From: Prevotellaceae bacterium
GTDB lineage: Bacteria; Bacteroidota; Bacteroidia; Bacteroidales; Muribaculaceae
DNA length: 64,000 nt
Direction: 5' to 3'
Assembly (NCBI GenBank): GCA_021772015.1
Contig: JAETNS010000001.1
Location: forward strand, 62,001 to 126,000
The position numbers were made by a program, and so were the translations under genes. The notes beneath the pieces are model-generated. The model saw only the letters and a program-made list of their open reading frames with translations. It was not told the DNA's origin and ran no database searches. This document shows, piece by piece, positions 1 to 64,000 of the stretch; the first letter of the stretch is position 1; every line of letters starts with the position of its first letter.

Positions 1-2453
1 AGGCCCTGCGCGACCAATCCGCGGAGCTGATCCACGCGATAGCCCGTCTGATACTGGTAGGGATAGACATTGTTCTCCACATCGTAGTTGAGAATCGTGT
101 TGCGGCTGTAAGTCATGTTGCCACGCAGGGTGAAAGTCACGTCGCCGAAGCGGTCTTCATAACGGAAGAAACCATCAAAACCTTCAGACTTGACGGCACC
201 GACATTGGCCGAGGGATTCGACTCCAGACCCAGGATGCCGGGAAGGAATTTGCGCTCCATGTAGATGCCGGTACGCTTCTCGTGGAAATAGTCGACCGTA
301 AACGACAGGCGGTTGTTAAGGAATGTCGCGTCAAGACCTACGTCCTGCTTGGTTGCGACTTCCCAGGTTACGTTGGTGGAAGCGAGTGACTTGTAGTGCA
401 TACCCTGCATCCAGTCGGGACGCGTGGGGGAGCCTATGGTTCCGAAATTATATATATTGCCGCCGATCTGTTCCAGCTCGTAGAGGTAAGGGAAGCGGTT
501 GTCACCCAACCGGTCATTGCCGACCTTACCGTAAGAATAACGGAATTTGAACATGTCGAGCCATGTGCCGGCCCATTCCATGAACGGCTCGCCGGCGAGG
601 TTCCAGCCGGCGGAGGCTGCGGGGAAGAATCCGTAACGGTGACCGTCGGCGAAATTTTCGGAGCCGTTGTAACCGAAGTTCACGTCGGCGAAGTATCGCG
701 ATTTGAATCGATAGGACACCTGTCCTGCGAGTGCCATGTTCTTGCGGGCCACACCGTTCTTGATGTCAGAGCCGATATTCTGGGTAGAGGTTTTGTTGTC
801 ATAAGTGTATTTCAGGTTGGCACCGATGTTGTGGGGCCCGAAATCACGGTTATAGCTGAGAAGCAGGTCGAGGAAGATTCGGCGCGATCCGTCATTGCCC
901 GAAGATTGCGTCATAGGCGACTGGTTGGCCATATGCTGGAATTCCAGCTCGCCGGTGTCTTTCTTACGTCCCGTGGCATACCAGAGTTCCGGAGACTGGA
1001 TACGGTCGATAAAATTGGTGTTATAAGTGTCGTATCCGAAACGTCCGGTGAATTTGAGCCCTTTGGTCACGAAGTCGAGTTCCTGCTCCAAGGCGACATT
1101 GTTCTGGAGATTGTTGTCCCATCCCTGGCGATAGCCCGACTGAGTGGCCATGACCCACGGGTTGACCCTTACTTTGTCACCGCCCCCGAGGTTTATCATA
1201 GGGACATAGCCGTTGCTGTACATCACCGGGGTCAGGATCGCATTGTAGCCGAAAAGTGACAGCCAAGTGTCGTCATCGCCCACGCCGGGAGTGTTGCGTG
1301 TCGACAGGTCGCCGGCGGTGCCAAGACGGAGGATGGTTGACTTCGACAGGGTTATGTCGAGATTCAAACGATAGTTCCAGCGGTTGTAGTTGGCGTTGGT
1401 GTTGTATTTGTCACGGAGGGTTTTGTCGGTTTTGTACATACCCTCGTCAGTGACATAGGAGATGGAGGCGTAGTAACGTGCTTTAGGACCGCCGCCGCTT
1501 ATGTTGGCGTTCACGCGATAGCTCATCGCACCGTCTTTAAGCACCAGGTCTGTCCAGTCGACGTTGGGGTAGAGGTCCGGATCAAGGCCGTTGCTGAAGA
1601 GCTCGAGTTCTGTCGGTGTGAAATAAGTCCCCTTGCTGCGGGTGATATACGCCTCATTGAGGAGGGACGCATAGGTCAGACCATCAGCGAATTTGGGGGT
1701 CTTGGTGCGGGTGTTGTAGGATGTCTCGAACTTGACGTTCACATTGAGTTTCCCCTCTTTGCCTCGTTTGGTTGTGATGAGCACTACGCCGTTGGCACCC
1801 TTGGATCCGTAGATGGCTGTCGCGGACGCGTCTTTAAGAACGGTGAATGATGCGATGTCTTCGATATTGAGGTCATCGATGTTCTCCCTCTCGAAACCGT
1901 CCACGAGGATATAGGCTGATTTTGAGGCACCGAATGTGGAGATACCTCGGATCCAGAATTCGGAAACATTCTTGCCGGGCTGTCCTGAGCTCTGCATGGC
2001 CAGGATACCGGGGACGTTACCGGCCAGGGCGTTAGACATGCTGGAGGTGCTGTAATGTTTCAGGTCGTCCATGTTGACATTGGCCACGGCTCCGGTCACG
2101 GTGATTTTTTTGCGCGCTCCCATACCGGTCACGACCACCTCCTCCAGGGCGTTGGAAGAAGGTTTGAGCCTGAGGATGTTGCCTTCATCCTTGAGATTCC
2201 GGAGGGCAATTTCCAGCGGTTCGTAGCCGACATAGCTGATCACCAGGAGTTTGTTGGGGTCGTTTATGTCAATCTTGAAGTTACCGTCAATGTCGGTCAT
2301 GGTGCCGGTATTGGTGTTCTTCACCATTACCGAGGCCCCGATCAGAGGCTCTTCGTCGTCACTTCCCATGACAGTTCCGACATATTCTTTGCCTGTCGCC
2401 AGTGAGGTGGTCAAAGCCATCCCCGCCAACAGGGTCATAAATCTCTTTTTCAT
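1..2453 (-). CDS. SusC-like TonB-dependent outer-membrane transporter (partial)
   Basis: This is the N-terminal 817 codons of a SusC/RagA family transporter, which imports oligosaccharides across the outer membrane with a SusD lipoprotein partner, powered by TonB. The frame is open to position 1, so the C-terminal barrel strands and any susD lie outside the window. After a signal peptide (residues 1-20) comes a carboxypeptidase-regulatory-like beta-sandwich (about 22-100), a TonB-box-like EEVVVTG, and a plug domain with the family motifs WIRGIS, YILVDG and LKDASATAIYGSKGANGV, then barrel strands. I see no STN domain, so signalling by an anti-sigma partner is unlikely. The ATG is 28 nt after the TIG/NHL lipoprotein gene, so the two are probably co-transcribed. 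The family call is firm. The substrate (mannan-like) is inferred from the neighbours. Confidence 0.95.
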   Translation of the reverse strand, partial: MKKRFMTLLAGMALTTSLATGKEYVGTVMGSDDEEPLIGASVMVKNTNTGTMTDIDGNFKIDINDPNKLLVISYVGYEPLEIALRNLKDEGNILRLKPSSNALEEVVVTGMGARKKITVTGAVANVNMDDLKHYSTSSMSNALAGNVPGILAMQSSGQPGKNVSEFWIRGISTFGASKSAYILVDGFERENIDDLNIEDIASFTVLKDASATAIYGSKGANGVVLITTKRGKEGKLNVNVKFETSYNTRTKTPKFADGLTYASLLNEAYITRSKGTYFTPTELELFSNGLDPDLYPNVDWTDLVLKDGAMSYRVNANISGGGPKARYYASISYVTDEGMYKTDKTLRDKYNTNANYNRWNYRLNLDITLSKSTILRLGTAGDLSTRNTPGVGDDDTWLSLFGYNAILTPVMYSNGYVPMINLGGGDKVRVNPWVMATQSGYRQGWDNNLQNNVALEQELDFVTKGLKFTGRFGYDTYNTNFIDRIQSPELWYATGRKKDTGELEFQHMANQSPMTQSSGNDGSRRIFLDLLLSYNRDFGPHNIGANLKYTYDNKTSTQNIGSDIKNGVARKNMALAGQVSYRFKSRYFADVNFGYNGSENFADGHRYGFFPAASAGWNLAGEPFMEWAGTWLDMFKFRYSYGKVGNDRLGDNRFPYLYELEQIGGNIYNFGTIGSPTRPDWMQGMHYKSLASTNVTWEVATKQDVGLDATFLNNRLSFTVDYFHEKRTGIYMERKFLPGILGLESNPSANVGAVKSEGFDGFFRYEDRFGDVTFTLRGNMTYSRNTILNYDVENNVYPYQYQTGYRVDQLRGLVAQG

Positions 2454-2481
2454 TGCAATGATTTATCAGTTAGGAGATGGT

Positions 2482-4035
2482 TTATTCAGTAGGTTCGGGA
2501 TCAGGAGTGGGATCAGGCAGCATGTTGTCCTCGGTTTCCCATCCGATAGTTCTTATGCGGCGATTGGTCTGGTCGAGCACATAGAATATCTTCGATTCCT
2601 CGTCGTAAACAATGCCCGAGACATCGCGGAAACGGGCTCCGTTACGCAAGTCGCCGTCCTCGCTTCCCCAGATGTTGCCATTGGTGGAGGGGGAGCGCCC
2701 TGCAAAGGTCCGCACAAGGCCGTCGGGAGTGATGTAGCGGACACACCATCCGCGGCAGTCGGCCAAGTAGTAGTCGTATATGTCCTCGCGACCCTCGTCG
2801 ATATAATCCTGATTCTTTACGAAGACCCCTTGGTAAGGTTTGTCGAATCGGGCGTTGGATCCGACTGCGTCCATCCATCCGGCGATGCCGTTGGCTCCGG
2901 CAATGATATAGGGGGTCGTGAATTCCATCTTCTTCTCATCGTAGTCGGTGCGCAAGATGTAATTCCGGTTTATCACCGTAAGATAGGCATACTTGCCGCT
3001 GGGATGGATAGTGATCTGGAACTCATAGGATGGATCCATGATCTTGAAAAGCTCGCGGAAACAGCCGTCTTCCTTGTAGCCCGTCCATTTCACGGGTTCT
3101 CCCTTTTCATCGACCACCTGGCCGTTGACAGTGTTGAAATAATCGTCAAGGTTCATCCGGAAGAGCTCTCCGTTGGAGTAACTGTTGAAATACACCTCGC
3201 CATTGCGGGGATGAACGGCCACACCGTTACACTGTTTGTAGGCGACAAGCGGCTGACATGAGGAGCTGTCGCTGAAAGTGCCGTCAGCATTACGCCTGAC
3301 GATCCACACGCTTGTGGAATGGAAATTGTTGTCATCGCGGTCGGTGGAGACCAGCATGTACTTGCCGTCGAGTGTGAATGCTATGTTGCGCAGGCGCTTG
3401 TTCTGGAATTTGTTGGCTGAAATCATTTTGGTAGCCTCCCGCTTGGTCAGGTCGAGCTTGGCCACGAAACCGTCGCCACGATCGTATGCGATGTATATCC
3501 AATCGGGGTGCTGGGGATCGAAGGCCATGCAGCCCTCATTGCTGAAGCCGCAGCAGATGTCGAAGGAACCCCACATCTCCCCTTGGTCGTCTTGCTCATT
3601 GCGATAACCGCAAAGCGTCCCGACGACTCTTTTCGGCTCATACTTGAATTTAGCCGGAGCCACTGCGGTATGTGTCTTGCCGTCCGGTCCGTCGACAGAG
3701 ATCTTGATTTCACCTGAGAAAGCTCCCGAAGGGATGTAGGCATAGAGCTTGTCGCTCATGACATTGACCACGACCGCCTCCTTGCCTCCGATTTCGAGGG
3801 TCAGATCATCCTTGGAAATGCCGAAATTCTGTCCTTTGACAATTATCTGATCCTGATAACCGCCCCTTTCTGGTGTAAATGAGCTGATGACAATAGGCTT
3901 TGACGGATCAAACGGCATCGAAGTGTCAATTTCCGTGTTGTCGTCATTACATCCCACCATCATTGCAGAGATAAAAGCAATACCGACAATCCTGAGGCAG
4001 TGCTGATATCTCATCCTTAACTTTTTTAAATTCAT
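2482..4035 (-). CDS. IPT/TIG and NHL-repeat surface lipoprotein
   Basis: This is a lipoprotein of about 517 residues, probably on the cell surface. The chosen start (4035) gives a basic N-terminus, a short hydrophobic stretch and a lipobox ending MMVGC. An in-frame start at 4014 would also work. The first ~85 residues after the Cys form an IPT/TIG immunoglobulin-like fold (phrases such as GGYQDQIIVKGQNFG and VNVMSDKLYAYIPSG). The rest looks like an NHL/beta-propeller, with repeated blocks such as GVAVHPRNGEVYFNS and IVYDEESKIFYVLD. Proteins of this build sit beside susC/susD in many Bacteroidales glycan loci and probably help bind substrate, but no enzymatic activity is known to me. The gene precedes susC by 28 nt, and a -7 box lies just upstream at 4056-4063. 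Confidence 0.85.
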   Translation of the reverse strand: MNLKKLRMRYQHCLRIVGIAFISAMMVGCNDDNTEIDTSMPFDPSKPIVISSFTPERGGYQDQIIVKGQNFGISKDDLTLEIGGKEAVVVNVMSDKLYAYIPSGAFSGEIKISVDGPDGKTHTAVAPAKFKYEPKRVVGTLCGYRNEQDDQGEMWGSFDICCGFSNEGCMAFDPQHPDWIYIAYDRGDGFVAKLDLTKREATKMISANKFQNKRLRNIAFTLDGKYMLVSTDRDDNNFHSTSVWIVRRNADGTFSDSSSCQPLVAYKQCNGVAVHPRNGEVYFNSYSNGELFRMNLDDYFNTVNGQVVDEKGEPVKWTGYKEDGCFRELFKIMDPSYEFQITIHPSGKYAYLTVINRNYILRTDYDEKKMEFTTPYIIAGANGIAGWMDAVGSNARFDKPYQGVFVKNQDYIDEGREDIYDYYLADCRGWCVRYITPDGLVRTFAGRSPSTNGNIWGSEDGDLRNGARFRDVSGIVYDEESKIFYVLDQTNRRIRTIGWETEDNMLPDPTPDPEPTE

Positions 4036-4055
4036 GGTAGATATATTAATTTGGT

Positions 4056-4063
4056 CAAAAATA
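4056..4063 (-). promoter_or_regulatory. -7 promoter box for the TIG/NHL-susC unit
   Basis: The minus strand reads TATTTTTG, matching the Bacteroidota TAnnTTTG -7 consensus, about 20 nt before the start at 4035. A TTTG lies only 16 nt further upstream, shorter than the usual 19-21 nt, so the -33 element is uncertain. It would allow transcription of the TIG/NHL and SusC genes independently of the glutaminase-like gene upstream. Confidence 0.4.
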
Positions 4064-4100
4064 CTCCTTGAACAGGCTGCAAACCTGATGGTTCTTCCAA

Positions 4101-4130
4101 GGTCCCCGGGATCAAAGAATCCCGGAGACC
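4101..4130 (-). other. Intergenic hairpin between glutaminase-like and TIG/NHL genes
   Basis: Two 12-nt arms (4101-4112 and 4119-4130) pair around a 6-nt loop, with one imperfect pair that becomes G-U on the minus-strand RNA. No strong T-run follows. It may be a weak terminator or an mRNA-stabilising 3' end separating expression of the enzyme from that of the transport genes. Confidence 0.45.
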
Positions 4131-4193
4131 TTAGAATGCCATCTAAAAACAATCTTTAATTACCCTGAATATCAGCCTATGTGTGTATACTGG

Positions 4194-6710
4194 TTATTTG
4201 AGGCGTTTGGCCAACATTGGCATCCAGTGGCCGCCGATCACCGAACGAGCCATGAATCCTACCTTCTCACCGGTCTTGGTGTCATACCAGTCAGATATCG
4301 CTACGCGAGTAGGGGTCTGATCGATATAATCATAGAGAGGATCAATAAACTTGGTCAGAGTCTTATTGTCGGGTGACATGGAGGCTGTCCACATGATCCA
4401 GTCGCTCTTGGTGTAATCCTTGCGGTTGTCGAGCGGCAGGCCGTACTGGTTCTGTTTCTTGAGATAATATGCAATCTCATCACGCATCACCTCGGCGGGG
4501 AAAATGTCTGTGTCCCAGAGCTGATCCCAGATCATGTTGTATTTCTGGCTCCATGTGTCGGGACGGTCAAAGGCCAGTCTGTAATGCGTGTCGCCTTTCT
4601 TGCCCTCACGCGCCTTTTCTACCCAGACGGCGGCCATTTCTTTGGCACGGTCGTTGTATTTTTTTGCCGTGGCCTCATCCCCTTTCATCCTTGCCATCTC
4701 GGCAAAGCCGGCGATACCCATTATGGCCTTTACCGAAAGGTTGGCGTTATGAGCCCAATGGCCGGCAAAGTCATCGGTGCAAAGCTGGTTCTCTGGATCC
4801 TGGCCATTCTCGGAAAGATAGTCGGCCCATGTCTTGAGGATGTCCCAGTAGCGGTCGGCGTATGAGGTGTTGCCGTCGAGTTTGGAACACATGGCGATCA
4901 GTGTGAGCATGTTGCCGGCCTCTTCAAGAGGCATGTCTCCTCCATACACCTGGCCGTTTGCCAAGGGATATTGACCGAGGTCATGCGCGGCGAAAGGTTT
5001 TGTCCACCGTCCCGACTTGCTGTAATCCATGATGGAGGTCATCATGGCCTTCTGCAGCTCGGGATTGTAAATCAGGAACAATGGTGCTTCCGGATATGTG
5101 AGGTCAACAGTGTTGACACAGCCGTTGGAGTCGTTTTCCTTGGAGAAGAACAGGAGATTTCCCTCATCATCCTTAAACAGTTTGTGGGCTGCGATCACAT
5201 GGCGGTATGAGCCGGACAGGATTTCGGCATATTTCTTTCCGGCCACGGCGAAAGCATCGTCATATATCATCTTGTCAAATGCGCGGCAACGGTTCATGAT
5301 CGAGGCATAAGAGCTGTTGAGCATGTTGAACATGTCAAAGATCGACACGTCGCCGCCATGAGCCCAATAAGCCTGATATTGCTTGTGGAAATACTCTATG
5401 TCCTTGATCTCGTCGTAGCCGATGAGAGTATAGCTGGCGGCATGGCTGGTTTTGCCGAAATCATGTACGTAGGCCAGTATGGGGGCTTCGGCGGCATTCG
5501 CTGCCACTATTTCCTGAGGCATGGACGCGGGAAGGTTGCCGGTACGCATGAATGTGTTTTTTATCGTATCGTCCGCGCCGATGGCCACTTCTCCGTTTAT
5601 GGCCGGCAGATAGAGATAGCCCCAGTCAATACAAATATGGTCGCCGCTCTTGGCAAGGATGGGCTGTTGGATAGTCCCGGTCTTGGCATATTTTACCCCC
5701 TTGTCTTCGACGATCGAGGTCCGTGTGGGCTGGTTGTCGGTATTGGTGGCAATCTTTGGCGACGCGGTGAGCATTAGCTGCACGTCATGTTCTTTCCCGT
5801 CGGTGCTGTTTACCTGATATGAGATATAATTGACCGGAGAAGACAACAAGTCGTAGTTGTCAATAAGCATCGGAGCCGTGAACACCACATCAAGTTCCAC
5901 AGGTCCGCACTCGAAAGTGTAATATGTGGAGGTGGCCAGCACGTCGACGCTTTTCTGTTTCGCGATATTGACGTTTTTATCCACGCCCATCTTCTTTGCA
6001 TAAAGGCCAAAGTCTGTGAAAGCTCCTCCGGTCGTATTGTGACAGTGGGCGGCTATGATATTCTTGCCGGCATGCAAGTGTTTTTTTATCTCTTGAGTCA
6101 AAGGTGCTTCGACACCGTTACGCCATGTCTCGCCTGTTTTGGCGACAGGCACACCATTGACAAATATCTCGAAAACATCATCATGAGAATACATGAGAAT
6201 CAGTTCCTCGTCGAGATCGCTCGGTCTCAGCTCGAATTCGCGTCTTACATACAGATCGCTGTTTTCGTCGTTCCAACGTGTACGGACATCATTAAGGCCG
6301 TCTGAACCGAAAGCTCCTTGGCCACGTTTCCAGGAGGAGTCGTCAAATCCCGGCTTTTCCCATCCGGGTTGTTGCCTGTCGTGGGTGTAGGCGGCATTCC
6401 ATGCTTTTTCACCGGCCATCGGCACAAGCGTCTCAAGAACCGAGAGAGGCTCGCCCATGAATCGGAATGTGTCGCCATCCACTCGCAATAGTCCTTGGAT
6501 CGGTTTGTCTGCACTTGTCCAATGGCGGGTTGATCCGTCGGTCAGGTTGTCATAGGGCGACCATATGGAGAAATATGGATCCGATACTATCACCGGCACC
6601 GATGGCAACCGCAGGTCGATACTCTGGTAAGGCTGGAATATCTCGGCGTTTTGGGCAGTCATAAGCAATGCTGTCCCCAAGGCAGATATTACCGCTGAAA
6701 TTCTTGTCAT
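4194..6710 (-). CDS. Glutaminase A-like family protein (DUF5127/DUF4965/DUF4964)
   Basis: This 838-residue exported protein has a signal peptide (about 1-20). An N-terminal region (about 25-290) with motifs such as LRLPSVPVIVSDPYFSIWSP includes an inserted galactose-binding-like beta-sandwich (FDDSSWKRGQGAFG ... YSHDDVFEIFVNGVPVAKTG). The C-terminal (alpha/alpha)-type domain (about 440-838) carries NGCVNTVDLTYPEAPLFL, AAHDLGQYPLANGQVYGGD and DDFAGHWAHNANLSVKAI. These are hallmarks of the fungal glutaminase A/DUF4965 family, whose bacterial members in glycan loci have no settled activity that I know of. It is a close paralogue of the N-terminal half of the protein at 19814-24328. It begins at its own TTGAA-controlled promoter (6746-6791). 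I read the fold as certain and the glutaminase activity as unproven; a glycosidase-like role is equally possible. Confidence 0.88.
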   Translation of the reverse strand: MTRISAVISALGTALLMTAQNAEIFQPYQSIDLRLPSVPVIVSDPYFSIWSPYDNLTDGSTRHWTSADKPIQGLLRVDGDTFRFMGEPLSVLETLVPMAGEKAWNAAYTHDRQQPGWEKPGFDDSSWKRGQGAFGSDGLNDVRTRWNDENSDLYVRREFELRPSDLDEELILMYSHDDVFEIFVNGVPVAKTGETWRNGVEAPLTQEIKKHLHAGKNIIAAHCHNTTGGAFTDFGLYAKKMGVDKNVNIAKQKSVDVLATSTYYTFECGPVELDVVFTAPMLIDNYDLLSSPVNYISYQVNSTDGKEHDVQLMLTASPKIATNTDNQPTRTSIVEDKGVKYAKTGTIQQPILAKSGDHICIDWGYLYLPAINGEVAIGADDTIKNTFMRTGNLPASMPQEIVAANAAEAPILAYVHDFGKTSHAASYTLIGYDEIKDIEYFHKQYQAYWAHGGDVSIFDMFNMLNSSYASIMNRCRAFDKMIYDDAFAVAGKKYAEILSGSYRHVIAAHKLFKDDEGNLLFFSKENDSNGCVNTVDLTYPEAPLFLIYNPELQKAMMTSIMDYSKSGRWTKPFAAHDLGQYPLANGQVYGGDMPLEEAGNMLTLIAMCSKLDGNTSYADRYWDILKTWADYLSENGQDPENQLCTDDFAGHWAHNANLSVKAIMGIAGFAEMARMKGDEATAKKYNDRAKEMAAVWVEKAREGKKGDTHYRLAFDRPDTWSQKYNMIWDQLWDTDIFPAEVMRDEIAYYLKKQNQYGLPLDNRKDYTKSDWIMWTASMSPDNKTLTKFIDPLYDYIDQTPTRVAISDWYDTKTGEKVGFMARSVIGGHWMPMLAKRLK

Positions 6711-6745
6711 GATATTGGGTTTATGTTTGGCTTATTATTTAGTCG

Positions 6746-6791
6746 CAAAATTAGCATCTATTAACTAAGCGACATGAAAAACAATGTTCAA
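6746..6791 (-). promoter_or_regulatory. Promoter with TTGAA element, glutaminase-like gene
   Basis: The minus-strand -7 box TAATTTTG occupies 6753-6746, 36 nt before the ATG. TTGAA (6791-6787) lies exactly 33 nt upstream of it and continues as TTGAACATTGTTTTTC. The same element at the same distance occurs at three other promoters of this locus. No TTTG is present at -33, which fits an activator-dependent promoter. Confidence 0.65.
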
Positions 6792-6820
6792 ATATGTGTA
6801 ATTTTTAGTCAGCTTGGCTG

Positions 6821-6853
6821 TTGAACAGGTATTATTTGACCAATGAACAGGTA
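6821..6853. repeat. Direct repeat TGAACAGGTA x2, 22-bp period
   Basis: TGAACAGGTA occurs on the plus strand at 6822-6831 and again at 6844-6853, two helical turns apart. The core matches the TTGAAC element of the nearby promoters but in the opposite orientation relative to the downstream gene. It is probably an additional operator for the locus regulator. Confidence 0.5.
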
Positions 6854-6908
6854 CTTATAACAGACCGTCCAATTGTGAAATAATTGATCAGCCCGTGTCG
6901 GATCAACC

Positions 6909-8171
6909 TTATCTGACAATGATTTTAACCGCAGAACAGGCTGTGCGGGCTATATATATTCCGGGGACGGTCACGGCAACACGACCATATCCGGCTGCAT
7001 ATAATTCCCCTGTCATGGTATAAACGGACACCTCTCCATCGGCGCGGATATCCCCATTCGCGACTACTGATATCCTGTCTTTATCGGGGCCTCTATTCCC
7101 TATCGCCTCAATGCCCGATGATTGTTTGCCTCTGGGGATGTAGTGGTTGTTATTCTCGATGACCGCGTTTACAAGCTGCCTTCCTTTTACATCATACGAA
7201 CCTGCCTGGTCAACCCCGGCAAAGTCCATCATGACCATCCCGATTGGGCCTGCATTGTCTGTGTCTGCAAGGAAATCTATCACAAAAGCGTTGGTGTTGG
7301 CCGCATTCTTGCGATAGCTGTCGGCTGTGGAGAAAAGGCCCTCTTTAATGTAGCCGGAAGTATGGTTGATTACCCAGGTGTGACCGTTGTCTTGATTGAG
7401 TGTGGTCGAATAGTCAAGCAGATTCTTTATAGACTGTAGTTTTAAATCTTTTTCGGAGCTTCCGACTTCATAAAAATCCTGGACGTATAGACGAGAGTAT
7501 CCTCGTGATTCCCCCTTGATATTTCCGTTGCCTTGCTCGGAAAAATCGGGACTGTGGTTCCAGCCGGAGATAAAACCGCCTATCGGTCTGGATGAGTACT
7601 TGTCACGGCTCAGCAGCAGCATTTTGCCCCGGACATCCTCTACTGTAAGGCCGGGATTGAAATCAACAATACGGCCGGTATATTTCTCCGAACGAAGAAG
7701 CCGGGAAATCATGTCGTTCCAGCAACCCTTCTCATCATCATTCTCATGATCATCTTCATGTCGTATGACCACCACTATCCATTCGGTAGGGTATGCCTTA
7801 AGGCAGTCGAAGAGCTCATCGAGGGCATCTTCAAAGGTGACATTGGTCTCGACTATGCCATGATAAATTTTCAATATGTCGTTATCAACGGACGGGCGCA
7901 GGTCGAAGGCTCTTACCCCTGCCACGAACTGCTCGGTCAGAGAAAGTTGTTGCGTCCGGGCAAAGCTGTCGAGCTTCGTGCCATTGCCTGTCGCGGCATC
8001 ATGGGCTCCGGGTATTGAAATCTGATCGAGGTATGCCGTGGGGGAGAGGTGTTCCATCCATGCGACATCTGTTTGGCCATGTTCACTGAGGCCTGACGAA
8101 TGTTGCTGTGCTGACATTGTCATACAGGCACCCATAAAAATGGCAGAAAGGGCCTGCTTGAAATTTATCAT
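6909..8171 (-). CDS. Secreted PI-PLC X-domain protein
   Basis: This 420-residue protein has a signal peptide (about 1-21) and a phosphatidylinositol-specific phospholipase C X-domain (about 38-340). The two catalytic histidines of the family are visible, His57 in ISIPGAHDAATG and His104 in KIYHG, together with the substrate-side FDLRP motif (Asp90, Arg92) that is typical. Bacterial PI-PLCs cleave phosphatidylinositol and the lipid of GPI anchors. The C-terminal ~60 residues form the short tail with VPGIYI and a final Arg shared with other secreted proteins here. The gene has its own TTGAA-type promoter and sits inside a locus with three alpha-mannosidase families. A role in releasing GPI-anchored mannoproteins or trimming GPI glycans is therefore attractive, but it is inferred only from context. 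Confidence 0.87.
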   Translation of the reverse strand: MINFKQALSAIFMGACMTMSAQQHSSGLSEHGQTDVAWMEHLSPTAYLDQISIPGAHDAATGNGTKLDSFARTQQLSLTEQFVAGVRAFDLRPSVDNDILKIYHGIVETNVTFEDALDELFDCLKAYPTEWIVVVIRHEDDHENDDEKGCWNDMISRLLRSEKYTGRIVDFNPGLTVEDVRGKMLLLSRDKYSSRPIGGFISGWNHSPDFSEQGNGNIKGESRGYSRLYVQDFYEVGSSEKDLKLQSIKNLLDYSTTLNQDNGHTWVINHTSGYIKEGLFSTADSYRKNAANTNAFVIDFLADTDNAGPIGMVMMDFAGVDQAGSYDVKGRQLVNAVIENNNHYIPRGKQSSGIEAIGNRGPDKDRISVVANGDIRADGEVSVYTMTGELYAAGYGRVAVTVPGIYIARTACSAVKIIVR

Positions 8172-8224
8172 AAAGGATATTAGATTTTAAAGATTAGTTT
8201 TATCACTCGGACAACTTGTGTCTG

Positions 8225-8270
8225 CAAAATTAGCCGGTCAAAGTCAGAGCAATTATAAATCATGATTCAA
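8225..8270 (-). promoter_or_regulatory. Promoter with TTGAA element, PI-PLC gene
   Basis: The minus-strand -7 box TAATTTTG is at 8232-8225. TTGAA at 8270-8266 lies exactly 33 nt upstream and continues TTGAATCATGATTTA, close to the element in front of the 16837-19536 gene. The leader is about 50 nt. Confidence 0.6.
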
Positions 8271-8395
8271 TTATGGCCAAAAACAAGTCACATGGATCGT
8301 TTTTTGACAACACTTGGTTATCCAGGAAAAACTTCCCTGAAAATCGGACTCCCCGAGACATGTACAATACAGATAAAATAAAAACGACAATTGGT

Positions 8396-8426
8396 TTTGT
8401 CAGTATTTCTCTTTTTTATAACTTTG
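8396..8426 (+). promoter_or_regulatory. Canonical Bacteroidota promoter for the 8445 gene
   Basis: TTTG at 8396-8399, a 19-nt spacer and TAACTTTG at 8419-8426 match the consensus -33/-7 pair. The start codon follows 18 nt after the box. It lacks the TTGAA element of the surrounding promoters, so this gene is probably regulated separately. Confidence 0.7.
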
Positions 8427-8444
8427 TGTTATAAAATCTATATC

Positions 8445-9464
8445 ATGAAAGTATTATGTAGCATACTCGTCTTGATTATTGCCGCCGCTTTGTCAGGATG
8501 TTCAAAGCATCCTGAGACAGAAGTCACCGTCTTGTTTGAAGATGGGGCATATCCGTCGGCGGTGGAGCATAATGGTACTTATTACTATATCATGCAAGGG
8601 CCGCGTGTGGGGGTTCTTACTCTTTATTCATCTTCTGACATTTCAAAAATAGCCCAAGGGGAGACGCGGGATATTCTGAAGTCGGAAGATTATAAAATGC
8701 ACAATTTCTATTCGCCGGAGCTACATAGGATCAAGGATAAATGGTATGTCTATTTCGAGGCCGATGATGGCGACAACACTGACAATCACCAGCTTTATGT
8801 ACTTGAAAATCCGTCAGACGATCCAATGTCAGGAGAATGGAGCCTACACGGACCGATAATTACCGACAAAGATTGGAATTTCGGGCTTCACCCATCGACA
8901 TTCGTTGTCAAAGACAGGCAATACCTGATCTGGTCCGGGTGGCCTAAACGTCGTATAGAAAACGAGACACAGTGTATTTTCATCGCGGAGATGTCCAATC
9001 CGTGGACAACAAAATCGGAAAGAGTGATGATCTCCCAGCCTGAATATGAATGGGAACGCCAATGGATAAATCCCGATGGCTCACGCTCCCCGTATCCTAT
9101 TTTTGTGAATGAGAATCCGCAGCCTATGGTATCGCCTGACGGGCGCAAGATCATCATTGCCTATTCGGCAAGCGGAATATGGACTGTCTACAATACCCTC
9201 GGCATCCTTTCGGCTTCTACCGATGCTGATCTGTTAAACCCGACTTCATGGGTGAAGCTGCCTGAGCCTCAGTTTACATCGGACAACACCGACAGCATAT
9301 ACGGGACTTCAAACATAGCGATAATCCCCTCTTCAGATTTCTCGGAATACATAATGTTATATCAGGCAAAACAACGTGATTCCGAGGGTGAAGAGCATCA
9401 ATCGGTAAGAATGAAACGAATCGTCTGTAATGAACAGGGTTTCCCGGTATTCGGAAAACCCTGA
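8445..9464 (+). CDS. GH43-like five-bladed-propeller lipoprotein, catalytic acids altered
   Basis: This 339-residue lipoprotein has its lipobox ending LSGC at residues 14-17. I chose the ATG at 8445 because the promoter -7 box at 8419-8426 lies downstream of the earlier in-frame start. The repeats (AYPSAVEHNGTYYYI, FYSPELHRIKDKWYVYFEA, LHPSTFVVKDRQYLIWSG, ENPQPMVSPDGRKI) follow the GH43/GH62 clan-F propeller. Two usual acids appear changed. The ADPS of the catalytic base reads AYPS, and the pKa-modulating LD position reads LHP. A Glu survives in NENPQ. It may be a non-catalytic glycan-binding relative, or a GH43 subgroup with a shifted base. It lies on the opposite strand to its neighbours and ends tail to tail with the GH43 gene at 9492. 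Confidence 0.75.
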   Translation: MKVLCSILVLIIAAALSGCSKHPETEVTVLFEDGAYPSAVEHNGTYYYIMQGPRVGVLTLYSSSDISKIAQGETRDILKSEDYKMHNFYSPELHRIKDKWYVYFEADDGDNTDNHQLYVLENPSDDPMSGEWSLHGPIITDKDWNFGLHPSTFVVKDRQYLIWSGWPKRRIENETQCIFIAEMSNPWTTKSERVMISQPEYEWERQWINPDGSRSPYPIFVNENPQPMVSPDGRKIIIAYSASGIWTVYNTLGILSASTDADLLNPTSWVKLPEPQFTSDNTDSIYGTSNIAIIPSSDFSEYIMLYQAKQRDSEGEEHQSVRMKRIVCNEQGFPVFGKP

Positions 9465-9491
9465 ACATCTCAGACACAATTAGGATGGAGG

Positions 9492-10640
9492 TCAGCGGAT
9501 TGCTTTACGCGTGCTTCCATCGGAATATTTTACTAAATACAGTCCTTTATCGGCTTTTGACGGTTCGATGCTGTATCCGGAGACAGAATAATAGGCCACG
9601 GGAGTGGCATCCGATGGCGCGACAAAGTCTGTCGTGATTCCGGCATTTTCGTTCTCATCGACAAACACCGGCACTATTATCGATTCCCGATCGGCGGTGA
9701 TGGTGTAAGGCTGTCCTTTTGACTTGTCGATATTGAGTGTGATGATACGCGTGCGGCGCGGGTTTGCGCGGGTGTTGTCATGATGCACGTGATAGACATA
9801 GCGGATTTTGCCGTCATTATCGAAAAATATATCACCATGCCCCGACCCCCTTTCTCCTACAATGTTACGATGCAGAATCGGTGAGGCCGGATGTTTGGTC
9901 CACGGTCCGGTAGGGGAGGGGGCTGTGGCATATCCCACGGCATAGTCAGGACTCAGATAGTGGTTCGCCGAATAGAACATGTAGTACGTGCCGTCGAGTT
10001 TTATTACCGTGGGCCCCTCCATTATAGGCGCGCTGGGATATGCTCCGGTGTCTTCCCATTTCTCGGTATTGCGGAAACAGGCTATCGGCTCGCTTTTGAG
10101 CAGGAAAGTCACCGGATCGAACTCCGCGACATGCAATATGTTGCCATCCACAAAACGTACATGATAGAAATAGTATTTCCCGTCGTCATCTTTGAAAATG
10201 AAGGGATCGATGTTTTTCGCGCTATTGTCCACGGGCCGTATCGAACGTTGGTTGTAAAGATCGGTCAGGTTGGCGGCCTTGGCTACTGCTGTCTGTTCGT
10301 TGGCGGTGTAAGCCAGCAGATACCGGTCGCCATCCTTGAAAATCTGTGGTGCCCAGAAACCGGTTGTGCCGTATGTCTTTTTACCTTTCTGCAGAATCAT
10401 CGAGTCGGGCATGGCGTATTTCCAGTTGCGCAGGTCAGAGCTTTCAAGCAAGGTGAATCCCATTGGCTCATAGCTGCGTGTTCCGGCCATATAATATTTG
10501 CCATCCTCCACATATACGGTGGGATCTGCAAGGAATATTTCGCTTTGCGATGATGACGGACTTTCATTGACATCTGCAAAACCGGAAATCACAGTCGCGC
10601 ATGCGAGCATGGCCGGCAGCAGGAGACGTTTTGTGTTCAT
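9492..10640 (-). CDS. GH43 family glycoside hydrolase
   Basis: This 382-residue secreted enzyme has a signal peptide (about 1-22). The propeller carries all three GH43 acids: Asp39 in LADPTVY (base), Asp in NIDPFIF (pKa modulator) and Glu in IMEGPTVI (acid). GH43 members remove arabinofuranose, xylose, galactose or galactofuranose residues; which one applies cannot be read from the sequence. The last ~35 residues are the C-terminal tail (SVSGYSI ... GLYLVKYSDG). The gene follows GH76 by 55 nt and is probably co-transcribed from the regulator/GH76 unit. The motif CTTAAGTAACTG (10652-10663) just upstream recurs as part of a palindrome at 34055-34076. Confidence 0.9.
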   Translation of the reverse strand: MNTKRLLLPAMLACATVISGFADVNESPSSSQSEIFLADPTVYVEDGKYYMAGTRSYEPMGFTLLESSDLRNWKYAMPDSMILQKGKKTYGTTGFWAPQIFKDGDRYLLAYTANEQTAVAKAANLTDLYNQRSIRPVDNSAKNIDPFIFKDDDGKYYFYHVRFVDGNILHVAEFDPVTFLLKSEPIACFRNTEKWEDTGAYPSAPIMEGPTVIKLDGTYYMFYSANHYLSPDYAVGYATAPSPTGPWTKHPASPILHRNIVGERGSGHGDIFFDNDGKIRYVYHVHHDNTRANPRRTRIITLNIDKSKGQPYTITADRESIIVPVFVDENENAGITTDFVAPSDATPVAYYSVSGYSIEPSKADKGLYLVKYSDGSTRKAIR

Positions 10641-10695
10641 ATTCAGATTATCTTAAGTAACTGTCTAAAACTGTTGTTTGCAGGTTATCTCCTTT

Positions 10696-12747
10696 TTATC
10701 TGATGATTGTTTTGATCCCGTTGACGATGAATATCCCCTTGCCCGGGATATTCATGTAACTGCGGCCATACAAATCGTAGATGGCATAATCTTCGTGACA
10801 ATCCGCCATTACTTCCTGTATTGAGGATGCCGATGAGAAGACCATGTCACGGAACACACCGCGTCCTTCTCCGACGTTTACGACATAGACCGTATGGGAG
10901 CCTGTTATAGTGCGGTCAAACTCTACAGTGTGCTGTCTCATGGAGCTGTCCAGGTCTTCAATTTTTGCTACAAGACAATCGTCAGCGATATTGTCGAGGT
11001 ATATTGCAATTGACGTTTCGTCATCACCGCTTGCAGAGACCGAGATCGCAGAAGCCCCACCGGAAGAGAAATCCACATTCTTGAAACAAAGCCATGAGCC
11101 GCATGTGGCTTTGTCTGTGGTTGTGGTGTTACGGGAAGAAAGGCGCCACCATTTAATATCATCCATCATGTCGGCGGTAATCTCGTCATACGCGTTTTTC
11201 GCGAATGTACGGTTGACATGGGCATTGAATGCGACCGAAACGGCTGTGGAGGCTCCGAAAGCATCCGTTGAAAAATCCTTGACCTCCTCTCCTTCAATGC
11301 TTTTGAAGTTCTCGGGTGTTTTGCTCATCCATTTCGACCAGACCACACCTTTTGAGTTTGAATTCTGGAATGCGTGAAAAGCGTTGTCCTCAAGCCATTG
11401 CAGCGGACTCTCGTCACCGATTTCCTCGGCATACAACCTCACATACCTCACCAGTATGCCTTTAAACCCGGAAAGGTCTCCCGTGGCAGTCTGGCAGGCA
11501 TTGATCACACGCAGGCTATTGTTTGCGGTCAGGCTGTTATAAGCCCATTTATACACTTTATCGGCATAAGACTTATAAGAGGTGTCGCCTGTGAGCCGGT
11601 ACAATTTGATTGAAGCCCCTATCATCGTGCCCTGGTTATAGGTGGATCCCCAATAGTTGCCGACGTTGAATGTGGTCCAGTCATCGGACCATGAACCGCT
11701 GTCCCATATATGTCCGTCATTCTTATCGCAAAGAGTGTCGTACTGGGCTTTCCAAAGTTTTTTTGCCCGGTCGAGATATAGGTCCTCGCCGGTCATCTCG
11801 TAAAGATAGCATAGCGCGATAATCGCCGGACCGTTGATACAGGAATTTGAACCGTGGTCGGAGGCATTCTGGCTCCAGCGCAGGGTGCCTGCGGGTTGAA
11901 TGGCACGGGCATACATTCGCTCGAAGTTTTCACGGGCGAGGTCAAGATAATCCGGGTCACCGAAATATTTGTAACCTCTGACACAAGCCAGCACCATCCA
12001 TGCGATATCGTCATTGAAGGCGTTGTAACTCCAGTCGCGACCCTGACGGGCCAAGAAATTCGATACCAGCTGCTGATAATAGTTCTGGTATTTTGCGTTT
12101 CCTGTAGTCTCGAAGGCATCGAGGATGACTTCTATCATCTCCGCGTCACTCCAGAACCCTCCGCTCCCCAGCAGATATCCATTATAGCCGGGCCGATAGT
12201 ACTGGTTGATGAATCCGGTCATCATGCGGTCACGGATTCTGGCATCAAATCTCTCCGGAATAATATCTGTGACCTCGTCGAAAGACCATTCAGTCGGGAC
12301 GCTGACATTTCCGACGGGTCGGAGTGTCGGATGGCTGCCGTCGGCAAGATCCTCAAGCATCACAACGAACGAGCCGTTTGATGACAGGATATTGTAGACA
12401 TTGTTCTTGCCTGGCACGGCCTGAAGTTTCCAGGCCGCATTCCGTTTAACAGTGGAACTTGTCAACGTCGAGCCGTCTTTTGCCGAAGTAGGTGTGCAGA
12501 TATACTTGTCTTTATAGCCGCAGCGCAGTGAAACGGTGCCATTGCCGTTATCTGCCAACAGCCATTTCTCTGCCGGAGTGTCGGTTGTTGTCCAGGCAAC
12601 TATGTCAGATCCGTTTGCAATATCGGAATTTTCGGGTGACAGGCATTTTGACTGCGAGCTTATGGTATAGTACCTGCCCGGTGTCTGGGCTCCGGAAGTC
12701 GCGGATGCTCCCAACAGCAGACACCCCAATAAGACAAATTTTTTCAT
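10696..12747 (-). CDS. GH76 endo-alpha-1,6-mannanase with N-terminal ricin-like domain
   Basis: This 683-residue secreted enzyme has a signal peptide (1-20) and a beta-trefoil/ricin-like carbohydrate-binding region (about 24-155, with repeated WKL/EKWLL blocks). The GH76 (alpha/alpha)6 domain (about 175-500) carries the paired catalytic aspartates Asp246-Asp247 in YNAFNDDIAWM. A C-terminal beta-sandwich with CBM6-like phrasing follows (about 525-645), then the GIFIVNG tail. GH76 enzymes cut the alpha-1,6-mannan backbone of yeast mannan or related glycans. The ATG abuts the stop codon of the hybrid regulator with no spacer, so the two genes are one transcript. This is the strongest single indication that the locus targets an alpha-mannoside. 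Confidence 0.93.
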   Translation of the reverse strand: MKKFVLLGCLLLGASATSGAQTPGRYYTISSQSKCLSPENSDIANGSDIVAWTTTDTPAEKWLLADNGNGTVSLRCGYKDKYICTPTSAKDGSTLTSSTVKRNAAWKLQAVPGKNNVYNILSSNGSFVVMLEDLADGSHPTLRPVGNVSVPTEWSFDEVTDIIPERFDARIRDRMMTGFINQYYRPGYNGYLLGSGGFWSDAEMIEVILDAFETTGNAKYQNYYQQLVSNFLARQGRDWSYNAFNDDIAWMVLACVRGYKYFGDPDYLDLARENFERMYARAIQPAGTLRWSQNASDHGSNSCINGPAIIALCYLYEMTGEDLYLDRAKKLWKAQYDTLCDKNDGHIWDSGSWSDDWTTFNVGNYWGSTYNQGTMIGASIKLYRLTGDTSYKSYADKVYKWAYNSLTANNSLRVINACQTATGDLSGFKGILVRYVRLYAEEIGDESPLQWLEDNAFHAFQNSNSKGVVWSKWMSKTPENFKSIEGEEVKDFSTDAFGASTAVSVAFNAHVNRTFAKNAYDEITADMMDDIKWWRLSSRNTTTTDKATCGSWLCFKNVDFSSGGASAISVSASGDDETSIAIYLDNIADDCLVAKIEDLDSSMRQHTVEFDRTITGSHTVYVVNVGEGRGVFRDMVFSSASSIQEVMADCHEDYAIYDLYGRSYMNIPGKGIFIVNGIKTIIR

Positions 12748-15700
12748 TTATACAGGATTTGATGAATTATTATTAGAGGTTTTGGAATTGACATATTCTT
12801 TAGGACTCATTCCGAAACGTGCTTTGAAACACTTGGCAAAATATGACGAGGAGGTGAAGCCGGCCCGTTCTCCTGCTTCCGTCACTCTGAGACCGGCTAC
12901 AAGAAGGCGGGCGGCATAGTCAAGACGGAAGTTTTTCAGATAGTCGTTAGGCGACAATCCGGTTACCGACTTGAGCTTGCGATAGAAGGTTGAACGGCTC
13001 ATATTCATGAGTGTCGCCAACTCGTCTATGGAAAATTCCTCGACCAGAATCTTTTCCCGTATATAGTCGTTGAGCGTTTCTATGAATTCCGTGTCAACCT
13101 GATTTATAAAGGGGGCCTCCTGAGTGGCGCTTTCTGCAGAGATGTCGCCTGAAGATATACGTGAATAGAACTGCTCGCGGGTCTTTATCATGTTGGCGAG
13201 CTGCAAGGTGATCTGCTTTATCGTAAACGGTTTCTCTATATAGACATCCGCGCCGCATTCCATGCCTTCTTCCTTGGCCTCGCTGTTTGTCTTGGCTGTC
13301 AGGATTATGAATGGGATATGGGAGAATCTGACATCCTGTTTTACTTTCCGGCACAATTCCGCGCCACTCATGCCCGGCATCATGAAGTCACTGATAATGA
13401 AGTCGACCTCTATCCCGCTGTCAAGCTTCTTCAATGCTTCATCTGCGTTTTCGGCCGTGATGATGTTATAGTTCTCCGAAAGCAACCCTTTGATGGTGTT
13501 GAGCAGTTCGACATTGTCATCAATGAGCAGCACGGATAATTCATGTTGCCTGCAGGTGTCTGATCCGGCGGCGCGGACCTCCGGGGAAGGCATCGTTTCT
13601 GTCGGCGTTTCTGACATGCCGGCAGTTGCCAAAGGCAATGTTATCGTAAAGGAGGCGCCCCCGTTGCTGTTGTTTTCAGCCTTTATGTCACCTCCATGCG
13701 CCCTGACTATCATTTTCGCATAGGCAAGTCCCATGCCGGTCCCGAGGGAACCGGCGACATTGTCATTATTGACCTGATAGAATGAATCAAATATTTTCTC
13801 GCAATCATCAAACGGAATGCCGGGGCCGTCATCTGAAACAGTAATCTGGAATAGCCCGTCGGCCGTCTCGGTCAATGCCACCTCAATGCCGGTTCTACAG
13901 TATTTGACCGCATTGCCGATAATATTCATCATGACGCGGTCGATTTTACCCGCATCAATTGATGCTATCACTTCTCCCTGAGATGTGTGTAATGTTATAC
14001 TCCGACCCGCAGCCTCCATCGGATGCTCAAAACGGCCTACAATCTCCGAAATGAACCTGTTGATATTCCTGCTTTCCGGGACAAGATGCACCTCTTTATT
14101 ATTTTCAGCCTTGTGGAATTCAAGCAATTGGCTGATAATACCGAGGAGATAATTCACGTTTCGCCGTACAGAGGTAATATGCTTTTTGCTGTCTTCTATT
14201 TGGAATTTCCCCTGATTGAGATCATCGGCCATCTTTTCAAGCGGTAAGCTGATCAGGGTAAGAGGTGTTCTGATTTCATGCACGAGGTCGATGAAAAATT
14301 TCATCTTTGATTCATAAGATTCCCTCTCCTGCTGGTGCTTGAGTGTTTCCATGCGCTGGTTGTAATGGCGGCGGATACGGTTGCGGAAAAGCATCCCTGT
14401 CACATAAAGCGCCAGCACAAAGAGCACCGCGTAGATCGTATAGGCCCACCAGCTACGGTACCATGGAGGAAGCACGATGATCGTAAGACGTTGTGTGTCC
14501 AGGTCAGAACCGAAACTCGGTTTGAGCAAGAACGTATATTTACCCGGGCTAAGATTCGTATATGTCGTTTCTGAACCGGCATCATCTATCCACCCCTCAT
14601 CGACTCCTTCAAGTTTATAATTATACCGGACATCCGGCATACTGTTTCCGCGTGAAGCTGAAAGATGTAGAGTGAAGCTATTGTGGGAATAAGGAATCTT
14701 TATCTCATCAGTAAGATAGAGTAATTTGTCAAGTCCCAGATCCTTTATCTCATTACCATTGCTTTCAGCATATGGGAAAGAAATTGACTGGACGTAGGAA
14801 CGTGCTTTCTGGCTGTCAGGGTTTATCTTGTTGGGATCGAAAAGCCAGAGATTTTCGTCACAACCGAAAAGAATGCGGCCATCCGGCAGGGGACATGCGG
14901 CCATTGTGTATGAATTCGCATTTGCCGCCGCCGGATAAGTGAAATAAGCAAGATGATGATCAGGCGTAAGCTTGGCAAGACCATAGCTGCCGCCAAGCCA
15001 CAGATTGCCGTCTCTATCGTTGAAGACATTGGAGACCGGACTGTCTTTAGGCAGCACGACATCAAGTTTTACAAAATCATCCTGTCCTTCATCAAAAGAG
15101 AAAATATCATTGTCCTGACTGATCAGCCATAAAGTGCCGTTTGTGTCAAGATGTGAGAGACGTACAGGAGTCTTGTCTATGACTGTGCTTGAAAAAGGTC
15201 TGAACTGGTGGGAGGCGTGTTCTTTCATGTAGATAATATTGCTTGCGGTCACAAGCCAGACACGCCCCGCGCGATCCTCCTCTATGGCTATGAACGGAAT
15301 ATGATTGTCTATTTCTCCTATTGTGGTAAACGTCTTTTTCTTGGGATCAAATTTACACACTCCCCAACCGGTGAGCACGTAATACTCATCGTTGCTTGTA
15401 TGATAGATATTCTTGATGTTGTTGCTGATGACTGCGTATGGAGTATTGTCGTTATACGCAAACTCCTCTACGTCATTCGTGTTCAAGTCCCATAGGATTA
15501 CGCCGTTATTGATGGTGCCCACATAAATACGCCCTTCGGTGACCGCCATGTTGGTGACATTTACTCTGTCCTTGACGGGCATCACATCATGTCGTATTGT
15601 TTTATCCGATATGTCATAATAGGAAACACCCGACTCTGTGCCTAACCATACGCCCTTGTTGTCTGACGACAGGCGCATGTCGGTGATCCTTTCATCAGAG

Positions 15701-16716
15701 TCTGATTCGTTTGAGAAATCCAGTTTCAGAAAATCATTTGGAGTGGGAAGTATGTATGACAGTCCTCCGAAACGCGACAATACGACAATACTGCTGTCGT
15801 TGTCATAAGTGATCTGGGCAACGTCGTAATCGTCAATGATTTTGTCACTGATCCGATTGCCGGGGATGTCATAAAGCCATACGCCGCTATCGGTGCCTAA
15901 AAGTATTTTTGAGTCATTGGTCGGACTTACACAATTGATCTGGCTGTAACTTTTGTCTTGATGCAGACACGCGACAAGCCGATTCTCTATATCGTACCTG
16001 AATAATTTGTTATGCGCTGATATCCATATTTCATTACCTATGCTCGCGAGCCGGATCATACGCTTGTCGGCCGCATATTGGGGTAATACAAAACTGTTGA
16101 CAAATCCCCCGGCGGTATTAAACACATTTACTGTACCATCCATGCACACGGTGTATACGCGGCCGTCGCTGCCGATAACCATGTCGTAATAGAAAATCCC
16201 GTTCCGGCTGTTCTGCACGAGTGTGTGGCTTTTCTCATCAAGGATGAAAATTCCCTGGCCATAAGTAAGTATCCAGATTGTGCCATTGCCGACATCACAT
16301 ATTTTCTGGACCGTGGAGCTGATCGATACTCCGTATTTCGTCTTGTAGGAAAATGGTTTGGAGATGTTGTTTTTCCGATCAAACACATAAAGACCATCGA
16401 GATCACCAAACCAGATGTCGTTGCCGTGTTCAAATATTGTGTTGATATTTTTGCGTTCGGTGCCGTCCAGAACACCAGGCCATGAATTTATTACTGAGTT
16501 GTAATTTCCGTCATAGCAGCATATACCTGAAGTGGTACCGATCCATAAAAATCCATATTTGTCCCTCAGGAGGCAGTTATTGCTTTTCCCCTGTGGGACT
16601 CCTGAATTAACAATCATTCCAAATTTACTGCTTTCAGCTGCCGCAGACGACACTGATATTGAGGCAAATATTAGTGAAAGAAAGATATTTGAAAGTATAA
16701 ATAATTTTCTTTTCAT
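12748..16716 (-). CDS. Hybrid two-component system regulator (sensor kinase/REC/AraC)
   Basis: This 1322-residue one-protein signalling system is of the kind that controls Bacteroidales glycan loci. In order it has a signal peptide (1-27), two periplasmic Reg_prop beta-propellers (about 30-640), a Y_Y_Y domain (about 680-745), a transmembrane segment (about 755-775), and HisKA with the phosphoacceptor His813 in VHEIRTPL. Then come HATPase (GNAVKY, DDGPGI, GTGMGLAYAK), a receiver with phospho-Asp1110 in IISDFMMPG, and a C-terminal AraC-type helix-turn-helix (about 1215-1315, MSRSTFYRKLKSVTG, GFTSSSYFAKCF). It is expected to bind an oligosaccharide product of the locus in the periplasm and activate the susC and enzyme promoters. 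GH76 follows directly. The TTGAA elements at four promoters are candidate targets. Confidence 0.96.
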   Translation of the reverse strand: MKRKLFILSNIFLSLIFASISVSSAAAESSKFGMIVNSGVPQGKSNNCLLRDKYGFLWIGTTSGICCYDGNYNSVINSWPGVLDGTERKNINTIFEHGNDIWFGDLDGLYVFDRKNNISKPFSYKTKYGVSISSTVQKICDVGNGTIWILTYGQGIFILDEKSHTLVQNSRNGIFYYDMVIGSDGRVYTVCMDGTVNVFNTAGGFVNSFVLPQYAADKRMIRLASIGNEIWISAHNKLFRYDIENRLVACLHQDKSYSQINCVSPTNDSKILLGTDSGVWLYDIPGNRISDKIIDDYDVAQITYDNDSSIVVLSRFGGLSYILPTPNDFLKLDFSNESDSDERITDMRLSSDNKGVWLGTESGVSYYDISDKTIRHDVMPVKDRVNVTNMAVTEGRIYVGTINNGVILWDLNTNDVEEFAYNDNTPYAVISNNIKNIYHTSNDEYYVLTGWGVCKFDPKKKTFTTIGEIDNHIPFIAIEEDRAGRVWLVTASNIIYMKEHASHQFRPFSSTVIDKTPVRLSHLDTNGTLWLISQDNDIFSFDEGQDDFVKLDVVLPKDSPVSNVFNDRDGNLWLGGSYGLAKLTPDHHLAYFTYPAAANANSYTMAACPLPDGRILFGCDENLWLFDPNKINPDSQKARSYVQSISFPYAESNGNEIKDLGLDKLLYLTDEIKIPYSHNSFTLHLSASRGNSMPDVRYNYKLEGVDEGWIDDAGSETTYTNLSPGKYTFLLKPSFGSDLDTQRLTIIVLPPWYRSWWAYTIYAVLFVLALYVTGMLFRNRIRRHYNQRMETLKHQQERESYESKMKFFIDLVHEIRTPLTLISLPLEKMADDLNQGKFQIEDSKKHITSVRRNVNYLLGIISQLLEFHKAENNKEVHLVPESRNINRFISEIVGRFEHPMEAAGRSITLHTSQGEVIASIDAGKIDRVMMNIIGNAVKYCRTGIEVALTETADGLFQITVSDDGPGIPFDDCEKIFDSFYQVNNDNVAGSLGTGMGLAYAKMIVRAHGGDIKAENNSNGGASFTITLPLATAGMSETPTETMPSPEVRAAGSDTCRQHELSVLLIDDNVELLNTIKGLLSENYNIITAENADEALKKLDSGIEVDFIISDFMMPGMSGAELCRKVKQDVRFSHIPFIILTAKTNSEAKEEGMECGADVYIEKPFTIKQITLQLANMIKTREQFYSRISSGDISAESATQEAPFINQVDTEFIETLNDYIREKILVEEFSIDELATLMNMSRSTFYRKLKSVTGLSPNDYLKNFRLDYAARLLVAGLRVTEAGERAGFTSSSYFAKCFKARFGMSPKEYVNSKTSNNNSSNPV

Positions 16717-16780
16717 ATAGAACCTTTTGGCGTATGATTATAAGACTTCAGGATGTAAAATTAGTAAAATTTTTAAATAA

Positions 16781-16817
16781 CAAAAAGAGAGGCCGACAAT
16801 CCGGCTCTCTCTTTTTG
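16781..16817 (-). terminator. Rho-independent terminator after the 16837-19536 gene
   Basis: A long stem with a 5-nt loop and one bulge pairs 16781-16795 with 16801-16817. On the minus strand the descending arm ends CTCTTTTTG and is followed by T-rich sequence. It lies 20 nt past the stop codon and separates this gene from the regulator unit. The A-rich opposite flank means it may also work in the other direction. Confidence 0.75.
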
Positions 16818-16836
16818 TTTTAGTTTAGATCAGAGC

Positions 16837-19536
16837 TTATCGAACAATGAATTTTTTACCATTCTGGATATATATTCCGGGAACGGTCGGGTTGATCACC
16901 CTGATTCCCTGGAGATTGTAGATGTTATTGTCAGAAGGATATTGCTTATTGTCTGTCACAACTTCGTCAATACCGGCTGACAATGCTTGCTCTACCTCCT
17001 CAACGGTGGTTTCCGCGCCATAGTAGTTGAGACGGAAATTGTCTATCACAACCCAGTCTTCGGGGGAACCCTGTTCATCTTTGCCGACACCGATAACGAG
17101 GTCTTCGTCACCTTTGGCTACTGTGAAATGGACCGGATAGAGACCGGAACGGAAATAGTTCGCGGCCTGATCGCAATATTCGGGTATTTCATACTTGGTG
17201 CCTTCCGCGCTTGTCACGACACGACCCTCGCCCGGAGCCTTAAAGCTTTCGCTGAGGATATTGGGAAGGTAGGCTTCCCCTTCTGCACCGGCATAGATAT
17301 AAGCGTTTCGCAGGGGTTCGAGATCGGCCTGGCCTGTGACTTCTTCAGTTGTGTTATGACGGCCATTGCGATAGAAACCGTTGGCATGGAGTACATAAAC
17401 GCCGGCCGGAAGCCCTGCAACCATCTGGCTTGCGTCGAAATCAGTTGAGTTCCAAGACTCAAGGCAGAAATCGTTACGGTTGCTGCCACGTTCCCAAATT
17501 GCTCCGTTGTTGATTGTCCAGGCAGTTTCCACCGGTTCGCGCTGGTTGAATCCCGGTGCGACGATAGCAAAGGTTGCGTCAACCGGATTATTGAGAGATG
17601 CGGTTTCAAGCAATTCCTCGCGTTCAGCTCTTGTGACCAGTTTCCACTGCGCGTTGGGATTATCCTTGCCTTCCTCGAATTTGGGTGAGCGACACTCTGT
17701 GCTGACAGTGGTTTCATTACCCTGGCCGCCATCGGTGCTTGCATACGGATCCCATGTCATATAAGCATCCTGCCAGTCGCCCTGGACAATGTTGAATACA
17801 TTCTGCTTGCCTTCAACCGGGAGGAATTTCCAGCCGCCTCCGGCATCCATTCTTGATCCGTCCATATATCCGCGATAGCTCAGGTAATGTCTGTCATCTC
17901 CGTTATAAAGACCGGTCTCGATTGCAAAGGACTGGTTGTCAGCATTCTCTTCTTCGAGAGTGAGAAGAATACCGGGCATCCCGAGAGCTGCGTGTGCACC
18001 CCAGTCAGCGCCTCCGCACAGGAACTGTTTCTTGCCTACATTATAGAGATAATACTGACCTCCGGCAACTGGAGCCTGGCCGGGGAACACGTCGGGATGC
18101 GTGATGGCAACTGCCGCACGGCGCAGGTAACGAAGCTCGCGGAGGGCATTTACATAATCATCACGGGTTTCTGCGGCATTGAACATTGCTACAGCCGAGG
18201 ACACATCGATACCTGCGGCATCGGTGATCTGTTTTGTCGCATTGAAAGCTTCAATCTCGCTCATGGCTGAAGTCACGCCTGCAATGAGTTTGTAAAGATC
18301 ATACATTGCCAGACGAAGAGCGGTAGGATTATTGCCTGCCTTCGCTTCGTTGGCTCTTGCAAGAGCTGCAGCCACAGCCGGTGTGGAGGGCAATTTTTCT
18401 GCCTGGCCGATCACAGTGGCAAGTTCACTCTTGAGCTTGCTGCAATCCTGTGCGGGAGTCGCGGCGCTCACATATTTGAGCTGGAAATTGTCATATACCA
18501 GCCAGTCATCTGCAATGCCGTCAGGTTTGGAGATACCCAGAATGAGAGTCCCGTCGGTCACAACGGCATCGATCCATTCATTGAAGCCAAGTCCCTGATT
18601 AAATACGTTGGAAGCATTGTCAAGGTTGTTGGGCACCCAGATGCCGGCGCTCTCTATATTATATGAGAACTGATCCGCGACCTCATTGGGTGAGGAGATT
18701 TTTGACAGGGGCATGAGTTTGGCCTCGTTTGCTCCGGCGAAGTATATCGCACGCTGAACTTCGGTTCCGGCGGTAACTCGCTGTTGGAATTCAGAGTCAT
18801 CTACCCGGCCGTCACGGTAATATCCCTGTACATTGAGCTTGTATGTGCCGTTGGGCAGCCCCTCGAGCACAATATAGTGGACATAGTTCTGGGCATTGTT
18901 CCAGGCTTCGCGAACCTTGTTGCTCATCGTTCCGCCGTCGGTGACATTGGAGTTGCCTGAATAGTGTAATGTCCAGAGGCTGTTTCTGCTGTCATTCATG
19001 GCGAAACCATTTCCGGGAATAAGCCATGTGGCATCGGATTCTCCGGAAGCGGCTTCCGATTTCATGACATTCAGGCGGTCTTGACGGGTCACAAACTGCC
19101 AGGTGTTGTTGGTTTCGGCATAAGACTGGAGCCTCCCATCGGATTCGCCGAGCAATGACTGCTCAGGATTGCCTTCTCCACCTACCGCAGTGATTTGATA
19201 GCCGTTTGTCACCCCGTCCTTTTCGACAGGTGTGATCTGCCATACCGTGACAGGCTGGCCGGTGTCCATGTAGAAACGGTCATTGCCTCCGGCGATGCTG
19301 TTGTTCCCGCCAAATTTGGGATTCAGCTGGTAGCCATTGTCGAGTTTGATTACTTCGAGGTCAAAACCTACGTTTCCAAGAGCGGCGTGGGTGGTGTGCT
19401 TTCCACTCTCTACTTGGTACATAAAGAAATCACCACTTCCATCTGCGGGCAGTACAGAGCCTGCATAAGGTGACGCTCCCGTCATGGCAAGCGAGGTGAT
19501 CACGCCCATGCCTAAGAGTAAATGTCTCTTGTCCAT
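16837..19536 (-). CDS. Secreted protein with internally duplicated binding modules
   Basis: This 899-residue exported protein has no family that I recognise with certainty. Two similar halves are visible (about 35-365 and 475-845). Each starts with a ricin-like block (FFMYQVESGKHTTHAALG; YYLYNVGKKQFLCGGADW), followed by a jelly-roll-like module with matching motifs (LPNGTYKLNVQGYYRDGR and LPAGVYVLHANGFYRNGR; DDWLVYDNFQLKYV and EDWVVIDNFRLNYY). The halves are joined by an alpha-helical linker (about 370-450) of the FIVAR type. The C-terminus is the shared tail (YNLQGIRV ... GIYIQNGKKFIVR). No catalytic signature stands out, so a secreted or surface glycan-binding role is the likeliest guess. 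It has a TTGAA-type promoter and is transcribed divergently from the 19814 operon. Confidence 0.75.
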   Translation of the reverse strand: MDKRHLLLGMGVITSLAMTGASPYAGSVLPADGSGDFFMYQVESGKHTTHAALGNVGFDLEVIKLDNGYQLNPKFGGNNSIAGGNDRFYMDTGQPVTVWQITPVEKDGVTNGYQITAVGGEGNPEQSLLGESDGRLQSYAETNNTWQFVTRQDRLNVMKSEAASGESDATWLIPGNGFAMNDSRNSLWTLHYSGNSNVTDGGTMSNKVREAWNNAQNYVHYIVLEGLPNGTYKLNVQGYYRDGRVDDSEFQQRVTAGTEVQRAIYFAGANEAKLMPLSKISSPNEVADQFSYNIESAGIWVPNNLDNASNVFNQGLGFNEWIDAVVTDGTLILGISKPDGIADDWLVYDNFQLKYVSAATPAQDCSKLKSELATVIGQAEKLPSTPAVAAALARANEAKAGNNPTALRLAMYDLYKLIAGVTSAMSEIEAFNATKQITDAAGIDVSSAVAMFNAAETRDDYVNALRELRYLRRAAVAITHPDVFPGQAPVAGGQYYLYNVGKKQFLCGGADWGAHAALGMPGILLTLEEENADNQSFAIETGLYNGDDRHYLSYRGYMDGSRMDAGGGWKFLPVEGKQNVFNIVQGDWQDAYMTWDPYASTDGGQGNETTVSTECRSPKFEEGKDNPNAQWKLVTRAEREELLETASLNNPVDATFAIVAPGFNQREPVETAWTINNGAIWERGSNRNDFCLESWNSTDFDASQMVAGLPAGVYVLHANGFYRNGRHNTTEEVTGQADLEPLRNAYIYAGAEGEAYLPNILSESFKAPGEGRVVTSAEGTKYEIPEYCDQAANYFRSGLYPVHFTVAKGDEDLVIGVGKDEQGSPEDWVVIDNFRLNYYGAETTVEEVEQALSAGIDEVVTDNKQYPSDNNIYNLQGIRVINPTVPGIYIQNGKKFIVR

Positions 19537-19619
19537 AAAGATTGGATTTGTTAATTAAGTTTAGCTATATTGGGGATTGGTCTTTCGGCTTGTTTAAGGT
19601 TGTAGCATGGCTTACGACG

Positions 19620-19665
19620 CAAAATTAGGGCTTTGCTGTTTCGTCGTTGGAAAATCATTGTTCAA
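19620..19665 (-). promoter_or_regulatory. Promoter with TTGAA element, 16837-19536 gene
   Basis: The minus-strand -7 box TAATTTTG is at 19627-19620. TTGAA at 19665-19661 lies exactly 33 nt upstream and reads on as TTGAACAATGATTTTCC. The leader is about 80 nt. Confidence 0.65.
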
Positions 19666-19738
19666 AAACGGACAATATCATGTCAATTCAGGCAATATAT
19701 CCCTTAATGCATTGTCATTGAACGGAGTTTGCAAGTGT

Positions 19739-19784
19739 TTGAACAGACGTTTGCGATAAAGACTATTATGAATGTGTAATTTTG
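19739..19784 (+). promoter_or_regulatory. Promoter with TTGAA element, plus-strand enzyme operon
   Basis: The plus-strand -7 box TAATTTTG is at 19777-19784. TTGAA at 19739-19743 lies exactly 33 nt upstream and continues TTGAACAGACGTTTGC. A second TTGAAC at 19718-19723 is 21 bp further upstream in the same orientation, the helical spacing usual for AraC-type direct repeats. The start codon is 30 nt beyond the -7 box. Confidence 0.65.
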
Positions 19785-19813
19785 TGACAAACTTAAATCT
19801 TATTATTCACCAC

Positions 19814-22800
19814 ATGAAACCTGTCTCAAAAGCATTTCTTGCCATGTCTGTGTTCGGGGTGTTGTCGCTCCCGTCTATGGCTCAGACAGCGGAGGATTTT
19901 GTCCCTTACCGGCAGTCGGAGTTGCGTTTGCCCTCAGTGCCGATTCTCATCAATGATCCGTATTTTTCCATTTGGTCTAACCAGGATGACCTCAATGGAG
20001 GAGCCACCACTCACTGGAGCCTGCAGGAAAAGGCCGTCGACGGTCTTCTTAGAGTCGACGGTACTACCTATCGATTTCTTGGACATCAAAAGAAAAACCT
20101 GCTCAAACCGATAGCCCCCATGACAGTCGATGGCCCGGGCTGGTCAGGGAAAGTAAACTACAACAGGCAGACCGGTGATGAGTGGGCGCAACCTTCCTTC
20201 AACGACTCATCGTGGCAGACCGAACAGGCCGCCTGGGGTACCCCGGGAGAATACCCGTCGGTCAACAACACATGGACCGGTGACGACAAGGACATCTATG
20301 TACGCCGCAATGTGGAGCTCTCCAACGCAGACCTCACCAAGGATTTGTGGGTGAAATTTTCCCATGACGATGTTTTTGAGCTGTACATCAATGGCACGAA
20401 AATAGTTGAAACCGGCCTGACATGGCTCCAAGGTGAGGAGCAAAAACTCACAGCGGCCCAAAAGGCATTGCTTAAACCGGGCAATAATGTCATCGCAGCT
20501 CATTGTCATAACACGAACGGAGGGTCATATATAGATTTTGGCCTGTATGAAAACGTCCTCTCTGACAATAACGCTATCAGACAGGCAAACCAGACCGACG
20601 TGGATGTGATGGCTACCAGCTCATATTACGTATTCGAATGTGGCCCGGTAAAACTTGATGTGGTTTTTACCGCCCCGCTTCTTATCGATGACCTCGATCT
20701 GATATCCACTCCTATAAACTATGTGTCATATCAGGTGACCTCGACCGACGGTCAACCACATGATGTCCAGTTCTATATCGGCACAACACCGCAATTGACG
20801 GTCAACGAGATGAACCAGCCGACCGTGTCGTCTATAGTGACTGAAAACGGCACAAAGTATATCAAATCAGGGTCTAAGGAACAAAAAGTGCTTGGCCGCA
20901 GCGGTGATTTGATTTCCATTGACTGGGGTTACCTTTATATCCCGGCCATCAATGGCAAGGTCTCGATAGCCTCCGGCATAGAAGGGGAGAACTATTTCGT
21001 GACCAACGGAAAGCTGGCCGACACCCCGGCCGGACAGACCTTTGCGAGCACCAACCGCAGCGATATGCCTGTCCTTTCATTCATGAACGACCTCGGAAAA
21101 ATCAAAGAGGGCCGCAGTTACATGATGATAGGCTATGACGAGATATACGATATGCAATACATGCATAAAAACTACAAGGCATATTACGCGCGCGACGGAA
21201 AAACGATCTTCGATGCGTTCAAAGACCTGAATAAAAATTACAACAGCATCATGAAACGTTGCCGCGCTCTTGACAAGACAATCTACGAGGATGCGTTGGC
21301 TGCTGGAAATCAGAAATATGCAGAGCTTCTATCAGGGGTGTACCGCCTTGTGATGGGTGCCCATAAGTTATTCCAGGATGACAAGGGGCAGGCGTTGTAT
21401 TTCTCAAAAGAAAACAAATCTAACGGCTGCGTCAACACCGTTGACCTGACTTATCCCGAATCTCCCCTCTATCTGATGTATAACCCTACCTTACAGAAGG
21501 GTATGATTCTCTCCATTCTCGATTATGCTATGAGCGATGCCCGTAAGGGGAAAAACTGTGCGGCCCATGACCTTGGCCAATACCCGCTTGCCAACGGCAT
21601 GGTATATGGCGACACAATGCCACTTGAGGAATCAGCCAACATTATAATTCTCGCCAACGCGATATGCCGTATCACAGGTGACGGAGAGTGGCTCAAACCC
21701 TATAGGAATGTCCTCCGTACTTGGGCTGATTATTGTTATAAGGAGGGACAAAATCCGGGTAATCAGCTTTGTACGGATGATTTCAAGGGACCCAGCGAGC
21801 AGAATACCAATCTCTCTGTCAAGGCAATTATGGCAGTCGCCGCATATGCGGAACTTATTCCTTATATCGGGGCAAACAGCCGTGATATAGAGCGTTTCCA
21901 GAACTATGCCAAAAACATGGCATTGCTATGGGAGGCGGATGCCCGCGATGGAGACCACTACCGTATGGAATTCCATAAGGGGGGAACATGGAGCCAGAAA
22001 TACAATCTCGTATGGGACAAAATGTGGGGTTATAATATTTTCCCGGCTGAAGTCCTTGACAGAGAGATCAAATTCTATCTGACCAAGCAGCAGAAATTCG
22101 GCCTTCCGCTTGATAGCCGAGACCTGCAGACCAAGGCCGACTGGATAATGTGGACAGCTGCGATGTCTCCCGATACCGATACTTTCCTCGCTTTCGCTGA
22201 CCGTGTGTATGACTATGCCGATCAGACTACCTCGCGAATACCTCTCAGCGACTACTATTGGTCAAACACAGGCCGTGATGTCAATTTCAGTGCCCGGTCG
22301 GTACTCGGAGGCCTTTGGATGAAAGTCCTGATGGACAAGATTTTGCCCGAACAGGTCAATACCGGATGGGCTCCAAGAGGGAATCATATCAAGACCCGCT
22401 GGACTGCTGATGTCAATCCCGAAAATGTACTGCCTGAATATCCGCGTCCTCAATTTGTACGTGACGAATGGTTGAATCTGAATGGACTTTGGGATTATTG
22501 CATCACTGAATACAATGGTACCCCCAAGACTTTTGACAATCAGATTCTGGTGCCTTTCCCGATTGAGTCAAGCCTTTCTGGCGTGATGTACCCCCTCGAA
22601 CCCGGAAAAGCCATCTGGTATAAACGTGAAATAGAGATTCCGTCTGAATGGACCGGCAAAAACGTCGTTATCAATTTCGGGGCGGTAGACTATCAGGCTG
22701 AAGTATATGTCAATGGCACCACCGGCCGTTATCGTGTCGGCAATCATGTGGGAGGCCATACCTCGTTCGCTTTTGATATTACCGACAAGGTAAAGGATGG

Positions 22801-24328
22801 CAAGGCAACTCTTTATGTCAAAGTGATTGACAATACCGACGAGCGCATGCAGCCGGTCGGGAAACAACGTCGTTATCCAAACGGGGGCGGTGATATTTTC
22901 TACACTTCTACTTCCGGCATATGGCAGACTGTTTGGCTTGAGCCGGTCGATAAGGCCCATATCTCCAATCTCCGTATAACTCCCGACCTTGACAACAGTT
23001 CATTTATCTTTGACATAGCGTCAATCGGAAATCCCTCCGAACTGTTGACAGTAAAAGTCATGGACGGAGACAATGTGGTGGCAACCAAGAGTGTCAACGC
23101 GGCTGCCAACAATAATATCGTCCTCAATATCGCAAACGCAAAGACATGGAGCCCGAATTCTCCATTCCTGTATGATGTCGAAGTCACTCTCGGCGACACA
23201 GACAAGGTCAAAAGCTATGCTGCCATGCGTAAGATATCTGCCAAAAAGGATGACAACGGCTTCTGGCGTATGCAGCTCAACAACGAGGACCTCTTCCAGT
23301 TCGGCCTGCTTGATCAAGGTTACTGGCCCGATGGAATCATGACCGCGCCTACAGACGAGGCTCTTTTGTATGACATTGAAAAAACAAAAGATTGGGGATT
23401 CAACATGATCCGCAAGCACATGAAGACAGAGCCTGACCGCTGGTATTATCATTGCGACCGTCTGGGAATCCTCGTATGGCAGGACATGCCATCGCAATAC
23501 CGCAATCACGAGGCGTGGATCGCCCACACTTGGTTTGAAGATCACGATTGTCAGCAAGATCCTGTTCTTGAAAAGAACTTCCGTGCAGAATGGAAGGATA
23601 TCATGGACCAACTCTATTCCCATCCCTGTATTGTGGTCTGGACCCCCTTCAATGAATCTTGGGGACAGTTCAAGACAGCGGATATTGTCGCATACACACA
23701 GGGTATTGACAACACCCGTCTCGTAAATCCTGCCAGCGGAGGCAACCACTATAAACTCGGCGAGAACACGATCGTTGACCAGCATACCTACGGACAGCCT
23801 GTCCTTCTTGAGGAAGGTGTCTTTGACGCAAACCGCCCATACGTTCTCGGCGAATATGGTGGCCTCGGCCGCAATATGCCCGGCAACCGTTGGTTTGAAC
23901 GGAATTCACAGACCTATAATACTTATTCCGGTGAAAAGTCCATCACTGATGCTTTTGTGAAACTCGTCGACCAGATCTTCAACATCGCTGAGGGATATGA
24001 CAAAAACGGCAACAAGATGGCATACAGCGCAGCTGTCTATACCCAGACCACCGACGTGGAGACCGAAGTAAACGGCATCATGACCTACGACCGTGAGATA
24101 GTCAAGTTTGACGAGGACCGTATCCGGCAGGCTGTCAAGAAGCTGACATCGGTATTCGATAAAGAGTCAGGTGTCGAGGTCCCTTTCGTTGATGGTGGCA
24201 TCGGCGAGAAGGTCTACTATAACATCATGGGCATGCGTTTTGAAGAACCACAGCCCGGCATAAATATTGTTAAGGAGGCCGATGGCACCGTACACAAAGT
24301 CTTATATCCTTCAACATCTTTGAAATAA
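19814..24328 (+). CDS. Glutaminase A-like / GH2 fusion enzyme
   Basis: This secreted protein of 1504 residues fuses two enzymes. I chose the ATG at 19814 because the -7 box at 19777-19784 overlaps the upstream in-frame start. After a signal peptide (1-24), residues about 28-840 repeat the glutaminase A-like architecture of the 4194-6710 protein (LRLPSVPILINDPYFSIWS; NGCVNTVDLTYPESPLYL). Residues about 870-1440 form a complete GH2 enzyme: sugar-binding, immunoglobulin-like and TIM-barrel domains, with the acid/base Glu1281 in TPFNESWGQ and the nucleophile Glu1347 in LGEYGGLG. A tail (YYNIMGMRF ... GINIVKEADG) ends it. GH2 members act on beta-galactosides, beta-mannosides, beta-glucuronides and, in some cases, galactofuranosides; the substrate is open. 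A strong terminator follows the stop by 6 nt. Confidence 0.92.
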   Translation: MKPVSKAFLAMSVFGVLSLPSMAQTAEDFVPYRQSELRLPSVPILINDPYFSIWSNQDDLNGGATTHWSLQEKAVDGLLRVDGTTYRFLGHQKKNLLKPIAPMTVDGPGWSGKVNYNRQTGDEWAQPSFNDSSWQTEQAAWGTPGEYPSVNNTWTGDDKDIYVRRNVELSNADLTKDLWVKFSHDDVFELYINGTKIVETGLTWLQGEEQKLTAAQKALLKPGNNVIAAHCHNTNGGSYIDFGLYENVLSDNNAIRQANQTDVDVMATSSYYVFECGPVKLDVVFTAPLLIDDLDLISTPINYVSYQVTSTDGQPHDVQFYIGTTPQLTVNEMNQPTVSSIVTENGTKYIKSGSKEQKVLGRSGDLISIDWGYLYIPAINGKVSIASGIEGENYFVTNGKLADTPAGQTFASTNRSDMPVLSFMNDLGKIKEGRSYMMIGYDEIYDMQYMHKNYKAYYARDGKTIFDAFKDLNKNYNSIMKRCRALDKTIYEDALAAGNQKYAELLSGVYRLVMGAHKLFQDDKGQALYFSKENKSNGCVNTVDLTYPESPLYLMYNPTLQKGMILSILDYAMSDARKGKNCAAHDLGQYPLANGMVYGDTMPLEESANIIILANAICRITGDGEWLKPYRNVLRTWADYCYKEGQNPGNQLCTDDFKGPSEQNTNLSVKAIMAVAAYAELIPYIGANSRDIERFQNYAKNMALLWEADARDGDHYRMEFHKGGTWSQKYNLVWDKMWGYNIFPAEVLDREIKFYLTKQQKFGLPLDSRDLQTKADWIMWTAAMSPDTDTFLAFADRVYDYADQTTSRIPLSDYYWSNTGRDVNFSARSVLGGLWMKVLMDKILPEQVNTGWAPRGNHIKTRWTADVNPENVLPEYPRPQFVRDEWLNLNGLWDYCITEYNGTPKTFDNQILVPFPIESSLSGVMYPLEPGKAIWYKREIEIPSEWTGKNVVINFGAVDYQAEVYVNGTTGRYRVGNHVGGHTSFAFDITDKVKDGKATLYVKVIDNTDERMQPVGKQRRYPNGGGDIFYTSTSGIWQTVWLEPVDKAHISNLRITPDLDNSSFIFDIASIGNPSELLTVKVMDGDNVVATKSVNAAANNNIVLNIANAKTWSPNSPFLYDVEVTLGDTDKVKSYAAMRKISAKKDDNGFWRMQLNNEDLFQFGLLDQGYWPDGIMTAPTDEALLYDIEKTKDWGFNMIRKHMKTEPDRWYYHCDRLGILVWQDMPSQYRNHEAWIAHTWFEDHDCQQDPVLEKNFRAEWKDIMDQLYSHPCIVVWTPFNESWGQFKTADIVAYTQGIDNTRLVNPASGGNHYKLGENTIVDQHTYGQPVLLEEGVFDANRPYVLGEYGGLGRNMPGNRWFERNSQTYNTYSGEKSITDAFVKLVDQIFNIAEGYDKNGNKMAYSAAVYTQTTDVETEVNGIMTYDREIVKFDEDRIRQAVKKLTSVFDKESGVEVPFVDGGIGEKVYYNIMGMRFEEPQPGINIVKEADGTVHKVLYPSTSLK

Positions 24329-24334
24329 CTATCG

Positions 24335-24373
24335 GACGGCCGGGGCCATGTCCGGCCCCGGCCGTCATTTTTT
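24335..24373 (+). terminator. Strong intra-operon Rho-independent terminator
   Basis: A perfect 13-bp GC-rich stem (24335-24347 with 24354-24366), a 6-nt loop and six Ts (24368-24373) lie between the fusion enzyme's stop and the GH92 start, which is only 12 nt past the T-run. There is no room for another promoter in the gap, so the GH92-to-34 kb genes must depend on read-through, regulated antitermination, or a promoter inside the fusion gene. Confidence 0.9.
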
Positions 24374-24385
24374 ACACTCCAATCA

Positions 24386-26671
24386 ATGAACAGATACCTT
24401 ATAGCCTCCATGCCTCTGCTTCTTATGGGTAATGTGATGGCATGGGCCGAGAATACTCCCGTTGATTATGTGAACCCTCTGGTGGGAACGCATTCCAAAC
24501 ATGAACTTTCTACAGGAAACACCTATCCTGCAACGGCATTGCCATGGGGAATGAATTTCTGGACCCCGCAGACAGGCAGAATGGGAGACGGGTGGGCTTA
24601 CACATACGATGCCGATAAAATCAGAGGTTTCAAACAGACCCATCAACCAAGCCCGTGGATGAATGACTACGGACAATTCTCGATTATGCCCGTGACAGGC
24701 CGTCCGGTTTTCAATCAAGATGAGCGTGCAAGCTGGTATTCCCATAAGGCCGAGGTCTCGAAACCATATTACTACAGGACCTATCTTGCCGATCATGATG
24801 TTGTCACCGAGATTGCTCCAACGGAGCGCGCGGCTATGTTCCGTTTCACTTTTCCCGACAACGACTCCTATGTCGTCATTGATGCATTCGACAACGGTTC
24901 ATCCGTGACCATTGTCCCGGAAAAGAATATGATTGTCGGTTATACCACGAAAAACAGCGGCGGTGTGCCTGACAATTTCAAGAATTACTTTGTCGTGGAA
25001 TTCGACAAGCCTTTTACATACAAAGCTGTAGTCGCAGACGGAACAATAAATGAGGGAGAACGGGGATCTGTCACAACCGATCACGCCGGTGCGATCGTTG
25101 GCTTCAAGACACATAAAGGTGAGACGGTCCATGCTCGTGTCGCATCCTCATTCATAAGCCCCGAACAAGCTCTGCGCAACCTTGGGGAAGTGAACGACAA
25201 GACGTTTGATCAGATCATGCAAAACGGCCGTGACAGATGGAACGAAGTTCTCGGACGCGTAGAAATTGAAGACAGCGATATAGACAAACTGCGTACGTTC
25301 TATTCCTGCCTGTATCGCTCGGTGTTGTTTCCCAGAAGTTTTTATGAATATGACGCAAACGGCAACGTTGTACACTACAGCCCATATAATGGCGAGGTCC
25401 GTCCGGGGTACATGTTTACCGACACCGGTTTCTGGGATACATTCCGCGCGCTTTTCCCTTTGTTGAATCTCATGTATCCTTCCGAAGCGTCAAAAATGCA
25501 GGAAGGTCTTGTCAATGCCTATGATGAGAGTGGATTTCTTCCCGAATGGGCAAGCCCGGGCCATCGCAACTGTATGGTCGGCAACAACTCTGCGTCTGTG
25601 GTGGCGGATGCCTATCTCAAAGGCATAAGAGGTTACGATGCGGATCGTCTTTGGGAAGCCGTCGTCCATGGCGCGGACAACCATTTGCCCGGAACATCAA
25701 GCGGAAGATACGGTCATGAGTTTTATAACCGGCTTGGCTATGTGCCTTACAATGTCGGCATAAATGAAAATGCTGCCCGGACGCTTGAATATGCCTATGA
25801 CGACTGGTGTATCTATCAGTTTGGAAAAGCGCTTGGAAAGCCGGCGGCAGATATTGAACGCTATGCGAAAAGCGCGATGAACTACAGAAATCTGTTCGAC
25901 AAGGAATACAACCTGATGTGTGGTAAAAATGAGGACGGTCAATTCCAGCGCCCATTCAGTCCATTGAAATGGGGCGACGCTTTTACCGAAGGTAACAGCT
26001 GGCATTACTCCTGGAGCGTTTTCCACGATCCACAGGGCCTGATAGATCTTATGGGTGGCAAGGAGACGTTCAACCATATGCTTGATTCCGTATTCACTGT
26101 CCCCCCTGTGTTTGACGAGAGTTATTACGGATCTGTGATACATGAGATACGTGAGATGCAGATCATGAACATGGGCAATTACGCCCACGGCAACCAGCCC
26201 ATTCAACATATGATATACCTGTATAATTACTCCGGCGAACCATGGAAAGCCCAGCAGCATGTGCGCGAGGTGATGGACAAGATGTACAATGCCAATTTCG
26301 ACGGCTACTGCGGCGACGAGGACAACGGCCAGACATCGGCGTGGTATGTTTTCTCGGCGATGGGCTTCTATCCTGTGTGTCCGGGAGCCAACGAGTATGT
26401 CCTTGGCACCCCATATTTCAAGAATATGAAACTTAACCTTGAGAACGGTAAGAGCGTCGATATCATGACCGAGAACAACAGCGACGACAATTGCTATATT
26501 GACGCGATGACAGTCAACGGGAAAAAATATTCAAAGAATTTTCTTTCACACAAGCAGCTTGCCGACGGGGCGAAAATAAGATTTGCCATGAGCGCGGCTC
26601 CAAACAGATCCCGTGGCACACTCCCCTCCGACGCTCCTTATTCATTCACCACAGACAAAACTCGAAAATAA
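24386..26671 (+). CDS. GH92 exo-alpha-mannosidase
   Basis: This 761-residue secreted enzyme has a signal peptide (1-22), an N-terminal beta-sandwich (about 25-250) and an (alpha/alpha)6 domain. GH92 enzymes are Ca-dependent inverting exo-mannosidases. The probable acid is Glu535 in FTEGNSWHYSW and the base pair is Asp644/Asp646 in CGDEDNGQTSAWYVFSAMGF. The segment VIHEIREM has His586-Glu587, which by offset matches a His-Glu pair that I recall from alpha-1,2-specific members. The usual GNEP motif reads GNQP (602-605). The gene starts 12 nt after a strong terminator, and its stop codon overlaps the GH125 start by one base (TAATG), so the two are translationally coupled. Confidence 0.94.
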   Translation: MNRYLIASMPLLLMGNVMAWAENTPVDYVNPLVGTHSKHELSTGNTYPATALPWGMNFWTPQTGRMGDGWAYTYDADKIRGFKQTHQPSPWMNDYGQFSIMPVTGRPVFNQDERASWYSHKAEVSKPYYYRTYLADHDVVTEIAPTERAAMFRFTFPDNDSYVVIDAFDNGSSVTIVPEKNMIVGYTTKNSGGVPDNFKNYFVVEFDKPFTYKAVVADGTINEGERGSVTTDHAGAIVGFKTHKGETVHARVASSFISPEQALRNLGEVNDKTFDQIMQNGRDRWNEVLGRVEIEDSDIDKLRTFYSCLYRSVLFPRSFYEYDANGNVVHYSPYNGEVRPGYMFTDTGFWDTFRALFPLLNLMYPSEASKMQEGLVNAYDESGFLPEWASPGHRNCMVGNNSASVVADAYLKGIRGYDADRLWEAVVHGADNHLPGTSSGRYGHEFYNRLGYVPYNVGINENAARTLEYAYDDWCIYQFGKALGKPAADIERYAKSAMNYRNLFDKEYNLMCGKNEDGQFQRPFSPLKWGDAFTEGNSWHYSWSVFHDPQGLIDLMGGKETFNHMLDSVFTVPPVFDESYYGSVIHEIREMQIMNMGNYAHGNQPIQHMIYLYNYSGEPWKAQQHVREVMDKMYNANFDGYCGDEDNGQTSAWYVFSAMGFYPVCPGANEYVLGTPYFKNMKLNLENGKSVDIMTENNSDDNCYIDAMTVNGKKYSKNFLSHKQLADGAKIRFAMSAAPNRSRGTLPSDAPYSFTTDKTRK

Positions 26672-28131
26672 TGCTTCACATCCCAATGCAATTACGCTAT
26701 ATCATATTGGCGGCAATGTGTTCGACCGGCGCAGTGACATTTGCTGCCCCTGCCGCTCCGGAGGTCTGCAAATGCCCCGCAGACGCAATTGCTGTCAATG
26801 ACCGGCCGAAGGAATCAGAGCGGCTTTTCCATTCAAAAGCAGTGGAGAGGAAGATCAACGAGGTTGTGTCCCGGTTGAAAAATCCCAAGCTTGCGCTCAT
26901 GTTTGTCAACTGTTTCCCCAACACGATTGATACAACCGTCCACTTCAGGGAGATGGAGGACGGTACCCCTGATACATTTGTATATACGGGCGACATCCAT
27001 GCCATGTGGCTGCGTGACAGCGGAGCGCAGGTCTGGCCATACGTGATGCTGGCAAATGAGGATCCGGAGCTTCAGAAGATGATCGCCGGTGTGATCCTCC
27101 GGCAGTTCATGTGCATAAACATCGATCCCTATGCCAATGCTTTCAATGACGGGGCGATCCCTGACGGTCACTGGATGACCGACATGACTGACATGAAGCC
27201 CGAACTCCATGAGCGGAAATGGGAGATAGATTCCTTGTGTTACCCTATCAGACTTGCCTATGAGTATTGGAAGAGAACCGGAGACACAAGTGTCTTTGGG
27301 GAAGACTGGATCAACGCCATAAAGAATGTGTTGCTGACATTCAAGGCGCAGCAGCGTAAAACGGATCTCGGCTCTTATAAGTTCCAGAGGAAGACCGAAC
27401 GCGCCCTTGACACCATGACTAACGATGGACTCGGCAACCCGGTTAAACCTGTGGGACTGATTGCTTCTGCGTTCCGCCCCTCTGATGATGCCACCACGTT
27501 TCAGTTTCTCATTCCCTCCAACTTCTTTGCCGTGACCTCCCTCAGAAAAGCGGCGGAGATCCTTTCGACCGTCAATCATGAAAAGGATCTGGCCGATGAG
27601 TGCAATTCCCTTGCCGATGAGGTCGAGAAAGCGCTGCATGAATACGCGGTATATGACCATCCCGAATATGGCAGAATATATGCCTTCGAGGTTGACGGAT
27701 TTGGTAACCGGCTGCTCATGGACGATGCGAATGTCCCGTCACTTATAGCGATGCCATATCTCGGAGATGTCGACATTGATGATCCTGTTTACCGGAATAC
27801 CCGCAATTTTGTCTGGAGCGATTCCAATCCATACTTTTTCAAGGGAAGTGCCGGAGAAGGGATAGGGGGGCCTCATGTGGGCTATGATATGATCTGGCCC
27901 ATGAGCATCATGATGAAAGCATTCACCAGCACCGATGATGCGGAGATCAAGGAATGTATTGAAATGCTTATGGCGACGGATGCCAATACGAATTTCATGC
28001 ACGAATCCTTTCATAAGGACAATCCGGAGAACTTTACCCGTCCCTGGTTTGCCTGGCAGAACACGTTGTTCGGAGAGTTGATCCTGAAACTGATCAACGA
28101 CGGCAAACTCGAACTACTCAATTCAATTTGA
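26671..28131 (+). CDS. GH125 exo-alpha-1,6-mannosidase
   Basis: This 486-residue exported enzyme fills an (alpha/alpha)6 fold of normal GH125 length. The family motifs VYTGDIHAMWLRDSGAQ, EIDSLCYPIRLAYEYW and FMHESFHKDNP are present. By family comparison Asp187 is the likely acid and Glu445 the base. GH125 removes terminal alpha-1,6-mannose, the linkage made accessible by GH76 cleavage and GH92 side-chain trimming, so the three enzymes form a coherent alpha-mannan set. The signal peptide is about residues 1-25. An in-frame start at 26686 is also possible. The next ATG follows the stop by one base. Confidence 0.94.
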   Translation: MLHIPMQLRYIILAAMCSTGAVTFAAPAAPEVCKCPADAIAVNDRPKESERLFHSKAVERKINEVVSRLKNPKLALMFVNCFPNTIDTTVHFREMEDGTPDTFVYTGDIHAMWLRDSGAQVWPYVMLANEDPELQKMIAGVILRQFMCINIDPYANAFNDGAIPDGHWMTDMTDMKPELHERKWEIDSLCYPIRLAYEYWKRTGDTSVFGEDWINAIKNVLLTFKAQQRKTDLGSYKFQRKTERALDTMTNDGLGNPVKPVGLIASAFRPSDDATTFQFLIPSNFFAVTSLRKAAEILSTVNHEKDLADECNSLADEVEKALHEYAVYDHPEYGRIYAFEVDGFGNRLLMDDANVPSLIAMPYLGDVDIDDPVYRNTRNFVWSDSNPYFFKGSAGEGIGGPHVGYDMIWPMSIMMKAFTSTDDAEIKECIEMLMATDANTNFMHESFHKDNPENFTRPWFAWQNTLFGELILKLINDGKLELLNSI

Positions 28132-28132
28132 A

Positions 28133-29101
28133 ATGAAAAAAGTATTTCTTGCAGTCGCGTTACTGTTAAGCCCGGCGTGGCTTGGGGCTGTCAATCCAGT
28201 GTTTGAAGGTTGGTATGCCGATCCTGAAGGGGTGATATTCGGTAACAGATACTACATCTATCCTACATGGAGCGACTTATACGAGAACCAGACTTTCATG
28301 GACTGCTTCTCTTCTGACGATCTTGTGAACTGGACACGCCACCATGCGATAATTGACACCGAAGAGGTCAAGTGGGCACACAAATGCATGTGGGCCCCAG
28401 CCGTGGTCGAAAAGGATGGCAAATACTATCTCTTCTTCTCGGCCAATGATGTCCATGAAGGAGAGATCGGGGGAATTGGTGTGGCCGTGGCGGATACTCC
28501 CACCGGCCCCTTCAAAGACCTTCTGGGGAAACCGCTCATAAATGAAATTGTAAATGGCGCACAACCGATAGACCAGTTTGTCTATAACGACAATGGTTCA
28601 TGGTACATGTACTATGGAGGCTGGGGACATTGCAATGTCGTGAAACTCAATGATACTTTCACCGGCCTGGAAAAATGGGAAGACGGCAACCTGTATCGGG
28701 AAGTGACACCGCAAAACTATACCGAGGGCCCGTTTATGCTCAAACGTAACGACAAATATTACTTCATGTGGAGCGAAGGGGGTTGGGGTAATCCCGACTA
28801 TTCCGTCGCCTATGCCATTTCGGACAGCCCCGTCGGTCCTTTTGAGCGGGTTGGGAAAATCCTTGTTGAGGATCCGGCAGTCGCTTCCAGTGCGGGCCAT
28901 CATTCCGTGATTCAAATCCCGAATACCGACGAGTACTACATAGTATATCATCGTCGTCCTCTTGGAGACACCGGGCGAGACCATCGTCACACATGTATCG
29001 ATCGTATGGAATTCAACGAGGATGGCACAATTGCCCCGGTAAAGATCACCTTTGACGGGGTTCCTGCCAGGCCGATATCAATCACCGCGTTTTCAAAGTA
29101 A
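28133..29101 (+). CDS. GH43 family glycoside hydrolase
   Basis: This 322-residue secreted five-bladed propeller has a signal peptide (1-20) and all three GH43 acids: Asp30 in WYADPEG, an Asp in QPIDQFVY and a Glu in YTEGPFML. It lacks accessory domains and the C-terminal tail seen on other locus proteins. It differs from the 9492-10640 enzyme and is probably of another subfamily, so the two may remove different side-chain sugars. It is packed one base after GH125. A 135-nt gap follows with no clear promoter. Confidence 0.9.
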   Translation: MKKVFLAVALLLSPAWLGAVNPVFEGWYADPEGVIFGNRYYIYPTWSDLYENQTFMDCFSSDDLVNWTRHHAIIDTEEVKWAHKCMWAPAVVEKDGKYYLFFSANDVHEGEIGGIGVAVADTPTGPFKDLLGKPLINEIVNGAQPIDQFVYNDNGSWYMYYGGWGHCNVVKLNDTFTGLEKWEDGNLYREVTPQNYTEGPFMLKRNDKYYFMWSEGGWGNPDYSVAYAISDSPVGPFERVGKILVEDPAVASSAGHHSVIQIPNTDEYYIVYHRRPLGDTGRDHRHTCIDRMEFNEDGTIAPVKITFDGVPARPISITAFSK

Positions 29102-29236
29102 AATACTTGACATCCGGCTGTGATGCCATGAAAGTTTATCAAAGGCATTCAGTTTTGATTCCCGCCTCGATGGAGTCGGTTTCTCTCAATGGGAGCGGGG
29201 AAGTCGTATTAGTCACAATTTCATAAAAATAATCGT

Positions 29237-30352
29237 ATGTACAATGAAGATAAACGCATCGTGGCTACGCTCGATGCCGGAGGGACTAATCTCGTATTCG
29301 GGGCAATGCGTGGATGTGAGTTTATCGGTCAGCCGGTCACGCTTCCGTCCAATTCGACGAATCTTGACCTCTGTCTTGCAAAGATGGTTGAAGGGTTCCG
29401 CCATATCATCAATTCTCTTGAAGAAAGACCCGTCGCGATCTCGTTCGCATTTCCCGGTCCGGCAGATTACCCTAACGGTATCATTGGCGGACATTTGCCG
29501 AATTTCCCATGCTTCCGTCAAGGAGTAGCTCTTGGAAGATTTCTGAGCAGGACATTCAACTTGCCTGTCTTTATCAATAACGACGGTGACCTTTTTGCCT
29601 TTGGCGAGGCCATGGCCGGTGCATTGCCGGAAATCAACAGGCGCCTTTCAGAAGCCGGATCCGACAAGAAGTATAAAAACCTGCTCGGATACACTTTCGG
29701 CACAGGCCTTGGCATCGGGCAAGTAATTGATGGCAGGCTTAACCTTGGCAATAATTCTTGTGTCGAGACTTTCTGTCTCCCTTCACATGAAGATAAGAAT
29801 ATCATCGCCGAAGACTACTGCTCCATAAGAGCGGTGGTAAGGGAGTATGGAAACCTTACAGGTGACGCGACATGTAGTCTGACACCTCGTGACATATGCG
29901 AGATTGCCGATGGAAAACGGGATGGAGACAGGGAGGCCGCAAAAGAGACGTTCGCGCGTTTTGGCCGTCAAGCCGGTGACGTTATGGCCACGGCAGTCAC
30001 TCTCACCGACTCTCTGATCGTCATAGGAGGTGGACTCACAGGAGCCTCCCACCTTATAATGCCCGAGCTCCTGAAACGACTGCGGTCTTCAATAAAATCA
30101 ATAAACGGGGAAGATGTAAGCCGTGTCCAGCTCAATGTTTTCAATCTTGATGATGAAGTTGAGTTTGAAAATTTCGCGAAAGGTGATTCCCGTCAGCTGA
30201 AAGTCTATGGATTCGACGAGTATGTCACTTACGACCCCATGAAACGTACGGGTGTCACGATTTCCCGGCTGGGAGCTTCCAAGGCTATTTCAATCGGGGC
30301 ATACACATATGCCTTGTCAATGTTGGACAATCAAAACAGCAATCATGAATAA
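29237..30352 (+). CDS. ROK family sugar kinase
   Basis: This 371-residue cytoplasmic protein lacks a signal peptide. The ATP-binding TLDAGGTNLVFG (about 11-22), FAFPGPADYPNG, INNDGDLFAFGEA (with the catalytic Asp expected in NNDGD), TFGTGLGIGQV and VIGGGLTGA are ROK motifs. The zinc-binding CxCGxxGC signature of typical ROK glucokinases and ManNAc kinases is absent; only isolated cysteines occur there (SCVETFC). It probably phosphorylates a monosaccharide released by the locus enzymes, with mannose or fructose as the likeliest guess. Its stop overlaps the next start by 8 nt. Confidence 0.88.
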   Translation: MYNEDKRIVATLDAGGTNLVFGAMRGCEFIGQPVTLPSNSTNLDLCLAKMVEGFRHIINSLEERPVAISFAFPGPADYPNGIIGGHLPNFPCFRQGVALGRFLSRTFNLPVFINNDGDLFAFGEAMAGALPEINRRLSEAGSDKKYKNLLGYTFGTGLGIGQVIDGRLNLGNNSCVETFCLPSHEDKNIIAEDYCSIRAVVREYGNLTGDATCSLTPRDICEIADGKRDGDREAAKETFARFGRQAGDVMATAVTLTDSLIVIGGGLTGASHLIMPELLKRLRSSIKSINGEDVSRVQLNVFNLDDEVEFENFAKGDSRQLKVYGFDEYVTYDPMKRTGVTISRLGASKAISIGAYTYALSMLDNQNSNHE

Positions 30353-32909
30353 ACTCCTTGTCGCGTTTATATCGATACTTTGCGCCATAGCTGCAAATGG
30401 GAAAGAACATCTGTCTGTTTCTTTCTCTCCGGCTGATGGCGGGTTTGCCCTTGTTGGAGCTGATATCGTGATTGATTCATCCGATGATAAGCTCATTGGC
30501 AACGTCGCTGAAATGTTTGCGGGAGATATGAAGATGGTAACTGGTTCTTCACCTGCCATAACAAACAGACGGTCTGGAAAGCCGAATATAATTTTCGGTA
30601 CATTAGACAGCAGACACATTAAAAGTCTGGTATCCAAAGGACTGTTAAACGTCGAGACATTGAAGGGTGGAGTAGAACGGTTTCTTGTTTACACCATCGA
30701 CGGCCGTACTCTTGTTGTCGCCGGAAACGATCCTCGTGGTGCGGCTTATGGTTTGCTGACGTTAAGTGAGAAGATGGGTGTCTCCCCTTGGTTCTGGTGG
30801 GCCGACGTTCCGGTCATGAGACATGATGCTGTCTATGTGAAAGCCGATTACGTGTCAGACAGTCCGTCAGTCCGTTATCGGGGTATCTTTATCAATGATG
30901 AGGATTGGGGACTTTACGAGTGGTCTGCAAAAACTTTTGAACCGGAGACAGGCAGTATCGGACCTAAGACCTACCGGAAGGTCTGCGAATTGCTGTTGCG
31001 TCTGAAATGCAATATGCTCGCACCTGCAATGCATCTTTGTTCCCATACATTTTATTCACATCCGGAAAACAAGATAATAGCGGATGAATATGGTATTATG
31101 ATTACCACATCCCATTGCGAGCCATTGCTTTTCAATAATTTGTCAAGCTATGAATGGCGGGGCGACAGAGATGGGGAATGGGATTACGGCACAAACCGGC
31201 AGACCATATACGACAAGCTTGACGCTCGTGTGAAAGAAGCGTCCCCTTATGAAAACATCTATACTATGGGGCTGCGAGGACTTCATGATGAAGGTATGCG
31301 CGGTAATTATTCGATGTATGACAGGGTCAGACTACTTGAGCAGGCGGTAACGGATCAACGTGAGATTCTCGGAAAACATATTGAAGCGCCAATTGACTCG
31401 ATCCCCCAGATCCTTGTCCCATATAAAGAAGTGCAGCAAATATATGAGGCCGGGATGGATGTGCCTGATGACATCACACTTGTCTGGCCCGATGACAATT
31501 ACGGATATATGAAGATGCTGAGCAATCCCCGCGAACAGCAGCGTCGCGGGCGTTCGGGCATCTACTACCATATCTCTTATCTTGGTGTGCCACACGATTA
31601 CCTCTGGCTGAGCACCACTCCTCCCGCGCTTATGTACGAAGAGCTGAAAAAAGCATACGACACCGGTGCTGACCGCTATTGGCTCCTTAACGTGGGAGAC
31701 ATCAAACCGATGGAGCTTTCAATACAGATGTTCGCCGCAATGGCCTGGGACTTCGGTAGTTTCAATTATAACAACGCAAACAGCTATCAGGCGGAATTTC
31801 TTGCCTCTCTTATCGGAAAGAGATATCTGCCGCAACTCCAATCGATTCTCGACGAGTATTACCGCCTCGCATGGAGCCGCAAACCGGAGCATATGGGGTG
31901 GGAGCGCGAATGGGATTCCCCGGAATTCACCGGCATGAAGTCCACTGAATTCTCCTTTGAGAACTACAATGACGCGCAATCCCGTCTGGCCGACTATGCC
32001 GCTGTCTCGGAGCATGCCGCCGGGATTCTTGAGGAACTTCCCCAAGACAAGAAGGCAATGTTTTACGAGATGCTCGGATATCCCGTCATGGCCTCCGCGC
32101 TGATGAACGAGAAATTCCTCCTCGCCCAGCTCAATCAGGAAATGGCCCTGAAAGGGGAATTTGGAAAAGCCAATTGGGCCGGGGAGAAGGCGCAGAAAGC
32201 TTTCAGCGACCTTCAGGAACTTACCCGCCGCTATAACGGGCTGCTTGACGGGAAGTGGAATCATATGATGCAGATTCCCAAAGGGGTCTGCGCCCTTTAC
32301 CAGGAAATGCCCCATGTATCCATCGTCCAGGATGCCCCGGAGGAGATAGATCTGAGCCCCCGGATAGAAGAGTACCGTCTCGACAGCTGCCTGTATGTCC
32401 CTGTGAACTCCTTCTCGGAGGTCTGCGCTTCCGATAACCATTCATTCCGCCTCATCAAGGGGCTGGGATATGATTGGGAGGTTGTCCAGATGGGGGAAGT
32501 CACCGAACCGGAGGCAGATCCGTCGGACACGGGGGACTTTTCGGTCAGCTACACACTCCCGGCGATTGATGCCGATTCAGTCAGGGTGATTGTCTATACC
32601 GTACCGCGCTTCCCCGTTTACAAGGGAGCCTCTACCGCTTTCGGAATCTCCATTGACCATTCCGCGCCGGAAGTCATAAACTACCTGCCTGTAGAGCAGT
32701 CCAGGCAGTGGAAAGACAATGTGATCCGGAACGCGATGGTCAGCCGGACCGCTTTTCGCATTGACCGTGAGGCTCCCGACCACAAGCTCACCATTACCTG
32801 TGGTGCTCCCGGACTTCTTATACAACGTATTCTCGTAGACTGGGGTGGACTCAGACCGACATACGTCGGGCCCTCCGTTCCGGTCGAAAAATTCACCTCT
32901 CAAAAATAG
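30345..32909 (+). CDS. GH115 family enzyme (alpha-glucuronidase type)
   Basis: This 854-residue exported protein has a signal peptide (1-19). I chose the ATG at 30345, which overlaps the kinase stop (ATGAATAA), because only this start yields a clean signal sequence. A GH20-like N-terminal domain (about 25-165), a TIM barrel (RYRGIFINDEDWGLYEW, LRLKCNMLAPAMH, VWPDDNYGYMK, NVGDIKPMELSIQMF), a helical domain and a C-terminal beta-sandwich (about 705-850) match GH115. Characterised GH115 enzymes remove alpha-1,2-linked (methyl)glucuronic acid from xylan and some other glycans. Its presence next to mannosidases suggests an acidic branched substrate. From about 31.8 kb the codon usage becomes visibly more GC-rich. 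Confidence 0.92.
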   Translation: MNKLLVAFISILCAIAANGKEHLSVSFSPADGGFALVGADIVIDSSDDKLIGNVAEMFAGDMKMVTGSSPAITNRRSGKPNIIFGTLDSRHIKSLVSKGLLNVETLKGGVERFLVYTIDGRTLVVAGNDPRGAAYGLLTLSEKMGVSPWFWWADVPVMRHDAVYVKADYVSDSPSVRYRGIFINDEDWGLYEWSAKTFEPETGSIGPKTYRKVCELLLRLKCNMLAPAMHLCSHTFYSHPENKIIADEYGIMITTSHCEPLLFNNLSSYEWRGDRDGEWDYGTNRQTIYDKLDARVKEASPYENIYTMGLRGLHDEGMRGNYSMYDRVRLLEQAVTDQREILGKHIEAPIDSIPQILVPYKEVQQIYEAGMDVPDDITLVWPDDNYGYMKMLSNPREQQRRGRSGIYYHISYLGVPHDYLWLSTTPPALMYEELKKAYDTGADRYWLLNVGDIKPMELSIQMFAAMAWDFGSFNYNNANSYQAEFLASLIGKRYLPQLQSILDEYYRLAWSRKPEHMGWEREWDSPEFTGMKSTEFSFENYNDAQSRLADYAAVSEHAAGILEELPQDKKAMFYEMLGYPVMASALMNEKFLLAQLNQEMALKGEFGKANWAGEKAQKAFSDLQELTRRYNGLLDGKWNHMMQIPKGVCALYQEMPHVSIVQDAPEEIDLSPRIEEYRLDSCLYVPVNSFSEVCASDNHSFRLIKGLGYDWEVVQMGEVTEPEADPSDTGDFSVSYTLPAIDADSVRVIVYTVPRFPVYKGASTAFGISIDHSAPEVINYLPVEQSRQWKDNVIRNAMVSRTAFRIDREAPDHKLTITCGAPGLLIQRILVDWGGLRPTYVGPSVPVEKFTSQK

Positions 32910-32915
32910 CTTGAT

Positions 32916-34055
32916 ATGAAAAAACTATTGTTTCCTGTACTTGCGATGGCCGCCGCGATGACAGGATGTAATCACTCTTCCGCCCCGCTGACCGTCTCCG
33001 GGCTTAACCCGGCTGATTTCGACACGATTGTCGACGGAAAGCCTGTAGGGCTCTTCACTCTTACCAATGGCCGCGGACTTGAGGCTTGTATCACAAACTA
33101 TGGCGGCAGAATCGTCTCCCTATCCGTGCCCGATCGCAATGGCGAGATGAAGGATGTAGTACTCGGCTTCGACAATATCCGTGATTATTTCCCCGAAAAT
33201 AACCAGACCGATTTTGGGGCCGCCATCGGCCGTTATGCCAACCGTATCAACCGGGGAAGATTCGTCATCGACGGAGACACCGCTTTCCTCCCCCAGAACA
33301 ATTACGGCCACTGCCTCCACGGAGGGACCGATATGGGGACCTTGGGATGGCAATACCGGGTATATGATGCTGACCAACCCAATGACTCAACTCTTGTCCT
33401 CACCCTGGAGGATGCCGACGGCAACAATGGATTTCCCGGAAAGGTCAACGCCACGGTGACTTACACCCTTACCTCCTCCGATGACCTCCGTATCGACTAC
33501 GCCGCTGTCACCGACAAGCCGACCGTGATCAATCTTACGAACCACAGCTACTTCAACCTTGGCGGAGATCCTTCGAAGAGCATTCTCGACAATACCCTGA
33601 TGATTGCCGCTTCCGGTTTCACTCCCGTAGACAGCACCTTCATGACTACCGGCGAGATCGCTTCCGTTGAGGATACTCCCTTTGATTTCCGCGTGGCCCA
33701 TCCCGTCGGCGACAGCATCGGTTCCGCCAACATCCAGATTCTCAATGGCAAGGGCTACGATCACAACTTTGTTTTTGACTACAACGATAAAGCTGTCGCC
33801 ACCCTTTATTCCCCTGCTTCGGGAATCCGGATGGAGGTGTTTACCGACCAGCCCGGCATCCAGATCTACTCCGGTAATTTCCTTGACGGCTCGGTGACCG
33901 GCAAACGCAATATCCCCTACAACCGCAACGCCGCCATTTGTCTGGAGACCCAGCATTATCCCGACAGCCCCAACAAACCTGAATGGCCCTCCGTGCGCCT
34001 CAATCCCGGCGAAAAATACCAGTCGACCACTTCGTTCCATTTTTCAACCAAATAA
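32916..34055 (+). CDS. galM: Aldose 1-epimerase (galactose mutarotase), lipoprotein
   Basis: This 379-residue beta-sandwich enzyme interconverts alpha and beta anomers of free sugars. The family motifs are all present: GRYANRINRGRF (about 108-119), HCLHGG, the catalytic His in NLTNHSYFNLGG, and the catalytic Glu in CLETQHYPDSPN. A signal sequence with lipobox AMTGC makes it an exported lipoprotein, presumably periplasmic, acting on sugars set free by the exo-enzymes before uptake. It lies 6 nt after GH115 and is the last catabolic gene of the run. A 22-bp palindrome begins at its stop codon. Confidence 0.93.
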   Translation: MKKLLFPVLAMAAAMTGCNHSSAPLTVSGLNPADFDTIVDGKPVGLFTLTNGRGLEACITNYGGRIVSLSVPDRNGEMKDVVLGFDNIRDYFPENNQTDFGAAIGRYANRINRGRFVIDGDTAFLPQNNYGHCLHGGTDMGTLGWQYRVYDADQPNDSTLVLTLEDADGNNGFPGKVNATVTYTLTSSDDLRIDYAAVTDKPTVINLTNHSYFNLGGDPSKSILDNTLMIAASGFTPVDSTFMTTGEIASVEDTPFDFRVAHPVGDSIGSANIQILNGKGYDHNFVFDYNDKAVATLYSPASGIRMEVFTDQPGIQIYSGNFLDGSVTGKRNIPYNRNAAICLETQHYPDSPNKPEWPSVRLNPGEKYQSTTSFHFSTK

Positions 34056-34076
34056 CCAGTTACTTAAGTAACTGGT
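34055..34076. promoter_or_regulatory. 22-bp perfect palindrome, operator-like
   Basis: The palindrome has the half-site ACCAGTTACTT and no loop, and is followed by a third AGTTACTTA at 34089-34097. It has no T-run, so it fits an operator better than a terminator. Its core CTTAAGTAACTG is also found at 10652-10663, upstream of the minus-strand GH43 gene. Confidence 0.5.
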
Positions 34077-34121
34077 CAAAATTATTTTAGTTACTTATAA
34101 CCATAATTATCACTCTTCATT

Positions 34122-36953
34122 ATGTTGGCAAAAACAATAAGAACCTTCCTGTTGTGGGCACTTGTGTCCACAACGGGAATCCTGGGCCTCCAGGCCCAGG
34201 AGACTGCCACGTGGCAGTCTAACACCGCCATAACCGGCCTTGATAAAATCTCCTTAGGCTCATGGAAAGAAATCACCGAGGAGGGGCAGGAAGGCGCCGA
34301 ACACAAATATCCTGTATGTTACCAGCTCAATCTCTCTCCCGGAACTGATGCTCGCGAAGATAATGGGTTTATAATCAAGGATTTCGGACCTATGTTCGGA
34401 ATGGGTGGCCTGTTGAGCGGGAAACAGAGTAATCTCGACAAAGTGATGTCAAGCCCGCTGATGACAGGTACACGTCTCGTCTATGAAGCCTTGGGCGACC
34501 AGCCTGTTGAGGTTGACTATATCTTTGGGGCAGGAGATTTCGGGAAACGTCTGTGTTATTTCTATCTCCCTGCTGGCTCTCCTATCATTTTCGACCCGAA
34601 AGCCATAGCCAACGAGCTGAATGCCAATAATATCCCTCTTTTTTGTATTGATGATGTCATCAGTACTTCAAAACATATGAATCATTATCGGAAAGGTGAG
34701 AATGATCAGTGGGAATACGTAGGTGGCGTTGGCGATTCACGTCTCGGATCTGTAATGAATAGCTCTACCTTCGAAGGGATGGGCGAAGATAAGGTCAAAG
34801 GGAAAGTATTCCGATTGAAATACTTCGGGGATGACTACACAGCTCAGCCCTCCGACAATTTTCCTGCCGGCACGCGTATTTATTTTATCTTATGCACTTA
34901 TTTCAATGCTGAATGTACCGGGGAGCCTTACTCTGTAAAATTCGCCTATCGGGCTCTTAACGGGGAATTTGGAAACCAAGGTAGATGGTGGCCGGATCCC
35001 ACGAAAACAGATCCTGAAAAAGATGCGGCTTACATAAATTATAATTTAGCCGCTGAAAAGTATGGTGATGGAGGTGTGTTTGCTGCCGTTGGTGTGAACT
35101 TCACTTACACAGACTCTGAACATGGCACACTTGAGAATATCAATTTCATGACTTGGGAAGACTGTATACAGCCTTTTGCAGGTGTTGTAGGAGATCTGGA
35201 TATGAACGACCTCGGTTTCGGACTTACCGGGGTGAAGAATCCTATTCTCGATGTGATCTCCGATTCAGAGGTCAATCTGAAAGTCACTCAGGAAGTCGAG
35301 CAATATCTTGGCAAACTGGAAAATGAGTACAAATTCAAGTTTGCCCTCAGTACACCTGATGATGACCCCAACCATAACAAAAGGGTATATTCCCGTGCCC
35401 TGCAGCCTGTGACTTTTGCAAATGGCGATTTCCAGCCCTCCTACACATGGGCTTCAATCCGTCAGTTCACTCCTGACAACGAAGATGGAGTTGTCGTCGG
35501 ATACGTTGTATTCAAAAAAAGTGCCCGTCTGCCTGACGACAAAACTCCTACGGTGGAAGACCTCAATAATGAAAACCTTATCTACCGTATTGAGTATGGT
35601 ATGACCGACTCGTTGGATAAACTTCCGGATAGTTTCAACGGAACCTGGGCCGGGACTGCGGATACCTACATCGAACACACCCGTGGGGCTGACAATGACT
35701 ATAATCCGATTCCTCTCCGGGATATGAACGGAATCTATATAAACTACATCGAGAAGATCAATCCCCAAAACGAATATATCGGCCAAAGGACATTCCTTAT
35801 GAACTTCGCATTCCGCGACGGTCGCCACGTAATCACCAACAGGGACTGGGTTGCCTCTCCATGGGGAAATATCGTAGTCGAACCGCGCGGTACCATGGAC
35901 AAGATTGATCTTGCCGACAATGCAGTCAAGCACTTGGCTTCCAAGGCAGACCTTGCTCCCATCAAAAACGGTACCTATTTAACTATTTCCTATAAACCTG
36001 ATCCCGACCTGAATGGGAAGGAGAAAATTACCGGCCTGTTTATTCTGAAGAAAGATGGTGGCAAGTTAGGTAAGATTTATATGGAAAACGACCGGTGGAT
36101 ATGTAATACCGAAAGTTCTTCCAAATTTGAACTCATCCAGACAATAGAACCGACCGAGACTGATCCTTGCCGTCATTTCGTAGTAGCCTCTGATCTGGAG
36201 CCGACAGACAAATACGGTATGATGATAGAGAACGACCGAATACCATTTAATGGCTGGAATCATTTCGGATTCTACCCCGATGAATGCGAAATGCCCGAAC
36301 TGGTATTCAATGATGTCATCCTCTCCAGAAACAGCACAGACTCGAATCTTCTCCACGCAGATACTTCATGGAAGCTGAGCAACTGCGACACCCCCCAGGA
36401 GGTTAAATTCTCGCAATGGCGCAGGTATGATGATCCCAAATATGTATGGGAGGGGCATGAGGAAGATGCGGAGACCACCTATCCCAACGTACTGTTCGAC
36501 AACGTGGCGGCAACCGGTACTATTCCGGCCGACACATATAATTACTGGTATACGGCAGCTTTCGGAGGGACTAACGCCCTGCAATATTCCGACGATCCCG
36601 GATCCTGGACCAACAAGGATATCCTGAACGTTAATCCGGAAACATCCCATTACGTAGTTAACGCTGAATACGTCCTGCGGGCATATTGTCCCTCTATTCC
36701 GGCAATACTTCGTGGCAGGGTAGATCCTACCGGTGCACGTGCCGATGGAAACGCCTCGAATTACCTCGTTCTCGAAGCCACCAAGACTGCTTCCCAGCAG
36801 ATTGTCTCCGGAGTAGAGGATGTGATTTCCGATGCTCCAATTGATGCTCCTGTTTATTTCAATCTGCAGGGTCAGAAAGTCAGCAACCCTGAGGTCGGTA
36901 ACCTCTATATCGTAATCAAGGGCGACCGGGCATCCAAGCAGATCTTCCACTAA
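34122..36953 (+). CDS. Large secreted protein with DUF4114/LruC-like segment
   Basis: This 943-residue exported protein has a signal peptide (1-24). An acidic motif VVGDLDMNDLGFGLTGV (about 360-376) resembles the calcium-loop-like DMND signature of DUF4114/LruC-type surface proteins. The rest is beta-rich and not recognisable to me. The C-terminus is the shared tail (YFNLQGQKV ... LYIVIKGDRASK), though it ends in His rather than Arg. No catalytic signature is visible. It may be a surface adhesin or structural protein expressed with the locus, or an independent gene: the 66-nt gap after galM contains a palindrome but no clear TAnnTTTG box. The codon usage is more AT-rich than that of galM. Confidence 0.7.
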   Translation: MLAKTIRTFLLWALVSTTGILGLQAQETATWQSNTAITGLDKISLGSWKEITEEGQEGAEHKYPVCYQLNLSPGTDAREDNGFIIKDFGPMFGMGGLLSGKQSNLDKVMSSPLMTGTRLVYEALGDQPVEVDYIFGAGDFGKRLCYFYLPAGSPIIFDPKAIANELNANNIPLFCIDDVISTSKHMNHYRKGENDQWEYVGGVGDSRLGSVMNSSTFEGMGEDKVKGKVFRLKYFGDDYTAQPSDNFPAGTRIYFILCTYFNAECTGEPYSVKFAYRALNGEFGNQGRWWPDPTKTDPEKDAAYINYNLAAEKYGDGGVFAAVGVNFTYTDSEHGTLENINFMTWEDCIQPFAGVVGDLDMNDLGFGLTGVKNPILDVISDSEVNLKVTQEVEQYLGKLENEYKFKFALSTPDDDPNHNKRVYSRALQPVTFANGDFQPSYTWASIRQFTPDNEDGVVVGYVVFKKSARLPDDKTPTVEDLNNENLIYRIEYGMTDSLDKLPDSFNGTWAGTADTYIEHTRGADNDYNPIPLRDMNGIYINYIEKINPQNEYIGQRTFLMNFAFRDGRHVITNRDWVASPWGNIVVEPRGTMDKIDLADNAVKHLASKADLAPIKNGTYLTISYKPDPDLNGKEKITGLFILKKDGGKLGKIYMENDRWICNTESSSKFELIQTIEPTETDPCRHFVVASDLEPTDKYGMMIENDRIPFNGWNHFGFYPDECEMPELVFNDVILSRNSTDSNLLHADTSWKLSNCDTPQEVKFSQWRRYDDPKYVWEGHEEDAETTYPNVLFDNVAATGTIPADTYNYWYTAAFGGTNALQYSDDPGSWTNKDILNVNPETSHYVVNAEYVLRAYCPSIPAILRGRVDPTGARADGNASNYLVLEATKTASQQIVSGVEDVISDAPIDAPVYFNLQGQKVSNPEVGNLYIVIKGDRASKQIFH

Positions 36954-36974
36954 TCCTAAATTATTTATATTCCA

Positions 36975-37023
36975 AGGGCCTCAGGATTCCTCGCCGGTAT
37001 TTCCGGTGAGATCCTGAGGCCCT
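36975..37023 (+). terminator. Hairpin at the end of the glycan locus
   Basis: Perfect 13-nt arms (36975-36987 and 37011-37023) enclose a smaller nested hairpin. It lies 22 nt after the stop of the 34122 gene. There is no clear T-run, so termination is probable rather than certain. Confidence 0.55.
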
Positions 37024-37139
37024 CGTTGTAATAACAGCCTAAGATATTTCAAAGGGATTTCGGGTGTATCAATCCAATACACAAGTCGGCGATCATTCAT
37101 CATTCCCCTGACTCCCAAATACTCTCTTTGGAATAAATC

Positions 37140-37628
37140 TCAATACTTATTTTTAAGATGTTGTGTTACGAGGTGAATTATAGGAGCATGTTTGATTCTG
37201 TAGAAAACCCTTGCGAATGTTTGATAATCTTCCGGCCCGACAATGATATTTTTCGATTCGATTCCTAATTCAGTTAATCGGGCGAAATACCGATGGTAAA
37301 AAGATTCGAAAAGATTCCATCTATATTGTTCGGGTGAGATTCCCGGATGATTTGTATCCAATGGATCCGTCGAGCATATAAAAGTAAACACGGCATTGGG
37401 AAATGTCATGAATTGCTCGATCAACCAATTGCACATCCTAAAGAATGCGCGTAGGCTTAGTGGTTTATTTATCTCAAGTTTATTGATATTTATGTCCGCG
37501 ATATCTAAACTTGCAAATTCCGATGGTATTTGGAATGTCACTACTTTATAATCCTCATCATAAAAATAGAGGACAACCACTAAATGATTGCCCTCATTAT
37601 CGGGGATTAAAGTTTCTACAGTCTCCAT
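37140..37628 (-). CDS. Unknown 162-residue protein paired with a small gene
   Basis: This cytoplasmic alpha/beta protein belongs to no family I recognise. It has no signal peptide and no membrane segment. Its first half looks beta-rich (HLVVVLYFYDEDYKVVTFQIP) and the second half helical (EQYRWNLFESFYHRYF, EDYQTFARVFYRIKHAP). It starts 3 nt after a 45-codon gene under one promoter. The region is clearly more AT-rich than its neighbours and sits between the glycan locus and housekeeping genes, which suggests acquisition. The small-plus-larger two-gene layout resembles toxin-antitoxin or regulator-effector pairs, but nothing in the sequence proves it. Confidence 0.7.
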   Translation of the reverse strand: METVETLIPDNEGNHLVVVLYFYDEDYKVVTFQIPSEFASLDIADININKLEINKPLSLRAFFRMCNWLIEQFMTFPNAVFTFICSTDPLDTNHPGISPEQYRWNLFESFYHRYFARLTELGIESKNIIVGPEDYQTFARVFYRIKHAPIIHLVTQHLKNKY

Positions 37629-37631
37629 TAA

Positions 37632-37769
37632 TCAATTATTATTGATTAACTTGCGGTATTTATCGCAAATTTTTTTCATGCGCTCCTGTTTTTGTTGTTG
37701 CGCTTCCTCTATGAAAGCGACCAACTCCTTGGTGGGATGAGGGATTCTGATGGTGCCTGTCGTTTCCAT
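37632..37769 (-). CDS. 45-residue basic small protein
   Basis: ATG at 37769 and TGA at 37634-37632 encode METTGTIRIPHPTKELVAF followed by a strongly charged helix (EEAQQQKQERMKKICDKYRK). The TIRIPHPTKEL start resembles the first strand of small DNA-binding antitoxins, but the peptide is too short for a full ribbon-helix-helix dimer unit with tail. It has a good promoter 29 nt upstream and is followed after 3 nt by the 162-residue gene. The layout and codon phase support its being translated. Its function is unknown. Confidence 0.6.
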   Translation of the reverse strand: METTGTIRIPHPTKELVAFIEEAQQQKQERMKKICDKYRKLINNN

Positions 37770-37797
37770 ATCAATTAGTTAAGCAGTTTTTATTATG

Positions 37798-37829
37798 CAA
37801 AATTACGACATAAATCTCATTGCCGCAAG
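37798..37829 (-). promoter_or_regulatory. Promoter of the 45-aa/162-aa gene pair
   Basis: On the minus strand CTTG (37829-37826), a 20-nt spacer and TAATTTTG (37805-37798) match the Bacteroidota -33/-7 pattern, 29 nt before the ATG. Confidence 0.6.
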
Positions 37830-37864
37830 TTTTTCAGAAATAAAAATTTATGTCCTTTGGATTA

Positions 37865-38032
37865 TTAACGGGGATATATGATATATTGTTGTAATTCTCC
37901 TTCACTTTGTGTTCCGTTGAGAATATGCTTCTTGAAGCTGCCAATCAAAAACTTCGTGATATTTCCCATATTACAGATAGCGATGAGGTGGCAAAGGATT
38001 AAGGGATCTGTCAATCCCCAATGATTACGAAT
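37865..38032 (-). pseudogene. Decayed coding fragment
   Basis: Inside the 440-nt gap between the small gene pair and the phosphatase, an open minus-strand frame of about 55 codons reads protein-like (HWGLTDPLILCHLIAIC, NITKFLIGSFKKHIL) and ends at TAA 37867-37865. It has no suitable upstream start because a TGA precedes it. It looks like the C-terminal remnant of a lost gene, perhaps mobile. I cannot name the family. The remaining gap (38033-38212) shows nothing else. Confidence 0.35.
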
Positions 38033-38212
38033 TCATCTATCTACTTACAATCATTTATTTGTGGAGGGGAAAGATCGCTAAAGCGAAGGGGGATCGGCAT
38101 CAAAGGTGGAATATGCAAACCAATGGTGATGCCGGATTTGGCACATCGGGGATGTTTCAGCGTTCAGAATTTTTTTTGGAAATCGGTATAGATGGGTGAT
38201 GAGAGGGATTAA

Positions 38213-38863
38213 TTACAGTATGAGGTGGAGGAGTTGGGTGGTGGTGCCGGCGATGTGGTCGGCGTGGTTGGAGAGGAGTTCGTCGAGGGGACGGAAACCC
38301 CAGGTGACTCCGCAGGACTCGACGCAGGCGCGGCGGGCGGTCTCCATGTCTACGCCGGAGTCGCCGACGTAGAGGACCTCGGATTTGGGGGTGGGTGATT
38401 TGGCGAGGATCTCGAAGACGATCGAGGGATCGGGTTTTACGGGAATCCCTTCTTTCTGCCCTTCGATCGCTGCCCAGGGGATATTGGGGAAGTAATGGTT
38501 GATCAGCTTTTCGACCGCGCCCTGGTATTTGTTGGAGGCGACGGCGAGTTTCACCCCACGGTCGGTGAGTTCCCGGAGGAGTTCGGGGATGCCGGGATAT
38601 GGTTGGGTGAAGTCGGTCATGTGGCTGTTGTAATACTCCTTGAAGTCGGACAACAGAGAGTCTGTTTTTTCGGGTGTGCGCTGGCTTTCAGGCAAGACGC
38701 GTTCGATAAGTTTGCGTACACCGTTGCCTACGAAGCGGGGGTAAGCCTGACGGGGATGGGTAGGGAAGCCGGCAACCTCGAGGGCGTGGTTTGCGGCATT
38801 GCCGAGATCGGCGATGGTGTTGAGAAGGGTGCCGTCAAGGTCGAATATCACGAGCTGTTTCAT
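38213..38863 (-). CDS. gph: HAD phosphatase, phosphoglycolate phosphatase-like
   Basis: This 216-residue cytoplasmic HAD hydrolase has the nucleophile Asp8 and the acid Asp10 in IFDLDGTLL, the Thr/Ser motif in LAVASNKY, the Lys in IPVKPDPS and the metal-binding pair in YVGDSGVDMETAR. The cap is of the small helical type seen in Gph and PpaX. It may hydrolyse 2-phosphoglycolate or another small phosphate ester; the exact substrate is not readable. It starts 18 nt after the TamL gene and is probably co-transcribed. Confidence 0.85.
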   Translation of the reverse strand: MKQLVIFDLDGTLLNTIADLGNAANHALEVAGFPTHPRQAYPRFVGNGVRKLIERVLPESQRTPEKTDSLLSDFKEYYNSHMTDFTQPYPGIPELLRELTDRGVKLAVASNKYQGAVEKLINHYFPNIPWAAIEGQKEGIPVKPDPSIVFEILAKSPTPKSEVLYVGDSGVDMETARRACVESCGVTWGFRPLDELLSNHADHIAGTTTQLLHLIL

Positions 38864-38881
38864 AGGTTGGGGGATTCGTTG

Positions 38882-41188
38882 TCAGAATGGATAGCCGACT
38901 GAAAAATGGAACGTAGCGTCACGGTGCCAGTTGGGATGGATCAGCGGCCAAGGCTCCTGTCCTCGGGCAGGGTTGTGGGCCTTGAAACCGAGGTCGAAAC
39001 GCAATAGGAAGTATGTGAAGTCCATGCGTAGGCCAAGTCCGTAGGCGGCCGCTATCTCCTTATAAAACGATTTGAAACGGAACATTCCTCCGGGCTGGTT
39101 GGGATAATCCTTGATGGTCCAGATATTGCCAGCGTCGATGAATACCGCACCCTCGAACACCCAGAAGAGCTTGTTGCGGTATTCGAGGCTTAGTATCAGG
39201 GAGATGTCGCCGCATTGGTTGATAAAGTCGGTCACATTGTTGCGCGAGTCGTAGTTGCCCGGGCCGAGAGTGCGGACGCTCCATCCCCTGACCGAATTGG
39301 CCCCGCCGGCATAGAATCGTTTCTCGAACGGGATCATAGAGGCGTTCCCGTAGGGATAGCCGATCCCCCCGCCGGCATGGAACGAGATGGAATTGCGGTC
39401 GGAAAAAGCATGGTTGATCGTGTAGTCGATCTCCCCCTTGACATATTGGGCGTATGGGATGGAGAAGATCTTGTATGCTCCGTCAGATTTCTTCTGCCCG
39501 GCGATATTGGAGATAGCGTAGAGTAGGTTCCCTGCGGTCTCCACCGAGGCGCGCCAGGTATAGGTGTTGACCTGGCGGGGCAGGCGGAAAAGTCCCGTCT
39601 CGGTCGAGGCCGGCCGGCGGTTGGTATGATACCAGGTATAGCCGGTGCGCATGATGAAATGATCCTCATAGCTGTAGCGCAGCAATGGATTGTTAGGCGC
39701 GATATGGTTGATGAAATCGACCGTCGAGCGGGGAAGCGATACCACATTTATGTCGACAAGGTCGAATGTGCGTCGCGTAAGGTTGTTGCGGTCAGCCCAT
39801 TTGAACCGCCACGCCGCCCCACCGATCACGCGGGTGTATTCCGGCCGCTCCTGCCACATGAAAGTCAGGGCGAACTCCGTCGACGCGCGGTTGCGGCGTT
39901 TGAACGATGAACTAAGGAAGGGAGCCTCCATTTTCGGGAAGGTTATGCCGACCTCCGCCGCCAACTCCGTGTAGCGGTCGTTGATAAGCCCTTCGAGGTT
40001 GCCCGACAGGCTTTCGTACGCTCCGCGGAACTTCACATTGAGGATCTCACCTCCGTGGAAAATGTTGCGGTTGGTCCATGTGACCCCTCCTCCGACTCCG
40101 AGATCCCCCTCCGAGTTGGTCCCCTCAAGCTCGAACGTTATCCCCTGTTTCTTCGTCCGGGAGAGCAGCACGAACGCGTCAAGGTCCATCTCTCCATTGG
40201 TCTCTCCCGCCGGAGAAGTCACAATGTTGACATACCGCAGGATGGCCAGACGGTTGAAGTTCTCATAAGTACGGTCTACAGCCGAAGTGGAGTAAAGCTC
40301 GCCGGGACGGATATAGCATTGTTCGGCCAGCACTTTCGGCCGCAGGAAGCGGTCAGGGCCGTAGAGAATCCGGATCCCGTCGCAGGTGACGGTGTCGTTG
40401 GCGGCGAAGCGCATGGCGTTGGCATCATCCCCGGGGGAAAAGTCGGTCACGATGAATACATTCCTGAACCGGTAACGCTTTCCCGGATCCTTGACCGTCA
40501 TTTTCAGGTCGACATCCTTCGATCCTGAAAGGGTGTCGGCGGTGAAGGATACATATTCCTTTGTGAAAGCGAGATAACCGCGCTCGCGCATCTCCTCGGT
40601 GATCACGGCGCGGATATTGTCGAGGTTGTTGCGGTCGAGATTGTCGCCTATCCCCAGAGGGAAACGCAGCGAGTCGGCCGCGACCACAGCGCGGACAGTA
40701 GAGTCGGAGTATTCGGTGGTGAAACCGCTGACCTTGTGGGGCGCGCCGGGCCGCAGAAGATAGCTGACGGTCATCTTCTTTTTACCGTCGCTAACGGTGT
40801 CAACCTCTATGGCCACATCATTGTATCCACGGTTGACCATCGCAAGCCGGAGTTGCCGCGCGCTCTGATCTGTGAGCTGAGGGTCATATATGACCGGCTC
40901 CTGGCCGATCTTCCTTAGCCAACGGTTGAATTTGCTGTCTGATTTCCCCGACAGATTGTAGACACCGAGCTGCAGCTTCCAGAATCCCAGTACCTTATGG
41001 TTGGGAGATTGCCGCAGGTAGTTGATCAACCCTTTTGTCGAGACATCGGAGGAATCCACCACCGCGATCTCGACCTTGTCGAGCAGATAGCTCCCCTCCG
41101 GGACATGTTTGGTCGAGCTGCACCCCTGCGCCATCGCGCACAGCACAACTGCCAAGGCCAACGCCACCAACTTGCAGAGGGTTCTCAC
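38882..41188 (-). CDS. tamL: TamL-type BamA-family outer-membrane lipoprotein
   Basis: This 768-residue Omp85 protein has a lipobox ending MAQGC (about residue 23), which marks the Bacteroidota lipidated TamA variant TamL. POTRA-like repeats follow (about 33-360), then a 16-strand-type barrel (about 390-768) with the signature RFYAGGANSVRGWSVRTLGPG and an aromatic C-terminus (FHFSVGYPF). TamL, with TamB, is thought to assist outer-membrane protein or lipid assembly. No tamB lies next to it here. A -7 box (41214-41221) drives it with a leader of about 20 nt. Confidence 0.92.
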   Translation of the reverse strand: MRTLCKLVALALAVVLCAMAQGCSSTKHVPEGSYLLDKVEIAVVDSSDVSTKGLINYLRQSPNHKVLGFWKLQLGVYNLSGKSDSKFNRWLRKIGQEPVIYDPQLTDQSARQLRLAMVNRGYNDVAIEVDTVSDGKKKMTVSYLLRPGAPHKVSGFTTEYSDSTVRAVVAADSLRFPLGIGDNLDRNNLDNIRAVITEEMRERGYLAFTKEYVSFTADTLSGSKDVDLKMTVKDPGKRYRFRNVFIVTDFSPGDDANAMRFAANDTVTCDGIRILYGPDRFLRPKVLAEQCYIRPGELYSTSAVDRTYENFNRLAILRYVNIVTSPAGETNGEMDLDAFVLLSRTKKQGITFELEGTNSEGDLGVGGGVTWTNRNIFHGGEILNVKFRGAYESLSGNLEGLINDRYTELAAEVGITFPKMEAPFLSSSFKRRNRASTEFALTFMWQERPEYTRVIGGAAWRFKWADRNNLTRRTFDLVDINVVSLPRSTVDFINHIAPNNPLLRYSYEDHFIMRTGYTWYHTNRRPASTETGLFRLPRQVNTYTWRASVETAGNLLYAISNIAGQKKSDGAYKIFSIPYAQYVKGEIDYTINHAFSDRNSISFHAGGGIGYPYGNASMIPFEKRFYAGGANSVRGWSVRTLGPGNYDSRNNVTDFINQCGDISLILSLEYRNKLFWVFEGAVFIDAGNIWTIKDYPNQPGGMFRFKSFYKEIAAAYGLGLRMDFTYFLLRFDLGFKAHNPARGQEPWPLIHPNWHRDATFHFSVGYPF

Positions 41189-41213
41189 TTCTTCCGACGG
41201 TATATTCCGACTG

Positions 41214-41221
41214 CAAAGTTA
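41214..41221 (-). promoter_or_regulatory. -7 box of tamL
   Basis: The minus strand reads TAACTTTG, 25 nt before the start at 41188. No convincing TTTG is seen at -33. Confidence 0.55.
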
Positions 41222-41286
41222 GCAACAATTCTCCAAAAACGTGGAGGCGGTTGCGTAAAAGTTTGGGATGGCAACAAGTCGACCGG

Positions 41287-43737
41287 TTACTTCTTGCGCC
41301 CCTGGAGGTCATCGTTGGTGATGGAGGCGGCGGTCTTCTTGACGGATGCGTTGAGCGAGCCGAAACGGTAGGTGACGCGCATACCGAAGCGTTGACGCGT
41401 GGCGGGACTGATGTTGAGGTATTCGCTGCGGCTGGTAGGGGTGTCGGTGGTCATCAGGAACTTCTGACGGGCAGGTCCGGCGAAATTGGAGGCTACCAAT
41501 GTGACGGTCAGGCGGTCATCTTTGAGGAACTTGCGGTTGAGGGTGATCTCATACCCGAGGCCGGAGCCGTCGAGCATCTTCATTTCGGAATAGGGGGAAC
41601 TGATGGCCCCTGACCAGTACCACATGCTTCCGGCGGCTTCCAGCTTCCAGGGAAGCTTCTGTGTGGCCCGCATGAAGGGGTTCCACCACCATCCTCCGCG
41701 TGCCATGTCGGGATTGCGGTATCGGTTGTAACCCGCGCTCATGTTTAGCATCACTGATGTCTTGTCGGTGATGCTCCATTGGGCGTAGACCCATGTGGTG
41801 AAGCTCCGCTGCCGCCCGATGTTGCCGTAGGTGGAATAGGTTATGTCGTTCTCCACCCATTTCTTTTCGCTGAGGGCGTTGTTTACGACTGTGCCGCCGA
41901 GATAGAAGCTCAGATTGAACTTGTTGGTGTACATCGACATCTCGGCCGAGACATTGTTGTATACCTCGCTTTCGAGGTCTGGATTGCCGTAACTGACAGT
42001 GGTGGGTGTCAGGTTTACCGATGGATCGAGATAGTTGATGCCGGGGCGGCGGATATTGCGGTTGTATGACGCTTTAAGGGTGATCGCGTCTGATATGTTG
42101 AACGATACCCCTGCCGACGGTACCCAGTCGTTGAGTTTGGCCGAGAAATCAGGATGGTCGCCTCCCTGACGGAGGAATTTGGCGGAAAGATAGGAATATT
42201 CATAGCGTATTCCCGCGCGTAGATTCCATTTCCCAAGCACAACCCGGTAGTCGCCGTAGAGGGCGGCCACTGTGGTCTGGTGGGTGAACTCGGTCTCGTC
42301 CGACCCGACATCGCGGTAATCCTGCAGGGTTGTCGAATGGTTGCGCCGGAAGATGGCTTTCGCTCCCACGTCGAGTTTGTGTTTCGCTCCATAGGGGCGG
42401 CTCCAGTCGGCCTGCCCGGTCTGCTCGGTGAATGTCAGCCGGGAGTTGTTGCCTATGGCCGAATATGGAAACGCGCAATTGACCTTGTCGGAATACTCGG
42501 TCAAAGAGTTGGTATGTTGGCGTGTTGTCGAGAGGCGGTAGCTTAGGGTGATGGTTTCCCCCTTTCTGCGGGTCGAACGTTGGTAGTTGGCCGATCCGTC
42601 AAGGTCGAAATAATTGTTGGCCGGGTAGGTATTGTGGCGGGAATAGCTGTACAGTTCAGTTCCTTGACTGTCTGACAAGGAGGTGTGGCCCCATCCGTCA
42701 AATCCGTGTTGTCCCCAGATCCAGCCTTGTGCCTCCAACGTCAGGAGGTTGAGGGTGTCCGGCTCCCAGCTTGCCTCGATGCCGCCCCAGCCACTGCGGC
42801 TCTTTGAATCGGACTGCCCTGAAGAGAAAAGCCGGTTGCCTGATTCAAGGTAGATGTCGGTCTGCTCATTGCTACGGCGCGACTCCTTGCGGTTGGAGTA
42901 GCTTTCCCCGCCGTAGACAGAGAATGTCACCTTGTCGATCTGGGAGGTCAGATAAACGTTGGGAAGCGGCTCGAGATTGTTGTTGTCTATCCATGCGGAG
43001 GCAGTACCGGTCACTCCGCGCATTGATGTCTCGGAGTCAGTCACGATGTTGAGTATCGCTCCCACCCCCTCGGCATCCTCTCGCGCGCCGGGATCGGTGA
43101 TTACTTCGATTTTCTTGATCGAAGAGGCCGGGATGGCCGCGAAGATGTCTTTGGCATTCTTCGTGAAGGAGTTGTTGGGCCGGCCGTTCTTGTATATCTT
43201 GAAGTTTGTCGATCCTTTGACCTTGATCGTGCCGTCGGCCTCCACGGTCACAAGCGGCACTTTCCGCAACATTTCCTGCAGGGTGTTGGACTGTGCCTCC
43301 GGATCTGCTTTCACGTCATATCCGATACGGTCGATCTCACGGCTGACCAATGGCCGCTGGGCGACAACCTCGACCTCTGACAGTTCATTCTTGTTTTCGA
43401 GGATGGTGAGCGTGCCGAAATCCATCACCGGGGCGGCGGCGGTGACATCAAATTCCCGTTCCAGTGTCTGTTTCCCGACAGAGGAGATTGTCAGCCGGAA
43501 TTTCCCTGCACCGGGGAGTACTTGGGAAAATTTGCCGAGGTCATCCGTTACCCCCAGAGATACAGGTTTCACGGAGTCGATGGTGGAGTAGATTCTGACG
43601 GTCGCGTATATCTCCGGCTCGCCGACCGAGTCGGTGACTTCTCCCGTGACTTTGAGCTGAGCCGAAATGTGGCCGGTGGCGATCAGAAGAAATATGATCG
43701 ATAGCAGGAATGATAGTTTCCGTGTGGTGGTTTCCAT
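41287..43737 (-). CDS. Outer-membrane beta-barrel family protein (TonB-receptor-like)
   Basis: This protein has 816 residues from the ATG at 43737. The longer upstream frame lacks a signal peptide, whereas this start gives a clean one (1-28). It has a carboxypeptidase-regulatory-like domain (about 30-110), a plug-like region (LQEMLRKVPLVTVEADG, IYKNGRPNNSF, IKKIEVITDPGAREDAEGVG) and a 22-strand-type barrel of the OMP_b-brl_3 family, with RRPGINYLDPS near the end of the barrel. Such proteins import unknown small ligands in Bacteroidota and have no SusD partner. No SusD gene is adjacent. It is probably monocistronic: a terminator-like hairpin and a -7 box lie directly upstream. Confidence 0.88.
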   Translation of the reverse strand: METTTRKLSFLLSIIFLLIATGHISAQLKVTGEVTDSVGEPEIYATVRIYSTIDSVKPVSLGVTDDLGKFSQVLPGAGKFRLTISSVGKQTLEREFDVTAAAPVMDFGTLTILENKNELSEVEVVAQRPLVSREIDRIGYDVKADPEAQSNTLQEMLRKVPLVTVEADGTIKVKGSTNFKIYKNGRPNNSFTKNAKDIFAAIPASSIKKIEVITDPGAREDAEGVGAILNIVTDSETSMRGVTGTASAWIDNNNLEPLPNVYLTSQIDKVTFSVYGGESYSNRKESRRSNEQTDIYLESGNRLFSSGQSDSKSRSGWGGIEASWEPDTLNLLTLEAQGWIWGQHGFDGWGHTSLSDSQGTELYSYSRHNTYPANNYFDLDGSANYQRSTRRKGETITLSYRLSTTRQHTNSLTEYSDKVNCAFPYSAIGNNSRLTFTEQTGQADWSRPYGAKHKLDVGAKAIFRRNHSTTLQDYRDVGSDETEFTHQTTVAALYGDYRVVLGKWNLRAGIRYEYSYLSAKFLRQGGDHPDFSAKLNDWVPSAGVSFNISDAITLKASYNRNIRRPGINYLDPSVNLTPTTVSYGNPDLESEVYNNVSAEMSMYTNKFNLSFYLGGTVVNNALSEKKWVENDITYSTYGNIGRQRSFTTWVYAQWSITDKTSVMLNMSAGYNRYRNPDMARGGWWWNPFMRATQKLPWKLEAAGSMWYWSGAISSPYSEMKMLDGSGLGYEITLNRKFLKDDRLTVTLVASNFAGPARQKFLMTTDTPTSRSEYLNISPATRQRFGMRVTYRFGSLNASVKKTAASITNDDLQGRKK

Positions 43738-43786
43738 TGAGTTCTGTCTGCGATGAAATGTGATATGTATGTTTTGGGAGTGATCC

Positions 43787-43821
43787 CAAATATAAGACGG
43801 ATTCCGCAACCGAAAGGTTGC
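43787..43821 (-). promoter_or_regulatory. -7 box and tetraloop hairpin upstream of the barrel protein
   Basis: TATATTTG (minus, 43794-43787) is the -7 box. Where a -33 element would be expected there is a perfect 6-bp hairpin closing a 4-nt loop (GCAACC-GAAA-GGTTGC, 43806-43821). It could be an operator for this gene or the 3' hairpin of the HAD gene that ends at 43871. Confidence 0.45.
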
Positions 43822-43870
43822 ACACCGAATATGATTTTTTTGACAATCGCAGCAGAAAATGTCTTTGTTC

Positions 43871-44734
43871 TTATTCTTTAGGGTTGAAGTCCGAAAGTAT
43901 GAAACTTGCCACCGATGGCTCGGTGTTTGGACCGATGACGATGTCTGCCTGCTCCTTGACCGCCGGAAGGGCATTCTCGACGGCGACCGCGAGGTCGGCT
44001 GCTTTCATCATAGGCAAGTCGTTGAGGTTGTCGCCAAAGACCACGATACGGTCCGCGCCGAGTTCGGTGGCGATATCTTTCACCGCCGAGGCTTTCGAGC
44101 AGCCGGGGGCATAGACATCCATCAGAGCCACCTCCGGGTTGAAGATGTCGCGGTACCAGGCGGCGGAGCAGTCGGTCTTGCTTCGTATAGCCTCGCAAAG
44201 ACGCTCCATCTTCGCCGGGTTTCCTATGGCGAAAAACAAGACGGTCGCCTCATAATCCTTCGGTTTCTGTCCGAGATGGAACCGTTTCAGGGCCAGATGA
44301 CGGCGTTCCTGATAGAAAGCGTCCTCGCGGGTGGTCAATCCGGCTGTGTGATATACATTCAGCATCTCATGCCGGCCCAGACAATAATTGAACGGATTGA
44401 TTCCTGCGGCGGCGAATTCCTTTATGATGGTCTCGGTGTCGAAAGGAGACATCATCCGTACATAATCGTAACGCTCAAGGCGGCGGTTCCAGTAGGCCGC
44501 TCCGGTCATCACGATCGCGGGAATGTCGCGCCCGGAGGGTGTTGTGGCCGGGTCGACATGATCCAGAAGTGGCTGGACGGTTGCCGGAGTTCTGGCTGTC
44601 GCCACTGTTATCATTGCCCCCCGGCTGATAAGGGAGTTGAGGATCTTTGCGCTTTCGGCGGAAACCCTGCTCGAAGGATCGAGCAGGGTGCCGTCGAGGT
44701 CGCTGACATATAAGGTGTTTCGTGTATCGGGCAT
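43871..44734 (-). CDS. Cof-type HAD family phosphatase
   Basis: This 287-residue cytoplasmic phosphatase has the catalytic Asp12/Asp14 in VSDLDGTLLD, motif II in ITVATARTP, and the metal-binding GDNLNDLPMMKAA near residue 235. The large cap between motifs II and III (about 85-195) is of the Cof type IIB. Relatives hydrolyse sugar phosphates, nucleotides or flavin precursors. It is 11 nt downstream of purB, so it is expressed with it, but no purine role is implied by the sequence. Confidence 0.88.
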   Translation of the reverse strand: MPDTRNTLYVSDLDGTLLDPSSRVSAESAKILNSLISRGAMITVATARTPATVQPLLDHVDPATTPSGRDIPAIVMTGAAYWNRRLERYDYVRMMSPFDTETIIKEFAAAGINPFNYCLGRHEMLNVYHTAGLTTREDAFYQERRHLALKRFHLGQKPKDYEATVLFFAIGNPAKMERLCEAIRSKTDCSAAWYRDIFNPEVALMDVYAPGCSKASAVKDIATELGADRIVVFGDNLNDLPMMKAADLAVAVENALPAVKEQADIVIGPNTEPSVASFILSDFNPKE

Positions 44735-44745
44735 TAGCCGGGCAA

Positions 44746-46089
44746 TTAGATTCCTGTGTATGTTGAGGGGGAGAGTTGTCTTAGCTCGGCTTTGACTGCC
44801 GGTGTCACATCGAGGGTTTCGATGAATTCGGCGATCGATTCGGCGGTGACAGTTGTGTTCACGCGGGTGAGCTGCTTGAGGGTCTCGTATGGATGAGGAT
44901 ACCCTTCGCGGCGCAGTATCGTCTGTATCCCTTCGGCCACTACCGCCCAGGCTGCGTTGAGGTCGCGGTCGATTGCCGCACGGTTGAGCAGGAGTTTGCC
45001 CAGACCCTTGAGGGTGGAGTGGATGGCGATTACGCTGTGGGCCATCGGTACGCCGATATTGCGCAACACCGTGGAGTCGGTCAGGTCGCGTTGCAGGCGC
45101 GAAACGGGGAGCTTCTGCGAAAGGTGGGCGTAGATGGCGTTGGCGATCCCTAGGTTTCCTTCGGAGTTCTCGAAATCGATGGGGTTGACCTTGTGGGGCA
45201 TCGCTGAAGATCCTACCTCCCCGGCCTTGATCTTCTGCTTGAAGTATTCGGAGGAGACATACATCCAGACATCGCGGTCGAGGTCGAGGATGATGGTGTT
45301 GATGCGTCGGAGGGCATCAAACAGTGCTGCCAGGTTGTCGTAGTTGGAGATCTGGGTGGTCCATTCCTCGCGGTCTATACCGAGTCTCTCATTGAGGAAG
45401 CGGTTGCCGAACGCGCGCCAGTCGATCGTCGGGAATGACGCGTTATGGGCGTTGAAATTGCCTGTGGCTCCGCCGAATTTACCACTGACAGGGGTGGAGG
45501 CAAGAAGTTCGCGCTGACGGCGCAGACGATAGGCAAACACCTCTATCTCCTTGCCAAGGCGTGTGGGAGAGGCGGGCTGCCCGTGGGTCTTGGCGAGCAT
45601 CGCCACATCCGCCCATTCCCCGGCGCGGGTTTCGAGGGCGTTGATCAGTTCGTCGAGCAGGGGAAGGAACACCTCATGGACGGCATCTTTTACCGACATC
45701 GGGACGGAGGTGTTGTTGATGTCTTGGGAGGTAAGTCCGAAATGGATGAACTCCTTCCATTGAGACAGCCCCATACGGTCGAACTGCTCCTTTAAGAAAT
45801 ATTCCACCGCTTTCACGTCATGATTGGTGACCGATTCATGCTCTTTTATGCGTGACGCGTCAGCTTCGGTGAAATCCTTGTATAACGATGGCAGTTGCTC
45901 CAATGTCTCGGCAGGGATGTCGGCCAACTGGGGCAACGGCAGTTTAGCCAGGGCGATGAAATATTCCACTTCGACTTTCACGCGGTAGCGGATCAAGGCG
46001 AATTCCGAGAAATACAAGTCGAGGCCTGAGGTCTTCGAGCGGTAGCGGCCGTCGATGGGGGAGATGGCGGTAAGAGTGGTCAGTTCCAA
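44746..46089 (-). CDS. purB: Adenylosuccinate lyase
   Basis: This 447-residue enzyme splits adenylosuccinate to AMP and SAICAR to AICAR in purine synthesis. The fumarase/aspartase signature GSSAMPHKVNPIDFEN (about 290-305) carries the catalytic Ser loop, and AKTHGQPASPTRLG holds the His region of the active site. The HESVTNHDVKAVEYFL segment (about 85-100) and the E. coli-like length and opening (LTAISPIDGRY) place it in the PurB class of the gamma/bacteroid group. A clear -7 box lies about 72 nt upstream. Confidence 0.97.
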   Translation of the reverse strand: MELTTLTAISPIDGRYRSKTSGLDLYFSEFALIRYRVKVEVEYFIALAKLPLPQLADIPAETLEQLPSLYKDFTEADASRIKEHESVTNHDVKAVEYFLKEQFDRMGLSQWKEFIHFGLTSQDINNTSVPMSVKDAVHEVFLPLLDELINALETRAGEWADVAMLAKTHGQPASPTRLGKEIEVFAYRLRRQRELLASTPVSGKFGGATGNFNAHNASFPTIDWRAFGNRFLNERLGIDREEWTTQISNYDNLAALFDALRRINTIILDLDRDVWMYVSSEYFKQKIKAGEVGSSAMPHKVNPIDFENSEGNLGIANAIYAHLSQKLPVSRLQRDLTDSTVLRNIGVPMAHSVIAIHSTLKGLGKLLLNRAAIDRDLNAAWAVVAEGIQTILRREGYPHPYETLKQLTRVNTTVTAESIAEFIETLDVTPAVKAELRQLSPSTYTGI

Positions 46090-46160
46090 AACGAGCTTCT
46101 TTTAAAGGTTATCAAGTAATCGTCCCGGATAATTCCGGACGGTTGCCTGGTTTGAAAGTG

Positions 46161-46168
46161 CAAAGTTA
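46161..46168 (-). promoter_or_regulatory. -7 box of purB
   Basis: TAACTTTG on the minus strand, 72 nt before the ATG, has a TTGG about 19 nt upstream. I see no riboswitch-like structure in the short leader. Confidence 0.55.
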
Positions 46169-46294
46169 CGAAAAATCTCCGTAGCCCCCAACTTGTCAAG
46201 ATAATCCTGCCTAAAAAGGAGATTCTGTAAATCGTGGATTTTCAATGAAGTATGAATTTATTGCAAAAAATATTTGAAAAAAGTGCCTGAAAAA

Positions 46295-46326
46295 TTTGGT
46301 GGCTAACGAAAAAGTGCATACCTTTG
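46295..46326 (+). promoter_or_regulatory. tRNA operon promoter
   Basis: TTTG (46295-46298), a 20-nt spacer and TACCTTTG (46319-46326) form a consensus promoter 21 nt before the first tRNA. Confidence 0.75.
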
Positions 46327-46347
46327 CAACGCTTTTGGGAGCGAGAC

Positions 46348-46422
46348 GGGCGCTTAGCTCAGCTGGTTCAGAGCGTCTGCCTTACAAGCAGAGGGTCGGG
46401 GGTTCGAATCCCTCAGCGCCCA
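46348..46422 (+). tRNA. tRNA-Val (anticodon TAC)
   Basis: This 75-nt cloverleaf has a 7-bp acceptor stem (GGGCGCT/AGCGCCC), the D-arm TAGCTCAGCTGGTTCAGA, the anticodon loop CTTACAA with anticodon TAC, and the T-loop GTTCGAATC. The discriminator is A and CCA is not encoded. It is identical to the copy at 46583. Confidence 0.97.
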
Positions 46423-46582
46423 CAAAACAACCTCGCTTCAATGCAATCCGCGTTTCGGCCCTGGAGAGGGCGATTCTCAAAGCCAAAGCGGCTTAAAAGC
46501 CTCAGCGGCGAATCCTCTCTGACGAGGGACAATGAGAAACCGGGCATTGACAGCAATCTCGCCATCCAACAAGCTTTTTATC

Positions 46583-46657
46583 GGGCGCTTAGCTCAGCTG
46601 GTTCAGAGCGTCTGCCTTACAAGCAGAGGGTCGGGGGTTCGAATCCCTCAGCGCCCA
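46583..46657 (+). tRNA. tRNA-Val (anticodon TAC), second copy
   Basis: This is a 75-nt exact repeat of the tRNA at 46348, separated from it by 160 nt of unrelated spacer. It is presumably processed from the same transcript, which ends at the terminator at 46678-46710. Confidence 0.97.
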
Positions 46658-46677
46658 CAACCCGAAAAACAAAACGC

Positions 46678-46710
46678 TGCATGCGGTTCAATCGATCCGC
46701 ATGCATTTTT
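46678..46710 (+). terminator. Terminator of the tRNA-Val operon
   Basis: A 9-bp stem (46678-46686 with 46697-46705), a 10-nt loop and five Ts lie 20 nt after the second tRNA. Confidence 0.85.
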
Positions 46711-46729
46711 ATTATGCCGATTATTGGCC

Positions 46730-46768
46730 GGCCCGACAATTGTTTTATGTCAATTGGTGTTGCGGGCC
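46730..46768 (-). other. Nested inverted repeats at the 3' end of the unknown operon
   Basis: GGCCCG...CGGGCC (46730-46735, 46763-46768) encloses CAATTG...CAATTG (46737-46742, 46751-46756). The structure lies 16-54 nt past the stop at 46784 and may terminate the minus-strand operon, though the internal loop is asymmetric and no T-run follows. Confidence 0.3.
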
Positions 46769-46783
46769 GTCGGATTTAGCAGG

Positions 46784-47245
46784 TCACACAACCCTGAATT
46801 TCAGAGAAGAGACAAATCTGTTTAAGTCAACTCCTGTCAAAATGGCATCTATGGTGTCTTCATCAGCCATCTTGCAAGTCACAGCCCCGTTTGCGAAGCC
46901 TATGGCTGTTTCGCATATTTCTTTTATCTGGTTGGAAGCCCTTGAAAACAACAATTCACGGATTTTAGAGGGTATATTCTCTTCCTGACCGGCAATCGTC
47001 ATATCGGAACTTGTCAAAGGAATCCATCCTGGAATCATCATCGACAAGACAAATCCGTAACGCATCAGCTCGTTTTCGTCATCAGCGATGGAAATAGTCA
47101 ACTGAAAGCCAAATAGTTCAATGTCAGGCTTCAAGGTCATTAGCGGGGACAGACCTATCCTGATTTTGGAATCTTCTGCCGATTTCATTTTTTCGGCATC
47201 ATAGAAAAATATTCCTTGACGGTATTTCAGTATGTTGGTACTCAT
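46784..47245 (-). CDS. Unknown 153-residue cytoplasmic protein
   Basis: This is the last gene of an AT-rich three- or four-gene operon, 10 nt after its neighbour. There is no signal peptide. Long beta-rich stretches (KIRIGLSPLMTL, ELFGFQLTISIADD, MRYGFVLSMMIPGWIPL) are followed by an amphipathic helix (PSKIRELLFSRASNQIKEIC). The pattern recalls the SecB fold, in which a beta-sheet is followed by a helix, and SecB-like proteins occur as chaperones of toxin-antitoxin systems. That is only a resemblance by eye. No known family can be assigned. Confidence 0.6.
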   Translation of the reverse strand: MSTNILKYRQGIFFYDAEKMKSAEDSKIRIGLSPLMTLKPDIELFGFQLTISIADDENELMRYGFVLSMMIPGWIPLTSSDMTIAGQEENIPSKIRELLFSRASNQIKEICETAIGFANGAVTCKMADEDTIDAILTGVDLNRFVSSLKFRVV

Positions 47246-47255
47246 GACGGTGTTA

Positions 47256-47633
47256 TTAGGCGGTGAGACAGACGTTTTTATGATATCGCTTCAAGAATGT
47301 CTTCAATTTCAATTTGTCAAAGCAGAAGTCAGGTTCAAATCTTCCCTCTTTTGCCAGCCATTCCCAATCTTTGGTTTCAGGTGTTATCTCGACAGTTCCG
47401 TTCTGTATTACAGCAAAAAGAGTGTTTTCCGGCACGAAAAGATCTCCAAGACAAACTTTCTCATTCAGATAGTCCTGAATATTTTCGTATGAAACATTAG
47501 TTACCAGATAACGTAGCTCGTTCTGCGGATAATCTATATGTTTGACAAAAAGATATAATTGGTTGGTGTCTTTGTCGAAAAACAAAGACACATATGGGCT
47601 TCCGTAATCTTGCAGTGTCCCTACAAGATACAT
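47256..47633 (-). CDS. Unknown 125-residue protein, possibly DUF6575-like
   Basis: I chose ATG 47633 rather than 47666 because it lies one base after the upstream stop (47635), as expected for coupled translation. The opening MYLVGTLQDYGSPYVSLF, then QLYLFVKHID and YENIQDYLNEKVCLGDLF, resembles the small DUF6575-type proteins (a beta-strand core with a short helix and an acidic LxDLF turn). I am not sure of the assignment. No membrane segment or catalytic motif is visible. It shares the AT-rich composition of its operon. Confidence 0.6.
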   Translation of the reverse strand: MYLVGTLQDYGSPYVSLFFDKDTNQLYLFVKHIDYPQNELRYLVTNVSYENIQDYLNEKVCLGDLFVPENTLFAVIQNGTVEITPETKDWEWLAKEGRFEPDFCFDKLKLKTFLKRYHKNVCLTA

Positions 47634-47634
47634 G

Positions 47635-48147
47635 TTACTTTTCGTTGTCGTCCGACTCGTTGTCATAATCGATATATTCCAGAGGGAACGAATCGTCCCA
47701 GATATCCTCTATTCTAACATTGTCGCGAGGTATAATGTTGGCATGGCCCTTTTTGCGGTCGAAATCTGACATGACCCCCAAATTCGGTCTCATATGGAAT
47801 TTGGCGACATACGGGCCTCTTTTTTGTTTATATGTCTCTGCGACTTCCGGCGGATGTTTTCTCTTTATCCCCTTATATGTCCGTATGGCTTCAGATTTGC
47901 ATTTTTCGGCCGATTTGAATCCCGAAGTGGCGTAACTCCCGACTTCCTGCTTTTTTTCGGTTTCGGTCAGTTCCTCAATGTCTTCCTCATCATACTCGAT
48001 CAGCAGCTCATTGATTTCATCCGGCGTTTTGTTTATGAATTTTGGAGGCAATAGATCATCGTCAGTCGGCGGATTCGTTCTGACAGTGCGATAAAACGAT
48101 ATGTCTTTTTCAGAATAATATTTGCCAATAATATCCTGAAAAAACAT
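47635..48147 (-). CDS. Unknown 170-residue charged protein, probably 3' part of a frameshifted gene
   Basis: This hydrophilic protein contains an acidic segment (EYDEEDIEELTETEKK), a basic middle (TYKGIKRKHPPEVAETYKQK) and an acidic end. Its ATG lies inside the 3' end of the overlapping 48110-48310 frame, at a T6 run. Removing one T would join both frames into one protein of about 220 residues. I therefore think the true gene starts at 48310, and that this frame is either its second part or an internally started product. No family is recognised. The next gene follows after one base. Confidence 0.55.
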   Translation of the reverse strand: MFFQDIIGKYYSEKDISFYRTVRTNPPTDDDLLPPKFINKTPDEINELLIEYDEEDIEELTETEKKQEVGSYATSGFKSAEKCKSEAIRTYKGIKRKHPPEVAETYKQKRGPYVAKFHMRPNLGVMSDFDRKKGHANIIPRDNVRIEDIWDDSFPLEYIDYDNESDDNEK

Positions 48148-48310
48148 TCAATGACTCGGAATAACGCAGGGAATCATGCCCTGATCCGTTTTCGTCCATA
48201 TCGATATCGCTAACTTCGGTTTTCCGCAAAGATACCATATTTTTTTTCATGGCAAAATCGGGCAACACGATATTCTTCTTATTCTTGTCTGGCAAGGAGG
48301 TAGGGTCCAT
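48110..48310 (-). pseudogene. 5' part of the frameshifted unknown gene
   Basis: This 66-codon frame starts MDPTSLPDKNKKNIVLPDF and remains protein-like until the T6 run (48144-48139). After that its last nine residues (SGYYWQILF) look like out-of-frame sequence. It overlaps the next frame by 38 nt. The possibilities are a sequencing or assembly error, a phase-variable homopolymer, programmed frameshifting, or two overlapping genes. Confidence 0.45.
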
Positions 48311-48355
48311 TTCGGTTTTCTCGTGTTTCTATAATGAATAGTTCCTCGCAGAACT

Positions 48356-48395
48356 AAAAAGGGGAGGGAGGCGACCGTCATGGTAGCCTCCCTCC
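48356..48395 (-). terminator. Rho-independent terminator
   Basis: Perfect 10-bp G/C arms (48363-48372 and 48386-48395), with a further 3 bp inside the loop, are followed on the minus strand by CC and five Ts (48360-48356). It lies 120 nt downstream of the G8 promoter at 48480 and about 190 nt beyond the stop of the 48588-51023 gene, so it could end either transcript. Confidence 0.8.
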
Positions 48396-48475
48396 TTCAA
48401 TTATACTAAAACTTTTTTGGGCTTGCAGCCTCGCGGCTGTAAAGATCTTTGATGGCGGGAAGGGTGGGACTTGTG
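48356..48475 (-). ncRNA. Candidate small RNA between promoter and terminator
   Basis: A promoter (-7 box 48487-48480) and a strong terminator (48395-48356) enclose about 120 nt with no convincing reading frame. On the minus strand the interior has a 5-bp hairpin closed by a GCGA tetraloop (CAGCC-GCGA-GGCTG, 48439-48426) and the palindrome AAAGATCTTT (48450-48441). The alternative is an attenuated leader of the downstream operon starting at 48310. Confidence 0.4.
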
Positions 48476-48479
48476 GATG

Positions 48480-48533
48480 CAAAGGTAGGCAAAGAAGCCC
48501 GATTTACCCCCCCCGACTGTTAAAGATGGTTAA
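48480..48533 (-). promoter_or_regulatory. G8-type promoter (small RNA or operon leader)
   Basis: The minus strand has TACCTTTG at 48487-48480. Eight Gs (48514-48507) sit 19 nt upstream of it, where the -33 element belongs. Two TTAAC repeats (48533-48529 and 48523-48519) lie 10 bp apart further upstream. The shared stretch TCGGGGGGGGTAAATCG matches the promoter at 51104 exactly. Confidence 0.55.
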
Positions 48534-48587
48534 TGTGGCGTATTGCGCATGAAATTAAACTGAATTTCATGCGCAATCACTATGATG

Positions 48588-51023
48588 TCAACGAATAAAG
48601 ACTTTTTCAGCCTTGTCGCCTTGGACGCGGATATAGATCCCTGCGGCGGGGGTGAGTACACGTACACCCTGGAGATTGTAGTATACGACAGGAGCATCGG
48701 TTTTGTCAGTAGCAATGTTGTCGATGCCGCTTGGGATGAGGCCTATCGCCATTGAGATTTTGGACACTCGCATGTGGGTGGAATTAGTGCTGGTGCTAAG
48801 GACATATGAAGTTGTCGGAGTAGAGTCAGGGAACGTATAGCTGAAGTCCTCATACTTGGCGGCAGCACGTGGTGCTGCGGCCTGTGTGGTGACTTTTGTC
48901 GTGGCTTTGCCGTCGACAACGGGGGTGTTGCCATCGGAGTTGGCGGTGTCAATAGTAAATACAGCTGACTTGAATCCGTAGCCTTGGGGAGCGGAAACTG
49001 TTATCTTGTTGTTGCCCGAACCGTAGATACGGAGATCGTTGGTGTATATTTTGGCATATGTGCCTGTGGAAGCAATCGTAGTGTTGAATTCGAAATTGTC
49101 GGATGAAACCCAGGTCTGTGACTTTGAGGCGGCGGTGTATGCGCTCCATGTCTGGTCGGCGAATACAACAGCGGTGGTTATGTCAGTGGCCTGCTGCTGT
49201 GTGAGGACATTGAGTGTGAAAGATGCCTCTCCGGCAGCGAAAGAGTCGGTTTCAGGAACGGTGACAGTGATCACAGTAGTTCCTGCCTTGTGGATGTCAA
49301 CACCGTAGGATTCGTTGATGGAGGCCACTTCCGGATCAGAGGAGGTGAGTGAGGGCTCGCCGTCGCTCATGCAGTCGAACGTGGGGAGTTCGAACGGATC
49401 TTCAGAACCTATCACGTAGTCGACTGATTCAACTATGCCCCCTTCGGCGTTGAGCCAGCGAACGTTGGGGTTCTTTTTGGTAACGGTGTATGCGGCGGTT
49501 ACGGTTTCGCTCTGAAGCTCTCCTTTCTTCGCATAGGCTTCGATGGTGGCTGTCTGTCCGGCGGGTGTGAATATCAGTATTTTGTCATCGGCGTTGTAAA
49601 GCTCGAATGCGTCGGAACCGTATTTGAAGAATATTTCAGCACCCTCTCCTGCCGTAAGCTCAACATAGCTCTGGTACTCTACGGATGTGCCTGACGCGGG
49701 ATTGAACACAGGAGCTGCGAGGGTTTCAGTTCCTTCGGTAACCTCGATGGGAAGGAACTGGAGGGTGGTGCCGAATATGCCGATAAATCCTGTGACAGTG
49801 CAGCCGGTGCCGGCTTCGATTCCGGTGAGACCGAATTTGTTGTACATTGTGAGAGTGTTGCCGTTGGCATCGGAGAGTTTGAAGGTCTTGGCGTCGGAGC
49901 CGAGAGCTATGTTGACATTCTCGACAGTCACATACTGACACATCATGGCCTGAGTGAGCATGTCGAGGGTAGCTTCAGAGGGGTTGACGGGATCGCCGGC
50001 TGTCACGGTGCCGATTTCGGGACTTGTCACTTCGGGCTGCCCGTTGTAGACCTTGAATGTTCCGGCAAGGCGGTTGAAGGTATCGCCGTTGCTCAACGTT
50101 TTGTTTATGTTGCCGAAGATGAGCATGTAGCTGTGGCCGCATTTTACGTAGAGGTTCTGGCCGTTCTGGTAGACAGCTGTCATGGGTGCCTTTACGATGA
50201 CATCGATGCCGGTTTCGGGAACATCCTCCATGCCGAGCAGGGCCTCGAATCCGTCAAGGATGTAGGGTGGGTTGGCGGTGAATGTGCTTACATTACTGAG
50301 TTCGCCGTCTTTTATGGCTACTGCCTTGAATGTGGTGGTCTCCCAGATTTCGACAGGAGCGGAGTAGAGGGTGGATTCGGAAGTGGGGGTAGAACCGTCA
50401 GTGGTGTAGCGGATTCCCGCGCCTTCCGTGGCACATGTCATGGTCACAGAAAAAGACTCGTCGCCTTCCACCATCTCTAAGGTCGGTGCTGACACAGAGG
50501 GAGCTTCGCCTGCCTCATAATAAACGGTTATTTTGTGGATGAAGAGAAAGCCTTCTCCTGAGCTTGCAGCTTTCTCGAATTTCAGAGAGGACAGCAAGCC
50601 GGTATTGGTAAGGGTGTAGGTTTTGTAGGTGCCGTTTGTATCAGATGCTCCAAGAGCATCCATGGCTGTGTCGTTGAATTTGAATGCCAATTTGGCAGGA
50701 TTCTTGTTCGCAGATACTTCGATTTCCACTTTTGTAGGTGTCACCTGCTTGTCGGTGGCAATGCCGAAGCTGGCGGAACCGGTGCCTTTGTTTGTGCCGA
50801 TTTTCAAACCGTACAAACCGGGAGAGCAGTTGGATGCAGCAGTTAAACCGGTGAGATTAGTTGCTCCCTCAGAGCATACAGCGGTCATTGCTGATGTTGT
50901 CGACCAAGCCGACTGGTTGTTGTCTTTTCCATTGGTGAAAGTCACGGACCAAGAGGTTTCTGCGGCTGAGGAGCAGAATATTGCAGCAGTGACAAAACCT
51001 AATGAGAGTAGAAATTTTTTCAT
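48588..51023 (-). CDS. Secreted multidomain protein with chitobiase-C-type Ig repeats
   Basis: This 811-residue exported protein has a signal peptide (1-21) and a jelly-roll-like N-terminal domain (about 25-170). A CHB_HEX_C_1 Ig-like domain follows (about 175-250, with RYTTDGSTPTSESTLYSAPV), then an OB-fold-like region (about 260-435), a second CHB_HEX_C-like domain (about 440-515), a bacterial Ig-like segment (about 520-605) and another jelly-roll (about 610-760). The tail YYNLQGVRV ... GIYIRVQGDKAEKVFIR is the clearest example of the shared C-terminal signal. No catalytic domain is seen. It looks like a surface adhesin or a glycan-binding scaffold. It is driven by the second G8-type promoter. 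Confidence 0.8.
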   Translation of the reverse strand: MKKFLLSLGFVTAAIFCSSAAETSWSVTFTNGKDNNQSAWSTTSAMTAVCSEGATNLTGLTAASNCSPGLYGLKIGTNKGTGSASFGIATDKQVTPTKVEIEVSANKNPAKLAFKFNDTAMDALGASDTNGTYKTYTLTNTGLLSSLKFEKAASSGEGFLFIHKITVYYEAGEAPSVSAPTLEMVEGDESFSVTMTCATEGAGIRYTTDGSTPTSESTLYSAPVEIWETTTFKAVAIKDGELSNVSTFTANPPYILDGFEALLGMEDVPETGIDVIVKAPMTAVYQNGQNLYVKCGHSYMLIFGNINKTLSNGDTFNRLAGTFKVYNGQPEVTSPEIGTVTAGDPVNPSEATLDMLTQAMMCQYVTVENVNIALGSDAKTFKLSDANGNTLTMYNKFGLTGIEAGTGCTVTGFIGIFGTTLQFLPIEVTEGTETLAAPVFNPASGTSVEYQSYVELTAGEGAEIFFKYGSDAFELYNADDKILIFTPAGQTATIEAYAKKGELQSETVTAAYTVTKKNPNVRWLNAEGGIVESVDYVIGSEDPFELPTFDCMSDGEPSLTSSDPEVASINESYGVDIHKAGTTVITVTVPETDSFAAGEASFTLNVLTQQQATDITTAVVFADQTWSAYTAASKSQTWVSSDNFEFNTTIASTGTYAKIYTNDLRIYGSGNNKITVSAPQGYGFKSAVFTIDTANSDGNTPVVDGKATTKVTTQAAAPRAAAKYEDFSYTFPDSTPTTSYVLSTSTNSTHMRVSKISMAIGLIPSGIDNIATDKTDAPVVYYNLQGVRVLTPAAGIYIRVQGDKAEKVFIR

Positions 51024-51103
51024 ATAAGGTTAAAGATGGTTGGTTTTTAGTGATACTTTATTCTGTGGTGTGAGTATAGGTGTGGTATGCCTACAATCCG
51101 ATA

Positions 51104-51158
51104 CAAAATTAGACAAAAGGCTGCGATTTACCCCCCCCGATTAGTTAAATTTTGTTAA
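51104..51158 (-). promoter_or_regulatory. G8-type promoter of the 48588-51023 gene
   Basis: TAATTTTG (minus, 51111-51104) is preceded, 19 nt upstream, by eight Gs (51138-51131) and then by two TTAAC repeats with a 10-bp period (51158-51154 and 51148-51144). Architecture and spacing equal those at 48480-48533. The leader is about 75 nt. Confidence 0.6.
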
Positions 51159-51210
51159 TGAATGGAGTTGGGACGATTCAAACTTTATTCGGGAGTGAAA
51201 CGTTTACAGA

Positions 51211-51228
51211 TTGTCGTATGATCGACAA
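51211..51228. promoter_or_regulatory. Operator-like inverted repeat TTGTCG-N6-CGACAA
   Basis: Perfect 6-bp arms separated by 6 bp end 29 nt before the ATG of the 52-residue gene. No TAnnTTTG box accompanies it. Confidence 0.35.
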
Positions 51229-51257
51229 CTTACGCATAACCTAAAAACAAGTAAATT

Positions 51258-51416
51258 ATGAACGACACTGAAAAATCAAGACGACATTGCGTACATTTCA
51301 TTGTAAAGGTCGCCCTACAGGTGGCTACCCTTGCGACAGCGATCATGGCGGTTCACGAACTTGACCGCATCCACCATCGTCTGAAAAAAATCGAGAATAA
51401 ACGTCGTCTTCTCTGA
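51258..51416 (+). CDS. 52-residue single-span membrane protein
   Basis: ATG 51258 to TGA 51416 encodes MNDTEKSRRHCVHFIVKVA, a hydrophobic stretch (VALQVATLATAIMAV, about 18-32), and a basic helix (HELDRIHHRLKKIENKRR). The pattern is one membrane helix with a charged cytoplasmic tail. The codon choice is like that of real genes nearby. Function is unknown; similar short proteins are scattered in Bacteroidales genomes. Confidence 0.6.
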   Translation: MNDTEKSRRHCVHFIVKVALQVATLATAIMAVHELDRIHHRLKKIENKRRLL

Positions 51417-51454
51417 TCTCGCGGGGAATTTCTATCCCCATAGAGAGATTCTCG

Positions 51455-51526
51455 CGGATCACACAGATGGTCACAGAGGTTGATTATGGCTTGCATAAAA
51501 AACTCTGCGGCCATTTGTGCGATCCG
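51455..51526. repeat. Long imperfect inverted repeat
   Basis: Arms 51455-51478 and 51503-51526 (24 nt each) match with four transitions around a 24-nt centre. It lies in the spacer between the 52-residue gene and the permease. It may be a dispersed repeat or MITE-like relic, or a transcript-end structure. Confidence 0.45.
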
Positions 51527-51589
51527 TGATAGCTTTAAGTTTTAACCGGTTACTTTATGAGGGCGTTTTCAGTATTGAGAGTTTTGTTG

Positions 51590-51597
51590 TAAATTTG
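51590..51597 (+). promoter_or_regulatory. -7 box of the SLC13-type permease
   Basis: TAAATTTG lies 36 nt before the ATG, with a TTTC-like -33 match 20 nt upstream. Confidence 0.55.
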
Positions 51598-51632
51598 CGG
51601 ACAGTTAGTCATTAAAACGAGAAACCAAGATT

Positions 51633-53477
51633 ATGTTGATTTCCCTGTTGACCCTCGGATTGGCGGTTGTCGGTTTTGTCTGGGGGCGCTTGCGCGCCGA
51701 TGTGGTGGCGTTGCTGGCATTGGTCGTGTTGGCTGTCAGCGGTGTCATATCCACCCAGGAAGCCTTGTCGGGGTTCGCCAACCCTATAGTGATAATGATG
51801 GTCGGCCTGTTTGTGGTCGGTGGAGCTATTTTCAACACCGGCCTTGCCAAGATGCTGGGGGCGCGCCTGCTGAAACTCGGCGGCGGCAATCCTACGAAAT
51901 TGTTTCTGGTGGTAGTGCTGGCCACCGGGCTTATAGGTGGTTTTGTCAGCAACACCGGGACGGTCGCGCTGATGTTGCCGATTGTGGTGTCTATGGCGGC
52001 TGCTTCCGGCTCCTCCGCGTCACGTTTCCTTATGCCGCTGGCTTTCGCGTCGAGCATGGGAGGAATGCTTACCCTTATCGGTACTCCCCCGAACCTTGTC
52101 ATAGCCGAGGTCTGGGAAGAGGGGGGACATGAACCGTTGACCATGTTCTCGTTCCTCCCCGCAGGGGCATTGTGTCTCGTGGCGGGGACATTGCTGATGA
52201 TACCTTTGAGCCGCATACTGATCCGTAAAAGATCATCATCGGAGGAGGCCGGGTCAACCGGGCGCAAGACACGTTCTTTGAGCGAGATCGTGGATGAATA
52301 CGGCCTTAACGATGACCTGTGGCGTGTCACTGTCCCGTCGACATCGCCGATAGCGGGGCTGACGTTGGGAAATCTCGCGTTGCGCAAGAACTACGACCTT
52401 GATGTGCTGGAACTCCGTACAGGGGAGCATTCCCGTCGTCTGCTGAAGAATATCACTCAGGAGACCCCTACAGCCAGTTCGACAGTCGATCCCGGCGATG
52501 TGCTGTTTGTACGAGGTCCCAAAGAGGGGGTCGACCAGTTCGCTACCCACTACGGGCTTGAGCTTGACTTGAATCCGGAGGATGCCCGTCATAATCTCCG
52601 TTTTTATGATATCGGAGTGGCGGAAATCGTGCCGATGCCCGATTCTCCGATCCTGAAACAGACAATAGCACAGCTTGATTTCCGAAATCGATTCAATGTC
52701 AACGTGCTGGGAGTCCGTAGGGGAGGGGTGTACATAACCGATGATCTCGCGTCGCTGGCGGTAAGGAAAAACGACGTACTTCTGGTGCAGGGGACATGGA
52801 AAGCCATAGACGCGCTAAGCGAAGACACCCGTCGTTGGGTGGTGCTCGGACAGCCCCTTTCCGAGGCTTCCAAAGTGACTATCGACTACAAGGCTCCGAT
52901 CGCGGCGGTCATAATGGCTGCGATGATCCTGATGCTTGTCCTTGATCTTGTCCCGGCGGTGATGACAGTGATCATGGCTGCTCTCGCGATGGTGCTGACG
53001 GGTTGTTTCCGGTCTGTCGGAGATGCATACAAGACGATAAACTGGGAAAGCATAGTGTTGATCGCCGCGATGATGCCTATGAGCTTCGCATTGGAGAAGA
53101 CCGGTGTTTCTGACGCGGTGTCGGCCGCATTGGTGACTCATCTCGGTTCGCTCGGTCCCCATTGGCTGCTGGCAGGCCTGTATTTCACCACCTCCTTGAT
53201 GACCTTGTTCATTTCCAACACGGCCACGGCGGTCCTGATGGCTCCGATCGCGATGCAGAGCGCGGTGGCCTACGGGGTCAATCCTCTCCCGATGTTGTTT
53301 GCCGTGACCCTCGGCGCGTCGCTGTGTTTCGCCTCGCCGTTCTCCACACCTCCAAACGCGCTTGTGATGTCAGCCGGACAATATACTTTCACCGACTATC
53401 TGAAAGTAGGCGCTCCGTTGCAGGTAATCCTCGGAGTATTGATGATTTTCGCGCTGCCGTTGATATTCCCGTTCTGA
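51633..53477 (+). CDS. SLC13/DASS-family permease with RCK_C domains
   Basis: This 614-residue inner-membrane transporter has about 10-12 membrane helices split by a cytoplasmic insert (about 205-415). The insert holds two TrkA-C/RCK_C-like modules (PGDVLFVRGPKEGVDQFATHYG and KNDVLLVQGTWKAIDAL). The two SNT motifs of the DASS fold (SNTGTVALMLP and SNTATAVLMAP), which bind sodium and the anion, are both present, as are GTPPNLV and TPPNALVM. Such proteins carry dicarboxylates, sulfate or other anions with sodium. The exact substrate is unknown. It converges on the histidine kinase gene with a 32-nt gap. Confidence 0.9.
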   Translation: MLISLLTLGLAVVGFVWGRLRADVVALLALVVLAVSGVISTQEALSGFANPIVIMMVGLFVVGGAIFNTGLAKMLGARLLKLGGGNPTKLFLVVVLATGLIGGFVSNTGTVALMLPIVVSMAAASGSSASRFLMPLAFASSMGGMLTLIGTPPNLVIAEVWEEGGHEPLTMFSFLPAGALCLVAGTLLMIPLSRILIRKRSSSEEAGSTGRKTRSLSEIVDEYGLNDDLWRVTVPSTSPIAGLTLGNLALRKNYDLDVLELRTGEHSRRLLKNITQETPTASSTVDPGDVLFVRGPKEGVDQFATHYGLELDLNPEDARHNLRFYDIGVAEIVPMPDSPILKQTIAQLDFRNRFNVNVLGVRRGGVYITDDLASLAVRKNDVLLVQGTWKAIDALSEDTRRWVVLGQPLSEASKVTIDYKAPIAAVIMAAMILMLVLDLVPAVMTVIMAALAMVLTGCFRSVGDAYKTINWESIVLIAAMMPMSFALEKTGVSDAVSAALVTHLGSLGPHWLLAGLYFTTSLMTLFISNTATAVLMAPIAMQSAVAYGVNPLPMLFAVTLGASLCFASPFSTPPNALVMSAGQYTFTDYLKVGAPLQVILGVLMIFALPLIFPF

Positions 53478-53509
53478 TACCGAGCCCTTCTTTTGGAGTT
53501 AGCTGTCTG

Positions 53510-55684
53510 TCAGGCCCGGTTAGGTAGGGAGAGCACAAAACGAGCTCCCTCTGTATAGGCTGTGTCCAGGATCAGTGTGCCTCCCATCAGTTCGGCCAGC
53601 ATGCGGGATATTGTCAGCCCGATACCCGCGCCGGGAACTGAATTGTCGAGTTTCGAGAACCGCTCGAAGATGGTATCTTTATTACACGGGTCGATTCCCA
53701 CACCGGTGTCAGTGACTGTGAAGACAACCTGTGAGCCATCTTCCGTAGTGTCAAGGCGCAGAGTGATCTCTCCATTTTCGGTGAATTTCGCGGCGTTGGA
53801 GAGCAGATTGACGAGTATCTGTATCAGCCGGTGGCGGTCTGTGCGGATTATCATGTCACCCTTGTCTGCGATCACAGAGAGGGTTACCCCCGGATGCAAC
53901 TTGCGCCTGACTGCGTCGGCCGATGTCTCGCATATGGGCAAGAGGCTGTAGGGTTTCTCTTTGATGCGCAGGGTGGAGTTGTGAAGTTCAGCCAACTGCA
54001 GGACATCATTTACAATAGTGTTGACCAGTTCGCAGTTCAGAGTGAGGCGTTCGGCGAAAGTAGACAGATATTTCTTATGCTCGTCATCGACATTTTCCAG
54101 AATCATCTGTGAATATTCCGACATTGCCTGGAGGGGGACTTTCACCTCATGGCTCATGTTGTTGATGAAGTCAGTCTTCAGGTTGTCGGCGCGGCGCGCA
54201 GCGTCGCGGGCGATCTCGAGCTTGTCGCGTGTCTCTCTAAGCTCGCGGCTCTCATTACGCAGGTTTTTGTTAGCGATTTTCAGGCGATTGGCCATCATAG
54301 CCTTTCGCCGTCCCATTCTTAGGAGGAAGAATATGAACACTCCTAAGGCGAGCAGCAGCCCGACACATACGATAGTCACCGTGCGCCACATCTGTTTGCG
54401 CGCCAGTTGCTCCTCCTCCCTAAGCTTCAGGTTTTCAAGTTTGATTTCATTGACATCATACAGCACCTGCAATTCCCGGTAGCGTTCATTCTGCCGGCTG
54501 TCAAGCTCCTCCTCAAGCATCCTGGCATATGCCGGATATGCTTCCAGAAGTGCCTGATGGTTGCCGATAGCGGTTGCGGCTCCTATGTACATCTTTGTGA
54601 GCTGGAGCTTGCGGCTGTCGAGGTAAGGGTCGCTTTTACAAGAGTCTATCAGTTCGAACGCCTTGCGGTAGTTTTTCTTGTAGAAAGCCCGGTATATGGA
54701 TGGAAGGGGGGCTTTGGCGTATGTGGCGGCGGCTCTTGGGTCAGATTTGGCCATTCGCATGGCCTCGTTGTAATAAAGATCGACCTCCGAAGGGTCAAGT
54801 TCTTCGTAATTCTCGAGTAACCGGGTGTAGACTATATAGCGGTTGGCGTCGTAGCAGCGGTATATGCGCCCGATATCCTCGTTGCGCTTGTCGAGGGCGT
54901 CGATTTCGTCGAGCAGGTTGCGGCAGGTCTGTATGGCGAGAGTCCGTTGGCCGACTTTCGTGTAGATCATCGAGGCCCAGACATAATAGACATTCCTTAA
55001 TGCGTGGTTGTCGCTTGAGGTTTCTTCGATCATTTCCCCGAGCTTATGGAGATAGTCTGCAAGCAGGTCTCCTTCCGATAATTCCGAGAGATGCAGACAT
55101 AGGGCGTGGAGCAATACGATGCGGTCCCCAAGAGATTTGGGAGGTGTGGCTGAAGCCTCCCTTACAAGTTCCTGTATACGGGCGACCCGCTCATCGGTGG
55201 TGGCCGCCGCTTTGGCGAGTGAGGAGTTGCGCAGTATCCTGATGAAGGTGATCGTGTTGTCGCGGTCTTCAGATTCAGGATATCTCTTCACCATTTCAAG
55301 CACTTCGTCGAGTATATCTACATTGCGTTGGTTGTTGTTGGCTATATTCCGCAGTACGTCGAAGGTCATCCATGACTTTCCCGCGCGGCACGCCGTGGCG
55401 GCCAACTGTTTGCCGTATTCGATCTTTCGGGGTTGGACCGCGAGGTCATATATGTTGAAAAGTGTCGTCACTGAATCCTCCGGCGTTGAGAGACGTGACA
55501 ACTCCACTTCGAGGCTGTCGATGATTTTCTGTCTGGTCTGTTGGTCAGCGGAGGCCACGCGCATATGTTCCGCATGGTGGCTGCTGCGGGCCGCCGCAGG
55601 TATGAACGTCGCGAGTATTGACGCTAAAGTGCAAATGCTGAGCAGGCGACGGGATGGTAATATTCCGGATAACGAAAAATGCAT
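53510..55684 (-). CDS. Sensor histidine kinase with TPR-like periplasmic region
   Basis: This 724-residue kinase has a signal sequence (1-34), a helical TPR-like sensor region (about 40-425), a transmembrane segment (about 436-458), and a coiled-coil linker. HisKA follows with phosphoacceptor His512 in NNMSHEVKVPLQAM, then HATPase with N-box LLSNAAKFTENG, DTGVGID, FERF and GAGIGLTISRML. The H-box reads HEVKVPL instead of the usual HEIRTPL. There is no receiver domain and no response-regulator gene next to it, so its partner is elsewhere. The promoter sits inside a perfect 16-bp inverted repeat, suggesting autoregulation or control by another factor. Confidence 0.92.
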   Translation of the reverse strand: MHFSLSGILPSRRLLSICTLASILATFIPAAARSSHHAEHMRVASADQQTRQKIIDSLEVELSRLSTPEDSVTTLFNIYDLAVQPRKIEYGKQLAATACRAGKSWMTFDVLRNIANNNQRNVDILDEVLEMVKRYPESEDRDNTITFIRILRNSSLAKAAATTDERVARIQELVREASATPPKSLGDRIVLLHALCLHLSELSEGDLLADYLHKLGEMIEETSSDNHALRNVYYVWASMIYTKVGQRTLAIQTCRNLLDEIDALDKRNEDIGRIYRCYDANRYIVYTRLLENYEELDPSEVDLYYNEAMRMAKSDPRAAATYAKAPLPSIYRAFYKKNYRKAFELIDSCKSDPYLDSRKLQLTKMYIGAATAIGNHQALLEAYPAYARMLEEELDSRQNERYRELQVLYDVNEIKLENLKLREEEQLARKQMWRTVTIVCVGLLLALGVFIFFLLRMGRRKAMMANRLKIANKNLRNESRELRETRDKLEIARDAARRADNLKTDFINNMSHEVKVPLQAMSEYSQMILENVDDEHKKYLSTFAERLTLNCELVNTIVNDVLQLAELHNSTLRIKEKPYSLLPICETSADAVRRKLHPGVTLSVIADKGDMIIRTDRHRLIQILVNLLSNAAKFTENGEITLRLDTTEDGSQVVFTVTDTGVGIDPCNKDTIFERFSKLDNSVPGAGIGLTISRMLAELMGGTLILDTAYTEGARFVLSLPNRA

Positions 55685-55755
55685 AAATGTGGCTGACTGG
55701 CGGCCATGAAGCTATAATGTGGTAACAGTCTGACATTGTAGTGCTGTACCTGCCC

Positions 55756-55816
55756 CAAAGTTACAATTATTTTTCAACACTGCCAAGAAAAATTGACGGT
55801 AGTGTTGAAAAATAAT
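55756..55816 (-). promoter_or_regulatory. Kinase promoter embedded in a 16-bp perfect inverted repeat
   Basis: The -7 box TAACTTTG is at 55763-55756, with a CTTG -33 match (55787-55784) 20 nt upstream. The inverted repeat arms are 55766-55781 (inside the spacer between the two elements) and 55801-55816, joined by 19 nt. A bound dimer would occlude the promoter. Confidence 0.6.
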
Positions 55817-55844
55817 CACGATGATGTTACATCCCTCTTGTGTG

Positions 55845-58538
55845 TCAGCGCAGTGTCCGCCGTAAGAAACGCCATGCCTCTCCCACAAACAGTACCAGAG
55901 AGGTTGATCCGATTATGATAAGCCAGTCTATGGGTTTAAGCGGAACGACGTTGAAGAATTCTCTTCCGAACTCGACGATCAGCAGCTGGCCGCCAAGTAC
56001 TATCGCAGCTATCATCAGGAATTCCCCGCAGTGGATGAAATGCAACGCGGAGCGCCCTGTCGCGAACGCCTTGGCATTGAACATGTTCCAGAACTGCAGG
56101 AAAACGAAGATCGTGAAGAACAATGACAGCTCGTAGGGAGAGAGCCCTTTGTTTTCGGGAAGGAACGGCACTTGGAACATCTCTGTCAGTGATTCCAGGT
56201 TGGTGTGTTCGAAATACCACAGCAATCCCAAGAGGATGAAAAAGAACAATGCCCCTGTACCGACGATTGCCCGCCACATGGTTGGGTTGATGATGAATGC
56301 CGTCCGCGAGCGAGGCTTCTCGTCCATTACCGAGCGGTCAGGGGGAAGAGAAGCGAGCGCCATCGCCGCGAAGGTGTCCATGATAAGGTTGACCCACAGC
56401 ATCTGGGTCACGGTCAGTGGCGATTCGGTTCCCATGAATGCGCCTGCGAGCACGATCAGACAGGCGGCGACATTGACTGTCATCTGGAACATCACGAAAC
56501 GGCGTATGTTGAGATACAGCGACCGTCCCCACATGACAGCGCGGGAGATCGATGCGAAGGAGTTGTCGATGATGGTGATGTCGGAGGCCTCCTTGGCCAC
56601 GGATGTGCCGTCTCCCATCGACAGGCCGACATGGGCGCTTTTCAGCGCGGGTGCGTCATTTGTCCCGTCGCCGGTCACAGCCACAACCTCGTTGTTGGCC
56701 TGCAGGGCTTCGACGAGGCGTTTCTTGTCGAGCGGCCGCGCGCGGGCGATGATTTTGAGGTCGCCGACGCGTTGGTGCAGCTCCTCTTCGGAAAGTTTCT
56801 CGAATTCAGGACCGGTGATGATGTTGCGGTCGGAGTCGGCTGTAGTCCAGAGACCGATCTGTCGGCCGATCTCGCGGGCTGTGGCTGGTGTGTCGCCGGT
56901 GACGATCTTGATATTTATTCCGGCATCGATGGTTTCCTTTATAGCGTCGGGGACATCGGCCCTGACGGGATCGGAGATGGCCACGAATCCGAGGAATTCG
57001 AGGTTGTCAGCCACGACGCGGTTCTCTTCAAGGGCTGCGGTGTCGTTGTCAAGGATCTGGTAGGCGAAGCCGAGGGTGCGCATCGCTTGCTGCTGGTATT
57101 CGAGCAGGCGGCTGTCGACCGCTCCTTTCGTGGCTCCGGCGGGGAATCTGCTACAGAGTGAATAGACGATTTCCGGGGCTCCTTTGACGTATAATATGCG
57201 ACGGCCGGATGCGTCACGGATGACCGTGGCCATGTATTTCCGTTGGGTGGTGAAAGGCAGTTCTTCAAGGATGGTGCAGCTTTCCTTGAGTTTCGCCGGG
57301 TCGATTCCTGATTTGTCAAGCCATAGCAGGAGCGCGCCCTCGGTCGGGTTGCCGAGAGCTTTCGGGCGGTCGGGGTCGGAATGGTCGAGCATGGCGGTGG
57401 AGTTTACCGCTATCCCTTCTTCGATCAGATGGCTGAGAGGATCGTCACCGAGACGCTGGTTGTCAAGCCCGTAAAAATCGGTTTGATAGACTTGCATCTG
57501 GTTCTGGGTCAGTGTGCCGGTCTTGTCTGTGCAGATCACGGTTGTGGCTCCCATCGTCTCGCATGCGTGCATCTTCCTGACGAGATTGTTTGTCTTCAGC
57601 ATCCGTCTCATGGAGTAGGCGAGCGAGAGGGTGACAGCCATCGGCAATCCTTCGGGGACAGCCACCACCACCAAGGTCACGGCTATCATCAGAGTCTGCA
57701 GCAGATAGGCCATGAAGTCAAGCCATTGGAACTCTATCTTCGGATCTATGAAGTACATCAGTATGCGTCCGGCTACGATAAGCGCGCCGATGACATAGCT
57801 GGCCCGTGATATCAGTTTCCCGAGGCGGTCAAGCTGCTCGTTGAGGGGGGTCTTCACGGAGTCATCAATCTGGGCAGCCTCGAAGACCTTGCCGTTTTCG
57901 GTATGGTCTCCGACGGCAGTGACACGCATTATGCCATGTCCCTCCATGATCTTCGTGCCTCGCATGGCCATGTCTGACGGGAAGGTAGCTTCGGGATCGA
58001 AGTCGTCAGGATTGACGGTCTTGTGGCATAACGGCTCCCCGGTGAGTGTCGATTCGTCGATGTTGAGCGAAATGGCTTCCAGGAGCTGCCCGTCGGCGGG
58101 GACCTCGTTGCCTGTATTGAGGATGACGATGTCGCCCACGACGACATCCTTGCGAGGGATTTCGATCGAGTTGCCTTCGCGGATGACCTGTACAGGTTCG
58201 TCATCATTGACTTGGTTTAGTATGGCGAATTCTTTCTCTGCCTTGTATTCGAAGAAAAATGACAATCCTGTCGCGAGAATTATCGCGATGAATATTCCTA
58301 TCGGTTCGAAGAAAACGGCGAATCCATGTCCAAGCCCGTAATACTCATAAAAGGAGATGAGTATCGACAATGCTCCGGCGACAAGCAGGATTATGATGAG
58401 CGGATCGCGAAATTTTTTCAGGAAAGAGATCCAGAGAGATTCCTTCTTGGCGGGAGTCAGTATGTTGCTGCCATATTTCAATCTGCTCTCCTCCACTTGC
58501 CGGGAGGTGAGGCCTGTAAGTTGCGGGTGGGTTGACAT
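55845..58538 (-). CDS. P-type calcium-transporting ATPase, PMCA-like
   Basis: This 897-residue inner-membrane pump has an N-terminal cation-ATPase domain (LTGLTSRQVEESRLKYG), the actuator motif LTGEPLCHK, the ion-binding helix motif VVAVPEGLPMAV, the phosphorylated Asp338 in CTDKTGTLTQNQM, the nucleotide-binding KGAPEIV and the hinge GDGTNDAPALKSAHVGLSMG. About ten membrane helices are present. The PEGLP motif and NVAACLIV/NLIMDTFAAMALA helices match calcium exporters of the plasma-membrane type (P2B). It lies in one direction with the deacetylase and GT2 genes, 84 nt downstream of GT2. Confidence 0.93.
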   Translation of the reverse strand: MSTHPQLTGLTSRQVEESRLKYGSNILTPAKKESLWISFLKKFRDPLIIILLVAGALSILISFYEYYGLGHGFAVFFEPIGIFIAIILATGLSFFFEYKAEKEFAILNQVNDDEPVQVIREGNSIEIPRKDVVVGDIVILNTGNEVPADGQLLEAISLNIDESTLTGEPLCHKTVNPDDFDPEATFPSDMAMRGTKIMEGHGIMRVTAVGDHTENGKVFEAAQIDDSVKTPLNEQLDRLGKLISRASYVIGALIVAGRILMYFIDPKIEFQWLDFMAYLLQTLMIAVTLVVVAVPEGLPMAVTLSLAYSMRRMLKTNNLVRKMHACETMGATTVICTDKTGTLTQNQMQVYQTDFYGLDNQRLGDDPLSHLIEEGIAVNSTAMLDHSDPDRPKALGNPTEGALLLWLDKSGIDPAKLKESCTILEELPFTTQRKYMATVIRDASGRRILYVKGAPEIVYSLCSRFPAGATKGAVDSRLLEYQQQAMRTLGFAYQILDNDTAALEENRVVADNLEFLGFVAISDPVRADVPDAIKETIDAGINIKIVTGDTPATAREIGRQIGLWTTADSDRNIITGPEFEKLSEEELHQRVGDLKIIARARPLDKKRLVEALQANNEVVAVTGDGTNDAPALKSAHVGLSMGDGTSVAKEASDITIIDNSFASISRAVMWGRSLYLNIRRFVMFQMTVNVAACLIVLAGAFMGTESPLTVTQMLWVNLIMDTFAAMALASLPPDRSVMDEKPRSRTAFIINPTMWRAIVGTGALFFFILLGLLWYFEHTNLESLTEMFQVPFLPENKGLSPYELSLFFTIFVFLQFWNMFNAKAFATGRSALHFIHCGEFLMIAAIVLGGQLLIVEFGREFFNVVPLKPIDWLIIIGSTSLVLFVGEAWRFLRRTLR

Positions 58539-58622
58539 TTTATCCTGGGGAAAAGATGATTACGTTGCGGAAGAGAGAGGAGGAGGGAGAGGGGAGTAGG
58601 GAAGTATGGTTGGGATCGGCTG

Positions 58623-59564
58623 TCAATCAAGGAAATCCTCGATATGATACAGTGGCCGGTCTTTTATCTCCTTGTAGATCTTGCCGACATACAGGCCGAC
58701 AGCGCCGAGTGAGATCAGAATGAATCCGCCGACCATCCATACCGACAGCATAAGCGATGCCCAGCCGTGGACCGCCGTGTGGGCGAAAAGCGAGTAGATC
58801 ACATACACTCCGATCCCGAGGCTGATGAGTATGAATGCCAGGCCGAGATAAAGGATTGCGTAGAGGGGCTTGACGGAGAAGGAAGTTATGCCGTCAAGGG
58901 CGAGCGATAGCATTTTCCGCAGGGAGTATTTCGATTTCCCTGCGGCGCGGGGGGCTATCACATCGTCGACGGTTGTGGAGGGGAAACCTATCTGGGGGAT
59001 TATTCCGCGCAGGTAGAGATTCTTCTCGCGGTAACGGCTCAGCTCGTCAAGCACGCGACGCGACAGCAGTCTGAAATCGGCATGGTTGTATATTGCTTTT
59101 ACCCCCATTTTCTCCTGCAGGCGGTAAAACGCCTGTGCCGACAGGCGTTTGAGGACCGGGTCGGCCTGGCGTTCGACTTTGACTCCGTAGACGACATCAT
59201 AGCCATCAATGAAAGCTTTCACCATGCGGGGAATGGCCTCGAGGTCATCCTGCAGGTCGGCATCAATGGTGATCACCGCGTCTGACATGTCGCGGGCTGT
59301 CATCATCCCCGCCATTATGGCGTTCTGATGTCCGACATTGCGGGCGAGATTCAAGCCCTTGAAACGAGGATTTTCATGGTGGAGCCGGCTTATGATCCTC
59401 CATGAGGAGTCGCGGCTGCCGTCGTTGACAAACATCACGAAACTGTCGGAGGAGATGAGTCCGTCCGACACCATCCGGTTGAAAAGCTCGTCGAGGCGTC
59501 TGGCCGAAAGGTCAAGCACCTCCTCTTCGTTGTAGCATGGGGAAACTATCGCGAGTCTGATCAT
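58623..59564 (-). CDS. Polyprenyl-phosphate glycosyltransferase (GT2, ArnC/DPM1-like)
   Basis: This 313-residue enzyme has a GT-A domain (1-230) with the nucleotide-binding opening IVSPCYNEEEVL, the DXD-like ITIDADLQDDLEAI and the FRLLSRRVLDEL region. Two C-terminal membrane helices follow (about 230-255 and 265-295). This class transfers a sugar from a nucleotide to undecaprenyl phosphate on the cytoplasmic face. The gene is 14 nt downstream of the deacetylase gene and near a GT39 transferase on the other strand. A lipid A or surface-glycan modification path like ArnC-ArnD-ArnT is plausible, but not shown. Confidence 0.9.
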   Translation of the reverse strand: MIRLAIVSPCYNEEEVLDLSARRLDELFNRMVSDGLISSDSFVMFVNDGSRDSSWRIISRLHHENPRFKGLNLARNVGHQNAIMAGMMTARDMSDAVITIDADLQDDLEAIPRMVKAFIDGYDVVYGVKVERQADPVLKRLSAQAFYRLQEKMGVKAIYNHADFRLLSRRVLDELSRYREKNLYLRGIIPQIGFPSTTVDDVIAPRAAGKSKYSLRKMLSLALDGITSFSVKPLYAILYLGLAFILISLGIGVYVIYSLFAHTAVHGWASLMLSVWMVGGFILISLGAVGLYVGKIYKEIKDRPLYHIEDFLD

Positions 59565-59578
59565 TTTGTTTTTTCTGA

Positions 59579-60382
59579 TTAACGCTGTTTATGGCCGGCC
59601 GGTTCGGCTATTTTCCGCCGCGCGAACTCTCCGTAGGTCAGGAATTCCTCTCCGCGTTGCCGAAACATGGTTATCATACTGTCGAGGCGGCGTTCCATTT
59701 CTTGGCCGGCATGGTTGCGGCTGACAAAACCGACTTTGAATTCGGGATGGTCGCCTAATGGATAAAACTCCCAGGGATGAAAATAAGTTGAGAGGTAGCC
59801 GTCATGGTTGACGGTCCGGCGTGCAAACGCTTTGTAAAGCCATAGCGGCAGGTTGTGGAGGGCCAGCCAGAAGAGCGGGAAACGGATCAGTGGCGTGACC
59901 GACGCGGGGATCTGCAGCACCCCGTCGTGCATGAAGCAGGTGCGCGGTTTGTCGAGGTGGTTGTAATGGCCGGGGATGAAGCAAGGGTTGAGCGACGAAT
60001 TGTAGAGGTATCCGGCTTTGCGGATGTCATCGTCGGAGACAGGAAACATCCTCGGCTGTCGGTAACCCAGCACCTTCCTGCCGGTCATCTCCTCAAGTCG
60101 CTCCTTTGCGTGGAAAACGTCAGACGGACGCGGTTGCCAGTGATCGCATCCGTGGGCTGCGATCTCGTGGCTTGAATCAATGATGCGTTTTATTATGTCG
60201 GGGGCGTCCTCCGCGAAGTTGGTCGTGCAGAAAAATGTCGCCTTCACCCCGTTTTTGTCGAGGATGTCAAGGATCTTTTCTGTGCCGTATCTGGAGACTT
60301 TCATGCCTTGGGCGAGAGTGAATTCCACCCCGCTTTCCCGTGGCACGTCGAATTCTTCTGTGTCGAAACTTAGCAGTATCAT
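59579..60382 (-). CDS. Polysaccharide deacetylase (NodB-like)
   Basis: This 267-residue protein is read from the ATG at 60382 (MILLSFDTEEFD). The further upstream TTG is unlikely because it lies in the -7 box. The NodB motifs are SFDTEEFD (catalytic Asp pair region) and the zinc-binding AAHGCDHW, followed by GYRQPRMFPVS. There is no signal peptide, so it acts on a cytoplasmic-face lipid-linked sugar or another cytoplasmic substrate, as ArnD does. The neighbouring GT2 and GT39 fit such a pathway. Confidence 0.85.
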   Translation of the reverse strand: MILLSFDTEEFDVPRESGVEFTLAQGMKVSRYGTEKILDILDKNGVKATFFCTTNFAEDAPDIIKRIIDSSHEIAAHGCDHWQPRPSDVFHAKERLEEMTGRKVLGYRQPRMFPVSDDDIRKAGYLYNSSLNPCFIPGHYNHLDKPRTCFMHDGVLQIPASVTPLIRFPLFWLALHNLPLWLYKAFARRTVNHDGYLSTYFHPWEFYPLGDHPEFKVGFVSRNHAGQEMERRLDSMITMFRQRGEEFLTYGEFARRKIAEPAGHKQR

Positions 60383-60391
60383 TTGCAACGA

Positions 60392-60399
60392 CAAAGTTA
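60392..60399 (-). promoter_or_regulatory. -7 box of the deacetylase gene
   Basis: TAACTTTG on the minus strand ends only 9 nt before the chosen ATG (60382), so the transcript would have a leader of only a few nucleotides. No -33 TTTG is visible. Confidence 0.4.
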
Positions 60400-60442
60400 C
60401 ATATTTTTGTACTAACAGTATAGGAATAAGGAGGGAAATTCG

Positions 60443-60450
60443 TAACTTTG
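60443..60450 (+). promoter_or_regulatory. -7 box of the GT39 gene
   Basis: TAACTTTG on the plus strand lies 69 nt before ATG 60520. It faces the divergent deacetylase promoter only 43 bp away. Confidence 0.5.
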
Positions 60451-60519
60451 CGTAAACTTAATAAAAAGTTAACAGCGCGTAAGCTCTGTGCTGCCTTGCT
60501 TTCTCAATCATACGGCAAT

Positions 60520-62325
60520 ATGAAGATCCTTAATACCCGCAATGCTTTCTGGTTGTTGCTGATTGTGGCATGTGTCACTATACTTCCGTTTCTCGGATTG
60601 GCTGATTTCCATACGAAAGGTGAGCCGCGTGAGGCGGTGGTGGCGTATTCGATGCTGGAGAGCGGAGATTGGGTCCTGCCGCGCAACAACGGTGGAGAGA
60701 TCCCATACAAGCCCCCGTTTTTCCATTGGACGGTGGCAGCCTGCTCGGTACTGACCGGGGGGACCGTCAGCGAGTTTTCATCGCGGTTGCCGTCAGCGCT
60801 GGCTTTGATAGCGATGACACTGATGGGGTATCTGTTTTATGCCCGCAGGAAAGGCGTGACGGTCGCGTTGCTGGCCTCTTTTGTCTCACTGACAGCTTTC
60901 GAGCTTCACCGTGCGGGAGCCAACTGCAGGGTCGACATGGTGTTGACCGCGTTGACAGTATGCGCATTGTATCTATTCTACCGGTATTATGAGCGTGGGC
61001 TGAAAGGTGTCCCTTGGCTTGCGATACTGCTGATGAGCTGCGCCACATTGACAAAAGGGCCTGTGGGATCGCTGATCCCATGTCTTGCATTCGGAGTCTT
61101 CCTCCTGTTCAGGGGAGTTAATTTCTTCAAGGCGTTCCTGCTGCTTTCCGCCTGGGGATTGGCTTCATTCATATTGCCCCTCTGCTGGTATTATGCGGCG
61201 TGGCTTGATGGAGGCCGGGAGTTTCTTGATCTTGTCATGGAGGAGAATTTCGGCCGCATGACCAACACTATGAGCTATGATTCCTGCGTCAATCCTTGGC
61301 ATTACAACTTCGTGACATTGATAGCGGGGTATGTCCCCTGGATTCTGTTGGTCATCCTCTCGCGGTTCAGTTTCAGAAAGATCAGACGGGGAATGGAGAA
61401 AGGCGACTCGCTTGACACTAACCTGGATACCTCCCTTACAACCCCCTCCCTTCGGTCGGGCACCGGACGGCCTTGGTCGCGGCTTATAGGCCGGATCCGG
61501 CAGGCAGATCCGGTAGATCTCTTTTCCGCTATCTGTGTGGTTGTCATCTTCCTGTTCTATTGTTTCCCGCAGAGCAAGAGGAGCGTTTATCTTATGCCGA
61601 TATATCCTTTTATAGCATATTTCCTCGCTCGCTATATGGTCTGGCTTGTCGGGATAAGGTCAAAGGCGGTAAAGGTTTATGGTTCGATATTGGCCGTCGC
61701 CGGAATTCTGCTGACAGCGGCTTTCACAATGGTGAAATGCGGAGCGATACCGACAACCATATTTCATGGCCGCCACGCCGCCCAGAATATCGCCATGATG
61801 GAGGAAATCGCTCGTCTTGACGGCTTCGGGTGGATTATGGTCGCGTTGCCCCCTCTGATGGCCATCGGCTGGTTCATTTTCATGCGCCGCAATAAGGAAT
61901 ATTCCGTTAGTTATCTTTTCGCCATCTGCGCGTTGACCTTCGGCCTGTATATGGCTCTTGACGGCGCATATCAGCCAAGGGTGTTGAACGCCAAGTCACA
62001 ACGCCCCGTGGCATTGGAGATTGACGCTGTCGCTCCCGCTTCGTCCGGCACGATCTACGAGTTCATCGAGGCTGCTGAACTGGCCGCCGGCGATCCTGTC
62101 CATTTTTTCGAGTTGAACTTCTATCTGGGCGACCGTATCGAGAACTTTATGAAAAACAAGCCCAACGAGGGATATCTGTTGATCCCCGAGGCGGAAGCCG
62201 CAGTGTATCTTCCACGCTTCGAGGAGGAGGGCTACCGCTTCACCCACCTCTACGATTCCTCCCGTCCGGTATTGCGTCAGACCGCCCGGCTCTATCGTTT
62301 TACCCGCACCACTTCCTCCAACTGA
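60520..62325 (+). CDS. GT39-family (ArnT/PMT-like) membrane glycosyltransferase
   Basis: This 601-residue inner-membrane protein has about 12 hydrophobic helices. I chose ATG 60520, because the upstream TTG lies in the promoter box. The first periplasmic loop has KGEPREAVVAYSMLESGDW, the equivalent of the DE(A/P)R catalytic-loop motif of ArnT and PMT enzymes, and PYKPPFFHWTVA follows, also typical. Such enzymes transfer a sugar from a polyprenyl phosphate donor to lipid A or to proteins in the periplasm. The C-terminal soluble part (about 500-600) is longer than in PMT. It faces the GT2/deacetylase pair. Confidence 0.9.
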   Translation: MKILNTRNAFWLLLIVACVTILPFLGLADFHTKGEPREAVVAYSMLESGDWVLPRNNGGEIPYKPPFFHWTVAACSVLTGGTVSEFSSRLPSALALIAMTLMGYLFYARRKGVTVALLASFVSLTAFELHRAGANCRVDMVLTALTVCALYLFYRYYERGLKGVPWLAILLMSCATLTKGPVGSLIPCLAFGVFLLFRGVNFFKAFLLLSAWGLASFILPLCWYYAAWLDGGREFLDLVMEENFGRMTNTMSYDSCVNPWHYNFVTLIAGYVPWILLVILSRFSFRKIRRGMEKGDSLDTNLDTSLTTPSLRSGTGRPWSRLIGRIRQADPVDLFSAICVVVIFLFYCFPQSKRSVYLMPIYPFIAYFLARYMVWLVGIRSKAVKVYGSILAVAGILLTAAFTMVKCGAIPTTIFHGRHAAQNIAMMEEIARLDGFGWIMVALPPLMAIGWFIFMRRNKEYSVSYLFAICALTFGLYMALDGAYQPRVLNAKSQRPVALEIDAVAPASSGTIYEFIEAAELAAGDPVHFFELNFYLGDRIENFMKNKPNEGYLLIPEAEAAVYLPRFEEEGYRFTHLYDSSRPVLRQTARLYRFTRTTSSN

Positions 62326-62448
62326 CAATGACGGCCATAACCAATATCCCTGCGAAAGAAAGAAACCTTGTATTCTCTTGTAGCTACCAGCTCTAAAGAG
62401 TTGATACTCACGAATTCTGCTAAAGACTGACCGTTCACAAGGATATTG

Positions 62449-62958
62449 CTACAGCTGTTTTTCGAAGGCGAGGCGAGGGCCCCAGGTGAAGGTATGGAGT
62501 CCGAGAGGATGGTAGCCTTGGCGGAGTAGGATGTGCTGCATTATCCGGTTGGAATCACCGGTATCCACGCGGATTACGGTGATTCCCATTCGGCGGTATT
62601 CCTCTTCTATCATCGGGAAAATATGTGAGGTAAGCTTTTTACCCCGTGACTTCGATGAGAGGGCCAGACGATGTATGACTCCATATTCACCGCGAGTGTG
62701 CCAGATATCACCGAGAGCGTCATATGACTCGTCACCTATGGCAAGCAGACAATATCCCAGAATCTCCTCATTGTCGACGAATATACGGGCGTTGCCTGAA
62801 AGGATGTCGGTAGTGACGGTCGCCACATCCGGGTAGCCATCTTCCCATTGACAGAATCCTTGCGAACGTTGAAAGGTCCTCGCGTCGGCGAGGACCTTCA
62901 TTATTTCATCAATATGGTTTAATTCTGCTTTCCGGATCTCCGGTTTCAAGATATCCAT
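62449..62958 (-). CDS. GNAT family N-acetyltransferase
   Basis: This 169-residue cytoplasmic protein has the GNAT core: beta-strands ARIFVDNEEILGYCLLAI, the acetyl-CoA-binding loop HRLALSSKSRGKKLTSHIF (motif A), and the C-terminal NRIMQHILLRQGYHPLG (motif B). Its substrate cannot be told. It follows the coiled-coil gene after 33 nt and converges on GT39. Confidence 0.85.
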   Translation of the reverse strand: MDILKPEIRKAELNHIDEIMKVLADARTFQRSQGFCQWEDGYPDVATVTTDILSGNARIFVDNEEILGYCLLAIGDESYDALGDIWHTRGEYGVIHRLALSSKSRGKKLTSHIFPMIEEEYRRMGITVIRVDTGDSNRIMQHILLRQGYHPLGLHTFTWGPRLAFEKQL

Positions 62959-62991
62959 AGGTTGAATTTGCGGGAGGATTTCTCGACGCGG

Positions 62992-64000
62992 TTACTTCTT
63001 GAGGGTGAAGCGGCGGGAGGCAAGACGGTAGTTGTCAGCGAAAAGTTCGACAGTGTAGTCGCCGGGGGTGAGGGTAGCGTTCACATCCCAGTAGATCTTG
63101 ATGCCGCCGATCTCCTCTCCCTGATATTCAATCGTCTTGCGGGCAGTGCAATGGAGGCTGGCTCCCTCAAAACTGAATGAGCCGCCGTTACCGAGAAGAT
63201 CGCCTTCCGGAGAGGTGATACGCAGGTAGATGGTCTTCTCTCCTACAGGAGTCGAATTGTTCTGGGGGATGGTGAAAGTCACTTCGAGCTGGCGTGCCTT
63301 GGTGACATTCTTTTCCCTCTTTCCCTTTTTGTTGAGAGGAATGAGGTTTACCCCTGTCACATTCAGTTTCTCGGCGAGGGTCATTCGCTCATTGAGATGC
63401 TGGTTGGTGGCCTGTACAGACTGTACGGTCTGTGTCAGCTGCGTGTTCTGGGCCTTCACCTCCTCGTTCTCCGTGCGGAGCGACTGGTTTTCCTTCTGGA
63501 GTTCGTTGATCTGCTCGACGTAGGTGCGGAGGATCGCTTTCAGGGTCTCTATCTCACCTTTCAGCTGAGCGATCTGGGCTGCGGATTTGTTTTTCTCATT
63601 CTGCAACTCATTCAGCAGTTTCTCGACCTGAGCGCGGGCTGCGGCATATTTCTGTACGATAGAGTCATTGGCCAGCAGCGATGTCTGATTTTCATATTGG
63701 GCGAACTCGTTGTTGAGGCTTTCATACTCGTTGGCAAGCTGTATCTGCTCATTCTGGAGCTGCAACTGCTCGATCTGTTGCTGCTGTGCCTGCATCTCAG
63801 ACGAATTCTTTGCGGTCAGCAACACTACGGCAAGGATAGCCAGACCCAGCAAGACAGCGAGAATGACGATGATCATCATCGTTTTTCTGGATCTCTGAGG
63901 GGTGGCGGCGCGCCGTGGTGGCCGTGGCGGTTCGGGACTCTGATAGCTACGCGGCGGTTGTTGCGGCGGCATCGGTGGCGTTGCCGTCTGGCGAGGCTGC
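62992..64000 (-). CDS. Membrane-anchored coiled-coil protein (5' end beyond window)
   Basis: The frame is open to the right edge, so the start may lie outside. A start at 63972 would give 326 residues. The visible order is a Pro/Gln-rich cytoplasmic N-terminus (PPQQPPRSYQSPEPPRPPRR), one membrane helix (about 31-52 from that start), a long coiled coil (about 55-205, heptads rich in Gln, Glu and Leu), and a periplasmic beta-sandwich of about 110 residues (EVTFTIPQNNSTPVGEKTIYLRIT). It resembles unnamed Bacteroidales envelope proteins with a Pro-rich start, and a cell-envelope or spacer role is a guess. Confidence 0.75.
   Translation of the reverse strand, partial: QPRQTATPPMPPQQPPRSYQSPEPPRPPRRAATPQRSRKTMMIIVILAVLLGLAILAVVLLTAKNSSEMQAQQQQIEQLQLQNEQIQLANEYESLNNEFAQYENQTSLLANDSIVQKYAAARAQVEKLLNELQNEKNKSAAQIAQLKGEIETLKAILRTYVEQINELQKENQSLRTENEEVKAQNTQLTQTVQSVQATNQHLNERMTLAEKLNVTGVNLIPLNKKGKREKNVTKARQLEVTFTIPQNNSTPVGEKTIYLRITSPEGDLLGNGGSFSFEGASLHCTARKTIEYQGEEIGGIKIYWDVNATLTPGDYTVELFADNYRLASRRFTLKK

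Follow-up and report, generated by a model that had tools for sequence, protein, structure and literature searches.

The window, the whole stretch of 64,000 nucleotides that was analyzed, harbors a locus that is predicted from its GH76, GH92, GH125, SusC and SusD genes to be an alpha-mannan-type PUL, and the enzyme families point to yeast mannan as the probable substrate. The gene of a glutaminase-A-like protein (4194–6710, minus strand) heads a run that continues on the same strand with a TIG gene (2482–4152) and with a SusC gene (TIGR04056; 1–2453) straddling the left edge of the window, beyond which SusD, DUF4973/BT_3044-like, GH76, phosphatase and BSP-peptidase genes follow. A PI-PLC-X-like protein is encoded at 6909–8171 (minus strand), with a marginal Pfam score of 23.5 bits for a cut-off of 23.1. 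Further along lie a GH76 gene (10696–12747, by Pfam), a gene for a hybrid two-component system (HTCS) regulator of 1322 aa (12748–16716, minus strand) and a gene for an 899-aa protein (16837–19536, minus strand, hereafter the 16837 gene). The last of these is the conserved divergent partner of a gene for a GtaA-like and GH2 fusion enzyme (19814–24328, plus strand), which is followed by GH92, GH125 and GH43 genes (24386–29101, plus strand), presumably of the same operon. Operon membership throughout was predicted from strand and spacing, and the -7 boxes and start sites are putative, assigned by consensus.

The 899-aa product yielded no match in Pfam, NCBIfam or PDB sequence searches. By eye, its two halves resemble each other, a signal peptide is recognizable and the tail ends in GIYIQNGKKFIVR. 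Locus L020 contains a tandem pair of 16837-type genes (11941–14691 and 15201–17978), with one operator each. A phosphatase (L196, 7805–10417, minus strand) and the PI-PLC-like protein (window 6909–8171, minus strand) were also observed among the mannan enzymes, which suggests phosphorylated or lipid-anchored mannan as the substrate.

A search of the window for TTGAA-N33-TAnnTTTG returned four matches, exactly where the first-pass annotation had placed four TTGAA sites with identical spacing to a -7 box, so both the coordinates and the spacing held. When gaps of 15 to 60 were scanned, more than one match was obtained at gap 33 alone (four matches), with one each at gaps 40 and 54, and the gap-54 match (19718, plus strand) is the distal half of the operator whose proximal half starts at 19739 (plus strand). 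TTGAA stands at the N33 offset of 4 of the 40 TAnnTTTG boxes of the window and, in line with the earlier claim for the other boxes named there, at no further box, whereas other offsets have a mean of 0.067 and a maximum of 1; the Poisson probability of at least four at one spacing is 7.8e-7, or at most 8.3e-5 across 106 spacings. The continuation TTGAAYM-N4-TTT, likewise reported earlier, was confirmed at all four promoters and occurs nowhere else in the window. The 2.86-Mb genome contains five matches of TTGAA-N33-TAnnTTTG, the fifth inside a 718-aa ORF. Because a reversed-pattern control likewise gave four matches genome-wide and the bare pattern is present in 364 of 397 family genomes, the pattern is not diagnostic by itself; what is diagnostic is that a single locus carries it at four promoters.

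The TTGAA element, though real and fixed in its spacing, is merely the proximal half of a direct repeat, the distal half of which had been overlooked. An offset scan of the four proximal sites detected a second copy 21 bp upstream at 4/4 promoters, with a sum score of 6.7 at this offset and of -8.4 at the runner-up (offset -10). The distal and proximal 17-mers are identical at 6, 7, 10 and 10 of 17 positions, summing to 33, while the sums at other distances between 17 and 70 have a mean of 18.5 (sd 3.5) and a maximum of 27, at distance 22. The element is a direct repeat with a 21-bp period, equal to two helical turns. Its half-site is approximately TTGAMCAGATWTTT, and the proximal half begins 38 bp upstream of the TAnnTTTG -7 box.

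A model of the operator (R1) was built from 15 sites, four from the window and 11 from five relatives, and in the window's own genome it detected exactly four sites at 38.9–48.6 bits, the next best match scoring 14.3 bits. The first, P1 (6746–6812, minus strand; 39.3 bits), has its distal half at 6812–6796, its proximal half, with the TTGAA, at 6791–6775 and the -7 box TAATTTTG at 6753–6746; previously described as the promoter of the glutaminase-like gene, it does carry the site there, but it opens the whole SusC/SusD gene run. P2 (8225–8291, minus strand; 40.7 bits), the promoter of the PI-PLC-like gene, consists of a distal half at 8291–8275, a proximal half at 8270–8254 and a -7 box at 8232–8225, while in P3 (19620–19686, minus strand; 48.6 bits), the promoter of the 16837 gene, these parts lie at 19686–19670, 19665–19649 and 19627–19620, respectively. 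P4 (19718–19784, plus strand; 38.9 bits) precedes the fusion gene, with halves at 19718–19734 and 19739–19755 and the -7 box at 19777–19784. The site described before this plus-strand operon was thus found, and the gene start needed correction: the listed start, 19772, would precede the -7 box, and the true one is most likely 19814, an in-frame ATG, the frame being open upstream (19772–19814, plus strand).

The regulator encoded within the locus (12748–16716) combines, by Pfam, a Reg_prop/Y_Y_Y sensor, HisKA, HATPase, REC and an AraC-type HTH (HTH_18) in one chain, which is the domain set of the HTCS class. The SHIP residues of its REC domain are the S/CHIP part of the S/CHIP-DK contact motif described for HTCSs in the sections consulted of PMC11253607. 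In PMC3878776 (sections consulted), HTCS motifs are predicted as direct repeats averaging 21 bp; the repeat found here, with its 21 bp, has the form published for HTCS operators, and the locus HTCS is accordingly well supported as the regulator of the four sites. An ortholog at E ≤ 1e-200 was detected in 17 of the 397 sampled family genomes, the window's own genome counted. R1 matched at E ≤ 5e-5 in 11/11 held-out genomes with an HTCS ortholog versus 8/380 others (Fisher 1e-16), and at E ≤ 0.01 in 17/17 HTCS genomes versus 78/380 genomes without a full-length HTCS (Fisher 5e-8). Among the eight exceptions at E ≤ 5e-5, G001 and G009 have HTCS fragments and the site of G114 adjoins a distant HTCS; of the other five (G197, G317, G187, G218 and G333), stretches fetched for the first four yielded no HTCS, so that six of the eight are unexplained or explained only distantly. 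The HTH residues FYR[KR] and SYFA[KR]CF were observed in 20/20 orthologs versus 0/15 other aligned AraC-type domains, a conservation that is partly due to common descent.

Two further HTCS-type REC and AraC C-termini were found in the genome (C2:118038–118799 and C28:16037–16840), and three additional matches span the receiver part only. Because these two C-termini exist, the assignment of the regulator rests on linkage and co-occurrence, and the same repeats might be bound by another AraC-type regulator elsewhere in the genome, with the locus HTCS controlling something else. We regard this as improbable, since the strong sites are confined to this locus in the genome and, from genome to genome, go together with the locus HTCS, and since R1 matches only weakly on C2 (11.1 bits) and C28 (10.6 bits), at places far from the HTCS-type genes there. 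The four sites are very probably operators of the locus HTCS, which would bind them and activate the adjoining genes. The ortholog-promoter test described below, the 21-bp repeat form and the co-occurrence of site and regulator all support the hybrid AraC-type protein that the first-pass annotation had put forward as the candidate, and the assignment may be called strong but not exclusive, well supported but unproven.

A second HTCS of the same genome is split over two ORFs of 804 and 642 aa (L083, G000:C2:116500–123000, at 1512–5940 on the minus strand), owing to a frameshift, a sequencing error or a split gene, and an adjoining 289-aa ORF has, by eye, the look of a GH16-type enzyme. Autoregulation of the locus HTCS was considered as well and rejected as the likely case: the promoters of HTCS genes carry the site in 0/10 held-out genomes and 0/5 genomes of the model, and a terminator-like hairpin, with its core at 16792–16805 (minus strand), precedes the gene, between it and the 16837 gene. 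Being without a site and downstream of this hairpin, the HTCS gene is probably outside the regulatory loop.

A total of 52 strict sites, counted with the spacing fixed and the -7 box taken as T[AT]nnTTTG, were obtained from the loci of 18 of 19 genomes; G147 has an R1 match and no strict site. Twelve slid controls, in which the repeat was moved by 1–9 bp, gave 0–1 sites each versus these 52. Across the 52 sites, the majority letters of the two halves are nearly equal (distal TTGAACAGATTTTTT, proximal TTGAACAGATATTTT), the distal half being looser than the proximal one and having A or C at its fifth position, and the place of the proximal half-site relative to the -7 box is fixed. TTGAA-TAnnTTTG pairs at gap 33 numbered 10 in the first five genomes and 16 in eleven further genomes, versus means of 0.16 and 0.42, respectively, at the other gaps of 10–60. 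The five relatives annotated first keep the divergent pair of 16837-type and fusion genes, with the HTCS gene downstream of the 16837-type gene.

The first-pass annotation had named absence of the spaced motif at orthologous promoters as the result that would speak against it, and the motif proved to be present before the fusion, 16837-type and glutaminase genes and absent before the PI-PLC genes (0/4). With a gapless model from 15 sites and a score above 15, applied to genomes outside model building, the site was observed at 10/11 fusion-gene promoters, at 8/8 promoters of 16837-type genes and at 9/9 glutaminase orthologs of at least 68% identity. The single miss is the fusion-gene promoter of G001, in which both halves are displaced by one base. 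The glutaminase promoters of four model relatives, which were outside the training set, scored 19.0–44.7. PI-PLC orthologs carry the site in 0/2 held-out genomes and in 0/2 model relatives (G050 and G043), the gene having a different setting in all four. Since the PI-PLC gene of G050 and G043 sits further along the same-strand run headed by the glutaminase and SusC genes, P2 seems to be an arrangement belonging to the window genome.

The same test bears on the possibility that the promoters resemble one another through duplication along with paralogous genes, without a conserved regulator. Such an origin would suit the glutaminase-like gene, which is paralogous to the N-terminal part of the fusion gene, but the PI-PLC and 16837 genes have no Pfam family in common with them, conservation is mostly limited to the half-sites and the -7 region, and more distant glutaminase paralogs lack the site in the held-out genomes (0/3). 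The 16837-type gene is unrelated, and its promoters in the held-out genomes largely contradict duplication, which we consider very unlikely; operators read by one conserved regulator, the locus HTCS, are the better supported account.

As to the scope of the held-out test, gene starts were extrapolated from tblastn and hits starting past query residue 60 were excluded, among them the 16837-type genes of G288 and G161, as was G147, which lies at a contig edge. A score of 15 was picked as the cut-off after the scores were seen. Among 300 random stretches, the 95% point was -6.2 and the maximum, 60.6, equals the score of a true site, because the stretches came from the same loci. No ORF was found downstream of the sites at L084 (7577, plus strand) and L090 (2795, plus strand), and ORFs were mis-called for P4 of the window, where the frame is open upstream, and for L020 (11706, minus strand).

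The -33/-7 consensus is given as TTTG/TAnnTTTG in the portions consulted of PMC7366714. None of the four promoters has a TTTG at N18–21 from the box, in agreement with the earlier claim that TTTG is missing at -33, and the one TTTG of P4 at N23 lies within the half-site. This absence says little, since TTTG at N18–21 is also rare at other boxes, most of which need not be promoters (3/38 strict sites versus 39/345 other boxes across the loci). A class II-type activator promoter would be expected to have its proximal half-site beside the -33/-35 region and a weak or absent -33 element; the half-site was seen to hold a constant place relative to the -7 box, and the TTTG counts discriminate little. 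The GH43 gene divergent from the PI-PLC gene has a textbook promoter (within window 8395–8464, plus strand), with TTTG-N19-TAACTTTG at 8419 (plus strand) and no copy of the repeat, and the own-genome scan gave no R1 match at this promoter, which offers an internal contrast to the four operators.

A mechanism may be proposed in which the HTCS senses a periplasmic alpha-mannan-type oligosaccharide and its receiver domain becomes phosphorylated. Two AraC-type DNA-binding domains would then sit head-to-tail on both half-sites, on the same face of the DNA, and the proximal domain, ending beside the -33 position, would contact RNA polymerase and so compensate for the lack of a -33 contact. One signal would thereby jointly induce the SusC/SusD run, the PI-PLC gene, the 16837 gene and the GtaA-GH2/GH92/GH125/GH43 run.

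At the araBAD promoter, AraC occupies the direct-repeat half-sites I1 and I2, which are about 21 bp apart with the proximal one beside the -35 element, and activates the polymerase. The window operators resemble this arrangement in the distance between the half-sites and in the promoter-adjacent place of the proximal one, but they differ from it in the sigma factor and promoter elements and in kinase sensing as opposed to arabinose binding. A closer likeness in gene content is provided by HTCS_Man of B. thetaiotaomicron (BT2628, BT3302 and BT3786), for which the sections consulted of PMC3878776 describe a hybrid AraC-type regulator in an alpha-mannan locus, a motif in which 5 bp separate two 16-bp sites, giving the same 21-bp period, and SusC/SusD and mannosidase genes as targets. 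The window locus comes from another family of the order than HTCS_Man, and the comparison covered repeat geometry and gene content. The window HTCS has SHIP, whereas BT2628, BT3302 and BT3786 are reported to deviate from the contact motif and to have little REC-DBD contact (PMC11253607, sections consulted).

Use of the element by a SusR-like or a global Crp-like (BT4338) regulator is the least credible reading and can practically be set aside, for although SusR-like operators are also direct repeats at glycan genes and the BT4338 motif is assigned to many sugar genes, SusR operators have 67 or 77 bp between their repeats and not 21 bp as here, the DNA-binding domain of SusR-like regulators is unlike other known ones while that of the window regulator is AraC-type (PMC3878776, sections consulted), and the BT4338 site is palindromic, its core having two window matches with three mismatches, neither within the four operators, for 1.77 expected. 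The AraC-type HTCS of the locus accordingly stays the preferred regulator. In the literature consulted in part, HTCS operators are mostly predictions from Bacteroides. The sections consulted of PMC3878776, PMC11253607, PMC12125979, PMC11501099, PMC7366714 and PMC6874557 contain no statement of a fixed distance between an HTCS operator and the -7 box. The kind of operator is already known; less documented is its constant placement relative to the -7 box.

The generality of this register was scanned at 37 HTCS loci from three genomes of other families (G086, G065 and G080). Among 470 boxes, the top mean identity fell at offset 39 and period 21 (z 2.3), with several other cells at z 2.0–2.2, while counts of strong repeats were 69 for period 16, 56 for period 24 and 51 for period 21; among 81 intergenic boxes, no period-21 cell was present in the 12 best. 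No 21-bp repeat of at least 12/17 was found upstream of 11 SusC-like starts in these other-family loci. The positive control, consisting of the window and 16 relatives (103 boxes), peaked at N33 and period 21 with z 5.5. Across 295 genomes of the order, R1 matched eight besides its own at E ≤ 0.001, with every E-value in the range of 1e-4 to 1e-3, for a nominal expectation of about 0.3; these E-values are rough and the matches near noise. It is conceivable, and we advance it tentatively, that HTCS activators of Bacteroidota, at least within an HTCS subfamily, keep a rigid spacing to the -7 box that the primary sigma factor recognizes, their tandem AraC domains replacing the -33 element, so that the operator alone would reveal the start site of an HTCS-driven PUL promoter.

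Among the switches that govern glycan use in gut Bacteroidota, HTCSs form a major class, and here the operator, its register to the -7 box and the likely regulator were defined via 52 conserved sites in 18 genomes. The 67-bp operator is ready for use in binding and reporter tests, and it provides a rule by which start sites could be predicted. In G114, a similar operator with the same N33 spacing (L088, contig C63, 5631, plus strand) was observed at a GH2-type gene beside the distant HTCS, which is about 26% identical, and this hints that the register reaches beyond orthologs.
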